Source: Rhodopseudomonas sp. BR0M22
GTDB lineage: Bacteria > Pseudomonadota > Alphaproteobacteria > Rhizobiales > Xanthobacteraceae
Length of the DNA: 41,554 bases
Assembly (NCBI RefSeq): GCF_010907035.1
Contig: NZ_QUMK01000051.1
Coordinates: 1 to 41,554 of the forward strand
Reading direction: 5' to 3'
The translations under genes were made by a program, and so were the position numbers. Every line of letters begins with the position of its first letter. Position 1 is the stretch's first letter. This document shows, one piece after another, positions 1 through 41,554 of this stretch. Below the pieces are notes generated by a model. That model saw only the letters and a program-made list of their open reading frames with translations. It ran no database searches and was not told the DNA's origin.

Positions 1-121
1 GGAAAATATTGTCCAATATCTTCGCGTTGTTCGGCTCCTGCTCGAACCGGACCAACTGATTGTCGACCGTGTCAAGGCTCTCGAAGGTCTCCGTCAGAAA
101 CTCACGAAGAAGATCGTCCAT
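1..121 (-). CDS. cheA: Chemotaxis histidine kinase CheA, N-terminal fragment
   Basis: Only the first 40 residues lie in the window; the gene runs off the left edge. The translation begins MDDLLREFLTETFESLDTVD and continues with a QEPNNAKILDNIF stretch. This is the start of the Hpt (P1) domain of CheA, which carries the phosphorylated histidine in a later VHTIKG motif beyond the edge. CheA is the cytoplasmic kinase that receives signals from chemoreceptors and phosphorylates CheY and CheB. chpT lies upstream on the same strand with a gap of about 190 bp, so co-transcription is possible. Identity is confident although the kinase domain cannot be seen. Confidence 0.85.
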   Translation of the reverse strand, partial: MDDLLREFLTETFESLDTVDNQLVRFEQEPNNAKILDNIF

Positions 122-311
122 ACGCGTGGCCTTCATTGCACGCGGGCACGCGACCGTCGCCAATGCCCGACTAATGCGGCCACTGTGTGCGGAAAGCGTT
201 TAATATTGGTTGCGGGCCGCAAACTGATGCGGCGGAAATTCAAACAGTTAGCGGCTTCGTAGGTTTCCGAGGAAACGCGTCAAGACAACGTTTACTATGT
301 CGCTGCGCGTC

Positions 312-968
312 TCAGCACGCAGTTACCACCATCGTATCGCCTTCAGGAGCCAGCGACACAGTCAATCCGCAGGCCTGCGCCAGCAGCCGCGTGTAGTACG
401 GCTGAACGCCGTGTGACTCGATCGGACCGCTTTGAGTACCGTTGAGCAAGTCGAGGATGTTGTGCGGCATGCGGGCGTTAATCCCCGCTGCAACGATGCG
501 GAACGACAAGGCATCGCCTTCGCCGATCGGATCGACCGTCAACATCCCGCCGCGCGGAATCGTCTGCTGCGCGATGATCAGCATGTTGAGCAGCAGCTTG
601 ACCCGATTCTTGGCGAGCAGCAGCCGCGGCAGATTCCAAGTCAGCTTGGTCTTGTCGTCTTCGAGATGGCCGCGCGCCATATTCTGTGCGTCGCCGAGAT
701 CGATCTGCGCGCCGGCCGAGCCCGCGGCACCGAACGCCAACCGGCAGAACTGCAGCCGCGCCGACGCCGTCTTGGCGCTCTTGCGGATCAGGTCGAGCGC
801 GAAATCGCGATCTTCCTGCTTGGAGCTGTCATCCAGCACCTCCAGGCCATTGACGATGGCGCCGACCGGGCTGATGAGATCGTGACACACCCGCGAGCAC
901 AGCAGCGCGGCCAGCTCCAACGCATCGGGAGCGGGAGCCTGCACAGCGGGAGATTGGGCGTCGGACAT
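312..968 (-). CDS. chpT: ChpT-like histidine phosphotransferase
   Basis: 218 residues. In Caulobacter ChpT moves phosphate from the hybrid kinase CckA to CtrA and CpdR, controlling the alphaproteobacterial cell cycle. The visible evidence is a SRVCHDLISPVGAIVNGLE helix near residues 25-44, with the phospho-acceptor His at about residue 29. A degenerate GHKL/HATPase-like C-terminal half lacks good ATP-binding boxes, as in ChpT. Length fits the family (about 210-225 aa). The start ATG has a GAGGAA ribosome site a few bases upstream. It diverges from cysQ across 133 bp and precedes cheA. Confidence 0.85.
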   Translation of the reverse strand: MSDAQSPAVQAPAPDALELAALLCSRVCHDLISPVGAIVNGLEVLDDSSKQEDRDFALDLIRKSAKTASARLQFCRLAFGAAGSAGAQIDLGDAQNMARGHLEDDKTKLTWNLPRLLLAKNRVKLLLNMLIIAQQTIPRGGMLTVDPIGEGDALSFRIVAAGINARMPHNILDLLNGTQSGPIESHGVQPYYTRLLAQACGLTVSLAPEGDTMVVTAC

Positions 969-1101
969 CAGTCTGTTCCTCGGAAAACCGCTCGCAAGAC
1001 GAATCAGCCTTGGTTAATGGCTTGATACACTGCAGCCGCAGGCTGTGCCAACACAACGGTCCGGCGCGAACCGGCCCACTGACGGAGGATGACACAGCCT
1101 G

Positions 1102-1929
1102 ATGACTGCCGCGTTCGAACACACCGCCGCCGTCTCGTCCGATCACGCCTTCGCGTTGCTCCCGCCGCTCACCGATCTGGTGCTGCGCGCCGGCGCGGCG
1201 ATTATGGCGATTCCGCGCGACACGAAGGTCTCGCACAAGCAAGACGGCTCGCCGGTGACGCCGGCCGATCTCGCCGCCGACCGGGTGATCGCCGAAGGTC
1301 TGGCCGCGATTGCGCCGCGCGTGCCGGTCCTATCGGAAGAATGCTGCGGCAACGGACGACCGACCACCGGCAGCTTCTTTGTGGTCGACCCGCTCGACGG
1401 CACCAAGGAATACATTGCCGGCCGCGACGAGTTCACCGTCAATCTGGCGCTGGTGAGCGACGGCCTGCCGGTGCTCGGCATCGTCGGCGCACCGGCGCTC
1501 GGACTGGCGTGGCGCGGCGTGGTCGGTCACGGTGCCGAACGGTTGACGATCGCCGCGGACGGCGCCGGCTTCACCGCCAGCCCGATCCGCACCCGTCAGC
1601 TGCCGAAGCCCGGCCTGCCGTGGGTCGCCACCGTCAGTCGCTCGCATCTCGATGCCGCCACCGTCGCCTTCATCGGCGCCCGCCCCGGCGCCATGCACGT
1701 CACGCTGGGGTCGTCGCTGAAATTCTGCCGGATCGCCGAGGGCGAAGCCGACATCTACCCGCGGCTCGCGCCGATCTGCGAATGGGACATCGCAGCCGGC
1801 GCCGCAGTGGTGCTGGCGGCTGGCGGCAAAATGACCGACGCCAGCGGCGCACCGCTGCGTTTCGACGCGCCCCGGCCGAACTTCATCGTGCCGGAGTTCA
1901 TCGCCTGGGGCGATCGTGACGGGCGATAG
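1102..1929 (+). CDS. cysQ: 3'(2'),5'-bisphosphate nucleotidase CysQ
   Basis: 275 residues, inositol monophosphatase superfamily. CysQ hydrolyses 3'-phosphoadenosine 5'-phosphate, a by-product of sulfate assimilation, to AMP in a Mg2+-dependent, Li+-sensitive reaction. Visible motifs are LSEE at about residue 75, the metal-binding motif VVDPLDGTKEYI at about residues 94-105, and EWDIAAGAAVVLAAGG near residue 230, which supplies the second conserved Asp. A GGAGGA sequence lies 12 bp before the ATG, rather far. The gene converges with the YHS protein gene, with 9 bp between the two stops. Confidence 0.92.
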   Translation: MTAAFEHTAAVSSDHAFALLPPLTDLVLRAGAAIMAIPRDTKVSHKQDGSPVTPADLAADRVIAEGLAAIAPRVPVLSEECCGNGRPTTGSFFVVDPLDGTKEYIAGRDEFTVNLALVSDGLPVLGIVGAPALGLAWRGVVGHGAERLTIAADGAGFTASPIRTRQLPKPGLPWVATVSRSHLDAATVAFIGARPGAMHVTLGSSLKFCRIAEGEADIYPRLAPICEWDIAAGAAVVLAAGGKMTDASGAPLRFDAPRPNFIVPEFIAWGDRDGR

Positions 1930-1938
1930 CGGCGGGGC

Positions 1939-2445
1939 CTATTCGGCCAGCGTCGTCAGCAGGGCGGGCCAGCGGTCGCGGGCGGCGTGCAGATAACGCT
2001 CCGGATCGGCCGCGAAGGCGCGGCGGTTTTCGTCGCGGTCGAACAGATACAGCCGCTGGCCGACGATCAGCCAGACCAGCGCGTTACCGGCGAGCGGCAC
2101 GCTGCGCGCCACCGCCACCGGATCGTAGCCGCCGAATTGCGGGCCATAGATGTCGGGCCGGGCGAGGAAGAACTTGCGGTTGTCCTCGTTGCAGAACCGC
2201 CAGACCGCGCCGCCGGAAGCGGCTTCGAACTGCGGCTGGCCTTGCCGCGGACGATGATCGGTGAAATAGGCCACCGGATCGAACCCGTCGATCGCAAGTC
2301 CGGTGTTGCGGTCGGCCACCACCCGCTGGGTGGTCGCGGCTTGTGCGCCGGGTGACGGTACGGCCACGGCCATACCGAACGCCAGCAGCCCGATCCAGGC
2401 GATTCCAAGGCGGATCCGGTTTCGTTCCTGCCGCTGTGCCGTCAT
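1939..2445 (-). CDS. Exported YHS-domain protein
   Basis: About 168 residues from the chosen ATG (MTAQRQERNR); an in-frame ATG 57 bp further upstream is possible but would bury the signal sequence. A hydrophobic segment (LGIAWIGLLAFGMAVAV) is followed by PGAQA, which reads as a signal peptide. The mature part has IDGFDPVAYF, a VWRFCNEDNRKFFLA stretch and GGYDPVAVA, the pattern of alphaproteobacterial YHS-domain proteins. YHS domains are associated with metal or redox-linked proteins, but the function of this stand-alone form is unknown. It diverges from the eipA-like gene. Confidence 0.75.
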   Translation of the reverse strand: MTAQRQERNRIRLGIAWIGLLAFGMAVAVPSPGAQAATTQRVVADRNTGLAIDGFDPVAYFTDHRPRQGQPQFEAASGGAVWRFCNEDNRKFFLARPDIYGPQFGGYDPVAVARSVPLAGNALVWLIVGQRLYLFDRDENRRAFAADPERYLHAARDRWPALLTTLAE

Positions 2446-2556
2446 AGTTGCTGCCGATAACGTTCCGAGTCGGGGACAAGTGCCGCTAGCTAAAGGATGC
2501 ACGTCAGCATCCGGTTAAAGCGGCACAAGGGATTTGAAGACCCAGGGGTGAAATCC

Positions 2557-3150
2557 ATGAGCTTCGTGACGCGTCGCGCCGCGCTGGCCTTTGTTGCGCT
2601 GGCAGCCCTGAATGCACCGGCCGTGGCGCAGCAGCAGCCATTGCCGCCGCGGTCCCAGGCCGGCCCGAACACCTATGGGCCGGAAGAACTGATGGGCGCC
2701 GGCCACCGCTTCTTCGGCAACGTTTCACGGGGGCTCGCCTCGGTGATCGAGCGTGCGGTGAGCCAATGGGGCCTGCCCAACGGCTATGTGCTCGGCGAGG
2801 AAGGCTCCGGCGCGTTCGTGGCCGGCCTGCGTTACGGCGAAGGCACGCTGTACACCAAAAACGCCGGCGATCTGAAAGTGTACTGGCAGGGCCCGTCGGT
2901 CGGCTTCGACTGGGGCGGCAATGGCGCCCGCACCATGACGCTGGTCTATAACCTGCCCTCGACCAACGCGATCTACCAGCGGTTCGGCGGCATCGACGGC
3001 TCGGCCTATGTAGTCGGTGGCTTCGGCATGACCGCGCTGACCGCCAACGGCATCGTGCTGGTGCCGATCCAGTCCGGCATCGGACTGCGGCTCGGCGCCA
3101 ATATCGGCTATCTGAAGTTCACGCCGAACGCGACCTGGAATCCGTTCTGA
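2557..3150 (+). CDS. eipA: EipA-like envelope protein (DUF1134)
   Basis: 197 residues from the ATG preceded by an AGGGGTG ribosome site; an in-frame ATG at 2497 is less likely. An N-terminal signal peptide (RRAALAFVALAALNAPAVAQ) directs it to the periplasm. The body (GYVLGEEGSGAFVAGLRYGE, VGFDWGGNGARTMTLVYNLP, GSAYVVGGFGMTAL) is the conserved DUF1134 core, a small beta-rich fold. The Brucella/Caulobacter member EipA supports cell-envelope integrity. Function here is by family only. A strong hairpin follows the stop codon. Confidence 0.85.
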   Translation: MSFVTRRAALAFVALAALNAPAVAQQQPLPPRSQAGPNTYGPEELMGAGHRFFGNVSRGLASVIERAVSQWGLPNGYVLGEEGSGAFVAGLRYGEGTLYTKNAGDLKVYWQGPSVGFDWGGNGARTMTLVYNLPSTNAIYQRFGGIDGSAYVVGGFGMTALTANGIVLVPIQSGIGLRLGANIGYLKFTPNATWNPF

Positions 3151-3159
3151 CCCGGGCTG

Positions 3160-3184
3160 GCGCCCCGGACCACAGCCGGGGCGC
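3160..3184 (+). terminator. GC hairpin after the eipA-like gene
   Basis: A perfect 9-bp inverted repeat, GCGCCCCGG and CCGGGGCGC, with a 7-nt loop begins 9 bp after the eipA-like stop codon. It has no T-tract, so termination efficiency is uncertain. It may instead be one of the interspersed palindromes common in this group. Confidence 0.5.
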
Positions 3185-3392
3185 GTAGCCCACCGCAATC
3201 TCACGCGGCTGCGGCAACGCACTGGCGCTGAGGTGGCCGGTCATGGCATTGTGCCGCCATGGATTTGCGGCCGGACGGCAACGCTTCGCCCGCGCCATCA
3301 GCGGTTTCAACGTTCGAATCTGCGCCGACGCGATCCGTGTCCAGCTCAGCGGGCCGCGCGCGCATCGTCCAAAGCGCGTGTGGGAGACATCG

Positions 3393-4676
3393 ATGGTCGA
3401 ACAGATCATGTATCTGGCAATCGGCTTTCTGGTCGCGATGCTGCTCGCGTTGATGATCGCGCCGCTGGTGCACAATCGCGCGGTACGGCTGACCACCAAG
3501 CGGCTGGAGGCGGCGACGCCGCTGTCGATGGCCGAGATCCAGGCCGACAAGGACCAGATCCGCGCCGAATTCGCGATGTCGGCGCGGCGGCTCGAGCTCA
3601 GCGTCGATCAGCTCAAGAACAAGACCGCAAGCCAGGCCGCCGAGATCGGCCGCAAGACCGACGCGATCAATCGCCTCAAGCTCGAACTCGCCGAGAAGGA
3701 CGCCGCGATCGAGACGCTGAAGGCGAGCGAAGCTTCGTTGCAGGAGCAGCTTCGTACCGCCGAGCAGAACTTCGCCGCCCGGACCGAGGAGCTGCGCGGC
3801 ACCGAGGCCACGCTGGCCGAGCGGCAGGCCGACATCGTCCGGATCAGCGCCGAGCTGACCGAGCGGTCGACGCTGGCCGATACCAGGCAGGTCGAACTGG
3901 TGACGCTGCGGACCCAGCTCGAAGAGCTGCGGGCCCGGATCACCGACGCCGAGAAGGCGTTCGCCGATGCCCGGACCCGGCTCGAAACCCAACGTGGCGA
4001 AACCGCCGCGACCTCGCGCGATCTCGACGACGCCCGCGCCCGGGTCGAGGCCCTGAGCCTGCGGGTCGGCGATCTCGACCGGCAATTGGTCCTGCAGGTG
4101 AAGGAAGCCGAACTGCTCGGCAGTCGCACTCGCACGCTGGAAGACCAGCTCGCCGCCCAGACCAAGCGGCTCGCCGAGCGCGAACTCGAAAACAATCAGC
4201 TCCGCGCCGCCAACGAAGCCGCGCTGCGCACCGTCGGCGAACTCCGCAACGAGCTCGACGCCGCCAGCACCGGCGCGCCCGACCTCGCCCGCATCCGCAA
4301 GGACAAGGCCACGCTCGAAGACCAGCTCACCGAGGCCCGCGACGACCGCGCCAAGGCGCAGCGTGAATTGGTGTCGCTGCGGCAGCAGGCTGAAACCTCG
4401 TGGGAGACCGAGCGCAAGGAGAACGCGCTGCTGCGCGAGCGGATCAACGACATCGCCGCCGAGGTCGCCAAGCTGGCGATCACGCTGGAGGGCCCGGATT
4501 CGCCGATCCAGGCGATGCTGACGGCGCAGCCCGCCAAATCAGCCAAGGGTGGCAAGGCTGCCAACGGCAGCAAAGGCACCGGCGCCGCAGTCGCCCCCGT
4601 GGTCGCCGGCAGCACGCTGGCGGACCGTATCCGCGCCCTGCAGTCCCAGTCCTCGCGCCCCCGTCAGGCCGGCTGA
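3393..4676 (+). CDS. Membrane-anchored coiled-coil protein, function unknown
   Basis: 427 residues from the ATG that has GGGAG upstream. Residues 1-25 (MVEQIMYLAIGFLVAMLLAL) form one transmembrane anchor. Residues of about 40-360 are almost entirely heptad-rich, charged coiled coil (repeated LAER, LEDQLAAQ, RAEL-type segments). The tail is a low-complexity Ala/Gly/Lys linker followed by TLADRIRALQSQSSRPRQAG. It has no recognised catalytic domain. Such architecture suggests a structural or scaffolding role at the inner membrane, which is inference only. An alternative upstream start at 3243 has no ribosome site and would place the anchor internally. Confidence 0.75.
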   Translation: MVEQIMYLAIGFLVAMLLALMIAPLVHNRAVRLTTKRLEAATPLSMAEIQADKDQIRAEFAMSARRLELSVDQLKNKTASQAAEIGRKTDAINRLKLELAEKDAAIETLKASEASLQEQLRTAEQNFAARTEELRGTEATLAERQADIVRISAELTERSTLADTRQVELVTLRTQLEELRARITDAEKAFADARTRLETQRGETAATSRDLDDARARVEALSLRVGDLDRQLVLQVKEAELLGSRTRTLEDQLAAQTKRLAERELENNQLRAANEAALRTVGELRNELDAASTGAPDLARIRKDKATLEDQLTEARDDRAKAQRELVSLRQQAETSWETERKENALLRERINDIAAEVAKLAITLEGPDSPIQAMLTAQPAKSAKGGKAANGSKGTGAAVAPVVAGSTLADRIRALQSQSSRPRQAG

Positions 4677-4730
4677 ACCACGCCTTCACCGATCAAGCTG
4701 GGCAAATCTGCCCAAGCCGGCCGTTGCCGC

Positions 4731-4760
4731 TTGACACCCCCGCCCCGCACTTCGTAAATC
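4731..4760 (+). promoter_or_regulatory. Putative promoter of tRNA-Val
   Basis: A consensus -35 TTGACA at 4731-4736 is followed after 18 bp by TAAATC at 4755-4760 as a weak -10. A GC-rich discriminator (GCGCC) comes next, typical of stringently controlled stable-RNA promoters. Predicted transcription would start near 4767, about 50 nt before the tRNA. A small hairpin, GGCCGC-TTC-GCGGCC, lies at 4783-4797 within this leader. Confidence 0.5.
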
Positions 4761-4816
4761 GCGCCTCTACGGTGCTTCGACCGGCCGCTTCGCGGCCCCT
4801 GTCATCGACCGGTCCC

Positions 4817-4891
4817 GGGCGCATAGCTCAGCGGGAGAGCGTTCCCTTCACACGGGAGAGGTCCAAGGTTCGATCCCTTGTGCGCCCACCA
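4817..4891 (+). tRNA. tRNA-Val (anticodon CAC), CCA encoded
   Basis: The full cloverleaf can be drawn. The acceptor stem is GGGCGCA paired with TGCGCCC. The D-arm is GCTC/GAGC, and the anticodon stem TTCCC/GGGAG has loop TTCACAC, giving anticodon CAC (codon GTG, Val). The T-arm is CAAGG-TTCGATC-CCTTG, with discriminator A and CCA encoded in the DNA. The 3' end abuts a decayed IS3-family transposase and an exopolysaccharide island, a usual arrangement for integration at tRNA genes. No second copy of the tRNA 3' end was found by eye in the window. Confidence 0.96.
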
Positions 4892-4950
4892 TCTAACCCG
4901 CTGAACATCCTTTCCATTTTTCTTCGCAGCGAACGCCTGCGCTTTCCAGC

Positions 4951-5281
4951 AGCAGAGCTCAAGAGTTTGTCGAGCGCCGCCGCGGCAAGCCGAACGCTCT
5001 GCTGCGCCATTCCGATCAGGAAGCCAATACCGAAGCGAGCCGCTCTGACGGCCGATGGCCGCATCGTTTGCAGCATGTGCAGGTCCAGCAATGCCTGGGA
5101 CAATGCGGCGATGGAGAGCTTCTTCTCCGCACTCAAGACTGAACGCATCGCCCGCGAGACCTCTCGCACTCGCGACGAAGGCCAAGCTGCGGTGCTCGAT
5201 GATATCGAGAGGCTCTGCAACGCGACCCGACCTCATTCGACGATCGGATATCTCAGCCCGCCAAGCTCGAAAGCAGGCTGA
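4951..5281 (+). pseudogene. IS3-family transposase (OrfB) remnant, frameshifted
   Basis: Two reading frames together spell the C-terminal part of an IS3-type DDE integrase. Frame 1 (about 4951-5035) gives EFVERRRGKPNALLRHSDQE, which contains the HSD motif with the second catalytic Asp. Frame 2 (about 5036-5281) gives ALTADGRIVCSM, then AWDNAAMESFFSALKTERI, with the catalytic Glu in MES, and ends in RPHSTIGYLSP. A frameshift near 5030-5042 separates them, and the N-terminal part and OrfA are missing. Terminal inverted repeats were not identified. From here to 5531 no further gene is supported. Confidence 0.8.
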
Positions 5282-5531
5282 GATTCGCTGAACTGATCGT
5301 CCACTGAACCGGAAGCAGCTCACTCGTCAGAGCCACACTCGAACTCCAACTGGAGACGAATCTCAGCGGCAGGTCAGTTCTACTGCGAATCAGACTCGAT
5401 CGTCCGATGATGCTGACGCAGCCTTTGTCGAATTGTGTGAAGCGACGACTATTTGACAATTCTGCCGACACATCTGATACACACCATAGATCCCCTGAGA
5501 TCCATCTCTCTGTGGCTGATCTGTAGCTAGT

Positions 5532-6620
5532 ATGAAATCGAGCGTCATTCATTGGGCTGTGAGCGAGGTCAGAGACTTCGACTTCTTGTCCGAAGAATAT
5601 CGGTCTCTCTTTTCGAGAAGCGATGCTTCGCCGTTTCAGAGTCCATTATGGCTCGCTCGTCTTTATGCGGAGCTTGTGCTCGAGCGCGCCGCTCAGCCAT
5701 TCATCATCACGATTCGAGACGGGCTGAGCCAGCGGCTGATTGGCGTCATTCCGCTCGCAATTCATCGGCATCTCGGCATCAGCGTTGCTGTATTCGCGGA
5801 CTATGGAGTGAGTGACTATTGCTCGATTGTCGCGACGACAGAAGATCTAAAATCGTTCCGCGACGACGACGCTCTCACCTCTCAGCTTCGGCGAGCTTTC
5901 CGCAAGTGCGACCTCTTAATCGTGCGAAAGGTCCGGGCCCCCGCGTTGGCGACATTTGACGTCCTCGGAGAGGTGATTCGGCGCCCCTTGGGTATCAATG
6001 CCCACGCCACCGCACTCGGGCGATCATTTGACGACTGGCGCGAACGAGCTATGCCGCGATCTTTGCGCCGATCGTTGGATAAGAAGCGCAGAAGCATTGG
6101 AAGAAAAGGCCACCTCAAGACCCAGATCATCGAAGATCCAGATCTGATCATTGCAGCACTCCATCAAATTCTGGAGTTTCGGAGGTTCAGGTTCAAAGGC
6201 CACGACAAGCGAGATTTACTCAACGAAGAGCGCTATTTTCGTTTCTATTGCGAGGTTGCGCGCGACCCGATGTTTCGTGCCTACGTTATGACGCTGGATG
6301 ACCGGCCAGTCAGCATCGCCTACGGGGCAGCATGGAACGATAGGTTTCATCTGCTACTGACAGGGTTCGATTATCTGAATTATCGCAATGCCTCTCTGGG
6401 GCTCCTCGTCATTGAAGATGCGATCAAAGACTGCATCTCCCGAGGCGATGCAGAATTTGACCTGACGATCGGCGATCAACCATACAAGCGCGATTTCGGA
6501 ACAGTCGAAACACCAATGTGGTGGGTTTTGTGCGGCTTCAGTGTTGTGGGGCGCGCGCTGTCTGTCTTGCTATCGCACTCCCCTCGTATGCTGTCGCTCG
6601 CGCGACGGCTCGTGCGCTAG
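5532..6620 (+). CDS. CelD/BcsL-type GNAT acyltransferase of the EPS locus
   Basis: 362 residues. The fold resembles the 'CelD/BcsL, acetyltransferase involved in cellulose biosynthesis' group of the GNAT superfamily. An N-terminal half (FQSPLWLARLYAELV) is followed by a C-terminal GNAT-like half with MFRAYVMTLDDRPVSIAYGA, a catalytic-core-like strand. The tail AEFDLTIGDQPYKRDFGTVE is the characteristic end of this family, in which 'G(D)xxYK..' is conserved. Such proteins are thought to acylate exopolysaccharide or its lipid-linked precursor in the cytoplasm. No good ribosome site precedes the ATG. It converges with the polymerase gene, 30 bp apart. Codon use is less GC-biased than in the core genes, supporting transfer. 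Confidence 0.75.
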   Translation: MKSSVIHWAVSEVRDFDFLSEEYRSLFSRSDASPFQSPLWLARLYAELVLERAAQPFIITIRDGLSQRLIGVIPLAIHRHLGISVAVFADYGVSDYCSIVATTEDLKSFRDDDALTSQLRRAFRKCDLLIVRKVRAPALATFDVLGEVIRRPLGINAHATALGRSFDDWRERAMPRSLRRSLDKKRRSIGRKGHLKTQIIEDPDLIIAALHQILEFRRFRFKGHDKRDLLNEERYFRFYCEVARDPMFRAYVMTLDDRPVSIAYGAAWNDRFHLLLTGFDYLNYRNASLGLLVIEDAIKDCISRGDAEFDLTIGDQPYKRDFGTVETPMWWVLCGFSVVGRALSVLLSHSPRMLSLARRLVR

Positions 6621-6650
6621 AGTCCGGGGTCTCCTCCCCCAAAGCGCACC

Positions 6651-7877
6651 TTACGCCGTCACGGCTTGCGGCGCAGAGCGCTGGCCAGCTGCGACGGTGC
6701 CTGCAAGGAACCAGAGCAGTGCGCCGGTTTTGATAGTTGCAGACGACGTGCTGATCGAGAGCAGTAGGATCAGATAGACGCAGACGAAGAGCTTGAAACG
6801 CCAGGATGTTAGAGTTTCAGCGGGGCAACCGAAGACATAGAGCGCCCAAAGGGATGCTGCACCGACCAGCCCCAGTCGGGATAGCATGTAGGAATAGCCC
6901 GAATCGTCGAAGTCGACAGTCGAGACCTTCAGACCGAGCGCCTGGCCGAGATCGAGCGTCGATAGCAGTTGTCCGCTGAGCAGAAACCGGCCCGTCGTGG
7001 TGTTGTCCCAGGCGACTCCAGTCCTCGCTGCCGCATACCATAACAGGCCAACGACAACGAGAAACGGAAGCGAGAACACCATCGTGGGCCTTACCAACGG
7101 CGCAACGATATATGTCAAGAGAACGACGCCACATAAATAGACCCCAAAGCGCGCGTCGCCGAGGACAAGAATGACGGCGATACCCAGCGTCTTGGCAATC
7201 AATACAGCCGGCTTTCCGCGATCACGGAGCAGCGTCCATGCAAAGGCGATCGCTCCGAAATTCCCGACAGACACCGGTTCGAGGAAGATCGACGACACTC
7301 TGTGTTCACCGAGGATCGGCAGCAGCGTTCGCCCCTCGAAGCGTAAACCGCTCACGAAAAGCCCAGGCTCGCCGGTTGCGGAACTGGCATCGAGGCTACC
7401 ACGCGCAATATAGTACCCCATTACATCAAAGTATTTCAGATAGGCGTCGAGAAACGCCCACTCGAACAGCGATCCGGCCAAAACGATCAGAATTGCAATG
7501 GTGACCAGCCGATCGGCGGAGGCCGAGGTTCCGTAGTTTCGACCAAGATAAAAGAAGATGATCGGAATGAATGCGTCACGAATTGTCTTTGGATCGTACT
7601 GATAGCGGATCATCATTTCGAAAATGAGCCAGGCTGTCAGCACGATACCGACGATCACGAAGCTATCGCTCCGGTTAAAGATCATCAGTGCGGCGGCGCC
7701 TATCAGCAACAACTCCGCTGCGATCACCGTGCCGGAGCCGACGTGGGAAACGCTCGCATTGACGAAACTGAGCACAAAATTGAAGGTGAGCGCCGCGAGC
7801 ACAATGCCGACCGCGGCGACCGTTCCCGAACTTGGGCCGCTGCCGATTGAGTCCAGTCGATCGCTGACCTCGGTCAT
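6651..7877 (-). CDS. Wzy-like polysaccharide polymerase / O-antigen ligase-type membrane protein
   Basis: About 408 residues with roughly ten hydrophobic segments, for example VAAVGIVLAALTFNFVLSFV, LLLIGAAALMIF, VIVGIVLTAWLIF and ILIVLAGSLFEWAF. A large periplasmic loop (about residues 170-210) contains LPILGEHRVSSIFLEPVSVG. A segment ending FLLSGQLLSTLDL resembles the region before the catalytic area of Wzy/WaaL proteins. It would polymerise lipid-linked repeat units at the outer face of the inner membrane. Primary sequence is poorly conserved in this family, so the assignment rests on topology and context. The start ATG overlaps the stop of the upstream chain-length gene (ATGA), indicating translational coupling. 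Confidence 0.7.
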   Translation of the reverse strand: MTEVSDRLDSIGSGPSSGTVAAVGIVLAALTFNFVLSFVNASVSHVGSGTVIAAELLLIGAAALMIFNRSDSFVIVGIVLTAWLIFEMMIRYQYDPKTIRDAFIPIIFFYLGRNYGTSASADRLVTIAILIVLAGSLFEWAFLDAYLKYFDVMGYYIARGSLDASSATGEPGLFVSGLRFEGRTLLPILGEHRVSSIFLEPVSVGNFGAIAFAWTLLRDRGKPAVLIAKTLGIAVILVLGDARFGVYLCGVVLLTYIVAPLVRPTMVFSLPFLVVVGLLWYAAARTGVAWDNTTTGRFLLSGQLLSTLDLGQALGLKVSTVDFDDSGYSYMLSRLGLVGAASLWALYVFGCPAETLTSWRFKLFVCVYLILLLSISTSSATIKTGALLWFLAGTVAAGQRSAPQAVTA

Positions 7878-9268
7878 TGCTTTCGGGCGGCAGGATCGGG
7901 CCCGACGAACTGCGCGCGAAGCCAAGCCCAGGTGACGCCGAGACCGAGGCCGAGGATGATGCTTGCGGCGAGAATGAGGACGGCCGGCGGACCGTTGGGA
8001 TCGATAGGCCGGGTCGCGCGACCGATAACTCTGGTATTTGACGTATCGAGCCGCTCACGCTCGGTGAGTTCACGCGAGCGATTGAGAAATGCCTCATATA
8101 TTCCGCGGCTGGCCTCGACTTCACGTCCGAGTTCCCGCAGCTTGACCGAGGCCTCATTGCTGGCGTCGAGCTCCCGGGTGGTGCTGCCCAGGCGCAATTT
8201 GAGCCCCGCCGCAGTGGAGCGTGCGCGATCAAGATCAGCGACGGTAGATTGAATGGCGTTCTGGATCGCTTGCGTGAGCAGCCGTCGAGCCTCCGCCGTT
8301 TGCGAAACCGCCGTCACCATATCGGGATGACGCGGGCCCAATAAGGCGGAGATGTTGGTTTCTACCTGCCGTGCTGCTGCATATCGGTTTTTCAGGGTTT
8401 CGAGCGTACCTCCGCGAAACGCTTCTGGAAGACTTTCGAGATCTCCACCGCCGGCCTTGCGGATTTGCTCCAGCGCGGAGCGGAGCTCGGTGACCTTCTG
8501 CTCGGCGGCACTGACAAAACCGGCACTGTCGCGGGCTTGCTGCTCGAGAAGCGGCTGACCGTTAACAATGACGATGCCGTTCTCGCGGCGATACATTTCG
8601 TAGCGCTCTTCAGCCTCGTGAAGGCGAAGTCGCAAAGCGCCAAGACGGACATCCAGTGCGGCCGCCGCCCGACGCGCGGTTTCGGCCTGCGCACGCGCCT
8701 GGTCTTCCAGATAGACGTCGGTGATCGCATTGGCGATCCGCGCCGACGTGTCGCGATCTTCGGTTTGAACGTTCACCGTAATAACGAACGAATTGGCGCT
8801 CCGCGACACAGTGACTGCGCGCTCGAGTTCGCGCAGCGCCATCACATGCGGTTCGATCGGACTTAATATGCCAAGTTCGATCAGGACCGATTTGAAGATG
8901 CCGGGTGATCGCGCGCCGAAATAGGGATTCGTATCGAGCTTCTCTTTGGCAATCACGCCCGCGAGCACGTTTCCCGATGCAATGACGTAGACTTGGCTCT
9001 CGGCCTCGATGGAATTGGTATCGCGTGCGCCAGGAGGGGCGAGATCGGTTCCAATAATTTGCAAGCCGGTTGGGTCGAGAAGAATGCGTGCCGAAGCAGT
9101 GTATTTCGGCGTCGCAAACAGAACGTAGGCGATCGCGAGAACGAGGCAGACGACCACTGCCACAGCGATCTCAAAACCGCTCTGGTTGAGCATTTCGATG
9201 GCTCGACGCAGGTCGAACGACGACGACCTCAACGAACGATCGTTTTCAGTTGGGTGAGCGACTGGCAT
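7874..9268 (-). CDS. Wzz/GumC-type polysaccharide chain-length determinant, no kinase domain
   Basis: About 464 residues from the ATG (MPVAHPTEN); a GTG at 9325 is an alternative. An N-terminal transmembrane segment at about 30-50 (EIAVAVVVCLVLAIAYVLFA) precedes YTASARILLDP, the usual Wzz entry. A long periplasmic coiled coil follows (about 190-390), then a second membrane helix (ILAASIILGLGLGVTWAWL) with the Pro-rich PIDPNGPP just before it. The protein ends soon after, without Walker A/B motifs or a Tyr tail, so any partner BY-kinase is separate. It sets polymer length or couples export for the Wzx/Wzy system. It lies in the same operon as the GT4, GH5 and polymerase genes. Confidence 0.85.
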   Translation of the reverse strand: MPVAHPTENDRSLRSSSFDLRRAIEMLNQSGFEIAVAVVVCLVLAIAYVLFATPKYTASARILLDPTGLQIIGTDLAPPGARDTNSIEAESQVYVIASGNVLAGVIAKEKLDTNPYFGARSPGIFKSVLIELGILSPIEPHVMALRELERAVTVSRSANSFVITVNVQTEDRDTSARIANAITDVYLEDQARAQAETARRAAAALDVRLGALRLRLHEAEERYEMYRRENGIVIVNGQPLLEQQARDSAGFVSAAEQKVTELRSALEQIRKAGGGDLESLPEAFRGGTLETLKNRYAAARQVETNISALLGPRHPDMVTAVSQTAEARRLLTQAIQNAIQSTVADLDRARSTAAGLKLRLGSTTRELDASNEASVKLRELGREVEASRGIYEAFLNRSRELTERERLDTSNTRVIGRATRPIDPNGPPAVLILAASIILGLGLGVTWAWLRAQFVGPDPAARKQ

Positions 9269-9395
9269 TGTGTCGAATAGGTTGACGCAAGTTGTTGAAG
9301 AATTAGTCAAGCCTGCCAAACACACCGATGTCGCGCGGGATGGTTAACGACTCCTGAACCCCGGCAAGATACAGTCCTTTCAAGACGTTGAAGCC

Positions 9396-10580
9396 TCACC
9401 GGCGCCCGAGCCCAATGGATCGCAGCAGCGCAGGATCGAGTTGGCCGTGGGCATCATCCAGGCCGAATGGTCCATCGCGGAGCACCCACAGCGTCCATGC
9501 CCAGCCATAAGATTCGATGGCACTCGAAACGTCTCGAAGCCAATGGAGGCGAGAGGTCCGATCAACGTCCGACTTGGTGGCGCCAAACTCCGTAAAGACG
9601 ACCCGCTCAGGCGCCACCCCGTTCCGACGGCACCATGCATCCAGTTCGGCCAGCTTCCGACGGATTGACGCAGAATCACCATCATGCTGAAAATATTGAT
9701 CAATTGCCGCATTGGCTCGCGCCACGAGCTGTTCGCTCGCTCGCATGGCTTTCGCCTTTTCGGCCGCCCGCGCCCGCACCTCGGCCGCCCCGGCCTCTTT
9801 CCTGTCCGAATGAACCGGATAGGGCAGCCCGGCAATCAGCGGCATAATATCCAGCGTCCAATTGGTGCCCTGATGCGTGAAGAGAAACGGATCGTAGAAG
9901 TGGACGCTGATAAACGTGTTGGAGTGGTGAAGTGATGCCGACTTGAGATGCCTCAGACCTTCGATCTTGGACCAGCAGCCGCCGGTGAGGCCCAGCCAGA
10001 GAACCGGGGCCTTTGCGCGCAGCCGGTCGATTAGAGCATCCTGGTAGACGCTCCAGTCGGTATCTCCCTCACGAACACACATTTCTTGCGGTTCGTTCAT
10101 CGGCTCCAGTGCGAGGGCGTCGATATGGAGTCCTGCGAGTTCGGCAGCGAACCGCTCGGCCAATGCCGCATAGCGGGTGAAACGTGCGCCGCCTAAGCCA
10201 TCGAGCTGATCCTGCGGAACTCCTCCGGCCCGCGAGGGTGCCACCAGGGTGACTATGGTTCCCAGTCCCGCGCGATGCAGTTGTTCGATCAGGGCAATAA
10301 ACGGGCCGCGGAATTGTAGCCATTGCCGTCCGTCCGGATCGTCGAGCAAGGGGCCAACGTCTACCGGCAGCCGCACATGGTCGAGGCCGAGACCGCGTAA
10401 TTGGGCGATCTGGAAATGGGCGACCGCGCCGGCCCGATCGGGATACGGTTCATCTTCATAACGGCCGTCCCTCGCCGCCGGAAATGTATAGACCTGAAGA
10501 CTGGCTCCCTTGTGAAACGGACTGGCCTGGGCCAAGCCCGCCCAGACAAAACACAGAACTGCAAAAAACAACCACCTCAC
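9396..10580 (-). CDS. Exported GH5-family glycoside hydrolase (endoglucanase-like)
   Basis: 394 residues beginning at a GTG that overlaps the stop of the GT4 gene (GTGA). A signal peptide (RWLFFAVLCFVWAGLAQA) is followed by a TIM-barrel glycanase. Motifs fit family GH5: GLDHVRLPVD (conserved Arg), MNEPQE with acid/base Glu163, SVHFYDPF, and VVFTEFGAT with nucleophile Glu331. A lysine/alanine-rich helical insert occupies about residues 260-290. In exopolysaccharide clusters such periplasmic glycanases trim or turn over the polymer during export (compare ExoK and cellulose-locus BcsZ). The substrate here is unknown, but a beta-glucan is plausible. Confidence 0.82.
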   Translation of the reverse strand: MRWLFFAVLCFVWAGLAQASPFHKGASLQVYTFPAARDGRYEDEPYPDRAGAVAHFQIAQLRGLGLDHVRLPVDVGPLLDDPDGRQWLQFRGPFIALIEQLHRAGLGTIVTLVAPSRAGGVPQDQLDGLGGARFTRYAALAERFAAELAGLHIDALALEPMNEPQEMCVREGDTDWSVYQDALIDRLRAKAPVLWLGLTGGCWSKIEGLRHLKSASLHHSNTFISVHFYDPFLFTHQGTNWTLDIMPLIAGLPYPVHSDRKEAGAAEVRARAAEKAKAMRASEQLVARANAAIDQYFQHDGDSASIRRKLAELDAWCRRNGVAPERVVFTEFGATKSDVDRTSRLHWLRDVSSAIESYGWAWTLWVLRDGPFGLDDAHGQLDPALLRSIGLGRR

Positions 10581-11647
10581 GACACGATCCGTGCATCCGC
10601 CGCGTTCGGTCTCAGCAGTTCGACATAGTGGCCGATCATCGTCTCCACGGAGAGCCGGGTGCGGATCTCCTCACTGAATTCCGCAAGCAGGTCCGGCGGG
10701 CTCGGCGCTGCCAGCATCGTTCGGATCGCTGCAGCCCAGGTATCGGCGTCATTGAGCGGAAGGAAGGTGACCGGCGATTGTTTCGAGGCCAGAACCTCGC
10801 GCAACACCGCCAGATCGGACACCAGCATCGGGATTCCCGCCATGGCAGCTTCCGCTGCGGCAAGGCCAAACGTCTCCCAGGTCGAGGGGAATACGAACAG
10901 GTCGCAAGCCCTGTAGAGATCCAACGTGTCAGCCCGGGCAAGAGGTCCGGTTACAAGCAAGCGATCGGCGACACCAAGCGATTTTGCACGGTTCATCAAA
11001 GCCGCCGTATCAGCGTCTTCCCCATAGCCGCCGACGACAAGAACGGCGTCATCGACGAGGGAAAGTGCATCCACCAGAAGGCTCTGGTTCTTTTGTGCGC
11101 TCACGCGTCCGACATTGAGGATGGCTTTTCGCTGCTGCGGAATGCCAAAGCGTTGGCGCGTATCGTGACGGTCGCGGCCGACTCTCGGGACGTCGAGACC
11201 GTGAACGATCACGATCAAGCTCCGCCGGTAGGACGCTGGATAGTGGCGGAATTCGCGCTGCGTACAGAGAGTATTGGCAATATTCTTAGTATAAAGACCA
11301 AGAGTACCGACAATCTTGTCGGCGAGCCGCACCGGCCATGCCGTTTCCGAAGGAACCGCGGTCTGATGGACGATTCGGTGCCGGCATCCCCTTAGGAAGC
11401 CGCAGATTCCTGTCAAGACAGATGCCGTCGCCTGATAGGCGATGATGGCATCGTGGTCGTCTTTGAGTAGTCTGAGGGCGAACCTTGCGGCCTCGAAAAC
11501 CTTGCGGGAGGCCCCGAGACCCGTGCTCGAAAACATGTGAACGGTGTCGACGTGAAAGCCATTGGCCGTCAGGCCTCGCTCGACCGTTGTGCTGAGCGTC
11601 TCGATCCCGCCGCGTTGATTTGTGTGCAATATCTGTAGAATGCGCAT
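10577..11647 (-). CDS. GT4-family glycosyltransferase
   Basis: 356 residues, GT-B fold. The N-terminal half has MRILQILHTNQRGGIETLS, with the Gly-rich acceptor loop. The C-terminal donor domain has AILNVGRVSAQKNQSLLVDA and the family signature FPSTWETFGLAAAEAAMAG, an E-x7-E motif (about residues 272-280) that contacts the nucleotide sugar. It adds a sugar to the growing lipid-linked repeat unit at the cytoplasmic face of the membrane. It is first in the minus-strand operon GT4-GH5-wzz-wzy and divergent from wzx across 163 bp that should hold both promoters. Sugar specificity cannot be read. Confidence 0.88.
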   Translation of the reverse strand: MRILQILHTNQRGGIETLSTTVERGLTANGFHVDTVHMFSSTGLGASRKVFEAARFALRLLKDDHDAIIAYQATASVLTGICGFLRGCRHRIVHQTAVPSETAWPVRLADKIVGTLGLYTKNIANTLCTQREFRHYPASYRRSLIVIVHGLDVPRVGRDRHDTRQRFGIPQQRKAILNVGRVSAQKNQSLLVDALSLVDDAVLVVGGYGEDADTAALMNRAKSLGVADRLLVTGPLARADTLDLYRACDLFVFPSTWETFGLAAAEAAMAGIPMLVSDLAVLREVLASKQSPVTFLPLNDADTWAAAIRTMLAAPSPPDLLAEFSEEIRTRLSVETMIGHYVELLRPNAADARIVS

Positions 11648-11810
11648 GGAATCCCGATAGCATCTTCATCAGCTGTTAAGCATATCGTCCGGCGTTGCAG
11701 TGAGATCGCAACGCTTGTTGGCTTGCGTTCAGCCAAACAGAAGAGAAGTGAAAGGGCTGTGGAGGATAACGAGCTTGGACCCATTTTGACCACGGCAGCC
11801 ACATCACATC

Positions 11811-13226
11811 ATGAAAAACCCTAACATGGTCCTGTACTTCGGATCCCGGACCATCGCGGCAATCGGCAATTTTCTCTCGGTTGCGGTGTTTGCACGTTTG
11901 ATTGGCCCGTCGGAGTACGGCGCGTACATTTTGATGTTTGCTTGGGCGATCATCATCTACGGCTTCGGTACGCAGTGGATGAAGTTCGCATATTTCGGGG
12001 TTTACCGCGCTTCGCAAGAAGGCATCCTCGTTGCCTCCTACATCCGGCTTGTGGCCGTAGCCGTGGTCGCCGTGACCGTGGTGCTGACGGGCCTGGGCGA
12101 ACTGCTTTCCCTGGATTTTTCGTTCACCACGTCCTTGATCTCCCTGTTTGCCGGCATGACGATCTATGAGGCTGCCTTGGAGGTCAGCCGGACGCGCCTG
12201 CAGGTCAAGACCGTCGCACTCAGCATGGTTTGCCGAACTCTGTTCGTATTTCTGCTCGGCTATCTTGCTCTCGAACTGCAGCCCACGGCAGTCATGCTCG
12301 CCTTCGGCGTGTCGGTGGGGCATCTGCTTGCCGCGATCCCCAGTCTCCTGAGGTTGCAGGATTTTCGCGGGATCGCAGCATCGCGAGCCCCATCGGTTGC
12401 GCTCATACGATACGGCTGGCCACTCATCCTCTCGTTCGGCGTCTTCGCCCTTGGACAGTCCATCGACCGCTTTCTGGTTTCGCACTATGTCGGCAACGAA
12501 GTGCTCGGGCCTTACGGCGTTGTCGCCGACATGATGCGGCAGAGCTACATGGTGGTCGGTGAATCGATCGCTCTGGCGCTGATCACAGTCGCCAAAAGAT
12601 ATGCCGATGAGGGCAGGCAGGCCGAATCCGATGCGGTGATGCGCTCGTCCTTTCGAGCCTGCGTGGTCGCGGCGGCGTTCGGTGCCACATTCTTCGTCCT
12701 GTTCGGGAATCGGATATTTATCGTGCTGCTGGGAGCAAACTTCGCCGGGCTTGCCCATGGCATCATCCCGTTCTTTGCCGTAGCGTTCGGGTTCATGATG
12801 CTGCGGAGTTTCTATTTCGCGCAGGTCATCTACTTTACAAACGCCGCTTTCCTCGAGCTTCTGATTGCGGTCGTCTTTGTGGCGACCTCGGCCGTATTTG
12901 CAGTCATGCTGACTCCGCAGTACGGATCAGTTGGGGGCGCCACGTCTTTAATGGTTGGTCATGGTGCAGCATTCGTCGTCAGCGCGGTGATCGGCCGAAA
13001 GCTCCATACTCTTCCCATCGACTGGAAAGCCGCGATCGGCATCTTTTCGATGGCCGGCATATTGCTCGGGACGTGCTTGTTGTTATCGGAAATTGTCGTC
13101 TCGCCGATGTTGCTCGTGGCGATCCAGGCGTCGCTGTTTGCAGCGGCCTTGATGCTCACATTGTCTCTTGCCGATCTCCTGAGACTCGTCCTCCCCGAAC
13201 GTAAGCCTTTGCCAAACGCGCAATGA
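11811..13226 (+). CDS. Wzx-type polysaccharide flippase (MATE/MVF-like)
   Basis: 471 residues with about twelve to fourteen membrane helices. The N-terminus (SRTIAAIGNFLSVAVFARLI, GPSEYGAYILMFAW) is the Polysacc_synt signature, in which helix 1 is followed by the 'G..EYG' loop. It would flip the undecaprenyl-linked repeat unit across the inner membrane. No strong ribosome site is seen. Its last 71 bp overlap, in antisense, the end of the WecG/TagA-like gene. Codon use is moderately AT-richer than in the core genes. Confidence 0.87.
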   Translation: MKNPNMVLYFGSRTIAAIGNFLSVAVFARLIGPSEYGAYILMFAWAIIIYGFGTQWMKFAYFGVYRASQEGILVASYIRLVAVAVVAVTVVLTGLGELLSLDFSFTTSLISLFAGMTIYEAALEVSRTRLQVKTVALSMVCRTLFVFLLGYLALELQPTAVMLAFGVSVGHLLAAIPSLLRLQDFRGIAASRAPSVALIRYGWPLILSFGVFALGQSIDRFLVSHYVGNEVLGPYGVVADMMRQSYMVVGESIALALITVAKRYADEGRQAESDAVMRSSFRACVVAAAFGATFFVLFGNRIFIVLLGANFAGLAHGIIPFFAVAFGFMMLRSFYFAQVIYFTNAAFLELLIAVVFVATSAVFAVMLTPQYGSVGGATSLMVGHGAAFVVSAVIGRKLHTLPIDWKAAIGIFSMAGILLGTCLLLSEIVVSPMLLVAIQASLFAAALMLTLSLADLLRLVLPERKPLPNAQ

Positions 13227-13953
13227 AGATCACATTTCCGAACAAGTAGCGTCGCCATAGGCGCCGCGGCTCGACCGCGAGCCGAAACACCCATTCGCAT
13301 CGCAATTTTCTGACCCACAATGGTGCGCGCGGCCGGTGCTTGGAAAGAAAGTCAAAGAGACCGCCGACACAGATGATCGGGACACCAGTGAACGTCGTGC
13401 TGAACTTCTCGGCCCACTTTTCTTGGTAAGGCGTCCCCATGCCGACCAAGATGAAGTCGGCCCCTGAGGCACGGATGATCGAATAGAGCTCCGCGGGATC
13501 ACCGGCATCGAAAAATCCGTGATGCGACCCGACATATTGGTGCTGCGGGGCGATGGCCTTCAGCACCTCCAATGCACGTTCAGCAATGCCCGGGATCCCT
13601 CCCAGGGCAAAGATACGGAATATTCGGCCAGTCTCCTTGAGATATTGCGGCACAAAATCGGTGCCCTGCAAGTTGTCTGGAAAGTCGGAATGATAGAGAA
13701 GACGAGAAGATAATCCGATACCAATGCCATCGTTCAACACCAGGCTGCGGTCGAGAGCTCGCTTCAGAGAAGGGTCTTTTGCAGCGATGTTCGACACGTT
13801 CGCATTGAGGAACGTCACGAGTGGAGTTTCGCTGGTGCTGAAATGCTCGTCGATGGCCAGAATTGCGTCACGGCGAGTTGCAACCAAAACCTGGATTCCA
13901 AGAATGTTACGCCGTGATCGCATAGAATCGGTGTCCGACGCGCCACGAATCAT
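13156..13953 (-). CDS. WecG/TagA/CpsF-family glycosyltransferase (GT26)
   Basis: 265 residues. Family landmarks are in order: TPLVTFLNANVSNIA, VLNDGIGIGLSSRLL with the catalytic Asp of the NDG motif, GTDFVP, IFALGGIPGIAERAL, YVGSHHGFF, ADFILVGMGTPYQEKWAEK, ICVGGLFDFLS and a C-terminal amphipathic tail EWVFRLAVEPRRLWRRYLFG that attaches to the membrane. Members transfer N-acetylmannosamine, ManNAcA or glucose-type sugars onto lipid-linked intermediates. It starts at 13953; an internal ATG at 13923 is possible. The gene diverges from the methyltransferase and converges with wzx. Confidence 0.9.
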   Translation of the reverse strand: MIRGASDTDSMRSRRNILGIQVLVATRRDAILAIDEHFSTSETPLVTFLNANVSNIAAKDPSLKRALDRSLVLNDGIGIGLSSRLLYHSDFPDNLQGTDFVPQYLKETGRIFRIFALGGIPGIAERALEVLKAIAPQHQYVGSHHGFFDAGDPAELYSIIRASGADFILVGMGTPYQEKWAEKFSTTFTGVPIICVGGLFDFLSKHRPRAPLWVRKLRCEWVFRLAVEPRRLWRRYLFGNVIFIARLAKAYVRGGRVSGDRQETM

Positions 13954-14048
13954 GACGCCTGATGAACCTGTAGGATGGGTCTGAACCTGTTGTAAATGAG
14001 TTACATGCCAATTCTCTCGTTCAGAATGCGTTCAAAATCCTAACCGGC

Positions 14049-14711
14049 GTGAGCAATTCGATGTTTTTAGGAACGGGACCTACCGATGTTTATCGAAATC
14101 GCTTCCGACTCAAGCGTTTCGCAAGGTTTCTCTCGATCGCCGATGAGATCATCGCTCGCAAAGGAAGCTGCCGGATTATCGACGTCGGCGGCAATATGGA
14201 ACACTGGCAGGCCTTATCGGACCTCTGGGCCGACCGTCAAATCCACGTCACTCTCCTGAACCTATCGTCGGTAGACGTGCTTGATGCACGGTTTGTGAGC
14301 GTTATAGGCGACGCGTGTGACCTATCGCGGTTTGGAGACAACGAGTTCGATCTGGTCTATTCGAACTCCGTCATTGAACATGTGGGGAGCTGGTCGAACC
14401 AGAAGCGTATGGGCGCCGAGATTCGCCGCGTCGCGCCTCGCCACTATGTTCAGACACCCAATTATTGGTTTCCGATTGAACCTCATTTTCGTGCCCCTAT
14501 CATCCATTGGCTGCCTGAGCCTTGGCGGATTGCAATCGTCAAAGCGCGCGCCTGCGGCTTCTATCCCCGCGCCAATACTGTCGATGAAGCTCGAACAATC
14601 CTCGAAGATGCGCACTTGCTCGACGAAGCCGCGATGGCAGAGATATTCCCGGATTCCGTGATCGAACGCGAGCGGTTCATCGTGACGAAGTCACTTATCG
14701 CCGTTCGTTAG
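14049..14711 (+). CDS. Class I SAM-dependent methyltransferase (EPS locus)
   Basis: 220 residues starting at GTG; an in-frame ATG lies 12 bp later. A Rossmann methyltransferase: CRIIDVGGNMEHW is motif I, VIGDACDLSRF is the acidic loop and FDLVYSNSVIEHVG is the post-motif II region with the common SNSVIEH sequence. HYVQTPNYWFPIEPHFRAP follows, a stretch seen in methyltransferases of surface-polysaccharide clusters. It probably O-methylates a sugar of the repeat unit or a capping residue; the acceptor is unknown. It marks the right end of the recognisable EPS genes. Confidence 0.8.
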   Translation: MSNSMFLGTGPTDVYRNRFRLKRFARFLSIADEIIARKGSCRIIDVGGNMEHWQALSDLWADRQIHVTLLNLSSVDVLDARFVSVIGDACDLSRFGDNEFDLVYSNSVIEHVGSWSNQKRMGAEIRRVAPRHYVQTPNYWFPIEPHFRAPIIHWLPEPWRIAIVKARACGFYPRANTVDEARTILEDAHLLDEAAMAEIFPDSVIERERFIVTKSLIAVR

Positions 14712-15189
14712 ACCGGCTTACTTAGACATGTGAGCAGCCCGATTTGCTCGCTGCGTTGGCCCTCCCCTATGGGGTATCCCGTTGGAATGCTGGTGCATGC
14801 CCGCCACGTTGGTGACCTGGCCCCTCCGCGTCTGCGGGGCTGGATCAGGCATCAAAACTGAACGACCGTCATCGCAGCGAGCGCTCACCTTGAGCGCCGT
14901 CACAGCTTACGACTTCACCGCAATGAACTGAGGCGCCGACGGTGACATCACCCAACTGACGTCAGCAGATATCGGAGCAAGACCACCGGGCCGCACAAGA
15001 GTGCGATCAGGCAGCAAACAATGCGTCATCGGACCCGCGGCCAGGCGGGACAGAACACAACGCACGTACCTATGCCCCTCGACAAGCTCAGCTACTGGTG
15101 TGATTCAAATTCGGCGTGAAGCAGGCACTTATTCGTCGGTCCGATGAATTCGCACGATGGCGACGAGAATCGGCCGATGATTTTCTGAA
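14712..15189 (+). other. Gene-free stretch between the EPS island and the methylamine locus
   Basis: No reading frame here has convincing protein character or a ribosome site. One plus-strand stretch (about 15115-15210) reads VKQALIRRSDEFARWRRESA, which looks protein-like but has no start or recognisable family. It may be the decayed end of a lost gene. The region may mark the right border of the island. Confidence 0.4.
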
Positions 15190-15234
15190 CATCCGGGCAT
15201 GTGACAAGCGGAGATGATCCGCTTTGCTCGGATG
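15190..15234 (-). terminator. Long imperfect hairpin downstream of gmaS
   Basis: The inner stem AAGCGGA/TCCGCTT (15206-15212 with 15218-15224, 5-nt loop) is extended by an outer stem CATCCGGGCA/TGCTCGGATG (15190-15199 with 15225-15234). The outer stem is complementary apart from one position (a G·U pair when read as plus-strand RNA). A 6-nt bulge sits on one side. It begins 10 bp after the gmaS stop codon. There is no T-tract, so it may stabilise the mRNA end rather than terminate. Confidence 0.5.
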
Positions 15235-15244
15235 CCCCGCGCGA

Positions 15245-16552
15245 TCAGATATCAAGGGTAGTCGCGCGCTCCCATTCGGTGAATTGAGCGCTGTAGTTAT
15301 TCCAGTCATTCCGCTTGAGATTGAGATAGGCTTCGGAGAATTCCGTCCCAAGCGCGGCCTTCAGCGCGTCGTCCTTGTCAAACGCGCGCAGCGCGTCGAG
15401 CAGGTTGAGCGGCAACCGCGGCGCGTCCTTGACGGTGTGGCCGAGCGCGTACATGTCGATGTCGAGCCGTTTGCCCGGATCGGCCTTCGAGGCGATGCCG
15501 CTCAGTCCGACTGCGATCACCACCGCCTGCAGCAGATAGGGATTGACGGCGCCGTCCGGCAGGCGGAGTTCGAACCGTCCCTTGCCGGGTACGCGCACCA
15601 TGTGGGTGCGGTTGTTGCCGGTCCAGGTCACTGTGTTCGGCGACCAGGTCGCTCCCGACATCGTGCGTGGCGCGTTGATACGCTTGTAGCTGTTCACCGT
15701 CGGATTGGTAATGGCGGCGATCGCCTCGGCGTGCTTCATGATTCCGCCGAGGAAGTGATAGCCCTGCTGCGACAGCCCCATCTCGTCGGACTCGTCGTGG
15801 AATTTGTTGGTGGTGCCGCTCTCGTCCCACACCGAGACGTGGATATGGCAGCCGGACCCGGTGAGATTCGGAAACGGCTTCGGCATGAAGGTCGCGCGCA
15901 GCCCGTGCTTTTCCGCGACCGAGCGCACCATGAACTTGAAGAACGAGTGCCGGTCGGCGGTGATCAGCGCGTCGTCGAATGCCCAGTTCATTTCGAACTG
16001 GCCGTTGGCGTCCTCATGATCGTTCTGATACGGCTTCCAGCCGAGTTCCTGCATATGATCGCAGATCTCCGCGATCACGTCGTAGCGTCGCATCAGCGCC
16101 AGCTGGTCGTAGCAGGGCTTGCTCGCATTGTCCTTTCCATCGGAGATCACCGCGCCGTCGGGATCGATCAGGAAGAACTCGGCCTCGACACCGGTCTTGA
16201 CGCGCAACCCCTGCCCGGCCGCTGCGGCGACCATGTTCTTCAGGATCGTGCGCGGCGCCTGCAGCACCGGCTTGTTCTCCATGACACAGTCGGCCGCAAC
16301 CCACGCCACCTCCTTGCGCCATGGTAACTGCACCACTGCCGCCGCGTCCGGCATCGCGAACAGATCCGGATGCGCCGGCGTCATGTCGAGCCAAGTGGCG
16401 AAGCCGGCGAACCCGGCGCCGTCCTGCTGCATCTCTGCGATCGCCGAAGCCGGCACCAGCTTGGCACGCTGGACTCCGAACAGATCGGTGTAGGAGATCA
16501 TGAAGTAGCGAATGCCGCGGTCTTTCGCGAGGGACGCCAGATCTTCGGACAC
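15245..16552 (-). CDS. gmaS: Gamma-glutamylmethylamide synthetase (GlnT-type glutamine synthetase homologue)
   Basis: 435 residues starting at GTG (MSEDLASLAKDRGIRYFMIS) with an AGAGAAAG ribosome site. The family is GlnT/GmaS in the glutamine synthetase superfamily, in which methylamine plus glutamate plus ATP gives gamma-glutamylmethylamide. Visible are TGVEAEFFLID (metal-binding Glu), ANGQFEMNW, FPNLTGSGCHIHVSVWD, the ATP-site region NPTVNSYKRINAPRTMSGAT and the Arg-rich GNNRTHMVRVPGKGRFELRL. Adjacency to mgsABC and mgdABCD favours GmaS over plain glutamine synthetase; glutamine synthesis cannot be excluded from sequence alone. It is last in the mgsA-B-C-gmaS operon, 36 bp after mgsC. Confidence 0.85.
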   Translation of the reverse strand: MSEDLASLAKDRGIRYFMISYTDLFGVQRAKLVPASAIAEMQQDGAGFAGFATWLDMTPAHPDLFAMPDAAAVVQLPWRKEVAWVAADCVMENKPVLQAPRTILKNMVAAAAGQGLRVKTGVEAEFFLIDPDGAVISDGKDNASKPCYDQLALMRRYDVIAEICDHMQELGWKPYQNDHEDANGQFEMNWAFDDALITADRHSFFKFMVRSVAEKHGLRATFMPKPFPNLTGSGCHIHVSVWDESGTTNKFHDESDEMGLSQQGYHFLGGIMKHAEAIAAITNPTVNSYKRINAPRTMSGATWSPNTVTWTGNNRTHMVRVPGKGRFELRLPDGAVNPYLLQAVVIAVGLSGIASKADPGKRLDIDMYALGHTVKDAPRLPLNLLDALRAFDKDDALKAALGTEFSEAYLNLKRNDWNNYSAQFTEWERATTLDI

Positions 16553-16588
16553 GACGCTTTCTCTTTCGTTGGCTGTTGACGACAGTCG

Positions 16589-17917
16589 TTAGAGCCGGTC
16601 GCGCCCTGGGATCCAGTCGGTCCCGGCGAGTGGCACGCGTGCCATCGCAGCGGCTTCGAGGGTGAGAGCGCACAGATCCTCGGGCTCGAGATTGTGCACA
16701 TGATTGTGACCGCAGGCGCGGGCGATGGTCTGCGCCTCCAGTGTCATGACTTTGAGGTAGTTGGCGAGGCGGCGCCCGGCCAGCACGGGATCGAGCCGTG
16801 CCATCAGGTCGGGATCCTGAGTGGTGATGCCGGCCGGATCCTTGCCCTCGTGCCAATCGTCGTAGGCGCCCGCGGTCGTCCCGAGCTTCTGATAATCCGC
16901 TTCGCGCAGCGGGTCGTTGTCGCCGAGCGCGACCAGCGCTGCGGTGCCGATCGACACCGCATCGGCGCCGAGCGCCAGTGCCTTGGCGACGTCAGCGCCG
17001 TTGCGGATGCCGCCGGACACGATCAGTTGCACCTTGCGATGCATGCCGAGATCCTGCAGTGCCTGCACCGCTGGACGGATGCAGGCCAGCGTCGGCATGC
17101 CGACATGCTCGATGAAGACTTCCTGGGTGGCGGCCGTGCCGCCCTGCATGCCGTCAAGCACCACGACGTCGGCCCCCGACTTCACCGCCAGTGCCACGTC
17201 GTAATAGGGCCGCGCACCGCCGACCTTGATGAAGATCGGCTTCTGCCAGTCGGTGATCTCGCGCAGTTCGAGGATCTTGATCTCGAGGTCGTCGGGCCCG
17301 GTCCAGTCCGGATGCCGCGACGCCGAGCGCTGATCGATGCCCTTGGGCAGCGTCCGCATCTCGGCGACGCGGTCGGTGATCTTCTGGCCGAGCAGCATGC
17401 CGCCGCCGCCGGGCTTGGCGCCCTGCCCGATCACGATCTCGATCGCGTCGGCCTTCAGCAGGTCTTCCGGATTCATGCCGTAGCGCGACGGCAGATACTG
17501 ATACACCAGCGTCTGCGACTGGCCGCGCTCTTCCGTCGACATGCCCCCGTCGCCGGTGGTGGTCGAGGTGCCGGCGATAGTCGCGCCGCGCCCCAGCGCC
17601 TCTTTGGCGTTAGCCGACAGCGAGCCGAAGCTCATCCCGGCGATGGTGATCGGGATCTTCAGATGCAGCGGCTTCTTGGCGTAGCGCGAGCCGAGAACGA
17701 CGTCGGTATCGCAGCGCTCGCGGTAGCCTTCGAGCGGATAGCGCGACATCGAGGCGCCGAGAAACAGCAGATCGTCGAAATGCGGAACCCGCCGTTTCGC
17801 GCCTGCGCCGCGAATGTCGTAGATGCCGGTGGTCGCCGCACGGCGGATTTCGGACAGCGTGTAGTCGTCGAAGGTGTGCGACTTGCGAGGAGTGGTCGGA
17901 GGATTTGTGTAGGACAT
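16589..17917 (-). CDS. mgsC: N-methylglutamate synthase subunit C (FMN glutamate synthase-like, GlxD type)
   Basis: 442 residues. The glutamate-synthase alpha-barrel carries FMN: ITIAGMSFGSLSANAKEALG, TSTTTGDGGMSTEERGQSQ, IEIVIGQGAKPGGGGMLLGQ, IFIKVGGARPYYDVALAVKS, VVVLDGMQGGTAATQEVF and LIVSGGIRNGADVAKALALG. It lacks the ferredoxin and NADPH domains of full-length GltB/GltD. With MgsA and MgsB it forms N-methylglutamate synthase, which transfers the methylamino group to give N-methylglutamate. The homologue in rhizobia is named GlxD. It lies 51 bp after mgsB and 36 bp before gmaS. Confidence 0.87.
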   Translation of the reverse strand: MSYTNPPTTPRKSHTFDDYTLSEIRRAATTGIYDIRGAGAKRRVPHFDDLLFLGASMSRYPLEGYRERCDTDVVLGSRYAKKPLHLKIPITIAGMSFGSLSANAKEALGRGATIAGTSTTTGDGGMSTEERGQSQTLVYQYLPSRYGMNPEDLLKADAIEIVIGQGAKPGGGGMLLGQKITDRVAEMRTLPKGIDQRSASRHPDWTGPDDLEIKILELREITDWQKPIFIKVGGARPYYDVALAVKSGADVVVLDGMQGGTAATQEVFIEHVGMPTLACIRPAVQALQDLGMHRKVQLIVSGGIRNGADVAKALALGADAVSIGTAALVALGDNDPLREADYQKLGTTAGAYDDWHEGKDPAGITTQDPDLMARLDPVLAGRRLANYLKVMTLEAQTIARACGHNHVHNLEPEDLCALTLEAAAMARVPLAGTDWIPGRDRL

Positions 17918-17968
17918 TACGAAAGCCGCGCTGATGACAATGGACTGGGGGAATGATGGATTGAACGA

Positions 17969-18658
17969 CTAACCGTAGGCGTCCGCGTGATCGACGTTGA
18001 AAGTGTAGAGCTTGCGCGCCGATCCATAGCGCTTGAACTCCTCGGCTTTGACATCCGTGATGCCGGCCCGCGCCAATAATTTGCCGACGATCTCGATATG
18101 CTCGGGCCGCATCGGCTTCTCGATGCAGTCGGCGCCGAGGCTCTTGACCTTGCCGCGCACGAACAGCCGTGCCTCGTAGATCGAGTCGCCGAGCGCATCA
18201 CCGGCGTCGCCGCAAACCACGAGGTTGCCGGCCTGGGCCATGAACGCCGACATGTGCCCGATATTGCCCTTCACGACGATGTCGATGCCCTTCATCGAGA
18301 TACCGCAGCGCGACGAGGCGTTGCCTTCGATCACCAGCAAGCCGCCGTGGCCGGTCGCGCCGGCATATTGGCTGGCGTCGCCTTTGACGACGACTTCACC
18401 GGACATCATGTTCTCGGCGACGCCCGGCCCGACCGAACCGTGAACGGTGACCTTGGCCTGCCGGTTCATGCCGGCGCAGTAATAGCCGAGGCTGCCGCGG
18501 ATTGTGATGTCGACCGGCGCGTTGACGCCGACCGCCACCGCGTGCGATCCGCGCGGGTTGACGATTTCCCACTGCGTTTCGTTGGTGCCCGCACTGAGCT
18601 GATGCAGCGCCTGATTGAGCGCGCGCAGATCGGTTGCCGCGAGATCGACTGTCGGCAT
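17969..18658 (-). CDS. mgsB: N-methylglutamate synthase subunit B (GXGXG domain, GlxC type)
   Basis: 229 residues from MPTVDLAATD. The protein is the GXGXG right-handed beta-helix domain found at the C-terminus of glutamate synthase, here as a separate subunit. The visible repeats are DITIRGSLGYYCAGMNRQAK, VTVHGSVGPGVAENMMSGEV, VVKGDASQYAGATGHGGLLV and IVVKGNIGHMSAFMAQAGNL. It links the amidotransferase and FMN subunits of the complex and should help channel the amine. The start lies 2 bp after the mgsA stop, so translation is probably coupled. Confidence 0.87.
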   Translation of the reverse strand: MPTVDLAATDLRALNQALHQLSAGTNETQWEIVNPRGSHAVAVGVNAPVDITIRGSLGYYCAGMNRQAKVTVHGSVGPGVAENMMSGEVVVKGDASQYAGATGHGGLLVIEGNASSRCGISMKGIDIVVKGNIGHMSAFMAQAGNLVVCGDAGDALGDSIYEARLFVRGKVKSLGADCIEKPMRPEHIEIVGKLLARAGITDVKAEEFKRYGSARKLYTFNVDHADAYG

Positions 18659-18660
18659 GT

Positions 18661-19554
18661 TCAACGTCCCCAAAAATACACGGTGGCCGGCTCGGGCTCC
18701 CACACCTTCGCGTCATCGATGCCGGGCAGCCCGACCAGCGCGCGATATTCGGAGCCGAAGGCGACGTATCGATCGGTCTCGGCGAGCACCGCCGGCTTGC
18801 AGGCGATTGGGTCGCGCAGCACCCCGAACCCGTCTCGGGTGCCGACGACGAAGGTGTAGAAGCCGTCCAGGTCCCCGAGGCTTTTCTGCAGCGCGTCGCC
18901 GAGACTGAGGCCGCCGGCCATCTGCGCTGTGAGATAGGCCGCCGCGACCTCGGAGTCGTTTTCGGTCTCGAAGGTCATGCCCTCGCGCTTGAGCTCGCGG
19001 CGCAGATTGTTGTGGTTCGACAACGAGCCGTTGTGGACCAGGCATTGGTCGCTTCCGGTCGAGAACGGATGCGCGCCCATCGTGGTCACCGCCGACTCCG
19101 TCGCCATGCGGGTATGGCCGATGCCGTGACTGCCTTGCATCCCGGCCAAGCCGAACCGGTCGGCGACGCTGGTCGGGTAGCCGACCTCCTTGTAGATCTC
19201 GATGCGCTCGCCGACGCCCATCACCCGTAGATGCGGATAGCGTTCGCGCAGCAGCTTGCGGGCCGCGCCAGCCAGAGCGGCATCGAGGCGAAGCACCGCG
19301 TGAGTATCACGCACGGTCATGCCGACCTTGCCACCCAGCGCCTCGCCGAGGGCGACGTCGAGTCCCGCAAATGCCGAAGGGTCCGGCGACTGCAGCGTGA
19401 TCTTGCAAAGCCCGGATTCGTCGGCGCCGTAGACTGCGAAGCCTGCACTGTCCGGGCCGCGGTCGCACATCGTCGACAACATCTCGGCGAGCAGTTCGCC
19501 GAGCTGCGGCTCGAGCGCCTTGTCCTTGATGAAAAGACCGACAATCCCGCACAT
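18661..19554 (-). CDS. mgsA: N-methylglutamate synthase subunit A (class II glutamine amidotransferase, GlxB type)
   Basis: 297 residues from MCGIVGLFIKD. Cys2, exposed after Met removal, is the N-terminal nucleophile of class II (Ntn) amidotransferases. Other conserved parts are MLSTMCDRGPDSAGFAVYG, SHGIGHTRMATES, CLVHNGSLSNHNNLRREL and FETENDSEVAAAYL. It would hydrolyse gamma-glutamylmethylamide, freeing methylamine for the MgsC site, instead of glutamine. In-frame sequence upstream to 19632 is excluded because it would hide the nucleophile; GGGAGTGG upstream of the ATG is the ribosome site. First gene of the operon, divergent from the XRE-cupin regulator. Confidence 0.9.
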   Translation of the reverse strand: MCGIVGLFIKDKALEPQLGELLAEMLSTMCDRGPDSAGFAVYGADESGLCKITLQSPDPSAFAGLDVALGEALGGKVGMTVRDTHAVLRLDAALAGAARKLLRERYPHLRVMGVGERIEIYKEVGYPTSVADRFGLAGMQGSHGIGHTRMATESAVTTMGAHPFSTGSDQCLVHNGSLSNHNNLRRELKREGMTFETENDSEVAAAYLTAQMAGGLSLGDALQKSLGDLDGFYTFVVGTRDGFGVLRDPIACKPAVLAETDRYVAFGSEYRALVGLPGIDDAKVWEPEPATVYFWGR

Positions 19555-19641
19555 CGAAGCCCACTCCCGCCGCACGCCATGGTGACGATGCGAAGGAGTC
19601 CTAACAGGCCTCGCAGCCGATTTCAATACCAATAAACAAAA

Positions 19642-19656
19642 TTTCCTTATATGAAA
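19642..19656. promoter_or_regulatory. Candidate operator/promoter in the AT-rich mgsA-regulator gap
   Basis: The 229-bp divergent gap between mgsA and the XRE-cupin gene has one strikingly AT-rich patch (19620-19656). It contains the imperfect palindrome TTTCCTTATATGAAA, of which 10 of 15 positions fit two-fold symmetry (TTTC.T...A.GAAA). Its place and its likeness to other XRE-cupin operators suggest a binding site for the adjacent regulator. No footprint or second copy supports this. Confidence 0.35.
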
Positions 19657-19783
19657 CTCGCGCCGCGTGACGGCGGTATCGGTTCGTCCGGGCGCGGCGC
19701 CGTGCTATCGTCGTCTTCGGATTCCGCCGGGTGCACGACAGCGTGACGGATGTCGGAAGTTCGTCCCCAGCGGAGTCGACAGC

Positions 19784-20536
19784 ATGGCCAAGTCACCGAT
19801 CAAGTCATCCCCCAAGAAGCCGGCGTCGAAGGCGGCAGCCAAGCGCGAGGCGACCGACGTCGCCAACTGGAAACGCTCGGACGGCATCAAAGCGCCGCTG
19901 CTCTCCGCCAAGGTGCTCAACAGCCCCGACCCGCACGCGCTCGACCAAACTCGCGATAACATTCTGGAAGTCGCGATCGGCCGCGAGGTGCGCAACTTCC
20001 GCAATCAGCTCGGCATCAACATCTCGGAGCTCGCCGAAGCCGCCGGGATCTCGCTCGGCATGCTGTCCAAGATCGAAAACGGCATGACGTCACCGTCGCT
20101 GACGACGTTGCAGGCGCTGGCGCGCGCGCTCAGCGTTCCGGTCAGCTCGTTCTTCCGCCGATACGAAGAGCGGCGCTCGGTCAGCTTCGTCAAGGCGGGG
20201 GAAGGCCTGGCGATCGAGCGGCGCGGCACCCGCAGTGGCCACCAGTATCACTTGCTCGGCTACAACGGCGACCAGAACTCGCGTCTGGTCGTCGAGCCCT
20301 ACATGATTACGCTGACCAGCGAGTCGGACGTCTTCCCGCTGTTCCAGCATCCCGGCATGGAGTTTCTCTATATGCTCGAAGGCTCGGTGGTGTACCGGCA
20401 CGCGGAGAAGCGCTACACGATGCTGCCCGGCGACAGCCTGTTCTTCGATGCAGACGCCCCGCACGGGCCCGAGCAGATGGTGACGCTGCCGATCCGCTTT
20501 CTGTCGATCATCTGCTACGTCCGCGAGAACGATTGA
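19784..20536 (+). CDS. XRE-family regulator with C-terminal cupin domain
   Basis: 250 residues from the ATG with CGGAG upstream. A Lys/Ala-rich N-terminus (about 1-60) is followed by a lambda-repressor-like HTH at about 65-120 (VRNFRNQLGINISELAEAAG, ISLGMLSKIENGMTSPSLTT). A cupin_2 sensor domain follows at about 160-245, including HPGMEFLYMLEGSVVYRH, YTMLPGDSLFFDADAPHGPE and a final FLSIICYVREND. Members repress amine, amino acid or polyamine catabolic genes and bind a small ligand in the cupin. Its position, divergent from mgsABC-gmaS, points to control of methylamine use. Whether it activates or represses cannot be read. Confidence 0.82.
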   Translation: MAKSPIKSSPKKPASKAAAKREATDVANWKRSDGIKAPLLSAKVLNSPDPHALDQTRDNILEVAIGREVRNFRNQLGINISELAEAAGISLGMLSKIENGMTSPSLTTLQALARALSVPVSSFFRRYEERRSVSFVKAGEGLAIERRGTRSGHQYHLLGYNGDQNSRLVVEPYMITLTSESDVFPLFQHPGMEFLYMLEGSVVYRHAEKRYTMLPGDSLFFDADAPHGPEQMVTLPIRFLSIICYVREND

Positions 20537-20564
20537 GGCGTGCGCCGCGCCGGCCGTACCCCCG

Positions 20565-21590
20565 TTACGTCTCGCCCTCATCGCGCGACGGCGGCGAACC
20601 GCCGGAGAACTGCACACGCTCGTGTCGCGGCGGCAATCCGAACTGCCGGCGATAATGCCGCGTAAAGGTCGACGCGCTGGCAAATCCGGTCGCCACCGCG
20701 ATCTCCCCGATCGACAACGAGGTTTGCCGCAGCAGCCGGCGGGCCTGCTCGAGGCGCAATCGCGCATAGTGCCGCAGGATCGTCGTCCGCAGTTCGTTCC
20801 TGTACAGCCGCTCGAGCTGCCGCAGCGACATCCCGGCGATCTGCGCCAGTTTCGCGCGGCTGAGCGGGGCTTCGATATTGCGCTCCATGTACGCCATCGT
20901 TTCGATCAGCTTCGGGTGGTGGACGCCGAACCGGTCGGTCAGTGAAAGCCGCTGCGCCGCCTCGCCGCGCCGGACGTCGGTCTGCAGGAACCAGTCGCTG
21001 ACGGCGGCCGCAAGTGCGGATCCGTGATCGAGCCGGATCAGCGCGTGCATCATGTCGAGCGCCGCGATGCCGCCAGCGCAAGTGAAGCGGTCGCGATCGA
21101 TCTCAAACAGCGAATGGCTGAGCCGAAGAAATGGAAACGTCTCGGCGAAAGCCGGGATGTGCTCCCAATGCACGGTGCAGCGATAGCCGTCGAGCAGACC
21201 TGCCTGGGCGAGCAGAAACGGGCCGGCCGAGACGCCGCCGAGCCGCACGCCGTGACGCGCAGCCTTGCGCAGGAATGCCAGTGTCGGCGCATGCTGGAAG
21301 CTCTGCGGATTGCCGCCGGCGCACACCACGATCATGTCGAGTCGCCCGGCCTCGGAAGCGGTCACGTCGGCTTCGATGCGGACGCCGTTCGACGCCGTCA
21401 CACCGGAGCCCTGCAGGGCGAGGTGGCGCCAGCGATACAGCGTCCGGCCGGCCAGCGCGTTGGCGGCGCGCAGCGGCTCGATCGCGGACGCGTAGGACAT
21501 CAGCGCAAAACCAGGGACGAGCAGAAACCCGACGCGCAGCGGCCGTTGCGTTTTGTCGCTCACGGTCAATTTTTGGTCGTTTCTTGCCAT
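20565..21590 (-). CDS. glxA: GlxA-type AraC regulator (DJ-1/PfpI plus AraC HTH)
   Basis: 341 residues from MARNDQKLTVSDK. An N-terminal class I glutamine-amidotransferase-like (DJ-1/PfpI) sensor covers about residues 19-190 (LRVGFLLVPGFALMSYASAI, DMIVVCAGGNPQSFQH, VRLGGVSAGPFLLAQAGLLD). The usual catalytic Cys is replaced by Ser in GVSAGPF, so it senses rather than hydrolyses. An AraC HTH pair occupies about 230-330 (LAQIAGMSLRQLERLYRNEL; IGEIAVATGFASASTFTRHY). The related regulators GbdR and SouR respond to methylated amines and sarcosine. Divergent from mgdA over 60 bp. A perfect 9-bp dyad includes its start codon, suggesting autoregulation. The XRE-cupin gene converges with it. Confidence 0.85.
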   Translation of the reverse strand: MARNDQKLTVSDKTQRPLRVGFLLVPGFALMSYASAIEPLRAANALAGRTLYRWRHLALQGSGVTASNGVRIEADVTASEAGRLDMIVVCAGGNPQSFQHAPTLAFLRKAARHGVRLGGVSAGPFLLAQAGLLDGYRCTVHWEHIPAFAETFPFLRLSHSLFEIDRDRFTCAGGIAALDMMHALIRLDHGSALAAAVSDWFLQTDVRRGEAAQRLSLTDRFGVHHPKLIETMAYMERNIEAPLSRAKLAQIAGMSLRQLERLYRNELRTTILRHYARLRLEQARRLLRQTSLSIGEIAVATGFASASTFTRHYRRQFGLPPRHERVQFSGGSPPSRDEGET

Positions 21591-21615
21591 CCGCTGGGAT
21601 GGATAGCAGCGGATG
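21588..21615. promoter_or_regulatory. Perfect 9-bp inverted repeat over the glxA start codon
   Basis: CATCCGCTG at 21588-21596 and CAGCGGATG at 21607-21615 are exact inverted repeats separated by 10 bp. On the minus strand the final ATG of the repeat is the glxA start codon. The repeat could be a dimeric operator for the AraC protein, controlling both glxA and mgdA. It could instead form an RNA hairpin in the glxA mRNA that buries the start codon. Confidence 0.55.
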
Positions 21616-21650
21616 CTCCACGCGACAAGTTGCACGAAACGGCGGTCCCG

Positions 21651-22901
21651 ATGCGCTACTCGCTTTTCGCCCTCGCCCGCGAAGCCTTCCGCAGCCATCG
21701 CGGCTGGCAACCGGTCTGGCGCGATGCCGCGCCGCGCCCGCACTACGACGTGATCATCGTCGGCGGCGGCGGTCACGGCCTCGCCACCGCGTATTATCTC
21801 GCCGAGCGCTTCGGCATCCGTAACGTCGCCGTGCTGGAGAAGGGCTGGATCGGCTCCGGCAACGCCGGCCGCAACACCACCATCATCCGCTCCAACTATC
21901 TGCTGCCGGGCAATCAGCCGTTCTACGAACTGTCGATGCAACTCTGGGAAAGCCTGGAGCAGCAGCTCAATTACAATACGATGGTCAGCCAGCGCGGCGT
22001 GCTGAATCTGTTTCATTCGGACGCGCAGCGCGACGCCTTCGCCCGGCGCGGCAACGCGATGCTGCTGTCGGGCGCGGACGCCGAACTGCTCGACGCGGAC
22101 GACGTGCGGCGAATGCTGCCGCTGCTCGACTTCGACAACGCCAGGTTTCCGATCAAGGGCGGCCTGCTGCAGCGCCGCGGCGGCACCGCGCGGCACGATG
22201 CCGTGGTGTGGGGCTATGCGCGCGGCGCCAGCGAGCTCGGCGTCGACATCGTCCAGAATTGCGAGGTCACCGGCTTCGTCCGCGACGGCGACCGCGTCGT
22301 CGGGGTCGAGACCAGCCGCGGGCGGATCGGCTGCGGCTCGGTCGGCCTGGCGGTGGCGGGCAGCTCCTCGCGCGTCGCCAAAATGCTCGGGCTGAGGCTC
22401 CCGATCGAAAGCCACCTGATCCAGGCATTCGTCTCCGAGGGTATTAAGCCGCTGATTCCGGGCGTCGTTACTTTCGGCGCCGGGCACTTCTACATCAGCC
22501 AGTCCGACAAAGGCGGCCTGGTGTTCGGCGGCGACATCGACGGCTACAACTCCTACGCCCAGCGCGGCAATCTGCCGGTGATCGAAGACGTTTGCGAAGG
22601 AGGCATGGCGCTGATGCCGTCGATCGGCCGAGTGCGCATCCTGCGCAACTGGGCGGGGCTGCTCGACATGTCGATGGACGGCTCGCCGATCATCGACCGC
22701 GCTCCGATCGAAGGCGTCTACCTCAACGCCGGCTGGTGCTACGGCGGGTTCAAGGCGACGCCCGCCTCGGGCCTTTGCTTCGCACATCTGATCGCCAATG
22801 GCTCGAGCCACCCGGTCGCGACCGAACTCCGCCTCGATCGTTTCGCGGCCGGGCACCTGATCGACGAAAAGGGCCGTGGCGCCCAACCCAATTTGCATTG
22901 A
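21651..22901 (+). CDS. mgdA: N-methylglutamate dehydrogenase subunit A (SoxB/sarcosine oxidase beta-like)
   Basis: 416 residues from MRYSLFALAREAFRSHRGW, the typical start of SoxB-type beta subunits. The FAD dinucleotide-binding motif VIIVGGGGHGLATAYYL is at residues 34-50. Further family landmarks are KGWIGSGNAGRNTTIIRSNY, LLQRRGGTARHDAVVWGYAR (the His of this segment aligns with the covalent-FMN region of heterotetrameric sarcosine oxidase), DMSMDGSPIIDRAPIEGVYL and GWCYGGFKATPASG. The subunit oxidises the N-methyl group of N-methylglutamate at the FAD. The ribosome site is weak. First gene of mgdABCD-purU, divergent from glxA. Confidence 0.88.
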   Translation: MRYSLFALAREAFRSHRGWQPVWRDAAPRPHYDVIIVGGGGHGLATAYYLAERFGIRNVAVLEKGWIGSGNAGRNTTIIRSNYLLPGNQPFYELSMQLWESLEQQLNYNTMVSQRGVLNLFHSDAQRDAFARRGNAMLLSGADAELLDADDVRRMLPLLDFDNARFPIKGGLLQRRGGTARHDAVVWGYARGASELGVDIVQNCEVTGFVRDGDRVVGVETSRGRIGCGSVGLAVAGSSSRVAKMLGLRLPIESHLIQAFVSEGIKPLIPGVVTFGAGHFYISQSDKGGLVFGGDIDGYNSYAQRGNLPVIEDVCEGGMALMPSIGRVRILRNWAGLLDMSMDGSPIIDRAPIEGVYLNAGWCYGGFKATPASGLCFAHLIANGSSHPVATELRLDRFAAGHLIDEKGRGAQPNLH

Positions 22902-22910
22902 GAAGCAACC

Positions 22911-23171
22911 ATGCGGATCAACTGTCCCTATTGCGGCGAGCGCGACCTCGGCGAGTTCGTGTACTTCGGCGACCCGGTGCCGCGCCCAGATCCCTCCGCA
23001 GCCGATGCGGCGCAGCGCTTCCACGACTCGGTCTATCTGCGCGACAACCCGGCAGGACCGCATCAGGAACTCTGGTACCATGCCTACGGTTGCCGCGGCT
23101 GGCTGCGCGTCACGCGCGACACCCGCACTCATGCTATGCTCGGTAGCGCATTCGCGAGTGACCCAGCATGA
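22911..23171 (+). CDS. mgdB: N-methylglutamate dehydrogenase subunit B (SoxD/sarcosine oxidase delta-like)
   Basis: 86 residues. The small delta subunit binds structural zinc. The probable ligands are Cys5 and Cys8 in CPYC, and His57 and Cys61 in WYHAYGCRGWL, matching the SoxD arrangement. Length is normal for the family (about 85-110 aa). It starts 9 bp after the mgdA stop, and its own stop overlaps the mgdC start as ATGA, so the subunits are translationally coupled. Confidence 0.88.
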   Translation: MRINCPYCGERDLGEFVYFGDPVPRPDPSAADAAQRFHDSVYLRDNPAGPHQELWYHAYGCRGWLRVTRDTRTHAMLGSAFASDPA

Positions 23172-26161
23172 GCGGCGCGGCGCATGAGGTAGCAGCAGCG
23201 CGGCTGGCGGCTGGCGGCCTGATCGATCGCTCGCAGCCGATGTCGTTCGCGTTCGACGGAACGACCTACCAGGGCTTTGCGGGCGACACGCTGGCCTCGG
23301 CGCTGCTCGCGAACCGCGTCACGCTGGTCGGCCGGTCGTTCAAATATCACCGGCCGCGCGGGATCTTCACCGCCGGGGCCGAAGAACCGAACGCATTGGT
23401 CGAATTGCGCGAGGACGCGCGGCGGGAGCCCAACACCAGAGCGACGACGGTCGAATTGTTCGACGGGTTGAAGGCGCACAGCCAGAACCGCTGGCCGTCG
23501 CTGGCATTCGATGTGACTTCGGTGAATTCGCTGCTGTCGCCGCTGCTCGCCGCCGGGTTCTACTACAAGACCTTCATGTGGCCGGCCTCGTTCTGGGAGA
23601 AAATCTACGAGCCGGCGATCCGTCGTGCCGCCGGCCTCGGCCGCGCCAGCGGCCAGGCTGATCCGGACGGCTACGACAAATGCCACGCCTTCTGCGACCT
23701 GCTGGTGATCGGCGGTGGCGCGGCAGGACTGATGGCGGCACTGGCCGCCGGGCGCGCGGGCGTGCGCGTCATTCTCTGCGACGACGACTTTGCGATCGGC
23801 GGACGCTTGAACGGCGACGTCCGCGACATCGCGGGCCGCAGCGGCGCACAGTGGGCCGCGAACGTGGCCGCCGAATTGCGAGCATTGCCGACCGTGCGAA
23901 TGCTGCGCCGGACCACGGTGTTCGGCGTCTATGACGGCGGCACCTATGGCGCCCTGGAACGCGTCGGCGACCATCTTGCTGTGCCGGCGCCGCATCAGCC
24001 GCGGCAGCGTTACTGGAAAATCGTCGCCCGCCGCAGCGTGCTGGCCGGCGGAGCGCTCGAGCGACCGATCGTGTTCGGCGGCAACGACCGCCCCGGCGTG
24101 ATGGTCGCGTCCGCAGTGCGGACCTATCTCAACCGGTTCGCGGTCGCGCCCGGCCGCCGCTGCGCAGTATTCACCTGCAACGACGACGCATGGACAACGG
24201 CGTTCGACCTGGTGCGTGCCGGCGTCGACGTCGCCGCGATCGTCGACAGTCGGAAGGAAATTTCGCCGCAGCTGATCGCCAGGGCGCAGGAGGCGCAGAT
24301 TCCGGTGATGCCGGGAGCCGAAGTGATCGACACCAGCGGCCGGCTCCGTCTCGACGGCATCACGGTTCGGGACGTTGCGGGACGGATCAGCCGGCACGCG
24401 ATCGACCTGCTTGCAGTCTCCGGCGGATGGAGCGCCAATCTCGGGCTGACGACGCATCTCGGCAGCCGCCCGGAATGGTCCGATGCACTGGCGAGCTTCG
24501 TGCCCGGCACGTTGCCGCCTGGGATGGCGGCGGTCGGTGCCGCCGCCGGACGCTTCGGTCTGAGCGACGCGCTCCGCGACGGCGCGGCGGCGGGTGCCGC
24601 TGCGGCCGAGGCGGCAGGCTTCACGCCGTCGTCTGTCGATGTTCCTGTGACCGATGCCGAGCCCACCGGCATCACACCGATCTGGCATGTCGCCTCGTCG
24701 CGATCCAAGGCGTTCGTCGATCTGCAGAACGACGTTACCAGCGACGACGTCGCATTGGCGGCGCGGGAAGGCTTCAAGTCAGTCGAGCTGCTGAAGCGCT
24801 ACACGACGCTCGGCATGGCCACCGACCAAGGCAAGACCTCCAACGTCAATGGTCAGGCGATCATGGCCCGACTGACGGGCCGCTCGATGGCGCAGGTCGG
24901 AACCACGATGTTCCGGCCGCCTCATGTGCCGGTCGCGATCGCCGCCTTCGCAGGCCATCACCGCGGCCAGCGGTTTCGACCGACGCGCCGCACCGCCGGC
25001 CACCATTGGGCCGAGCAGCAGGGCGCGAGCTTCGTCGAGGCCGGACAGTGGCTGCGCGCTCAATGGTTCGCGCGAGCCGGCGAAACCGACTGGCTGCAGA
25101 TTGTTGGGCGGGAGGTTCGGGCTGCGCGCGATAATGTTGGTGTCTGCGATGTCTCGACGCTCGGCAAGATCGACGTCCAGGGCAGCGACGCCGGTATTTT
25201 TCTCGACCGGATCTACGCCAACACGTTCTCAACCCTGCCGGTCGGCAAGGTGCGCTACGGCTTGATGCTGCGCGAGGACGGCATCGCTTTCGACGACGGT
25301 ACCTGTGCACGGTTCGCCGACGATCATTTCATGATGTCGACGACCACCGCCAACGCCGGTGCGGTGATGCAGCATCTCGAGCACGCCCGCCAGGTGCTGT
25401 GGCCGCAGCTCGACGTCCAGCTCGTCTCGGTCACCGAACAATGGGCGCAATACGCCGTCGCCGGCCCGCGCTCGCGCGACCTTCTCGAGCGGCTGCTCGG
25501 CGGCTCGATCGACCTGTCCGACGCCGCGCTGCCGTATCTCGGTTGCGCCGAATTCGTCTGGTGCGGAGTTACCGCGCGGATCTACAGGGTGTCGTTCTCC
25601 GGCGAACTCGCCTACGAATTTGCCGTCCCGGCGCAGTTCGGCGATGCCGCAATCCGGGCTCTGATGCAGGCCGGCGCCGCCTTCGGCGCGGTGCCCTACG
25701 GCACGGAGGCCCTCGGCGTGATGCGGATCGAGAAAGGGCACGTCGCCGGCAACGAACTCAACGGTACCACCACCGCCGCCGATCTCGGGCTGGGACGGAT
25801 GATGTCGCGGAAGAAGGACTTCATCGGCCGCGTGCTGGCGGAGCGACCCGGGCTGATCGCCGCCGACCGCCCCGCCCTGGTCGGCATTGTTCCAGTCGAT
25901 CGCTCGCAGCGGCTGCGCGCAGGCGCGCATTTCCTCGGGATCGGCGCGGCACCGACGATGGCGAACGACGAGGGCTACGTCACGTCGGTGGCGTTCTCGC
26001 CGATGTGCGGCCACTGGATCGGACTGGGCTTTTTGAGACACGGCCCACAGCGGATCGGCCAGCGCGTGCGCGCCTACGACCCGCTGCGCCGCGGCGACAC
26101 CGAGGTCGAGATCGTCGCTCCTGTCTTCTTCGATCCGGAAGGAGAACGGCTTCATGGATGA
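23168..26161 (+). CDS. mgdC: N-methylglutamate dehydrogenase subunit C (SoxA/sarcosine oxidase alpha-like)
   Basis: 997 residues. Domains in order: an N-terminal 2Fe-2S-ferredoxin-like fold without cluster cysteines (about 15-110, FAFDGTTYQGFAGDTLASAL, GRSFKYHRPRGIFTAG); an NAD/FAD two-dinucleotide domain (about 175-470, LLVIGGGAAGLMAALAAGRA); a short linker; and a C-terminal GCV_T/aminomethyltransferase domain that binds tetrahydrofolate (about 600-990, IYRVSFSGELAYEFAVPAQF, YGTEALGVMRIEKGHVAGNE). The folate domain captures the released formaldehyde as 5,10-methylene-THF. The length equals sarcosine oxidase alpha. It overlaps mgdB by 4 bp and mgdD by 8 bp. Distinguishing it from true sarcosine oxidase rests on the mgs-gmaS neighbours. 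Confidence 0.88.
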   Translation: MSGAAHEVAAARLAAGGLIDRSQPMSFAFDGTTYQGFAGDTLASALLANRVTLVGRSFKYHRPRGIFTAGAEEPNALVELREDARREPNTRATTVELFDGLKAHSQNRWPSLAFDVTSVNSLLSPLLAAGFYYKTFMWPASFWEKIYEPAIRRAAGLGRASGQADPDGYDKCHAFCDLLVIGGGAAGLMAALAAGRAGVRVILCDDDFAIGGRLNGDVRDIAGRSGAQWAANVAAELRALPTVRMLRRTTVFGVYDGGTYGALERVGDHLAVPAPHQPRQRYWKIVARRSVLAGGALERPIVFGGNDRPGVMVASAVRTYLNRFAVAPGRRCAVFTCNDDAWTTAFDLVRAGVDVAAIVDSRKEISPQLIARAQEAQIPVMPGAEVIDTSGRLRLDGITVRDVAGRISRHAIDLLAVSGGWSANLGLTTHLGSRPEWSDALASFVPGTLPPGMAAVGAAAGRFGLSDALRDGAAAGAAAAEAAGFTPSSVDVPVTDAEPTGITPIWHVASSRSKAFVDLQNDVTSDDVALAAREGFKSVELLKRYTTLGMATDQGKTSNVNGQAIMARLTGRSMAQVGTTMFRPPHVPVAIAAFAGHHRGQRFRPTRRTAGHHWAEQQGASFVEAGQWLRAQWFARAGETDWLQIVGREVRAARDNVGVCDVSTLGKIDVQGSDAGIFLDRIYANTFSTLPVGKVRYGLMLREDGIAFDDGTCARFADDHFMMSTTTANAGAVMQHLEHARQVLWPQLDVQLVSVTEQWAQYAVAGPRSRDLLERLLGGSIDLSDAALPYLGCAEFVWCGVTARIYRVSFSGELAYEFAVPAQFGDAAIRALMQAGAAFGAVPYGTEALGVMRIEKGHVAGNELNGTTTAADLGLGRMMSRKKDFIGRVLAERPGLIAADRPALVGIVPVDRSQRLRAGAHFLGIGAAPTMANDEGYVTSVAFSPMCGHWIGLGFLRHGPQRIGQRVRAYDPLRRGDTEVEIVAPVFFDPEGERLHG

Positions 26162-26786
26162 GCTCGCCGCGCAGCCGGCTTCGGCATCGTTCGTGCCGCC
26201 CCGATCGGCCTCGGGCGACGGCGTCGTCATAACCGAACGCCAGAATCTCACGCTGGCGACCTTGCAGACTCGCCGCGGTCAGCACGCCGCGCTGCGTGCC
26301 CGCGTCGCCGCCCGATTCCACGTCGATCTGCCGCAGCGGCCGGCGGTCGGCCGCACCCAATCGGTGTCCTTCGTCGGCGTCGGACCCGAAACCTGGCTGG
26401 TGATCGCCCCGGACGGAGGGCCGTCATTCGTCCGCTCGCTCAAGGCCGACGTCGCCGGGCTAGCGTCGGTATCGGATCAGAGCGGCGGTCACGCGATCTT
26501 TCGAGTCGGCGGACGCGCGGTCGGGGCGACCCTCGCCAAGCTCGTTCCAATCGATCTCGATCCTGCCGCGTTCAAGGTCGGCGACGCCGCCACCACGGTC
26601 GCCGCCCATGTCGGAGTCACGCTGTGGCGCTGTCCCGACGGGCTCGACGGCGAGCAGGTCTTCGAACTCAGCGTGTTCCGTAGCCTCGCCGGTAGCTTCC
26701 TCGAATGCTTCTGGGACAGCGCTGCGGAATTCGGCTGCCGCTGGGATGCGCAGCCCCCGCGAGCCTCCACCTCTCCCTCCCGCTGA
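26154..26786 (+). CDS. mgdD: N-methylglutamate dehydrogenase subunit D (SoxG/sarcosine oxidase gamma-like)
   Basis: 210 residues; a second ATG four bases later in another frame is ignored. The protein has the SoxG pattern: [96 protein letters not shown] and [17 protein letters not shown]. It completes the four-subunit enzyme and contributes to the folate-binding region. It overlaps mgdC by 8 bp, indicating coupled translation, and is followed 14 bp later by purU. Confidence 0.87.
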
Positions 26787-26800
26787 GCCCGATTCTCCTC

Positions 26801-27658
26801 ATGTCCAACGACAGCTACATCCTCACCTCGTCCTGCCCGAACCGGCCCGGCATCGTCGCGGCCGTGGCGCGCCTCCTGTTCGAAAACGGCGGCAACATCC
26901 AGGAAGCGCATCAATACGACGACATCGAAAGCAATCAGTTTTTCGCCCGCATCCGCTTCAACTTCATGGACGGCGCGATCGAGCCGTTCGAACAGGCGTT
27001 CGCGCCGCTGGCGAACGAGCTACAGATGCGCTGGACGCTGCGCGCACGTTCGCAAAAGATGCGCGTCCTGATCATGACCTCGCGCTCCGATCATTGTCTG
27101 GCGGATCTGTTGTATCGCTGGCGGATCGGCGAGCTGGCGATCGATCTCGCCGGCATCGTCTCCAACCACCCGCGCGAGACCTATCTGCACCACGACCTGA
27201 CCGGCATCGCGTTCGACTATCTACCGGTGACGGCGCAGACCAAGGCGCAGCAGGAGGCCGAGGTCTGGAAGATCATCCAGGAGCGCAACGTCGATCTGGT
27301 GATCCTGGCGCGCTACATGCAGATCCTCTCGAACGACCTCTCCACCAAGCTGGCCGGACGCTGCATCAACATCCATCATTCGTTCCTGCCGGGCTTCAAG
27401 GGCGCGCGCCCGTATCACCAGGCACACAGCCGCGGCGTCAAACTGATCGGCGCGACCGCGCACTATGTCACCGCGGATCTCGACGAAGGACCGATCATCG
27501 AACAGGACGTCGAGCGCATTTCCCACCAGGACCGGCCCGACGATCTGGTCCGCAAGGGCCGCGACATCGAGCGCCGCGTGCTGGGACGCGCCGTATTCTG
27601 GCACACCGAAGGCCGCGTCATTCCCAACGGCGTCAAGACCGTTGTGTTCAGGGACTGA
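26801..27658 (+). CDS. purU: Formyltetrahydrofolate deformylase PurU
   Basis: 285 residues from [19 protein letters not shown]. An N-terminal ACT domain (about 1-80) precedes a formyltransferase-fold domain (about 90-280). Motifs are [32 protein letters not shown] (catalytic Asn/His region) and [19 protein letters not shown] with the catalytic Asp. It hydrolyses 10-formyl-THF to formate and THF. In this operon it would drain C1 units coming from N-methylglutamate oxidation, regenerating THF for MgdC and giving formate for oxidation. An upstream in-frame start at 26705 would overlap mgdD and has no ribosome site. Confidence 0.9.
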
Positions 27659-27715
27659 ACCAGCCCGCGACGATCATTGAAGGCGAGATGATCTCGGAGC
27701 GGTGCAGCGCATGGT

Positions 27716-27742
27716 TCGAGACGGCGCTTCGCGCCCTCTCGA
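27716..27742. repeat. Palindromic element in the purU-luxR gap
   Basis: TCGAGA and TCTCGA (27716-27721, 27737-27742) flank a C/C mismatch and the stem GGCGC-TTC-GCGCC. A flanking ATGGT/ATGAGG pair extends it imperfectly. It resembles a palindromic intergenic repeat common in Bradyrhizobium and Rhodopseudomonas, from memory. It lies 57 bp after the purU stop and could act as the operon's terminator. The rest of the 436-bp gap (27659-28094) holds no supported gene. Confidence 0.5.
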
Positions 27743-28094
27743 TGAGGTTGTACCTGTTTGAGACTCCGAGGCACGGCCGCGCGTCCATCAAAAATAGATT
27801 CGCTCTGAGCGTCGCGACGTAGCGGACAAATAGCGTAAATACCGACTCCGGCCGAGCCGCGCGCCCCGTGGTCCGCAAACGGTCGAGGAGACACCAGTGG
27901 TATTCTCATCCGACCGGCGAACTGGTATTTAGATAACTACGTCGGTCAAACAAACTCACATTTGTGCACCGCGCTCATTGGCCTGGAACGCTTCTGCACG
28001 CGCTGTGACGCCGTCGCTTCCCACCTCGTGAGCACCATGGTACGCTGCAACTCATCAAACCATTCCTCGAGCAGCTGTCCAGTGCAGGAATACC

Positions 28095-28820
28095 ATGATC
28101 AGCGGCGATTATGGGCGCGACGCCTTGGACTTCATTGAAGGCCTCTCTGGCCTCACGACACTCACAGAAGCATTCCAGGCGATTGAATCCGGATTCGGCG
28201 CCTTCGGCTTCGAGACCATTATCATCACAGCTCTCCCCAACCACCATCAGCGGTTCTCGCAGATGGTGATGGCGAAGCGCTGGCCGGACGAGTGGTTCAG
28301 ACTCTACACGCAAAGGAATTATGACCGCTTCGACCCAGTCGTCAGACATCTGCGACAGACGATCAATCCCTTCGAATGGTCGGAAGCGCCGTATCATCGC
28401 GAAGACGATCGGCGGGCTGCGGAGGTCATGGACCGCGCGGCCGACTTCAGGATGGTCCGCGGCTTCATCGTCCCGATCCACGGCCTTGCCGGCTACGAAG
28501 CCGCCATCTCATTCGGCGGATCGAATATCGAGCTCAACTCCCGCACAAAGCCTTTGCTGCATCTGATGGCGATGTACGCCTTTGATCGCATTCGGACTCT
28601 GGCCGCGCCGGCGCCGCCAGGGCCAAGACTGACGCATCGGGAACGTGAAGCGCTGATCTGGACCGCGCGAGGGAAGTCTGCGTGGGAGATCGGCGAAATC
28701 CTGAGCATTGCGCAACGCACCGCCGAAGAGCACATCTCCACGGCCGGACGAAAGCTGGGCGCCGCGAACAAAACCCACGCCGTCGCCATCGCCATTCGTC
28801 AGAATTTGATCGTTCCCTAG
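28095..28820 (+). CDS. LuxR-family acyl-homoserine lactone receptor (BjaR-like)
   Basis: 241 residues. The autoinducer-binding domain (about 20-165) has the family ligand-pocket residues: WPDEWFRLYTQRNYDRFDPV (Trp, Tyr, Asp, Pro), NPFEW, and GFIVPIHGLAGYEAAISFGG. The C-terminal GerE-type HTH (about 175-235) reads LTHREREALIWTARGKSAWE, then IGEILSIAQRTAEEHISTAG. Conserved Asp and Trp positions of AHL receptors are present, so it is not a solo with a divergent pocket. It sits 84 bp upstream of luxI on the same strand, where TGGGA-TTTT-TCCCA forms a weak hairpin at 28833-28846. No clear 20-bp lux box was found. Confidence 0.88.
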   Translation: MISGDYGRDALDFIEGLSGLTTLTEAFQAIESGFGAFGFETIIITALPNHHQRFSQMVMAKRWPDEWFRLYTQRNYDRFDPVVRHLRQTINPFEWSEAPYHREDDRRAAEVMDRAADFRMVRGFIVPIHGLAGYEAAISFGGSNIELNSRTKPLLHLMAMYAFDRIRTLAAPAPPGPRLTHREREALIWTARGKSAWEIGEILSIAQRTAEEHISTAGRKLGAANKTHAVAIAIRQNLIVP

Positions 28821-28904
28821 CGCGAACGACACTGGGATTTTTCCCAATATCGATACTGCGATTGTTGTTCGACATTCCACTTCGCTCATCCAGGGGAGGT
28901 GGAA

Positions 28905-29567
28905 ATGATTCATGTAATTTCGGCGAGCAACCGCCATCTATACCAGGACGCTATCGAGCAACACTTCCAGATCCGACACGAGATCTTCGTCGAAGAGCGC
29001 GGGTGGAAAACACTCGCGCGACCGGACGGCCGCGAAATCGATCAATATGACGACGACGATACGATCTATTTGCTGGCCATGGACGAAGGGAGAGTCATCG
29101 GAGGGCACCGCCTCTACCCCACCACGAAGCCCACCATGATCGGCGAAGTATTCCCTCACCTCGCGACCGTCGGCGGCTGCCCATCGGCGCCGGATATTTG
29201 GGAGTGGTCGCGGTATTTCATTGTTCCCGAGCGGCGGGACAGCGATTTGAACCTTCGCCTGATGGCTGCCGTTCAGGAGTTCGGCCTGGATGAAGGGATC
29301 TCGCAAGTCAGCGCGGTTATCGAGATGTGGTGGCTGCCACGCTTTCAGCAGGCGGGTTTCGCCTTGAAACCTCTCGGCGTCCCGGCACTGGTGGAGAACG
29401 CCTGGACGATCGCGACACTGATCGACATCAGCGAAAGCGCCCTGTCGACCGTTCAAACAATGATCGGCGAAGCCGGCGTGTTGAAGCGTCGTGGCCCGCA
29501 GCGCCGGCATGTGGCGCATTCCGAGCAGCTGCGGTCAAATCCTGCCGAGCACTTACTTCTGGCATGA
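28905..29567 (+). CDS. LuxI-family acyl-homoserine lactone synthase (BjaI-like)
   Basis: 220 residues from the ATG with an excellent AGGGGAGG ribosome site; a GTG two codons earlier is possible. With this start the conserved LuxI residues fall at canonical positions: Arg24, Phe28 and Trp34 (RHEIFVEERGW), Asp46 and Asp49 (IDQYD), Arg69, and Glu100 and Arg103 (WEWSR). The sequence is closest, from memory, to Bradyrhizobium BjaI, which makes isovaleryl-HSL from isovaleryl-CoA. It differs from R. palustris RpaI (p-coumaroyl-HSL). The acyl donor is therefore inferred, not shown. Confidence 0.9.
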   Translation: MIHVISASNRHLYQDAIEQHFQIRHEIFVEERGWKTLARPDGREIDQYDDDDTIYLLAMDEGRVIGGHRLYPTTKPTMIGEVFPHLATVGGCPSAPDIWEWSRYFIVPERRDSDLNLRLMAAVQEFGLDEGISQVSAVIEMWWLPRFQQAGFALKPLGVPALVENAWTIATLIDISESALSTVQTMIGEAGVLKRRGPQRRHVAHSEQLRSNPAEHLLLA

Positions 29568-29750
29568 CAGGATGCTTAGCGCGAACTCGATCACCCGGCG
29601 GCGTTCGAGCGGCGATGAAATTTTGCAGAACGCCCGAACCAATTCGAGGCTCTCTCGCGGTGAGGCAAAATACCCTGCTGCCGGCGCGGCAAGCTCGATT
29701 CCAAGACTATTGGCGGGCTGCTCGTATTTCAAATCGTCATGAGCCACCAC
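29553..29750 (-). pseudogene. C-terminal fragment of an XRE-type regulator, antisense to the end of luxI
   Basis: 65 residues from GTG. The second half (FASPRESLELVRAFCKISSP, then LERRRVIEFALSIL) is the recurring C-terminal motif of short Bradyrhizobiaceae XRE/HTH regulators ('LELxRAFxKI.d...RRrvi.l...L'). The preceding HTH domain is absent, so it is probably a truncated remnant, although a GGGGA sequence upstream would allow translation. Its last 15 bp overlap the luxI 3' end. Confidence is moderate because the motif is recognised from memory only. Confidence 0.4.
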
Positions 29751-29767
29751 AGTCCCCGAGATTAAAA

Positions 29768-29950
29768 ATGGCTACCGTTGATCAATTGAATCAGCTTCGA
29801 AGGTCCGTCGATGGCGCTCGGGAGCAGGCTATTGCTCTTGATCTGACGACGACGGTCCGCATCCTTGGGATGGCGTGCCTCGAGATTGCAGAAATGATCG
29901 ATAGCAAGATCGGAAACGAACATGACCGTTTTGTAAAGTCAGAAGATTGA
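29768..29950 (+). CDS. Small protein of unknown function downstream of luxI
   Basis: 60 residues: MATVDQLNQLRRSVDGAREQ, then AIALDLTTTVRILGMACLEI and a charged tail. It is predicted to be two amphipathic helices with no signal peptide. Composition looks like a real small soluble protein rather than a shadow frame. The ribosome site is weak. Position after the quorum-sensing pair suggests co-regulation, but this is inference. Confidence 0.5.
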   Translation: MATVDQLNQLRRSVDGAREQAIALDLTTTVRILGMACLEIAEMIDSKIGNEHDRFVKSED

Positions 29951-29954
29951 TTAC

Positions 29955-30050
29955 ATGGAACGCCGCTCGTTCTTGGACCGTCGATGGTATCTGATTGAAA
30001 GATCACTCGGGCGATTGTTCACGCGCCGACTTATTCATCTGCGTAGCTGA
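29955..30050 (+). CDS. Possible 31-residue basic peptide
   Basis: The ATG begins 5 bp after the stop of the preceding 60-residue gene. The peptide MERRSFLDRRWYLIERSLGR continues LFTRRLIHLRS and carries nine Arg residues in 31. No separate ribosome site is seen, so it would depend on translational coupling. It may be chance. Confidence 0.25.
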   Translation: MERRSFLDRRWYLIERSLGRLFTRRLIHLRS

Positions 30051-30184
30051 CTACCATCGTCCGCGCCGCAACGCCGCATACCACTGCACCGCACCAATTG
30101 ATCTGGCACAATGCGGCCGCACTGCACGCTCGTTTAGCGACGATGATAGATGGCATCTGTCCATCGTCGGGAAGGGAGCGGTCC

Positions 30185-30502
30185 ATGCCTCATACCATCG
30201 ATCAGAAGATCAACGCGTTGCTCGAGCAGCAGAGCTCGCTGCGGCACTGGCTGGAACAGATCCGAGCGCTGACCAAGGACGCCCGCGGCGCCACGGTGAT
30301 CGCCGGCCTGACGCAGAAGGAAACCGAGGACTTTCTGCTGCTCAGCCCGCTGGTCCACGCCCGCGACAACGGCATGACGTCCGACCACGCCGCCGCGGCG
30401 CGGGCACGCCATGCCGAGCTGAAGGCCAAGCTGGAAAGCGCACTGCAGGACAACGCGATCGAAGGACTGAGCGGCTGGGGCGAAGCGGCGGCGGCACGCT
30501 GA
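30185..30502 (+). CDS. Small cytoplasmic hypothetical protein
   Basis: 105 residues from an ATG with GGGAG eight bases upstream. The sequence is helical and charged (MPHTIDQKINALLEQQSSLR, HWLEQIRALTKDARGATVIA, ARARHAELKAKLESALQDNA). No signal peptide or known catalytic motif is seen. It is not recognised. High-GC codon use is typical of core genes. A strong bidirectional hairpin follows at 30587. Confidence 0.65.
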   Translation: MPHTIDQKINALLEQQSSLRHWLEQIRALTKDARGATVIAGLTQKETEDFLLLSPLVHARDNGMTSDHAAAARARHAELKAKLESALQDNAIEGLSGWGEAAAAR

Positions 30503-30586
30503 GCGCTGGGCGGCGGAGTACTCGCTGCGGCGCAGACCAGCCGTCGTTATCTCCTCCGCCGCCGGTCAGTCAGTTCGGCAGAAAAC

Positions 30587-30611
30587 GCTCATCGCTGGCC
30601 TGGCGATGAGC
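30587..30611 (-). terminator. Rho-independent terminator between convergent genes
   Basis: Perfect 9-bp stem GCTCATCGC/GCGATGAGC with a 7-nt loop. On the minus strand it is followed at once by GTTTTCTG, giving a T-run terminator for the membrane-protein gene ending at 30691. On the plus strand the TTTT comes 8 bp later, so it may also stop transcripts of the gene ending at 30502. Confidence 0.7.
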
Positions 30612-30690
30612 CGGATCGGTTTTGCCGGCGCTCACCCCATCCTAAGCGCCACGGGCGTCAGCTCAGATTGGACGGCTCGCGGCTATGCTT

Positions 30691-31122
30691 TTACGCCGAG
30701 GCCTGCTTGGTCTCGGGAGCGACGGGGGCGCAGTATTTGTATGCCAGCCAGGACGACAGCGTCGCGGGCACCAAGCCGACGAGGCCGTACAGCACGAACT
30801 GCAGCACGCCGGCGTCGCCGCCACGGTTGCCGTACATGAAGGCGGTGGCGAGGAAACCGATGGCGCCGACGATCACCACCCGGCCGACCGGACCGATCCG
30901 GCGGATGTGGCAGACGATCTCGTCGATCGCCGCCATCATCAGCGCTGGCAGCAGGCCGAACAGATAGCTGTATTGCAGCGACCTGAACAACACGACGAAG
31001 AACTTCTGCACCTCGGTCAGGTTGGTGTGTGCCCAATAGCCCGACTGATAGGTCGACGCGAACAACAGCAATAGACCGCCGATGAACGGACCGATCGCCG
31101 CAAAGATCAGATAGCGCTTCAT
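30691..31122 (-). CDS. Four-helix membrane protein of unknown function
   Basis: 143 residues from MKRYLIFAAIGPFIGGLLLL. Hydrophobic segments lie at about 4-25, 45-65 (SLQYSYLFGLLPALMMAAID), 78-97 (GRVVIVGAIGFLATAFMYG) and 103-125 (LQFVLYGLVGLVPATLSSWL). It resembles a conserved but uncharacterised membrane protein of Bradyrhizobiaceae (possibly DUF5413, unverified). The ATG has a GGAG site; in-frame sequence upstream to 31233 is not supported. It is downstream of the ThDP-enzyme gene on the same strand, 114 bp apart. Confidence 0.7.
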   Translation of the reverse strand: MKRYLIFAAIGPFIGGLLLLFASTYQSGYWAHTNLTEVQKFFVVLFRSLQYSYLFGLLPALMMAAIDEIVCHIRRIGPVGRVVIVGAIGFLATAFMYGNRGGDAGVLQFVLYGLVGLVPATLSSWLAYKYCAPVAPETKQASA

Positions 31123-31236
31123 GCCTGCTCCACCCGCGGACATGCCCGACCGCGAGGGGCAGGCTACGCCGCCGGCCACCTGTTCGACAACTGCCCGAAA
31201 CGCGAATGCGGCGGGCGGCATCGCCGCCCGCAACGG

Positions 31237-32784
31237 TTACATCTGCACCGCGATCAGGTTCGGTCCGCCGCTGGCGAGGCCGGCGGCGAGCGCCGCGTTC
31301 AGCTCGTCGGCGGTCGACACGTTCTTGGCCGGCACGCCCATGCCCTTGGCCAGCGCCACCCAATCGAGGTCAGGCCGATCCAGCGTCAGCATGTCCTCGG
31401 CGCGCTGGCCGGGCTTGCCGGCGCCGACGCCGTCGAACTCGCCGCGCAGGATCTGATATTTGCGATTGGCGAACACCACGGTGGTGACGTCGAGATTTTC
31501 GCGCGCCTGCGTCCACAGCGCCTGTACGGTGTACATCGCGCTGCCGTCGCCGACCATGCAGATCACCTTGCGGTCCGGGCACGCCACCGCGGCACCAACC
31601 GCGACCGGCGGCGAAAAGCCGATCGAGCCGCCGAGATTTTGCAGCCAGTCGTGCGGCGCGGCAGCAGCCGTCGGCGGGAAGAAGCCGCGGCCGGTGGTGA
31701 TCGATTCGTCGATCACGATGCCGTTCTCCGGGATCGCCATCGCGATCGCCTGGGCGATGTTGTCCAGCGTCAGCGCGCCGGTCGGCTTGGCGATCTCCAC
31801 CAGCTTCTGCGGCGCCGCGTCGCTCGCCTTGGCGCCGAGCGCGCCGGCCAGCGCTTCCAGCGCCGCGACCGAATTGTCGCCGATCTCGGTAACGCGATGC
31901 GCCTCGCAGCCTTCGGGCTTGAGCAGGCTCGGCTTGTCCGGATAGGCGAAGAACGCCACCGGATCCATCGCCTCGACGAGCACGATGTGGCGGAACTGCT
32001 TCAGGATCGGCAGCGCGGCATCGACGACGTAAGGAATCCGCTCGATCCAGTAGCGCCCCTGCCCGCGCGCCATGCGGGCGTTGTAGGTTTGGCCCATCAC
32101 CTTGCAGCCGGTCTTGCCGGCGATCCGCTGCGCCAGCGCCAGGCCCTGTTCGGTGAGCGCATTGCCGGAGAGCAGCAGCAGCGTCGGCTCGCCGGAACGC
32201 AACACTTTGGCGGCGGCCTCGACCGCTTGCGGCGAATAGCTCGGGCGCTGGCTGTCGGCCGGCACGTCGGCGACGCCGTCGGCCTCGTTCCAGGCGGTGT
32301 CGGCCGGCAGGATCAGGGTGGCAATCTGCGCCGGCGAACTCTTGGCCGCGGCGATCGCGGCGGCGCCGTCGCGCGCCACCGACTTGGCGTCCGGCGAGGT
32401 GCGGACCCAGGCCGACATCGGCCGCGCCAGCCCCTCGATGTCCGAGGTCAGCGGCGCGTTGTAATCGATGTGGTAGGTGGCGTGCTGGCCGACGATGTTG
32501 ACGATGCCGGAGGCCGCCTTCTTGGCGTTATGCAGATTGGCGAGGCCGTTGGCGAGACCGGGGCCGAGATGCAGCAGCGTCGAGGCTGGGCTGCCCTTCA
32601 TCCGGTAGTAACCATCCGCCGCGCCGGTGACCACGCCCTCGAACAGGCCGAGCACGCAGCGCATCCCTTCGACCCGGTCGAGCGCGGCGACGAAGTGCAT
32701 TTCCGACGTGCCGGGATTGGTGAAACACACATCGACGCCGCCCTTGACCAGCGTCCGCACCAGACTCTCGGCACCATTCATCAT
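31237..32784 (-). CDS. Thiamine-diphosphate enzyme, acetolactate synthase/benzoylformate decarboxylase-like
   Basis: About 515 residues from MMNGAESLVRTLVKGGVDVC; a GGGAG site lies upstream, and 32823 is an alternative start. The three ThDP-enzyme domains are present. The Pyr domain carries the catalytic Glu in LGLFEGVVTGAADGYYR, the middle domain is TH3-like, and the PP domain has the GDG motif (CMVGDGSAMYTVQALWTQAR) ending in ...FANRKYQIL. It lacks a recognisable FAD-binding insert typical of catabolic IlvB and resembles the uncharacterised 'acetolactate synthase large subunit-like' group with an N-terminal NPGTSEMHFV. The substrate is a 2-oxo acid that cannot be named. No IlvN small subunit lies nearby, so biosynthetic AHAS is unlikely. 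Confidence 0.85.
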   Translation of the reverse strand: MMNGAESLVRTLVKGGVDVCFTNPGTSEMHFVAALDRVEGMRCVLGLFEGVVTGAADGYYRMKGSPASTLLHLGPGLANGLANLHNAKKAASGIVNIVGQHATYHIDYNAPLTSDIEGLARPMSAWVRTSPDAKSVARDGAAAIAAAKSSPAQIATLILPADTAWNEADGVADVPADSQRPSYSPQAVEAAAKVLRSGEPTLLLLSGNALTEQGLALAQRIAGKTGCKVMGQTYNARMARGQGRYWIERIPYVVDAALPILKQFRHIVLVEAMDPVAFFAYPDKPSLLKPEGCEAHRVTEIGDNSVAALEALAGALGAKASDAAPQKLVEIAKPTGALTLDNIAQAIAMAIPENGIVIDESITTGRGFFPPTAAAAPHDWLQNLGGSIGFSPPVAVGAAVACPDRKVICMVGDGSAMYTVQALWTQARENLDVTTVVFANRKYQILRGEFDGVGAGKPGQRAEDMLTLDRPDLDWVALAKGMGVPAKNVSTADELNAALAAGLASGGPNLIAVQM

Positions 32785-32965
32785 TTCGCTCCCGATTTGC
32801 AATTTCTGCGCCCGATCAATCATTGTTCCATCGCTTCGTCAAAGGGGAACGACGCGCGGCAGGACTGCGGCGGGCGCGCGGCGTGCTGCGGCGTACCGTC
32901 ACCGGCTTGCGCAATCGGCGCGATTGTGGCCAGTTCTGAGCGAAACGAAGATTGCGAGGTTCGGA

Positions 32966-33547
32966 ATGGTTCGTCGACTAGCCGCCAGCGCACTTGCGCT
33001 GCTCTCGATCGCCACCGCTGCACCGATGACAGCTTCGGCGCAGGAAATGGATCTGCGCGAGGTGATGGGCTTCGGACCGTTCTACCGCTCCGGTCCCAGC
33101 GCCAACCCGATCCCGCGCGAGACCGTGATGTTCCAGGGCAACTACGCCCCCGGAACCATCGTGATCAGCACCCGGGAGCGACGGTTATATCTGGTCCAGG
33201 GCGACGGCACCGCGCTGCGCTACGGCATTGGCGTCGGCCGCGACGGCTTCCGCTGGTCGGGCACCCACCGCATCACCGCCAAGAAGGAATGGCCGGGCTG
33301 GACGCCGCCGGCCCAGATGCTGCGCCGCCGCCCCGACCTGCCGCGCTATATGGCCGGCGGCGAGGACAATCCGCTCGGCGCCCGGGCGATGTATCTCGGC
33401 TCGACGCTGTACCGGATTCACGGCTCCAACGAGCCGGAGACGATCGGCCAGGCGGTGTCGTCGGGTTGCTTCCGCATGACCAATGACGACGTCAAGGACC
33501 TGTACGACCGGGTCCGCGTCGGCACCGTGGTGGTTGTGAAGAACTGA
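32966..33547 (+). CDS. L,D-transpeptidase (YkuD/ErfK domain)
   Basis: 193 residues from an ATG with GCGAGG upstream. A signal peptide (RRLAASALALLSIATAAPMT, then ASAQ) precedes the YkuD catalytic domain at about residues 60-190. The core motif has His152 in RIHGSNEP and catalytic Cys168 in AVSSGCFRM, spaced as in the family. It crosslinks peptidoglycan (3-3 links) or attaches Braun-type lipoproteins in the periplasm. It lies divergent from the ThDP enzyme and 68 bp before the DUF2927 gene. Confidence 0.9.
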   Translation: MVRRLAASALALLSIATAAPMTASAQEMDLREVMGFGPFYRSGPSANPIPRETVMFQGNYAPGTIVISTRERRLYLVQGDGTALRYGIGVGRDGFRWSGTHRITAKKEWPGWTPPAQMLRRRPDLPRYMAGGEDNPLGARAMYLGSTLYRIHGSNEPETIGQAVSSGCFRMTNDDVKDLYDRVRVGTVVVVKN

Positions 33548-33615
33548 CGCATCCGGGCGATTATTCGCGTGCACAGTCGGCCTCTGCTGAATTGCCGGTT
33601 GTGCCGCGGACCGGA

Positions 33616-34458
33616 ATGCGGCAGCCTTTCGCAATGCGATACGATGCCCGGCATCTCCGACTTGCGTTCGCGGCGGCCCTCGCCGCGAACGTCGTAGTCG
33701 CCACAATTGCCCAACTCACCGCGGCGCCGGCCGACGCCGCCGAGGCGACCGACTTCTCCGGCCATCAGCGCAGTGAGAAGACCGACTTCACCGACGAGCA
33801 AATCATCGACGGCTTCTTCCGCACTGCGTTCGGCGCCGAATTCCACATGGCGGGACGGGTCGACCGCATCCGCAAGTACGAAGCCCCTGTGCGGGTCTAT
33901 GCCGAGGGCGACGGCCAAGCCCACCGCCGCGCCGAACTCGCGCGGATCGTGAGGGACATCGCAGGCCGGGTCGAACATCTCGACATCGCGATGACCGACG
34001 ACCCCGACGAGGCCAACGTTACCGTTCACCTCGTCCGCGACCGCAATCTCGGCAAGACCATTGCGACGTTCTACGGCGAAGAGCGCGCCCGCGAGATCCG
34101 CGACAGCCTCGATCCGCAGTGCCTGTCTGGCTTCCGCAAGAACGACCGGTACGAGATCGAGCGCTCGGACGTCATCCTCACCATCGACAACGGCGACTTC
34201 GTGTTCCGCGACTGCGCCTACGAGGAACTGCTGCAATCGCTCGGCCCGATCAACGACACCGACAAGGTGCCGTGGACGATGTTCAACGACGACGTGCAGA
34301 AGGGCTATTTCGACGTCTACGATCAGTACCTGTTGAACATCCTGTACCACCCGGCGATCAGGCCGGGGATGACGGTGCCGGAAGTCAAGGCCGTGCTACC
34401 GCAAGTCCTCACCGACGTCCGAAGCTACGTCGCCAAGGTGAACCGGCTGACGCGCTAA
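33616..34458 (+). CDS. Exported DUF2927 protein
   Basis: 280 residues from MRQPFAMRYDARHLRLAFAA; an ATG at 33634 is also possible. A signal peptide ends near ADAAEA. The mature part (FTDEQIIDGFFRTAFGAEFH, IRKYEAPVRVYAEGD, ANVTVHLVRDRNLGKTIATF, DPQCLSGFRKNDRYEIERSD, FVFRDCAYEELLQSLGPIND) is DUF2927, a periplasmic protein family of unknown function with some protease-like features. Its stop codon overlaps that of the convergent methyltransferase gene by 4 bp. Confidence 0.8.
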   Translation: MRQPFAMRYDARHLRLAFAAALAANVVVATIAQLTAAPADAAEATDFSGHQRSEKTDFTDEQIIDGFFRTAFGAEFHMAGRVDRIRKYEAPVRVYAEGDGQAHRRAELARIVRDIAGRVEHLDIAMTDDPDEANVTVHLVRDRNLGKTIATFYGEERAREIRDSLDPQCLSGFRKNDRYEIERSDVILTIDNGDFVFRDCAYEELLQSLGPINDTDKVPWTMFNDDVQKGYFDVYDQYLLNILYHPAIRPGMTVPEVKAVLPQVLTDVRSYVAKVNRLTR

Positions 34459-35249
34459 GGTGCCTTCGGAAGCCTCGCTCGGACATGCAGAAAGATCGGC
34501 GCGACGCGGGTGTCGGCCACGATCGGCTCGGCCGCGGCGACCTCCTCCGACGCCATCGGCTCACCGAACGCCTCGATCACCAGCCCTGCCCCGACGATCA
34601 TCGCGACCCAGGTCGACAACGTGCGGTGAAAGCGCGGCACCGCAAACGGCGTCAGCGCGGCCTGCTGCTCGGGCGAAACACTGGAAAACAACCACCGTTC
34701 GACACGGCCGTCGCTCTCGTCGAAGTAATCGGCCACTTCGACGGCCACCGGAGCGCCCTGCGCATCGCGGATGTTGCGGCGTGTCGGCGGAACGAAGCAG
34801 GGATGAAGGATGGAAAACTGCAGGAACCCGCCCGGCTTCAGGATTCGCGCAACTTCCCGAAGCACAGCCGCCTGGTCGACCATGTCCATCATCGACATGA
34901 AGGCCGTCACGAAATCGAAACTGCCGTTTGCGAACGGCAATGTGAGGCCGTCTCCCAGCACGTAGTCGATGCCGAGAGGATCACATCGTTCGGAGTCACG
35001 AGCATGGCGCAGGAAGGTCGGAGCGATGTCGAGGCCCGTCATCGAGGCGCCGAGCCGCGCGACGGCGCGCGTGTTGGTGCCTTCACCGCAGCCGAGGTCC
35101 AGCCCTTTCAGACCAGCGACCGGCGGCAACATCGCGAGGAAAGCCGGCGTATTCAGCGCATCGCGATATCGGTCATGGCCGGCTCGCGAGAGCATCGTCC
35201 ACGTCTCGGCGTTGCTCTCCCAGTGCGCGGAGACCTCCTTGGCGTCCAT
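34455..35249 (-). CDS. Class I SAM-dependent methyltransferase
   Basis: 264 residues from an ATG with GGAGGGA upstream. Motif I GLDLGCGEGTNTRAVARLGA, motif II-like LPFANGSFDFVTAFMSMMDM and VARILKPGGFLQFSILHP mark a UbiE/MenG-like (methyltransf_11) enzyme. The acceptor is unknown. It is convergent with the DUF2927 gene and lies downstream of ivd on the same strand with a 95-bp gap. Confidence 0.85.
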   Translation of the reverse strand: MDAKEVSAHWESNAETWTMLSRAGHDRYRDALNTPAFLAMLPPVAGLKGLDLGCGEGTNTRAVARLGASMTGLDIAPTFLRHARDSERCDPLGIDYVLGDGLTLPFANGSFDFVTAFMSMMDMVDQAAVLREVARILKPGGFLQFSILHPCFVPPTRRNIRDAQGAPVAVEVADYFDESDGRVERWLFSSVSPEQQAALTPFAVPRFHRTLSTWVAMIVGAGLVIEAFGEPMASEEVAAAEPIVADTRVAPIFLHVRARLPKAP

Positions 35250-35344
35250 TTTGTCCCTCCGATTTCAAGCGAGGGGCGGAGCCATAGGGATTACAGGTGT
35301 CAAAGCAAGGGCGCCAAGATGGCACCCTTGCAACGCGTGACGCC

Positions 35345-36517
35345 TCACGCCGTCTTGGTGAACAGCTCGCGGCCGATCAGCATGCGGCGGATCTCGCTGG
35401 TGCCGGCGCCGATCTCATAGAGCTTGGCGTCACGCAGCAGGCGGCCGGTCGGATAATCGTTGATGTAGCCGTTGCCGCCGAGCAACTGGATGGCGTCGAG
35501 CGCGCATTGGGTGGCACGTTCGGCAGCGTACAGGATGGCACCGGCGGCGTCCTCGCGGGTCGTCTCACCGCGGTCGCAGGCCTTCGCCACCGCATACACG
35601 TAGGCGCGCGAGGCATTCATCGTCACATACATATCGGCGACCTTGCCCTGCACCAGCTGGAAGTTGCCGATCGGCTCGCCGAACTGCTTGCGCTCGTGCA
35701 CATAGGGCAGCACCACGTCCATGCAGGCCTGCATGATGCCGAGCGGGCCGGCGGCCAGCACCGCGCGCTCGTAGTCGAGCCCGCTCATCAGCACGTTGAC
35801 GCCGCGGCCGATCTCGCCGAGCACGTTCTCCTCCGGCACTTCGCATTCCTCGAACACCAGTTCGCAGGTGTCGGAGCCGCGCATGCCGAGCTTGTCGAGC
35901 TTCTGCGCAGTGCTGAAGCCCTTGAAGCCCTTCTCGATCAGGAACGCCGTCATGCCGCGCGGACCGGCGTTCGGATCGGTCTTCGCGTAGACCACCAGGG
36001 TTTCGGCGATCGGGCCGTTGGTGATCCACATCTTGTTGCCGTTGAGGACGAAGCGATCACCCTTCTTGTCGGCACGGGTCTTCATCGACACCACGTCGGA
36101 GCCGGCGCCGGGCTCGCTCATCGCCAGCGCGCCGACGTGCTCGCCGCTGATCAGCTTCGGCAGATATTTCTGTTTCTGCGCCTCGTTGCCGTTGCGGCGG
36201 ATCTGATTGATGCAGAGGTTGGAATGCGCCCCATAGGACAGCCCGACCGAAGCCGAGGCACGCGAGATTTCCTCCATCGCAATGCAGTGCTCGAGATAGC
36301 CGAGCCCGGCGCCGCCGTAGTCTTCCTCGACGGTGATGCCGTGCAGACCGAGCGCGCCGAGCTTCGGCCACAGGTCGCGCGGGAACGTGTTGGTCTTGTC
36401 GATGGCCTCGGCGCGCGGCGCAATTTCGTTGGCAGCGAAGTCGCGAACGGTCTCCCGGATCGCGTCGGCGGTCTCGCCGAGATCGAAATTGAACAGGCTC
36501 TGCGCGTTGGCAATCAT
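35345..36517 (-). CDS. ivd: Isovaleryl-CoA dehydrogenase
   Basis: 390 residues. Acyl-CoA dehydrogenase fold: [80 protein letters not shown] and [20 protein letters not shown]. The catalytic Glu is on helix G (Glu250 in [13 protein letters not shown]), the position specific to isovaleryl-CoA dehydrogenase. A C-terminal [20 protein letters not shown] follows. It oxidises isovaleryl-CoA to 3-methylcrotonyl-CoA in leucine degradation, using FAD and electron-transfer flavoprotein. The enzyme also consumes the acyl-CoA that BjaI-type synthases use, and the LuxI gene lies 6 kb away. Confidence 0.9.
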
Positions 36518-36572
36518 GCTGGGGGCTCGCTCCGCTCAGCGGCGCCTGGCAGCACCGCCATGTTTGTTTGCA

Positions 36573-36619
36573 CCCACCATGTCACGCTGCCGCGAGCCTG
36601 AGAAGGCTCCAAAGGTGGG
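36573..36619. promoter_or_regulatory. Nested inverted repeats in the ivd leader
   Basis: CCCACC (36573-36578) pairs with GGTGGG (36614-36619) around an inner perfect hairpin GAGCCT-GAGA-AGGCTC (36594-36609). The structure is 56-102 bp upstream of ivd and could form in its leader RNA. A separate perfect 8-bp dyad GCCGTCCG/CGGACGGC (36735-36742 and 36756-36763, 13-bp spacer) lies about 100 bp upstream of the P450 gene, a plausible regulator site. No gene is supported in the 345-bp gap. Confidence 0.4.
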
Positions 36620-36862
36620 CGCCGCAGCAAGTCGCACAGCTTGTCGACGCAAGTCGGCGGCCGACCGCCTTTCTACCGTCACGTCAATTTTTTCCGAACG
36701 GCTGGATTAAGAGCCGCGAAGGCACCTTGCCGCCGCCGTCCGTTGACGATCTGATCGGACGGCCGAACCCGCCGGACCCAACCATGGCGGGACCCAACAA
36801 TCCGACCGCGACCGACGCCGCCGATCGGCGGCGCGTCCATGACATTGCCAGGGAGGACGACG

Positions 36863-38128
36863 ATGCACGGCACGATCGAGACCGGAAAAGCGGCGCGGCT
36901 GCGGGCGGCACGCGAGGAAGCCTATGCGACGCCGCTGAAGGACTTCCATCCCGGCGCACCGCGGCACTTCCGCGACGATACGCTGTGGCCGTGGTTCGAA
37001 CGGCTGCGCGCCGAAGAACCGGTGCATTACTGCACCAACGCGCCGATCGAGCCGTATTGGAGCGTCGTCAAGTACAACGACATCATGCATGTCGACACCA
37101 GCCACCAGATCTTCTCGTCGGACTCCACGCTCGGCGGCATCTCGATCCGCGACGCGCCGGTCGGCTACGACTGGCCGAGCTTCATCGCGATGGACGAGCC
37201 GCGGCACTCGGCGCAGCGCAAGACGGTGTCTCCGATGTTCACGCCGGATCATCTGGACGAACTCGCCGTGCTGATCCGCGGCCGGACCCAGAAGGTGCTC
37301 GACGGCCTGCCGCGGGGCGAGACCTTCAACTTCGTCGACCGCGTCTCGATCGAGCTGACGACGCAGATGCTGGCGACGCTGTTCGATTTTCCGTTCGACG
37401 AGCGCCGCAAGCTGACGCGCTGGTCGGATGTCGCCACCGCGCTGCCGAAGAGCGGCGTCGTCGAATCCGAGCAGCAGCGCCGCGACGAGCTGAACGACTG
37501 CGCCGCATATTTCGCCCGAATGTGGAACGAGCGGGTGAATTCCGATCCGCGGAATGATCTGTTGTCGATGATGGCGCATCACGACGCCACCCGCGCGATG
37601 GACCGCGACAATCTGATCGGCAACATCCTGCTGCTGATCGTCGGCGGCAACGACACCACCCGCAATACCATGACCGGCTCGGTGCTGGCGCTGAACGAGA
37701 ACCCGCACGAATTCGAAAAACTACGAGCCGACCCGAAGCTGATCGACACCATGGTGCCGGAGGTGATCCGCTGGCAGACGCCGCTGGCGCACATGCGCCG
37801 CACCGCCCTCGTCGACACAGAGCTTGGCGGCAAGACCATCCGAAAGGGCGACCGCGTGGTGATGTGGTACGTTTCCGGCAACCGCGACGACGAGGTGATC
37901 GAGCGACCGAACGAGTTCATCATCGACCGCAAGCGGCCGAAGATTCACCTCTCGTTCGGTTTCGGTATCCACCGGTGCGTGGGGATGCGCCTGGCCGAAT
38001 TGCAACTAAGGATCGTATGGGAGGAGATGCTCAAGCGTTTCGAGCGTATTGAAGTTGTCGGGGAGCCGAAGCGGGTGTATTCGAGCTTCGTCAAGGGCTA
38101 CGAGTCCTTGCCGGTCCGGGTCTCATGA
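36863..38128 (+). CDS. Cytochrome P450, CYP153-like
   Basis: 421 residues from the ATG with AGGGAGGA; an upstream ATG at 36839 is less good. Visible motifs: I-helix LLIVGGNDTTRNTMTGSVLA (oxygen activation), K-helix MVPEVIRWQTPLAHMRRTAL (E-x-x-R) and heme-binding FGFGIHRCVG with Cys372. The C-terminal end (FERIEVVGEPKRVYSSFVKG) and FIAMDEPRHSAQRKTVSPMF are like the CYP153 alkane/fatty-acid terminal hydroxylases. It is soluble, needing ferredoxin and reductase that are not encoded nearby. It heads an operon with an acyl-CoA dehydrogenase, CoA transferase and hydratase. Family placement is from memory. Confidence 0.85.
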   Translation: MHGTIETGKAARLRAAREEAYATPLKDFHPGAPRHFRDDTLWPWFERLRAEEPVHYCTNAPIEPYWSVVKYNDIMHVDTSHQIFSSDSTLGGISIRDAPVGYDWPSFIAMDEPRHSAQRKTVSPMFTPDHLDELAVLIRGRTQKVLDGLPRGETFNFVDRVSIELTTQMLATLFDFPFDERRKLTRWSDVATALPKSGVVESEQQRRDELNDCAAYFARMWNERVNSDPRNDLLSMMAHHDATRAMDRDNLIGNILLLIVGGNDTTRNTMTGSVLALNENPHEFEKLRADPKLIDTMVPEVIRWQTPLAHMRRTALVDTELGGKTIRKGDRVVMWYVSGNRDDEVIERPNEFIIDRKRPKIHLSFGFGIHRCVGMRLAELQLRIVWEEMLKRFERIEVVGEPKRVYSSFVKGYESLPVRVS

Positions 38129-38162
38129 CCCTCCCCCCAAAACCAAAAAGAAGACGCAGCCG

Positions 38163-39335
38163 ATGAAACACCATGCCGCGGAGCAGGACGAATACCACGA
38201 CATCCGCGACGCCGTCGCCAAACTGTGTGCGCAGTTTCCCGGCGAGTACTGGCGTAAGCTCGACCGCGAAATGGCCTATCCGAAGGCGTTCGTCGACGCC
38301 CTGACGGAGGCCGGCTACCTCTCGGTGCTGATCCCCGAGGAATACGGCGGCGCCGGCCTGAAGCTGTCGGCCGCGGCGGCGATCCTGGAAGAGATCCAGC
38401 GCGCCGGCTGCAACGGCGGCGGCTGTCACGCCCAGATGTACACCATGGGCACCCTGCTGCGGCACGGCAGCGACGAGCAGAAGGCCAAATGGCTGCCGAA
38501 GATCGCCAGCGGTGAACTCCGCCTGCAGGCGTTCGGCGTCACCGAGCCGACCTCGGGCACCGACACCACCTCGCTGAAGACTTTCGCCAAGAAGGACGCG
38601 AACGGCGACTACGTCGTCAACGGCCAGAAGATCTGGACCAGCCGCGCCGAATATTCCGACCTGATGATCCTGCTGGCGCGCACCACGCCGAAGGATCAGG
38701 TGACCAAGAAGACCGAGGGCCTCTCGGTGTTCCTGGTCGACATGCGCGAGGCGCGCGGCCATGGCCTCGAGATCCGCCCGATCCGCACCATGATGAACCA
38801 CGCCACCACCGAAGTGTTCTTCACCGACATGAAGGTGCCGAAGGAGAACCTGATCGGCGAAGAGGGCAAGGGCTTCCGCTACATCCTCTCCGGCATGAAT
38901 GCCGAGCGCATCCTGATCGCCTCGGAGTGCGTCGGCGACGCCAAGTGGTTCATCGCCAAGGCCAGCGCCTACGCCAAGGACCGCACCGTGTTCGGCCGTC
39001 CGATCGGCCAGAACCAGGGCATCCAGTTCCCGATCGCCAAGGCCTACGCCGCCATGCGCGCGGCCGAGCTGATGGTGAAGGAAGCCACCCGCAAGTACGA
39101 AGCCGGCATGGATTGCGGCGCCGAGGCCAACATGGCCAAGATGCTCGCGGCCGACGCATCGTTCGAGGCGGCCAACGCCTGCATCCAGACCCACGGCGGC
39201 TTCGGCTTCGCCGAGGAATACGACGTCGAACGCAAGTTCCGCGAAACCCGGCTGTATCAGGTCGCTCCGATCTCGACCAACCTGATCCTGTCGCATCTCG
39301 CCGAGCACGTGCTCGGAATGCCGCGGTCGTACTGA
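38163..39335 (+). CDS. Acyl-CoA dehydrogenase
   Basis: 390 residues. Core motifs: LIPEEYGGAGLKLSAAAAIL, QAFGVTEPTSGTDTTSLKTF (FAD loop), YVVNGQKIWTSRAEYSDLMI, GKGFRYILSGMNAERILIAS (Glu in the Ivd-like position), FGRPIGQNQGIQFPIAKAYA and QTHGGFGFAEEYDVERKFRE. The chain length of the substrate is not readable. It starts 34 bp after the P450 stop and should introduce a double bond in the activated product of the P450 branch. Same strand and tight spacing suggest one operon. Confidence 0.88.
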   Translation: MKHHAAEQDEYHDIRDAVAKLCAQFPGEYWRKLDREMAYPKAFVDALTEAGYLSVLIPEEYGGAGLKLSAAAAILEEIQRAGCNGGGCHAQMYTMGTLLRHGSDEQKAKWLPKIASGELRLQAFGVTEPTSGTDTTSLKTFAKKDANGDYVVNGQKIWTSRAEYSDLMILLARTTPKDQVTKKTEGLSVFLVDMREARGHGLEIRPIRTMMNHATTEVFFTDMKVPKENLIGEEGKGFRYILSGMNAERILIASECVGDAKWFIAKASAYAKDRTVFGRPIGQNQGIQFPIAKAYAAMRAAELMVKEATRKYEAGMDCGAEANMAKMLAADASFEAANACIQTHGGFGFAEEYDVERKFRETRLYQVAPISTNLILSHLAEHVLGMPRSY

Positions 39336-39380
39336 TTGCCAGCCGCCCACGGCGTGCGCCCGCCGCCGGACAACACGCTT

Positions 39381-39476
39381 GTCATTCCGGGGCGCGCGGA
39401 ACGCGCGAACCCGGAATCTGACACGCAGATAACATCTGGATTCCGGGTTCGCCGCTGCGCGGCGCCCCGGAATGAC
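39381..39476. repeat. Long interspersed inverted repeat with nested arms
   Basis: Outer arms GTCATTCCGGGGCGC (39381-39395) and GCGCCCCGGAATGAC (39462-39476) are perfect complements. Inner arms GAACCCGGAATC (39407-39418) and GATTCCGGGTTC (39439-39450) also match. Small hairpins (GCGCGG-AA-CGCGC, GCCGCTGCGCGGC) sit between, and CAGATAACATCTG is at the centre. The pattern is a widespread intergenic repeat in Rhodopseudomonas/Bradyrhizobium genomes, from memory. It separates the dehydrogenase from the CoA transferase and may process or attenuate the operon mRNA. Confidence 0.75.
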
Positions 39477-39493
39477 CACTGTGGGGACTATTG

Positions 39494-40588
39494 ATGCTTC
39501 CGCTCGAAGGACTGACCGTCATCGCCGTCGAACAGGCGGTCGCGGCGCCGTATTGCAGCTCGCGGCTCGCCGATGCCGGCGCGCACGTCATCAAGATCGA
39601 ACGGCCCGAAGGCGATTTCGCCCGCGGCTACGACGCCGCCGCCAAAGGCCAGAGCAGCTACTTCGTCTGGCTCAACCGCGGCAAGGAATCCGCGGTGGTC
39701 GACCTCTCGACCAAAGAGGGCCGCGCCGAGCTGGAGAAGCTGATCGCCTCGGCCGACGTGCTGCTGCAGAACCTCAAGCCCGGCTCGATGGACAAGCTCG
39801 GCTTTGCCCGCGAGCGGCTGCGCAAGGACTATCCGAAGCTGATCATCTGCACGATCTCCGGCTACGGCGACGACGGCCCCTACGCCCATCGCAAGGCCTA
39901 TGATCTCCTGATCCAGGCCGAGAGCGGTCTCGCCTCGATCACCGGCGGCCCGGAAAGCGCCTCGCGCGTCGGCATGTCGATCGTCGATGTCGCCACCGGC
40001 GCCACCGCGCATGCGGCTATCCTCGAAGCGCTGATCGGCCGCGGCCGCACCGGCCAGGGTGCTGACATCCGGATCTCGATGTTCGACGTGATGGCCGACT
40101 GGCTGACCGTGCCGCTGCTCAACGCCGAGGCCGGCAATCCGCCCAAGCGTCTCGGCCTCGCCCATCCGTCGATCGCGCCCTACGGCGTGTTCACCTCCAA
40201 GGACGGCAAGGACATCCTGATCTCGATCCAGAGCGAGCGAGAGTGGAAGAAGCTGTGCTCGGACGTGCTGCGCCAGCCGGACCTGCCGAACGATCCCCGC
40301 CTGTGCAACGGCGTCGAGCGGGTCAAGAACCGCGCCTACACCGACAAGATCGTGGCCGACATCTTCGGCTCGCTGACCCGGGACGATCTGCTCGAGCATC
40401 TGGCCGCCGCCGACATCGCGTTCGCCGAAGTCAACGCGATGGAAGATTTGTCGCACCATCCGCATCTGCGCCGGATCGAAGTCGACACCCCGAACGGCAA
40501 GGTGACCTATCCGGCGCCGGCGGCGATCGTCGTCGGCGAGGATCGTCATTACGGCGCGGTGCCGGGCATCGGCGACAAGCGCAAGTAA
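39494..40588 (+). CDS. CaiB/BaiF-family CoA transferase
   Basis: 364 residues from the ATG that follows a TTG. Class III CoA transferase signatures: EGLTVIAVEQAVAAPYCSSR, LADAGAHVIKIERPEGDFAR, AVVDLSTKEGRAELEKLIAS, YDLLIQAESGLASITGGPES (the Asp here carries the acyl anhydride intermediate) and MSIVDVATGATAHAAILEAL. It would activate an acid to its CoA ester using another CoA ester as donor. A weak GTGGGGAC ribosome site precedes it. Downstream, the hydratase gene starts 12 bp after its stop. Confidence 0.88.
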   Translation: MLPLEGLTVIAVEQAVAAPYCSSRLADAGAHVIKIERPEGDFARGYDAAAKGQSSYFVWLNRGKESAVVDLSTKEGRAELEKLIASADVLLQNLKPGSMDKLGFARERLRKDYPKLIICTISGYGDDGPYAHRKAYDLLIQAESGLASITGGPESASRVGMSIVDVATGATAHAAILEALIGRGRTGQGADIRISMFDVMADWLTVPLLNAEAGNPPKRLGLAHPSIAPYGVFTSKDGKDILISIQSEREWKKLCSDVLRQPDLPNDPRLCNGVERVKNRAYTDKIVADIFGSLTRDDLLEHLAAADIAFAEVNAMEDLSHHPHLRRIEVDTPNGKVTYPAPAAIVVGEDRHYGAVPGIGDKRK

Positions 40589-40600
40589 GCGAGGACCAAC

Positions 40601-41458
40601 ATGACCGACGCGCTCGACATCGATCATCTGCGGCAATGGATCGGCCGCAGCGAACAGGCCACTGACCTCGTCACTCCGCAACTCGTGAAGGGGCTGCGCG
40701 CGACGCTGTTCCTCGACATCGGCAAGCCGCAGACCGGCGATGCCGCGCCGTTCACTGCGCACTGGTGCCTCGGCCAGCCGGTGTACCCGATGGATCAGCT
40801 CGGCCCCGACGGCCACCCGACCCGCGGCGGCTTCCTGCCGCCGGTGCCGCTGCCGCGCCGGATGTGGGCGGGCGGCGAACTGCAGTTCCTCGATGCGCTC
40901 AAGGTTGGCGACGAAGTGACCCGGACCTCGACGATCGGCGACGTGACGATCAAGCAGGGCTCGACCGGCACGCTGTGCTTCGTCACCGTCAATCATGAGA
41001 TCACGACGCTCCGCGGCGTGGCGATCCGCGACCGCCAGGACATCGTCTATCGCGACGTGCCGCCGCCCTCGTCCGCTCCCGCAGCGCCAGCCAAACCCGC
41101 GGCTGCGCCGCCGACGGCCAAGCATCGCGAGAGCCATCTCGCCGACCCGGTGCTGCTGTTCCGTTATTCGGCGCTGACCTTCAACGGCCACCGCATTCAC
41201 TACGACCGCGACTACGTCACCAAGGTCGAGGGCTATCCGGGCCTGATCGTGCACGGCCCGATGCAGGCCGCGCTGCTGGTCGAATTCGCCGCCAAGCTCA
41301 AAGGCAGTGTACCGAAGACCTTCAGCTATCGCGGCGTGCAGCCGCTGTTCGACGGCGCCGACTTCAGCGTCAACGCCAACGAGACCGCAACCGGCCTCGA
41401 CCTGTGGACCGCCAATGCCGATGGCGTGCCGACGATGAAGGCCACGGCGAGCTGGTAG
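40601..41458 (+). CDS. MaoC/FAS1-like hot-dog hydratase (mesaconyl-C4-CoA hydratase-type)
   Basis: 285 residues in two hot-dog halves. The N-terminal half contains TAHWCLGQPVYPMDQLGPDG and RRMWAGGELQFLDALKVGDE. A Pro/Ala linker (about 150-175) leads to a C-terminal half with the catalytic core LFRYSALTFNGHRIHYDRDY and VEGYPGLIVHGPMQAALLVE (the N-x-HRIHYD pattern). Such proteins hydrate unsaturated acyl-CoAs, including mesaconyl- or itaconyl-CoA. Here it would add water to the enoyl-CoA produced by the dehydrogenase or to the CoA-transferase product. Last gene of the visible operon. Confidence 0.8.
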   Translation: MTDALDIDHLRQWIGRSEQATDLVTPQLVKGLRATLFLDIGKPQTGDAAPFTAHWCLGQPVYPMDQLGPDGHPTRGGFLPPVPLPRRMWAGGELQFLDALKVGDEVTRTSTIGDVTIKQGSTGTLCFVTVNHEITTLRGVAIRDRQDIVYRDVPPPSSAPAAPAKPAAAPPTAKHRESHLADPVLLFRYSALTFNGHRIHYDRDYVTKVEGYPGLIVHGPMQAALLVEFAAKLKGSVPKTFSYRGVQPLFDGADFSVNANETATGLDLWTANADGVPTMKATASW

Positions 41459-41483
41459 CATTTGTCACGCGGCGGCCGCGAAA

Positions 41484-41538
41484 CCCCTCCCCCTTGCGGG
41501 TAGGGTCGGCCGAGCGAAGCGGAGGCCGGGGTGGGGGG
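41484..41538. repeat. GC-rich interspersed repeat at the right edge
   Basis: CCCCTCCCCC and GGGGTGGGGGG flank an inner GGCCGAGCGAAGCGGAGGCC, giving a stem-loop of about 55 bp. It is a third type of repeat in the window, like a common Bradyrhizobiaceae intergenic element. It lies 25 bp after the hydratase stop and may end that transcript. Nothing else can be called to the window end. Confidence 0.5.
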
Positions 41539-41554
41539 CCCCGAGCACAGTGCC

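Follow-up and report, generated by a model that had tools for sequence, protein, structure and literature searches.

Gene set and layout of the locus

The window, that is, the whole stretch of 41,554 nt that was analysed, carries at positions 15245–27658 intact genes for all the proteins of an N-methylglutamate (NMG) locus: GmaS, MgsABC, an XRE-cupin protein, a GlxA-type AraC protein, MgdABCD, and PurU. The initial annotation had placed gmaS, mgsABC, mgdABCD, and purU together with these two regulator genes, and profile matches bore out the entire set. The families exceed the curated Pfam cut-offs, and GmaS, MgdA, MgdC, and PurU also exceed those of NCBIfam. The features are listed below; starts given with ~ were read from the translations.

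15245..16552, minus strand: gmaS, gamma-glutamylmethylamide synthetase (TIGR03105, 669.5 bits, cut-off 469.6)
16589..17917, minus strand: mgsC, FMN-binding N-methylglutamate synthase subunit (PF01645, Glu_synthase, 295 bits)
17969..~18658 (open frame to 18703), minus strand: mgsB, GXGXG subunit (PF01493, 34.9 bits, cut-off 32.5)
18661..~19554 (open frame to 19632), minus strand: mgsA, class II glutamine amidotransferase-type subunit (PF13522, 72.9 bits)
19617..19658, minus strand: candidate conserved mgs promoter/operator element (39.7 bits), between the divergent mgsA and xre
~19784..20536 (open frame from 19667), plus strand: XRE-cupin regulator, PuuR-like (PF01381, HTH_3; PF07883, Cupin_2)
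20565..~21590, start uncertain, minus strand: GlxA-type AraC regulator, DJ-1/PfpI and HTH_18 domains (PF01965, PF12833)
21555..21590, plus strand: candidate AraC-like direct repeat at the mgd promoter, two GTC half-sites 21 bases apart
21651..22901, plus strand: mgdA, SoxB-type flavin subunit of N-methylglutamate dehydrogenase (TIGR01373, 674.8 bits)
22911..23171, plus strand: mgdB, SoxD-type subunit (PF04267, 97.5 bits; alignable with 2gag_D)
23168..26161, plus strand: mgdC, SoxA-type subunit with a folate-binding GcvT domain (TIGR01372, 1393 bits, cut-off 1164; PF01571)
26154..26786, plus strand: mgdD, SoxG-type subunit (PF04268, 32.0 bits, cut-off 21)
~26801..27658 (open frame from 26705), plus strand: purU, formyltetrahydrofolate deformylase (TIGR00655, 314.9 bits, cut-off 285.95)

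MgsABC consists of three separate subunits: a class II amidotransferase with an N-terminal cysteine (the mgsA translation begins MCGIVGLF, a Met-Cys-Gly start), the GXGXG subunit, the start of which is probably the ATG near 18658, and an FMN glutamate-synthase-like subunit that is 76–89% identical to MgsC from 10 other NMG loci. MgdD scores 78.8 bits against TIGR01375, below the NCBIfam cut-off of 143.95 but above that of Pfam for its own family, and the XRE-cupin protein scores 61.9 bits against PRK09943, below the cut-off of that model. The xre and araC genes are convergent to each other. The intergenic gaps from mgdA to purU are 9, -4, -8, and 14 bases, which suggests that mgdABCD-purU forms one operon.

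The locus very probably encodes a complete NMG pathway. GmaS would combine methylamine with glutamate at the expense of ATP to give gamma-glutamylmethylamide, and MgsABC would move the methylamine group onto 2-oxoglutarate to form N-methylglutamate. MgdABCD would then oxidise N-methylglutamate to glutamate and pass the methyl carbon to tetrahydrofolate (H4F) as methylene-H4F, the oxidation of which to formyl-H4F would allow PurU to release formate and set the folate free. The net outcome would be delivery of the amine nitrogen as glutamate, with formate as a by-product. The gene set, residues, and clades are read from the sequence, and from them we infer the enzyme activities and the physiology. 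The pathway itself is well known and the set in the window is a further example, the same genes being present on Rhizobium pRL11; earlier descriptions exist for the gene set as well as for both regulator types.

Active-site residues and phylogeny of GmaS and MgdA

The closest solved structure to the window GmaS is that of RhGmaS (7cql, 636 bits). Alignment against the residues given in the accessible part of PMC7948447, the source of the catalytic and methylamine-pocket positions, indicated that Asp177, Glu186, and Arg312 are conserved, as are Lys30, Tyr147, and Asn188 (RhGmaS numbering). In the same alignment and numbering, Ala48 replaces the Asp50' loop aspartate of ammonia-dependent glutamine synthetase (GS) and Trp300 replaces the glutamate of the Glu-flap. 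The initial annotation had named a GmaS acting as a plain glutamine synthetase as the outcome that would contradict it; on the sequence side, the absence of the ammonia-GS aspartate and Glu-flap glutamate argues against such an enzyme.

The heterotetrameric sarcosine oxidases 2gag and 1vrq possess homologous alpha, beta, and delta subunits and a folate domain, as does the window Mgd, and they share with it conserved histidine and lysine positions, which we take to be the flavin-linking and active-site residues, respectively. Both solved enzymes carry GWGTGGFK and lie on a separate branch, whereas the window MgdA has GWCYGGFK and not GWGTGG[FW]K. The motif GW[CN]YGGFK was found in 60 of 61 mgs-linked MgdA sequences at least 60% identical to that of the window, a set picked by likeness to the window and containing many close kin; the remaining one has AWNYGGFK. 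GWGTGG[FW]K was present in all nine relatives with 49–53% identity to the window MgdA and in both solved sarcosine oxidases. Three mgs-linked loci (L049, L062, and L075) encode a 44–45% identical MgdA with GWGTWGFK, and thus GW[CN]YGGFK is not universal to the NMG pathway. The MgdA tree, with its root placed on the solved enzymes, drew a warning from the program about the meeting of long branches. In it, the window falls in a clade of 50 of the 64 rows (SH-aLRT 100), apart from the two solved tetrameric sarcosine oxidases. Relatives with less than 40% identity or fewer than 250 residues had been excluded, followed by 28 rows that were duplicates or nearly so, which reduced the set from 92 to 64, and all trees were built by a quick method. 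A clustering of MgdABCD with true sarcosine oxidases, the other contrary outcome named beforehand, was not seen in the tree or the motif, the window MgdA neither grouping with the solved TSOX beta subunits nor having GWGTGGFK.

The automatic names, sarcosine oxidase and type III glutamate–ammonia ligase, would fit a reading in which the SoxBDAG-like operon encodes a true sarcosine oxidase, the GlnT and glutamate-synthase-like genes assimilate ammonia, and their neighbourhood is incidental. We regard this reading as highly improbable: the SoxBDAG-like subunits sit in an mgs/gmaS locus, MgdA lies outside the sarcosine oxidase branch with another active-site motif, GmaS lacks the ammonia-GS residues, and the two halves co-occur within the genus, GmaS and the MgdA motif marking the same seven of 16 genomes and neither occurring without the other. 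Residue tests, MgdA phylogeny, and co-occurrence give good support to the pathway assignment of the initial annotation. In the present sample, most N-methylglutamate dehydrogenases can be distinguished from sarcosine oxidases by the MgdA/SoxB active-site motif, which could also help to tell apart the two SAR11 sox operons, the accessible part of PMC3160333 leaving undecided which is which.

The same motif also occurs in nine of 42 relatives whose genomes have no GmaS over the cut-off, so that an Mgd-type enzyme alone is no proof of methylamine use. It is accordingly conceivable, albeit unlikely, that the Mgd half mainly handles N-methylglutamate from another source or an N-methyl amino acid, for example in the breakdown of homarine (mentioned in the accessible part of the PMC13390433 discussion, after a paper cited there), with methylamine secondary. 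Nine of the 26 genomes bearing the motif are without GmaS over the cut-off, but some of these are incomplete (G045, 84%; G052, 88%). Moreover, the mgd genes here adjoin a complete gmaS-mgs half, and the strict pairing of GmaS and motif among the 16 genus genomes also speaks against this reading.

Control of the two operons

The candidate element between mgsA and xre comprises two half-sites, AGGAA and TTC, and after them a TTGA -35-like box; its right half is degraded in the window. Since the motif models were trained on sets including the window, leave-out versions are reported alongside: the mgs element scores 36.6 bits when the model omits the window, G007, and L127, and the next non-overlapping site in the window scores 3.4 bits with the full model and 3.6 bits with the leave-out model. 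Of 102 compared loci, 59 have an xre match no more than 1.8 kb upstream of mgsA, codirectional with mgsA in all but one of them (58), making the orientation in the window unusual. The sharing of one conserved promoter element by mgsA and an inverted xre appears to be particular to this locus. The XRE-cupin protein, with its HTH_3 and Cupin_2 domains and neighbouring candidate operator, would most likely repress mgsABC-gmaS locally, along with its own gene, by way of the shared element at 19617–19658.

On the other side, the araC gene is divergent from and adjoins mgdA, an arrangement shared by 32 of the 61 loci that have mgdA. The motif search that used every mgdA upstream region pooled operon-internal with araC-linked cases and gave way to one on the araC-linked set. 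The resulting direct repeat, which overlaps the annotated araC start, scores 22.0 bits with the full model and 13.8 bits with the window, G007, and G013 left out, the latter being slightly above the best score among five shuffled windows (12.8 bits); the shuffling permuted individual bases and used fewer restarts than the actual searches, so that these controls are lenient. The AraC protein would most likely activate mgdABCD-purU through the repeat at 21555. It is TmaR-like by its position beside mgd and is 43% and 40% identical to its counterparts in two Rhodobacterales-type loci with araC beside mgdA (L129 and L130); the TmaR clade is delimited by more than 44% identity to Ruegeria TmaR (PMC13390433).

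Whether XRE governs mgs-gmaS and AraC governs mgd stands, in our estimate, at about even chances, and it is by inference that each regulator is paired with its element. The initial annotation had proposed separately tuned synthesis and oxidation halves. This proposal is partly favoured by the presence of two distinct conserved cis elements, each clearly matched in the window at just one of the halves, although the mgd element is weak in the window itself. Against it, TmaR of Ruegeria pomeroyi DSS-3, the characterised AraC-type neighbour of mgd, activates both operons: its DNA-binding domain binds both the gmaS-mgs and mgd promoters, and tmaR deletion lowers both transcripts (PMC13390433). Separate tuning is plausible as a hypothesis.

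The Ruegeria findings, together with the araC position shared by the window, make it a possibility to be taken seriously, if not the one we would expect, that gmaS-mgs and mgd are both activated by AraC, with XRE confined to fine-tuning, an arrangement compatible with the pathway assignment. The mgsA-xre region does contain the fourth best AraC-repeat match of the window (7.0 bits at 19621, leave-out model). However, this score is inside the range of the best sites in shuffled windows (5.1–12.8 bits), the best full-model match in the region is -1.4 bits, and the median over the mgsA upstream regions of all loci is -7.5 bits versus -8.7 bits in shuffles. A sigma-54 (NtrC-type) promoter was considered and rejected: three sites with at most two mismatches were found in the window (7719, 13051, and 27306; 7.4 expected by chance), none of them before mgsA or mgdA. 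Both conserved control elements lend themselves to direct tests of the regulation.

Related loci, host, and descent of the two halves

Rhizobium johnstonii 3841 pRL11 (RL_RS32550–RL_RS32600; L056) has mgdABCD, mgsABC, glnT/gmaS, and purU, as well as a divergent GlxA-type AraC gene and a helix-turn-helix (XRE-like) gene, as in the window. On pRL11, however, xre is codirectional with mgsABC and purU follows gmaS, whereas in the window xre is inverted and purU follows mgdD; pRL11 also has DmmA-family and DUF3445 genes and an FAD oxidoreductase downstream. Among the 102 compared loci, xre diverges from mgsA at a distance of up to 1.8 kb in that of Tianweitania sediminis (L107) alone; its araC/mgd order is also that of the window, but its MgdA is only 70% identical and its mgs genes belong to a rhizobial clade, those of the window being Hyphomicrobium-like. 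The trimethylamine (TMA)/NMG cluster of Ruegeria pomeroyi DSS-3 likewise combines an AraC-type gene adjoining mgdABCD with a gmaS-mgsABC operon (PMC13390433). There, TmaR also controls upstream TMA/DMA genes (PMC13390433), whereas the genome of the window has no PF11927 match.

The host genome contains genes for RuBisCO and of the reaction-centre L/M family, the latter in agreement with the photoheterotroph-like host initially supposed. One PQQ alcohol dehydrogenase is also encoded. PF11927 is, we assume, part of dimethylamine monooxygenase; its absence led us to reject an upstream dimethylamine route in the host, and an H4MPT-linked formaldehyde route was rejected because Fae is absent. Methylamine might also serve as a carbon source, as the initial annotation tentatively had it, in a host with RuBisCO and no Fae. 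Among 15 other genomes of the genus, the LuxR/LuxI flank stretch of the window has a near-full match (72%) in two (G008 and G009), short matches only in eight, and none in five; a search of the flank-matching regions of G008 and G009 found none of the NMG proteins of the window.

Trees and an AU test gave mgs-gmaS a Hyphomicrobium-like ancestry, with mgd staying with the genus, and the two pathway halves therefore look separately inherited; the mgs-gmaS tree comprised 73 rows with 30 loci left out, and the AU test was run on a subset of 45 rows that lacked L053 and L051. Related strains carry an N,N-dimethylformamidase and amide-transport module between the two halves, raising the possibility that the NMG pathway serves N-methylated amides.

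These results assign a complete NMG pathway to a genus with reaction-centre genes, and from the pathway assignment it follows that a photosynthetic bacterium could, as predicted from its genes, take nitrogen from methylamine by the NMG route. More tentatively, NMG loci may be put together from two modules that differ in both inheritance and wiring. One would be mgsABC-gmaS, controlled by XRE and equipped with its own conserved operator-promoter, in place of which a Hyphomicrobium-like version would have been taken up here; the other would be mgdABCD-purU, under AraC control and kept by the genus. The substrates of the pathway in this phototroph genus may be N-methylated amides and not free methylamine.

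Gene content and enzyme assignments

A complete N-methylglutamate (NMG) pathway locus had been proposed at 15245–27658 in the initial annotation, and all of the named genes and both regulators were found there.

15245–27658 (within), minus strand: gmaS, mgsC, mgsB, and mgsA
15245–27658 (within), plus strand: XRE-cupin gene (xre)
15245–27658 (within), minus strand: GlxA-type AraC gene (araC)
15245–27658 (within), plus strand: mgdA, mgdB, mgdC, mgdD, and purU

NCBIfam models matched GmaS (TIGR03105, 669.5 bits), MgdC (TIGR01372, 1393 bits), MgdA (TIGR01373, 674.8 bits), and PurU (TIGR00655, 314.9 bits). MgdD scored over the Pfam cut-off (32.0 vs 21) and under the NCBIfam cut-off (78.8 vs 143.95). 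MgsA, MgsB, and MgsC had no NCBIfam match above cut-off, and their assignments are based on Pfam and on likeness to other loci. The locus is a real, intact, and well-supported example of an already known locus type.

The flanks are unrelated to the pathway, with polysaccharide-type genes on the left and a LuxR/LuxI pair on the right. The left flank (5532–13953) carries exopolysaccharide-type genes, including a WecB/TagA/CpsF-family and another glycosyltransferase, and flippase-like and polymerase-like membrane proteins called from reading the translations alone. Directly downstream of purU (28095–29567), a LuxR-type regulator adjoins a LuxI-type autoinducer synthase; among other genus members, near-full-length matches to this stretch (72% DNA identity) occurred only in G008 and G009, neither of which has GmaS above cut-off.

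The window GmaS aligned with RhGmaS (7cql) over its length (636 bits). According to the available text of PMC7948447, the catalytic residues of RhGmaS are Asp177, Glu186, and Arg312, and Trp300 and Ala48 stand at the positions of the Glu-flap glutamate and the Asp50' loop aspartate of glutamine synthetase. The alignment shows that the window GmaS keeps all five residues, together with the methylamine-pocket residues Lys30, Tyr147, and Asn188, which at the sequence level argues against a plain glutamine synthetase. A second GmaS-like type, 38–39% identical to the window GmaS yet above the TIGR03105 cut-off, was seen in the compared loci L047 and L054, with an XRE-like gene nearby. The gmaS of G007, a genome of the same genus, was matched as two pieces in different frames (L048, 2424–3727), reflecting a broken gene or an assembly error.

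In a tree of 64 MgdA/SoxB proteins, rooted on the two solved sarcosine oxidases (2gag and 1vrq) and accompanied by a long-branch warning from the program, the window MgdA fell within a clade of 50 rows (SH-aLRT 100, branch 0.85). Both solved enzymes branched outside this clade, as did two groups totalling eight other SoxB-like rows and a further four rows of the Hyphomicrobium-like type; the window MgdA thus stands apart from the solved sarcosine oxidases, and clustering with true sarcosine oxidases would have counted against the assignment. The stretch GW[CN]YGGFK beside a conserved lysine was present in 60 of the 61 mgs-linked MgdA proteins with 60% or more identity to the window MgdA, many of which are close kin; the exception reads AWNYGGFK. 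In sarcosine oxidases, the corresponding residues border the substrate site. All nine relatives at 49–53% identity, fetched without an adjoining mgs gene, carry GWGTGG[FW]K, as do both solved enzymes (four matches below 40% identity were left out). Three mgs-linked loci (L049, L062, and L075) tell against universality of the motif, their MgdA being 44–45% identical and carrying GWGTWGFK. These Hyphomicrobium-like mgs loci represent a third motif type. The comparison yielded, as a by-product, a usable sequence mark for Mgd.

Layout and ancestry

Two features set the window apart: xre is inverted at an element that it shares with mgsA, and the synthesis half (gmaS and mgsABC) is of different ancestry. 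The window proteins were compared with 102 loci (20 from relatives, 2 plasmids, and 80 genome records, the last being the best 80 of at least 584 confirmed stretches, so that the sample leans to close kin). Within 1.8 kb upstream of mgsA, xre was codirectional in 58 loci, divergent in one (L107), and absent in 39, some of them cut by contig ends; four loci had no mgsA match. The window xre is divergent. It is also inverted in L057, further from mgsA, and in G007, about 10 kb from mgsA. Plasmid pRL11 of Rhizobium johnstonii has the same gene set as the window, both regulators included, and XRE and glxA genes are listed as recurrent in such clusters in the text available of PMC7574528.

Outside the genus genomes, the closest mgs relative with a name among the loci compared was a Xanthobacteraceae MAG (L127). 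The tree of MgsABC and GmaS placed the window and G007 with L127, in a group of 11 rows (SH-aLRT 98) that also takes in an adjoining Hyphomicrobium set, and far from the other five pathway-bearing genus members. Genus monophyly was rejected for these proteins (log-likelihood 356 lower, AU p 1e-51, for a group chosen after seeing the tree). In the MgdA and MgdC tree, from which G007 was left out, the six genus members present clustered together (support 89; 54 under a simpler model); the G007 MgdA is 93% identical to that of the window. Because the two trees group the window differently, this lineage has probably acquired its synthesis half by exchange and kept its oxidation half (mgdABCD and purU).

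Putative regulatory elements of the two halves

Upstream of mgsA, an element with half-sites AGGAAAA and TTC and, after them, a TTGA box was common to 87 non-redundant of 99 regions (16.3 nats per sequence vs 1.5–1.7 in shuffled sets), and scored below 5 bits in five of the 99 (L134, L054, L048, L131, and L128). It occurs once in the window, between mgsA and xre (19617–19658, 39.7 bits, right half degraded), and scored 36.6 bits with the window, G007, and L127 sequences excluded, the next non-overlapping site reaching 3.6. Since the lone predicted element sits between divergent genes, it could act on both xre and mgsA, in which case xre would be autoregulated. Pseudomonas XRE-cupin proteins are termed local, highly specialised repressors in the accessible part of PMC7901475. 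At araC-mgdA, the element was mostly absent (median -2.4 bits, 37 regions), with a strong exception in L130 (30.6 bits) and partial ones in L136, L120, and L129 (13.8–18.4 bits), from which the regulatory wiring of NMG loci is predicted to vary between lineages.

At araC-mgdA, a different element recurs across 33 non-redundant regions (14.9 nats vs 3.2–3.5 in shuffles) and consists of a pair of GTC half-sites with a spacing of 21 bases. Two half-sites at such spacing are the usual layout for AraC proteins. The window repeat (21555–21590, 22.0 bits) overlaps the annotated araC start; it is only a fair candidate for an AraC-like site, because its score of 13.8 bits with the window, G007, and G013 excluded is barely above that of the best shuffled window (12.8).

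These distinct conserved elements at mgsA-xre and araC-mgdA lend partial support to the earlier proposal of separately tuned halves. Full separation is countered by a precedent in Ruegeria, where TmaR, the AraC protein whose gene adjoins mgd, binds at both operons and activates them, as described in the part available of PMC13390433, and a single AraC regulator might likewise govern both halves here. The leave-out model of the AraC-type repeat gave 7.0 bits at 19621 in the mgsA-xre region, the fourth best site in the window, but this value lies inside the best-site range of shuffled windows (5.1–12.8), and the full model found no site in that region (best -1.4 bits). Upstream of mgsA in the full set of loci, it scored little better than in shuffles (median -7.5 vs -8.7 bits).

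Distribution of the pathway and host physiology

Counting the host, GmaS above cut-off was found in 19 of 61 genomes, the MgdA motif, searched as DNA, in 26, and both together in 17 (Fisher 6e-7, kinship uncorrected). The two genomes with GmaS only were G024, whose stretch begins with Ala, and G037, of the Hyphomicrobium-like type. Both marks picked out the same 7 of 16 genus genomes; a full-length SoxA-type protein above cut-off was present in six of these seven and in none of the other nine, the seventh, G007, having only a piece in a fragmented assembly. The motif occurred without GmaS above cut-off in nine of the 61 genomes, some incomplete (L194, L195, and seven further genomes bear such genes), which suggests that Mgd-type enzymes also serve another role. 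Homarine is one proposal cited in the portion available of PMC13390433.

In four genomes of the same genus (G001, G007, G011, and G013), a conserved block fills the gap between the NMG halves (e.g., L185 3400–11166; also L186, L187, and L189). It encodes a match to the large subunit of N,N-dimethylformamidase (6lvb, 537 bits), an ABC transporter with a UrtA-like binding protein (336 bits, below the family cut-off of 492.75), and a 146-residue protein without family match. PF20254 proteins were present in all seven NMG-bearing genus genomes and in none of the nine others (Fisher 9e-5, kinship uncorrected). The host copy lies elsewhere (C137) and is only 40% identical to the block protein, and the copies found in G012 and G002 diverge from it as well (39% and 25%). 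The association is thus at the level of the family and not of a single gene, and it is offered as a lead, with no claim made for the window. Dimethylformamidase is found alongside the NMG pathway in Paracoccus aminophilus, according to the available text of PMC4543880.

The host genome contains two reaction-centre L/M family genes, four RuBisCO family matches (two strong), and one PQQ alcohol dehydrogenase; the search of this genome gave no match for Fae or for a PF11927 protein. Given this gene content, use of methylamine nitrogen is the safe prediction for the organism, and methylamine carbon, if used, would have to pass via folate and formate.
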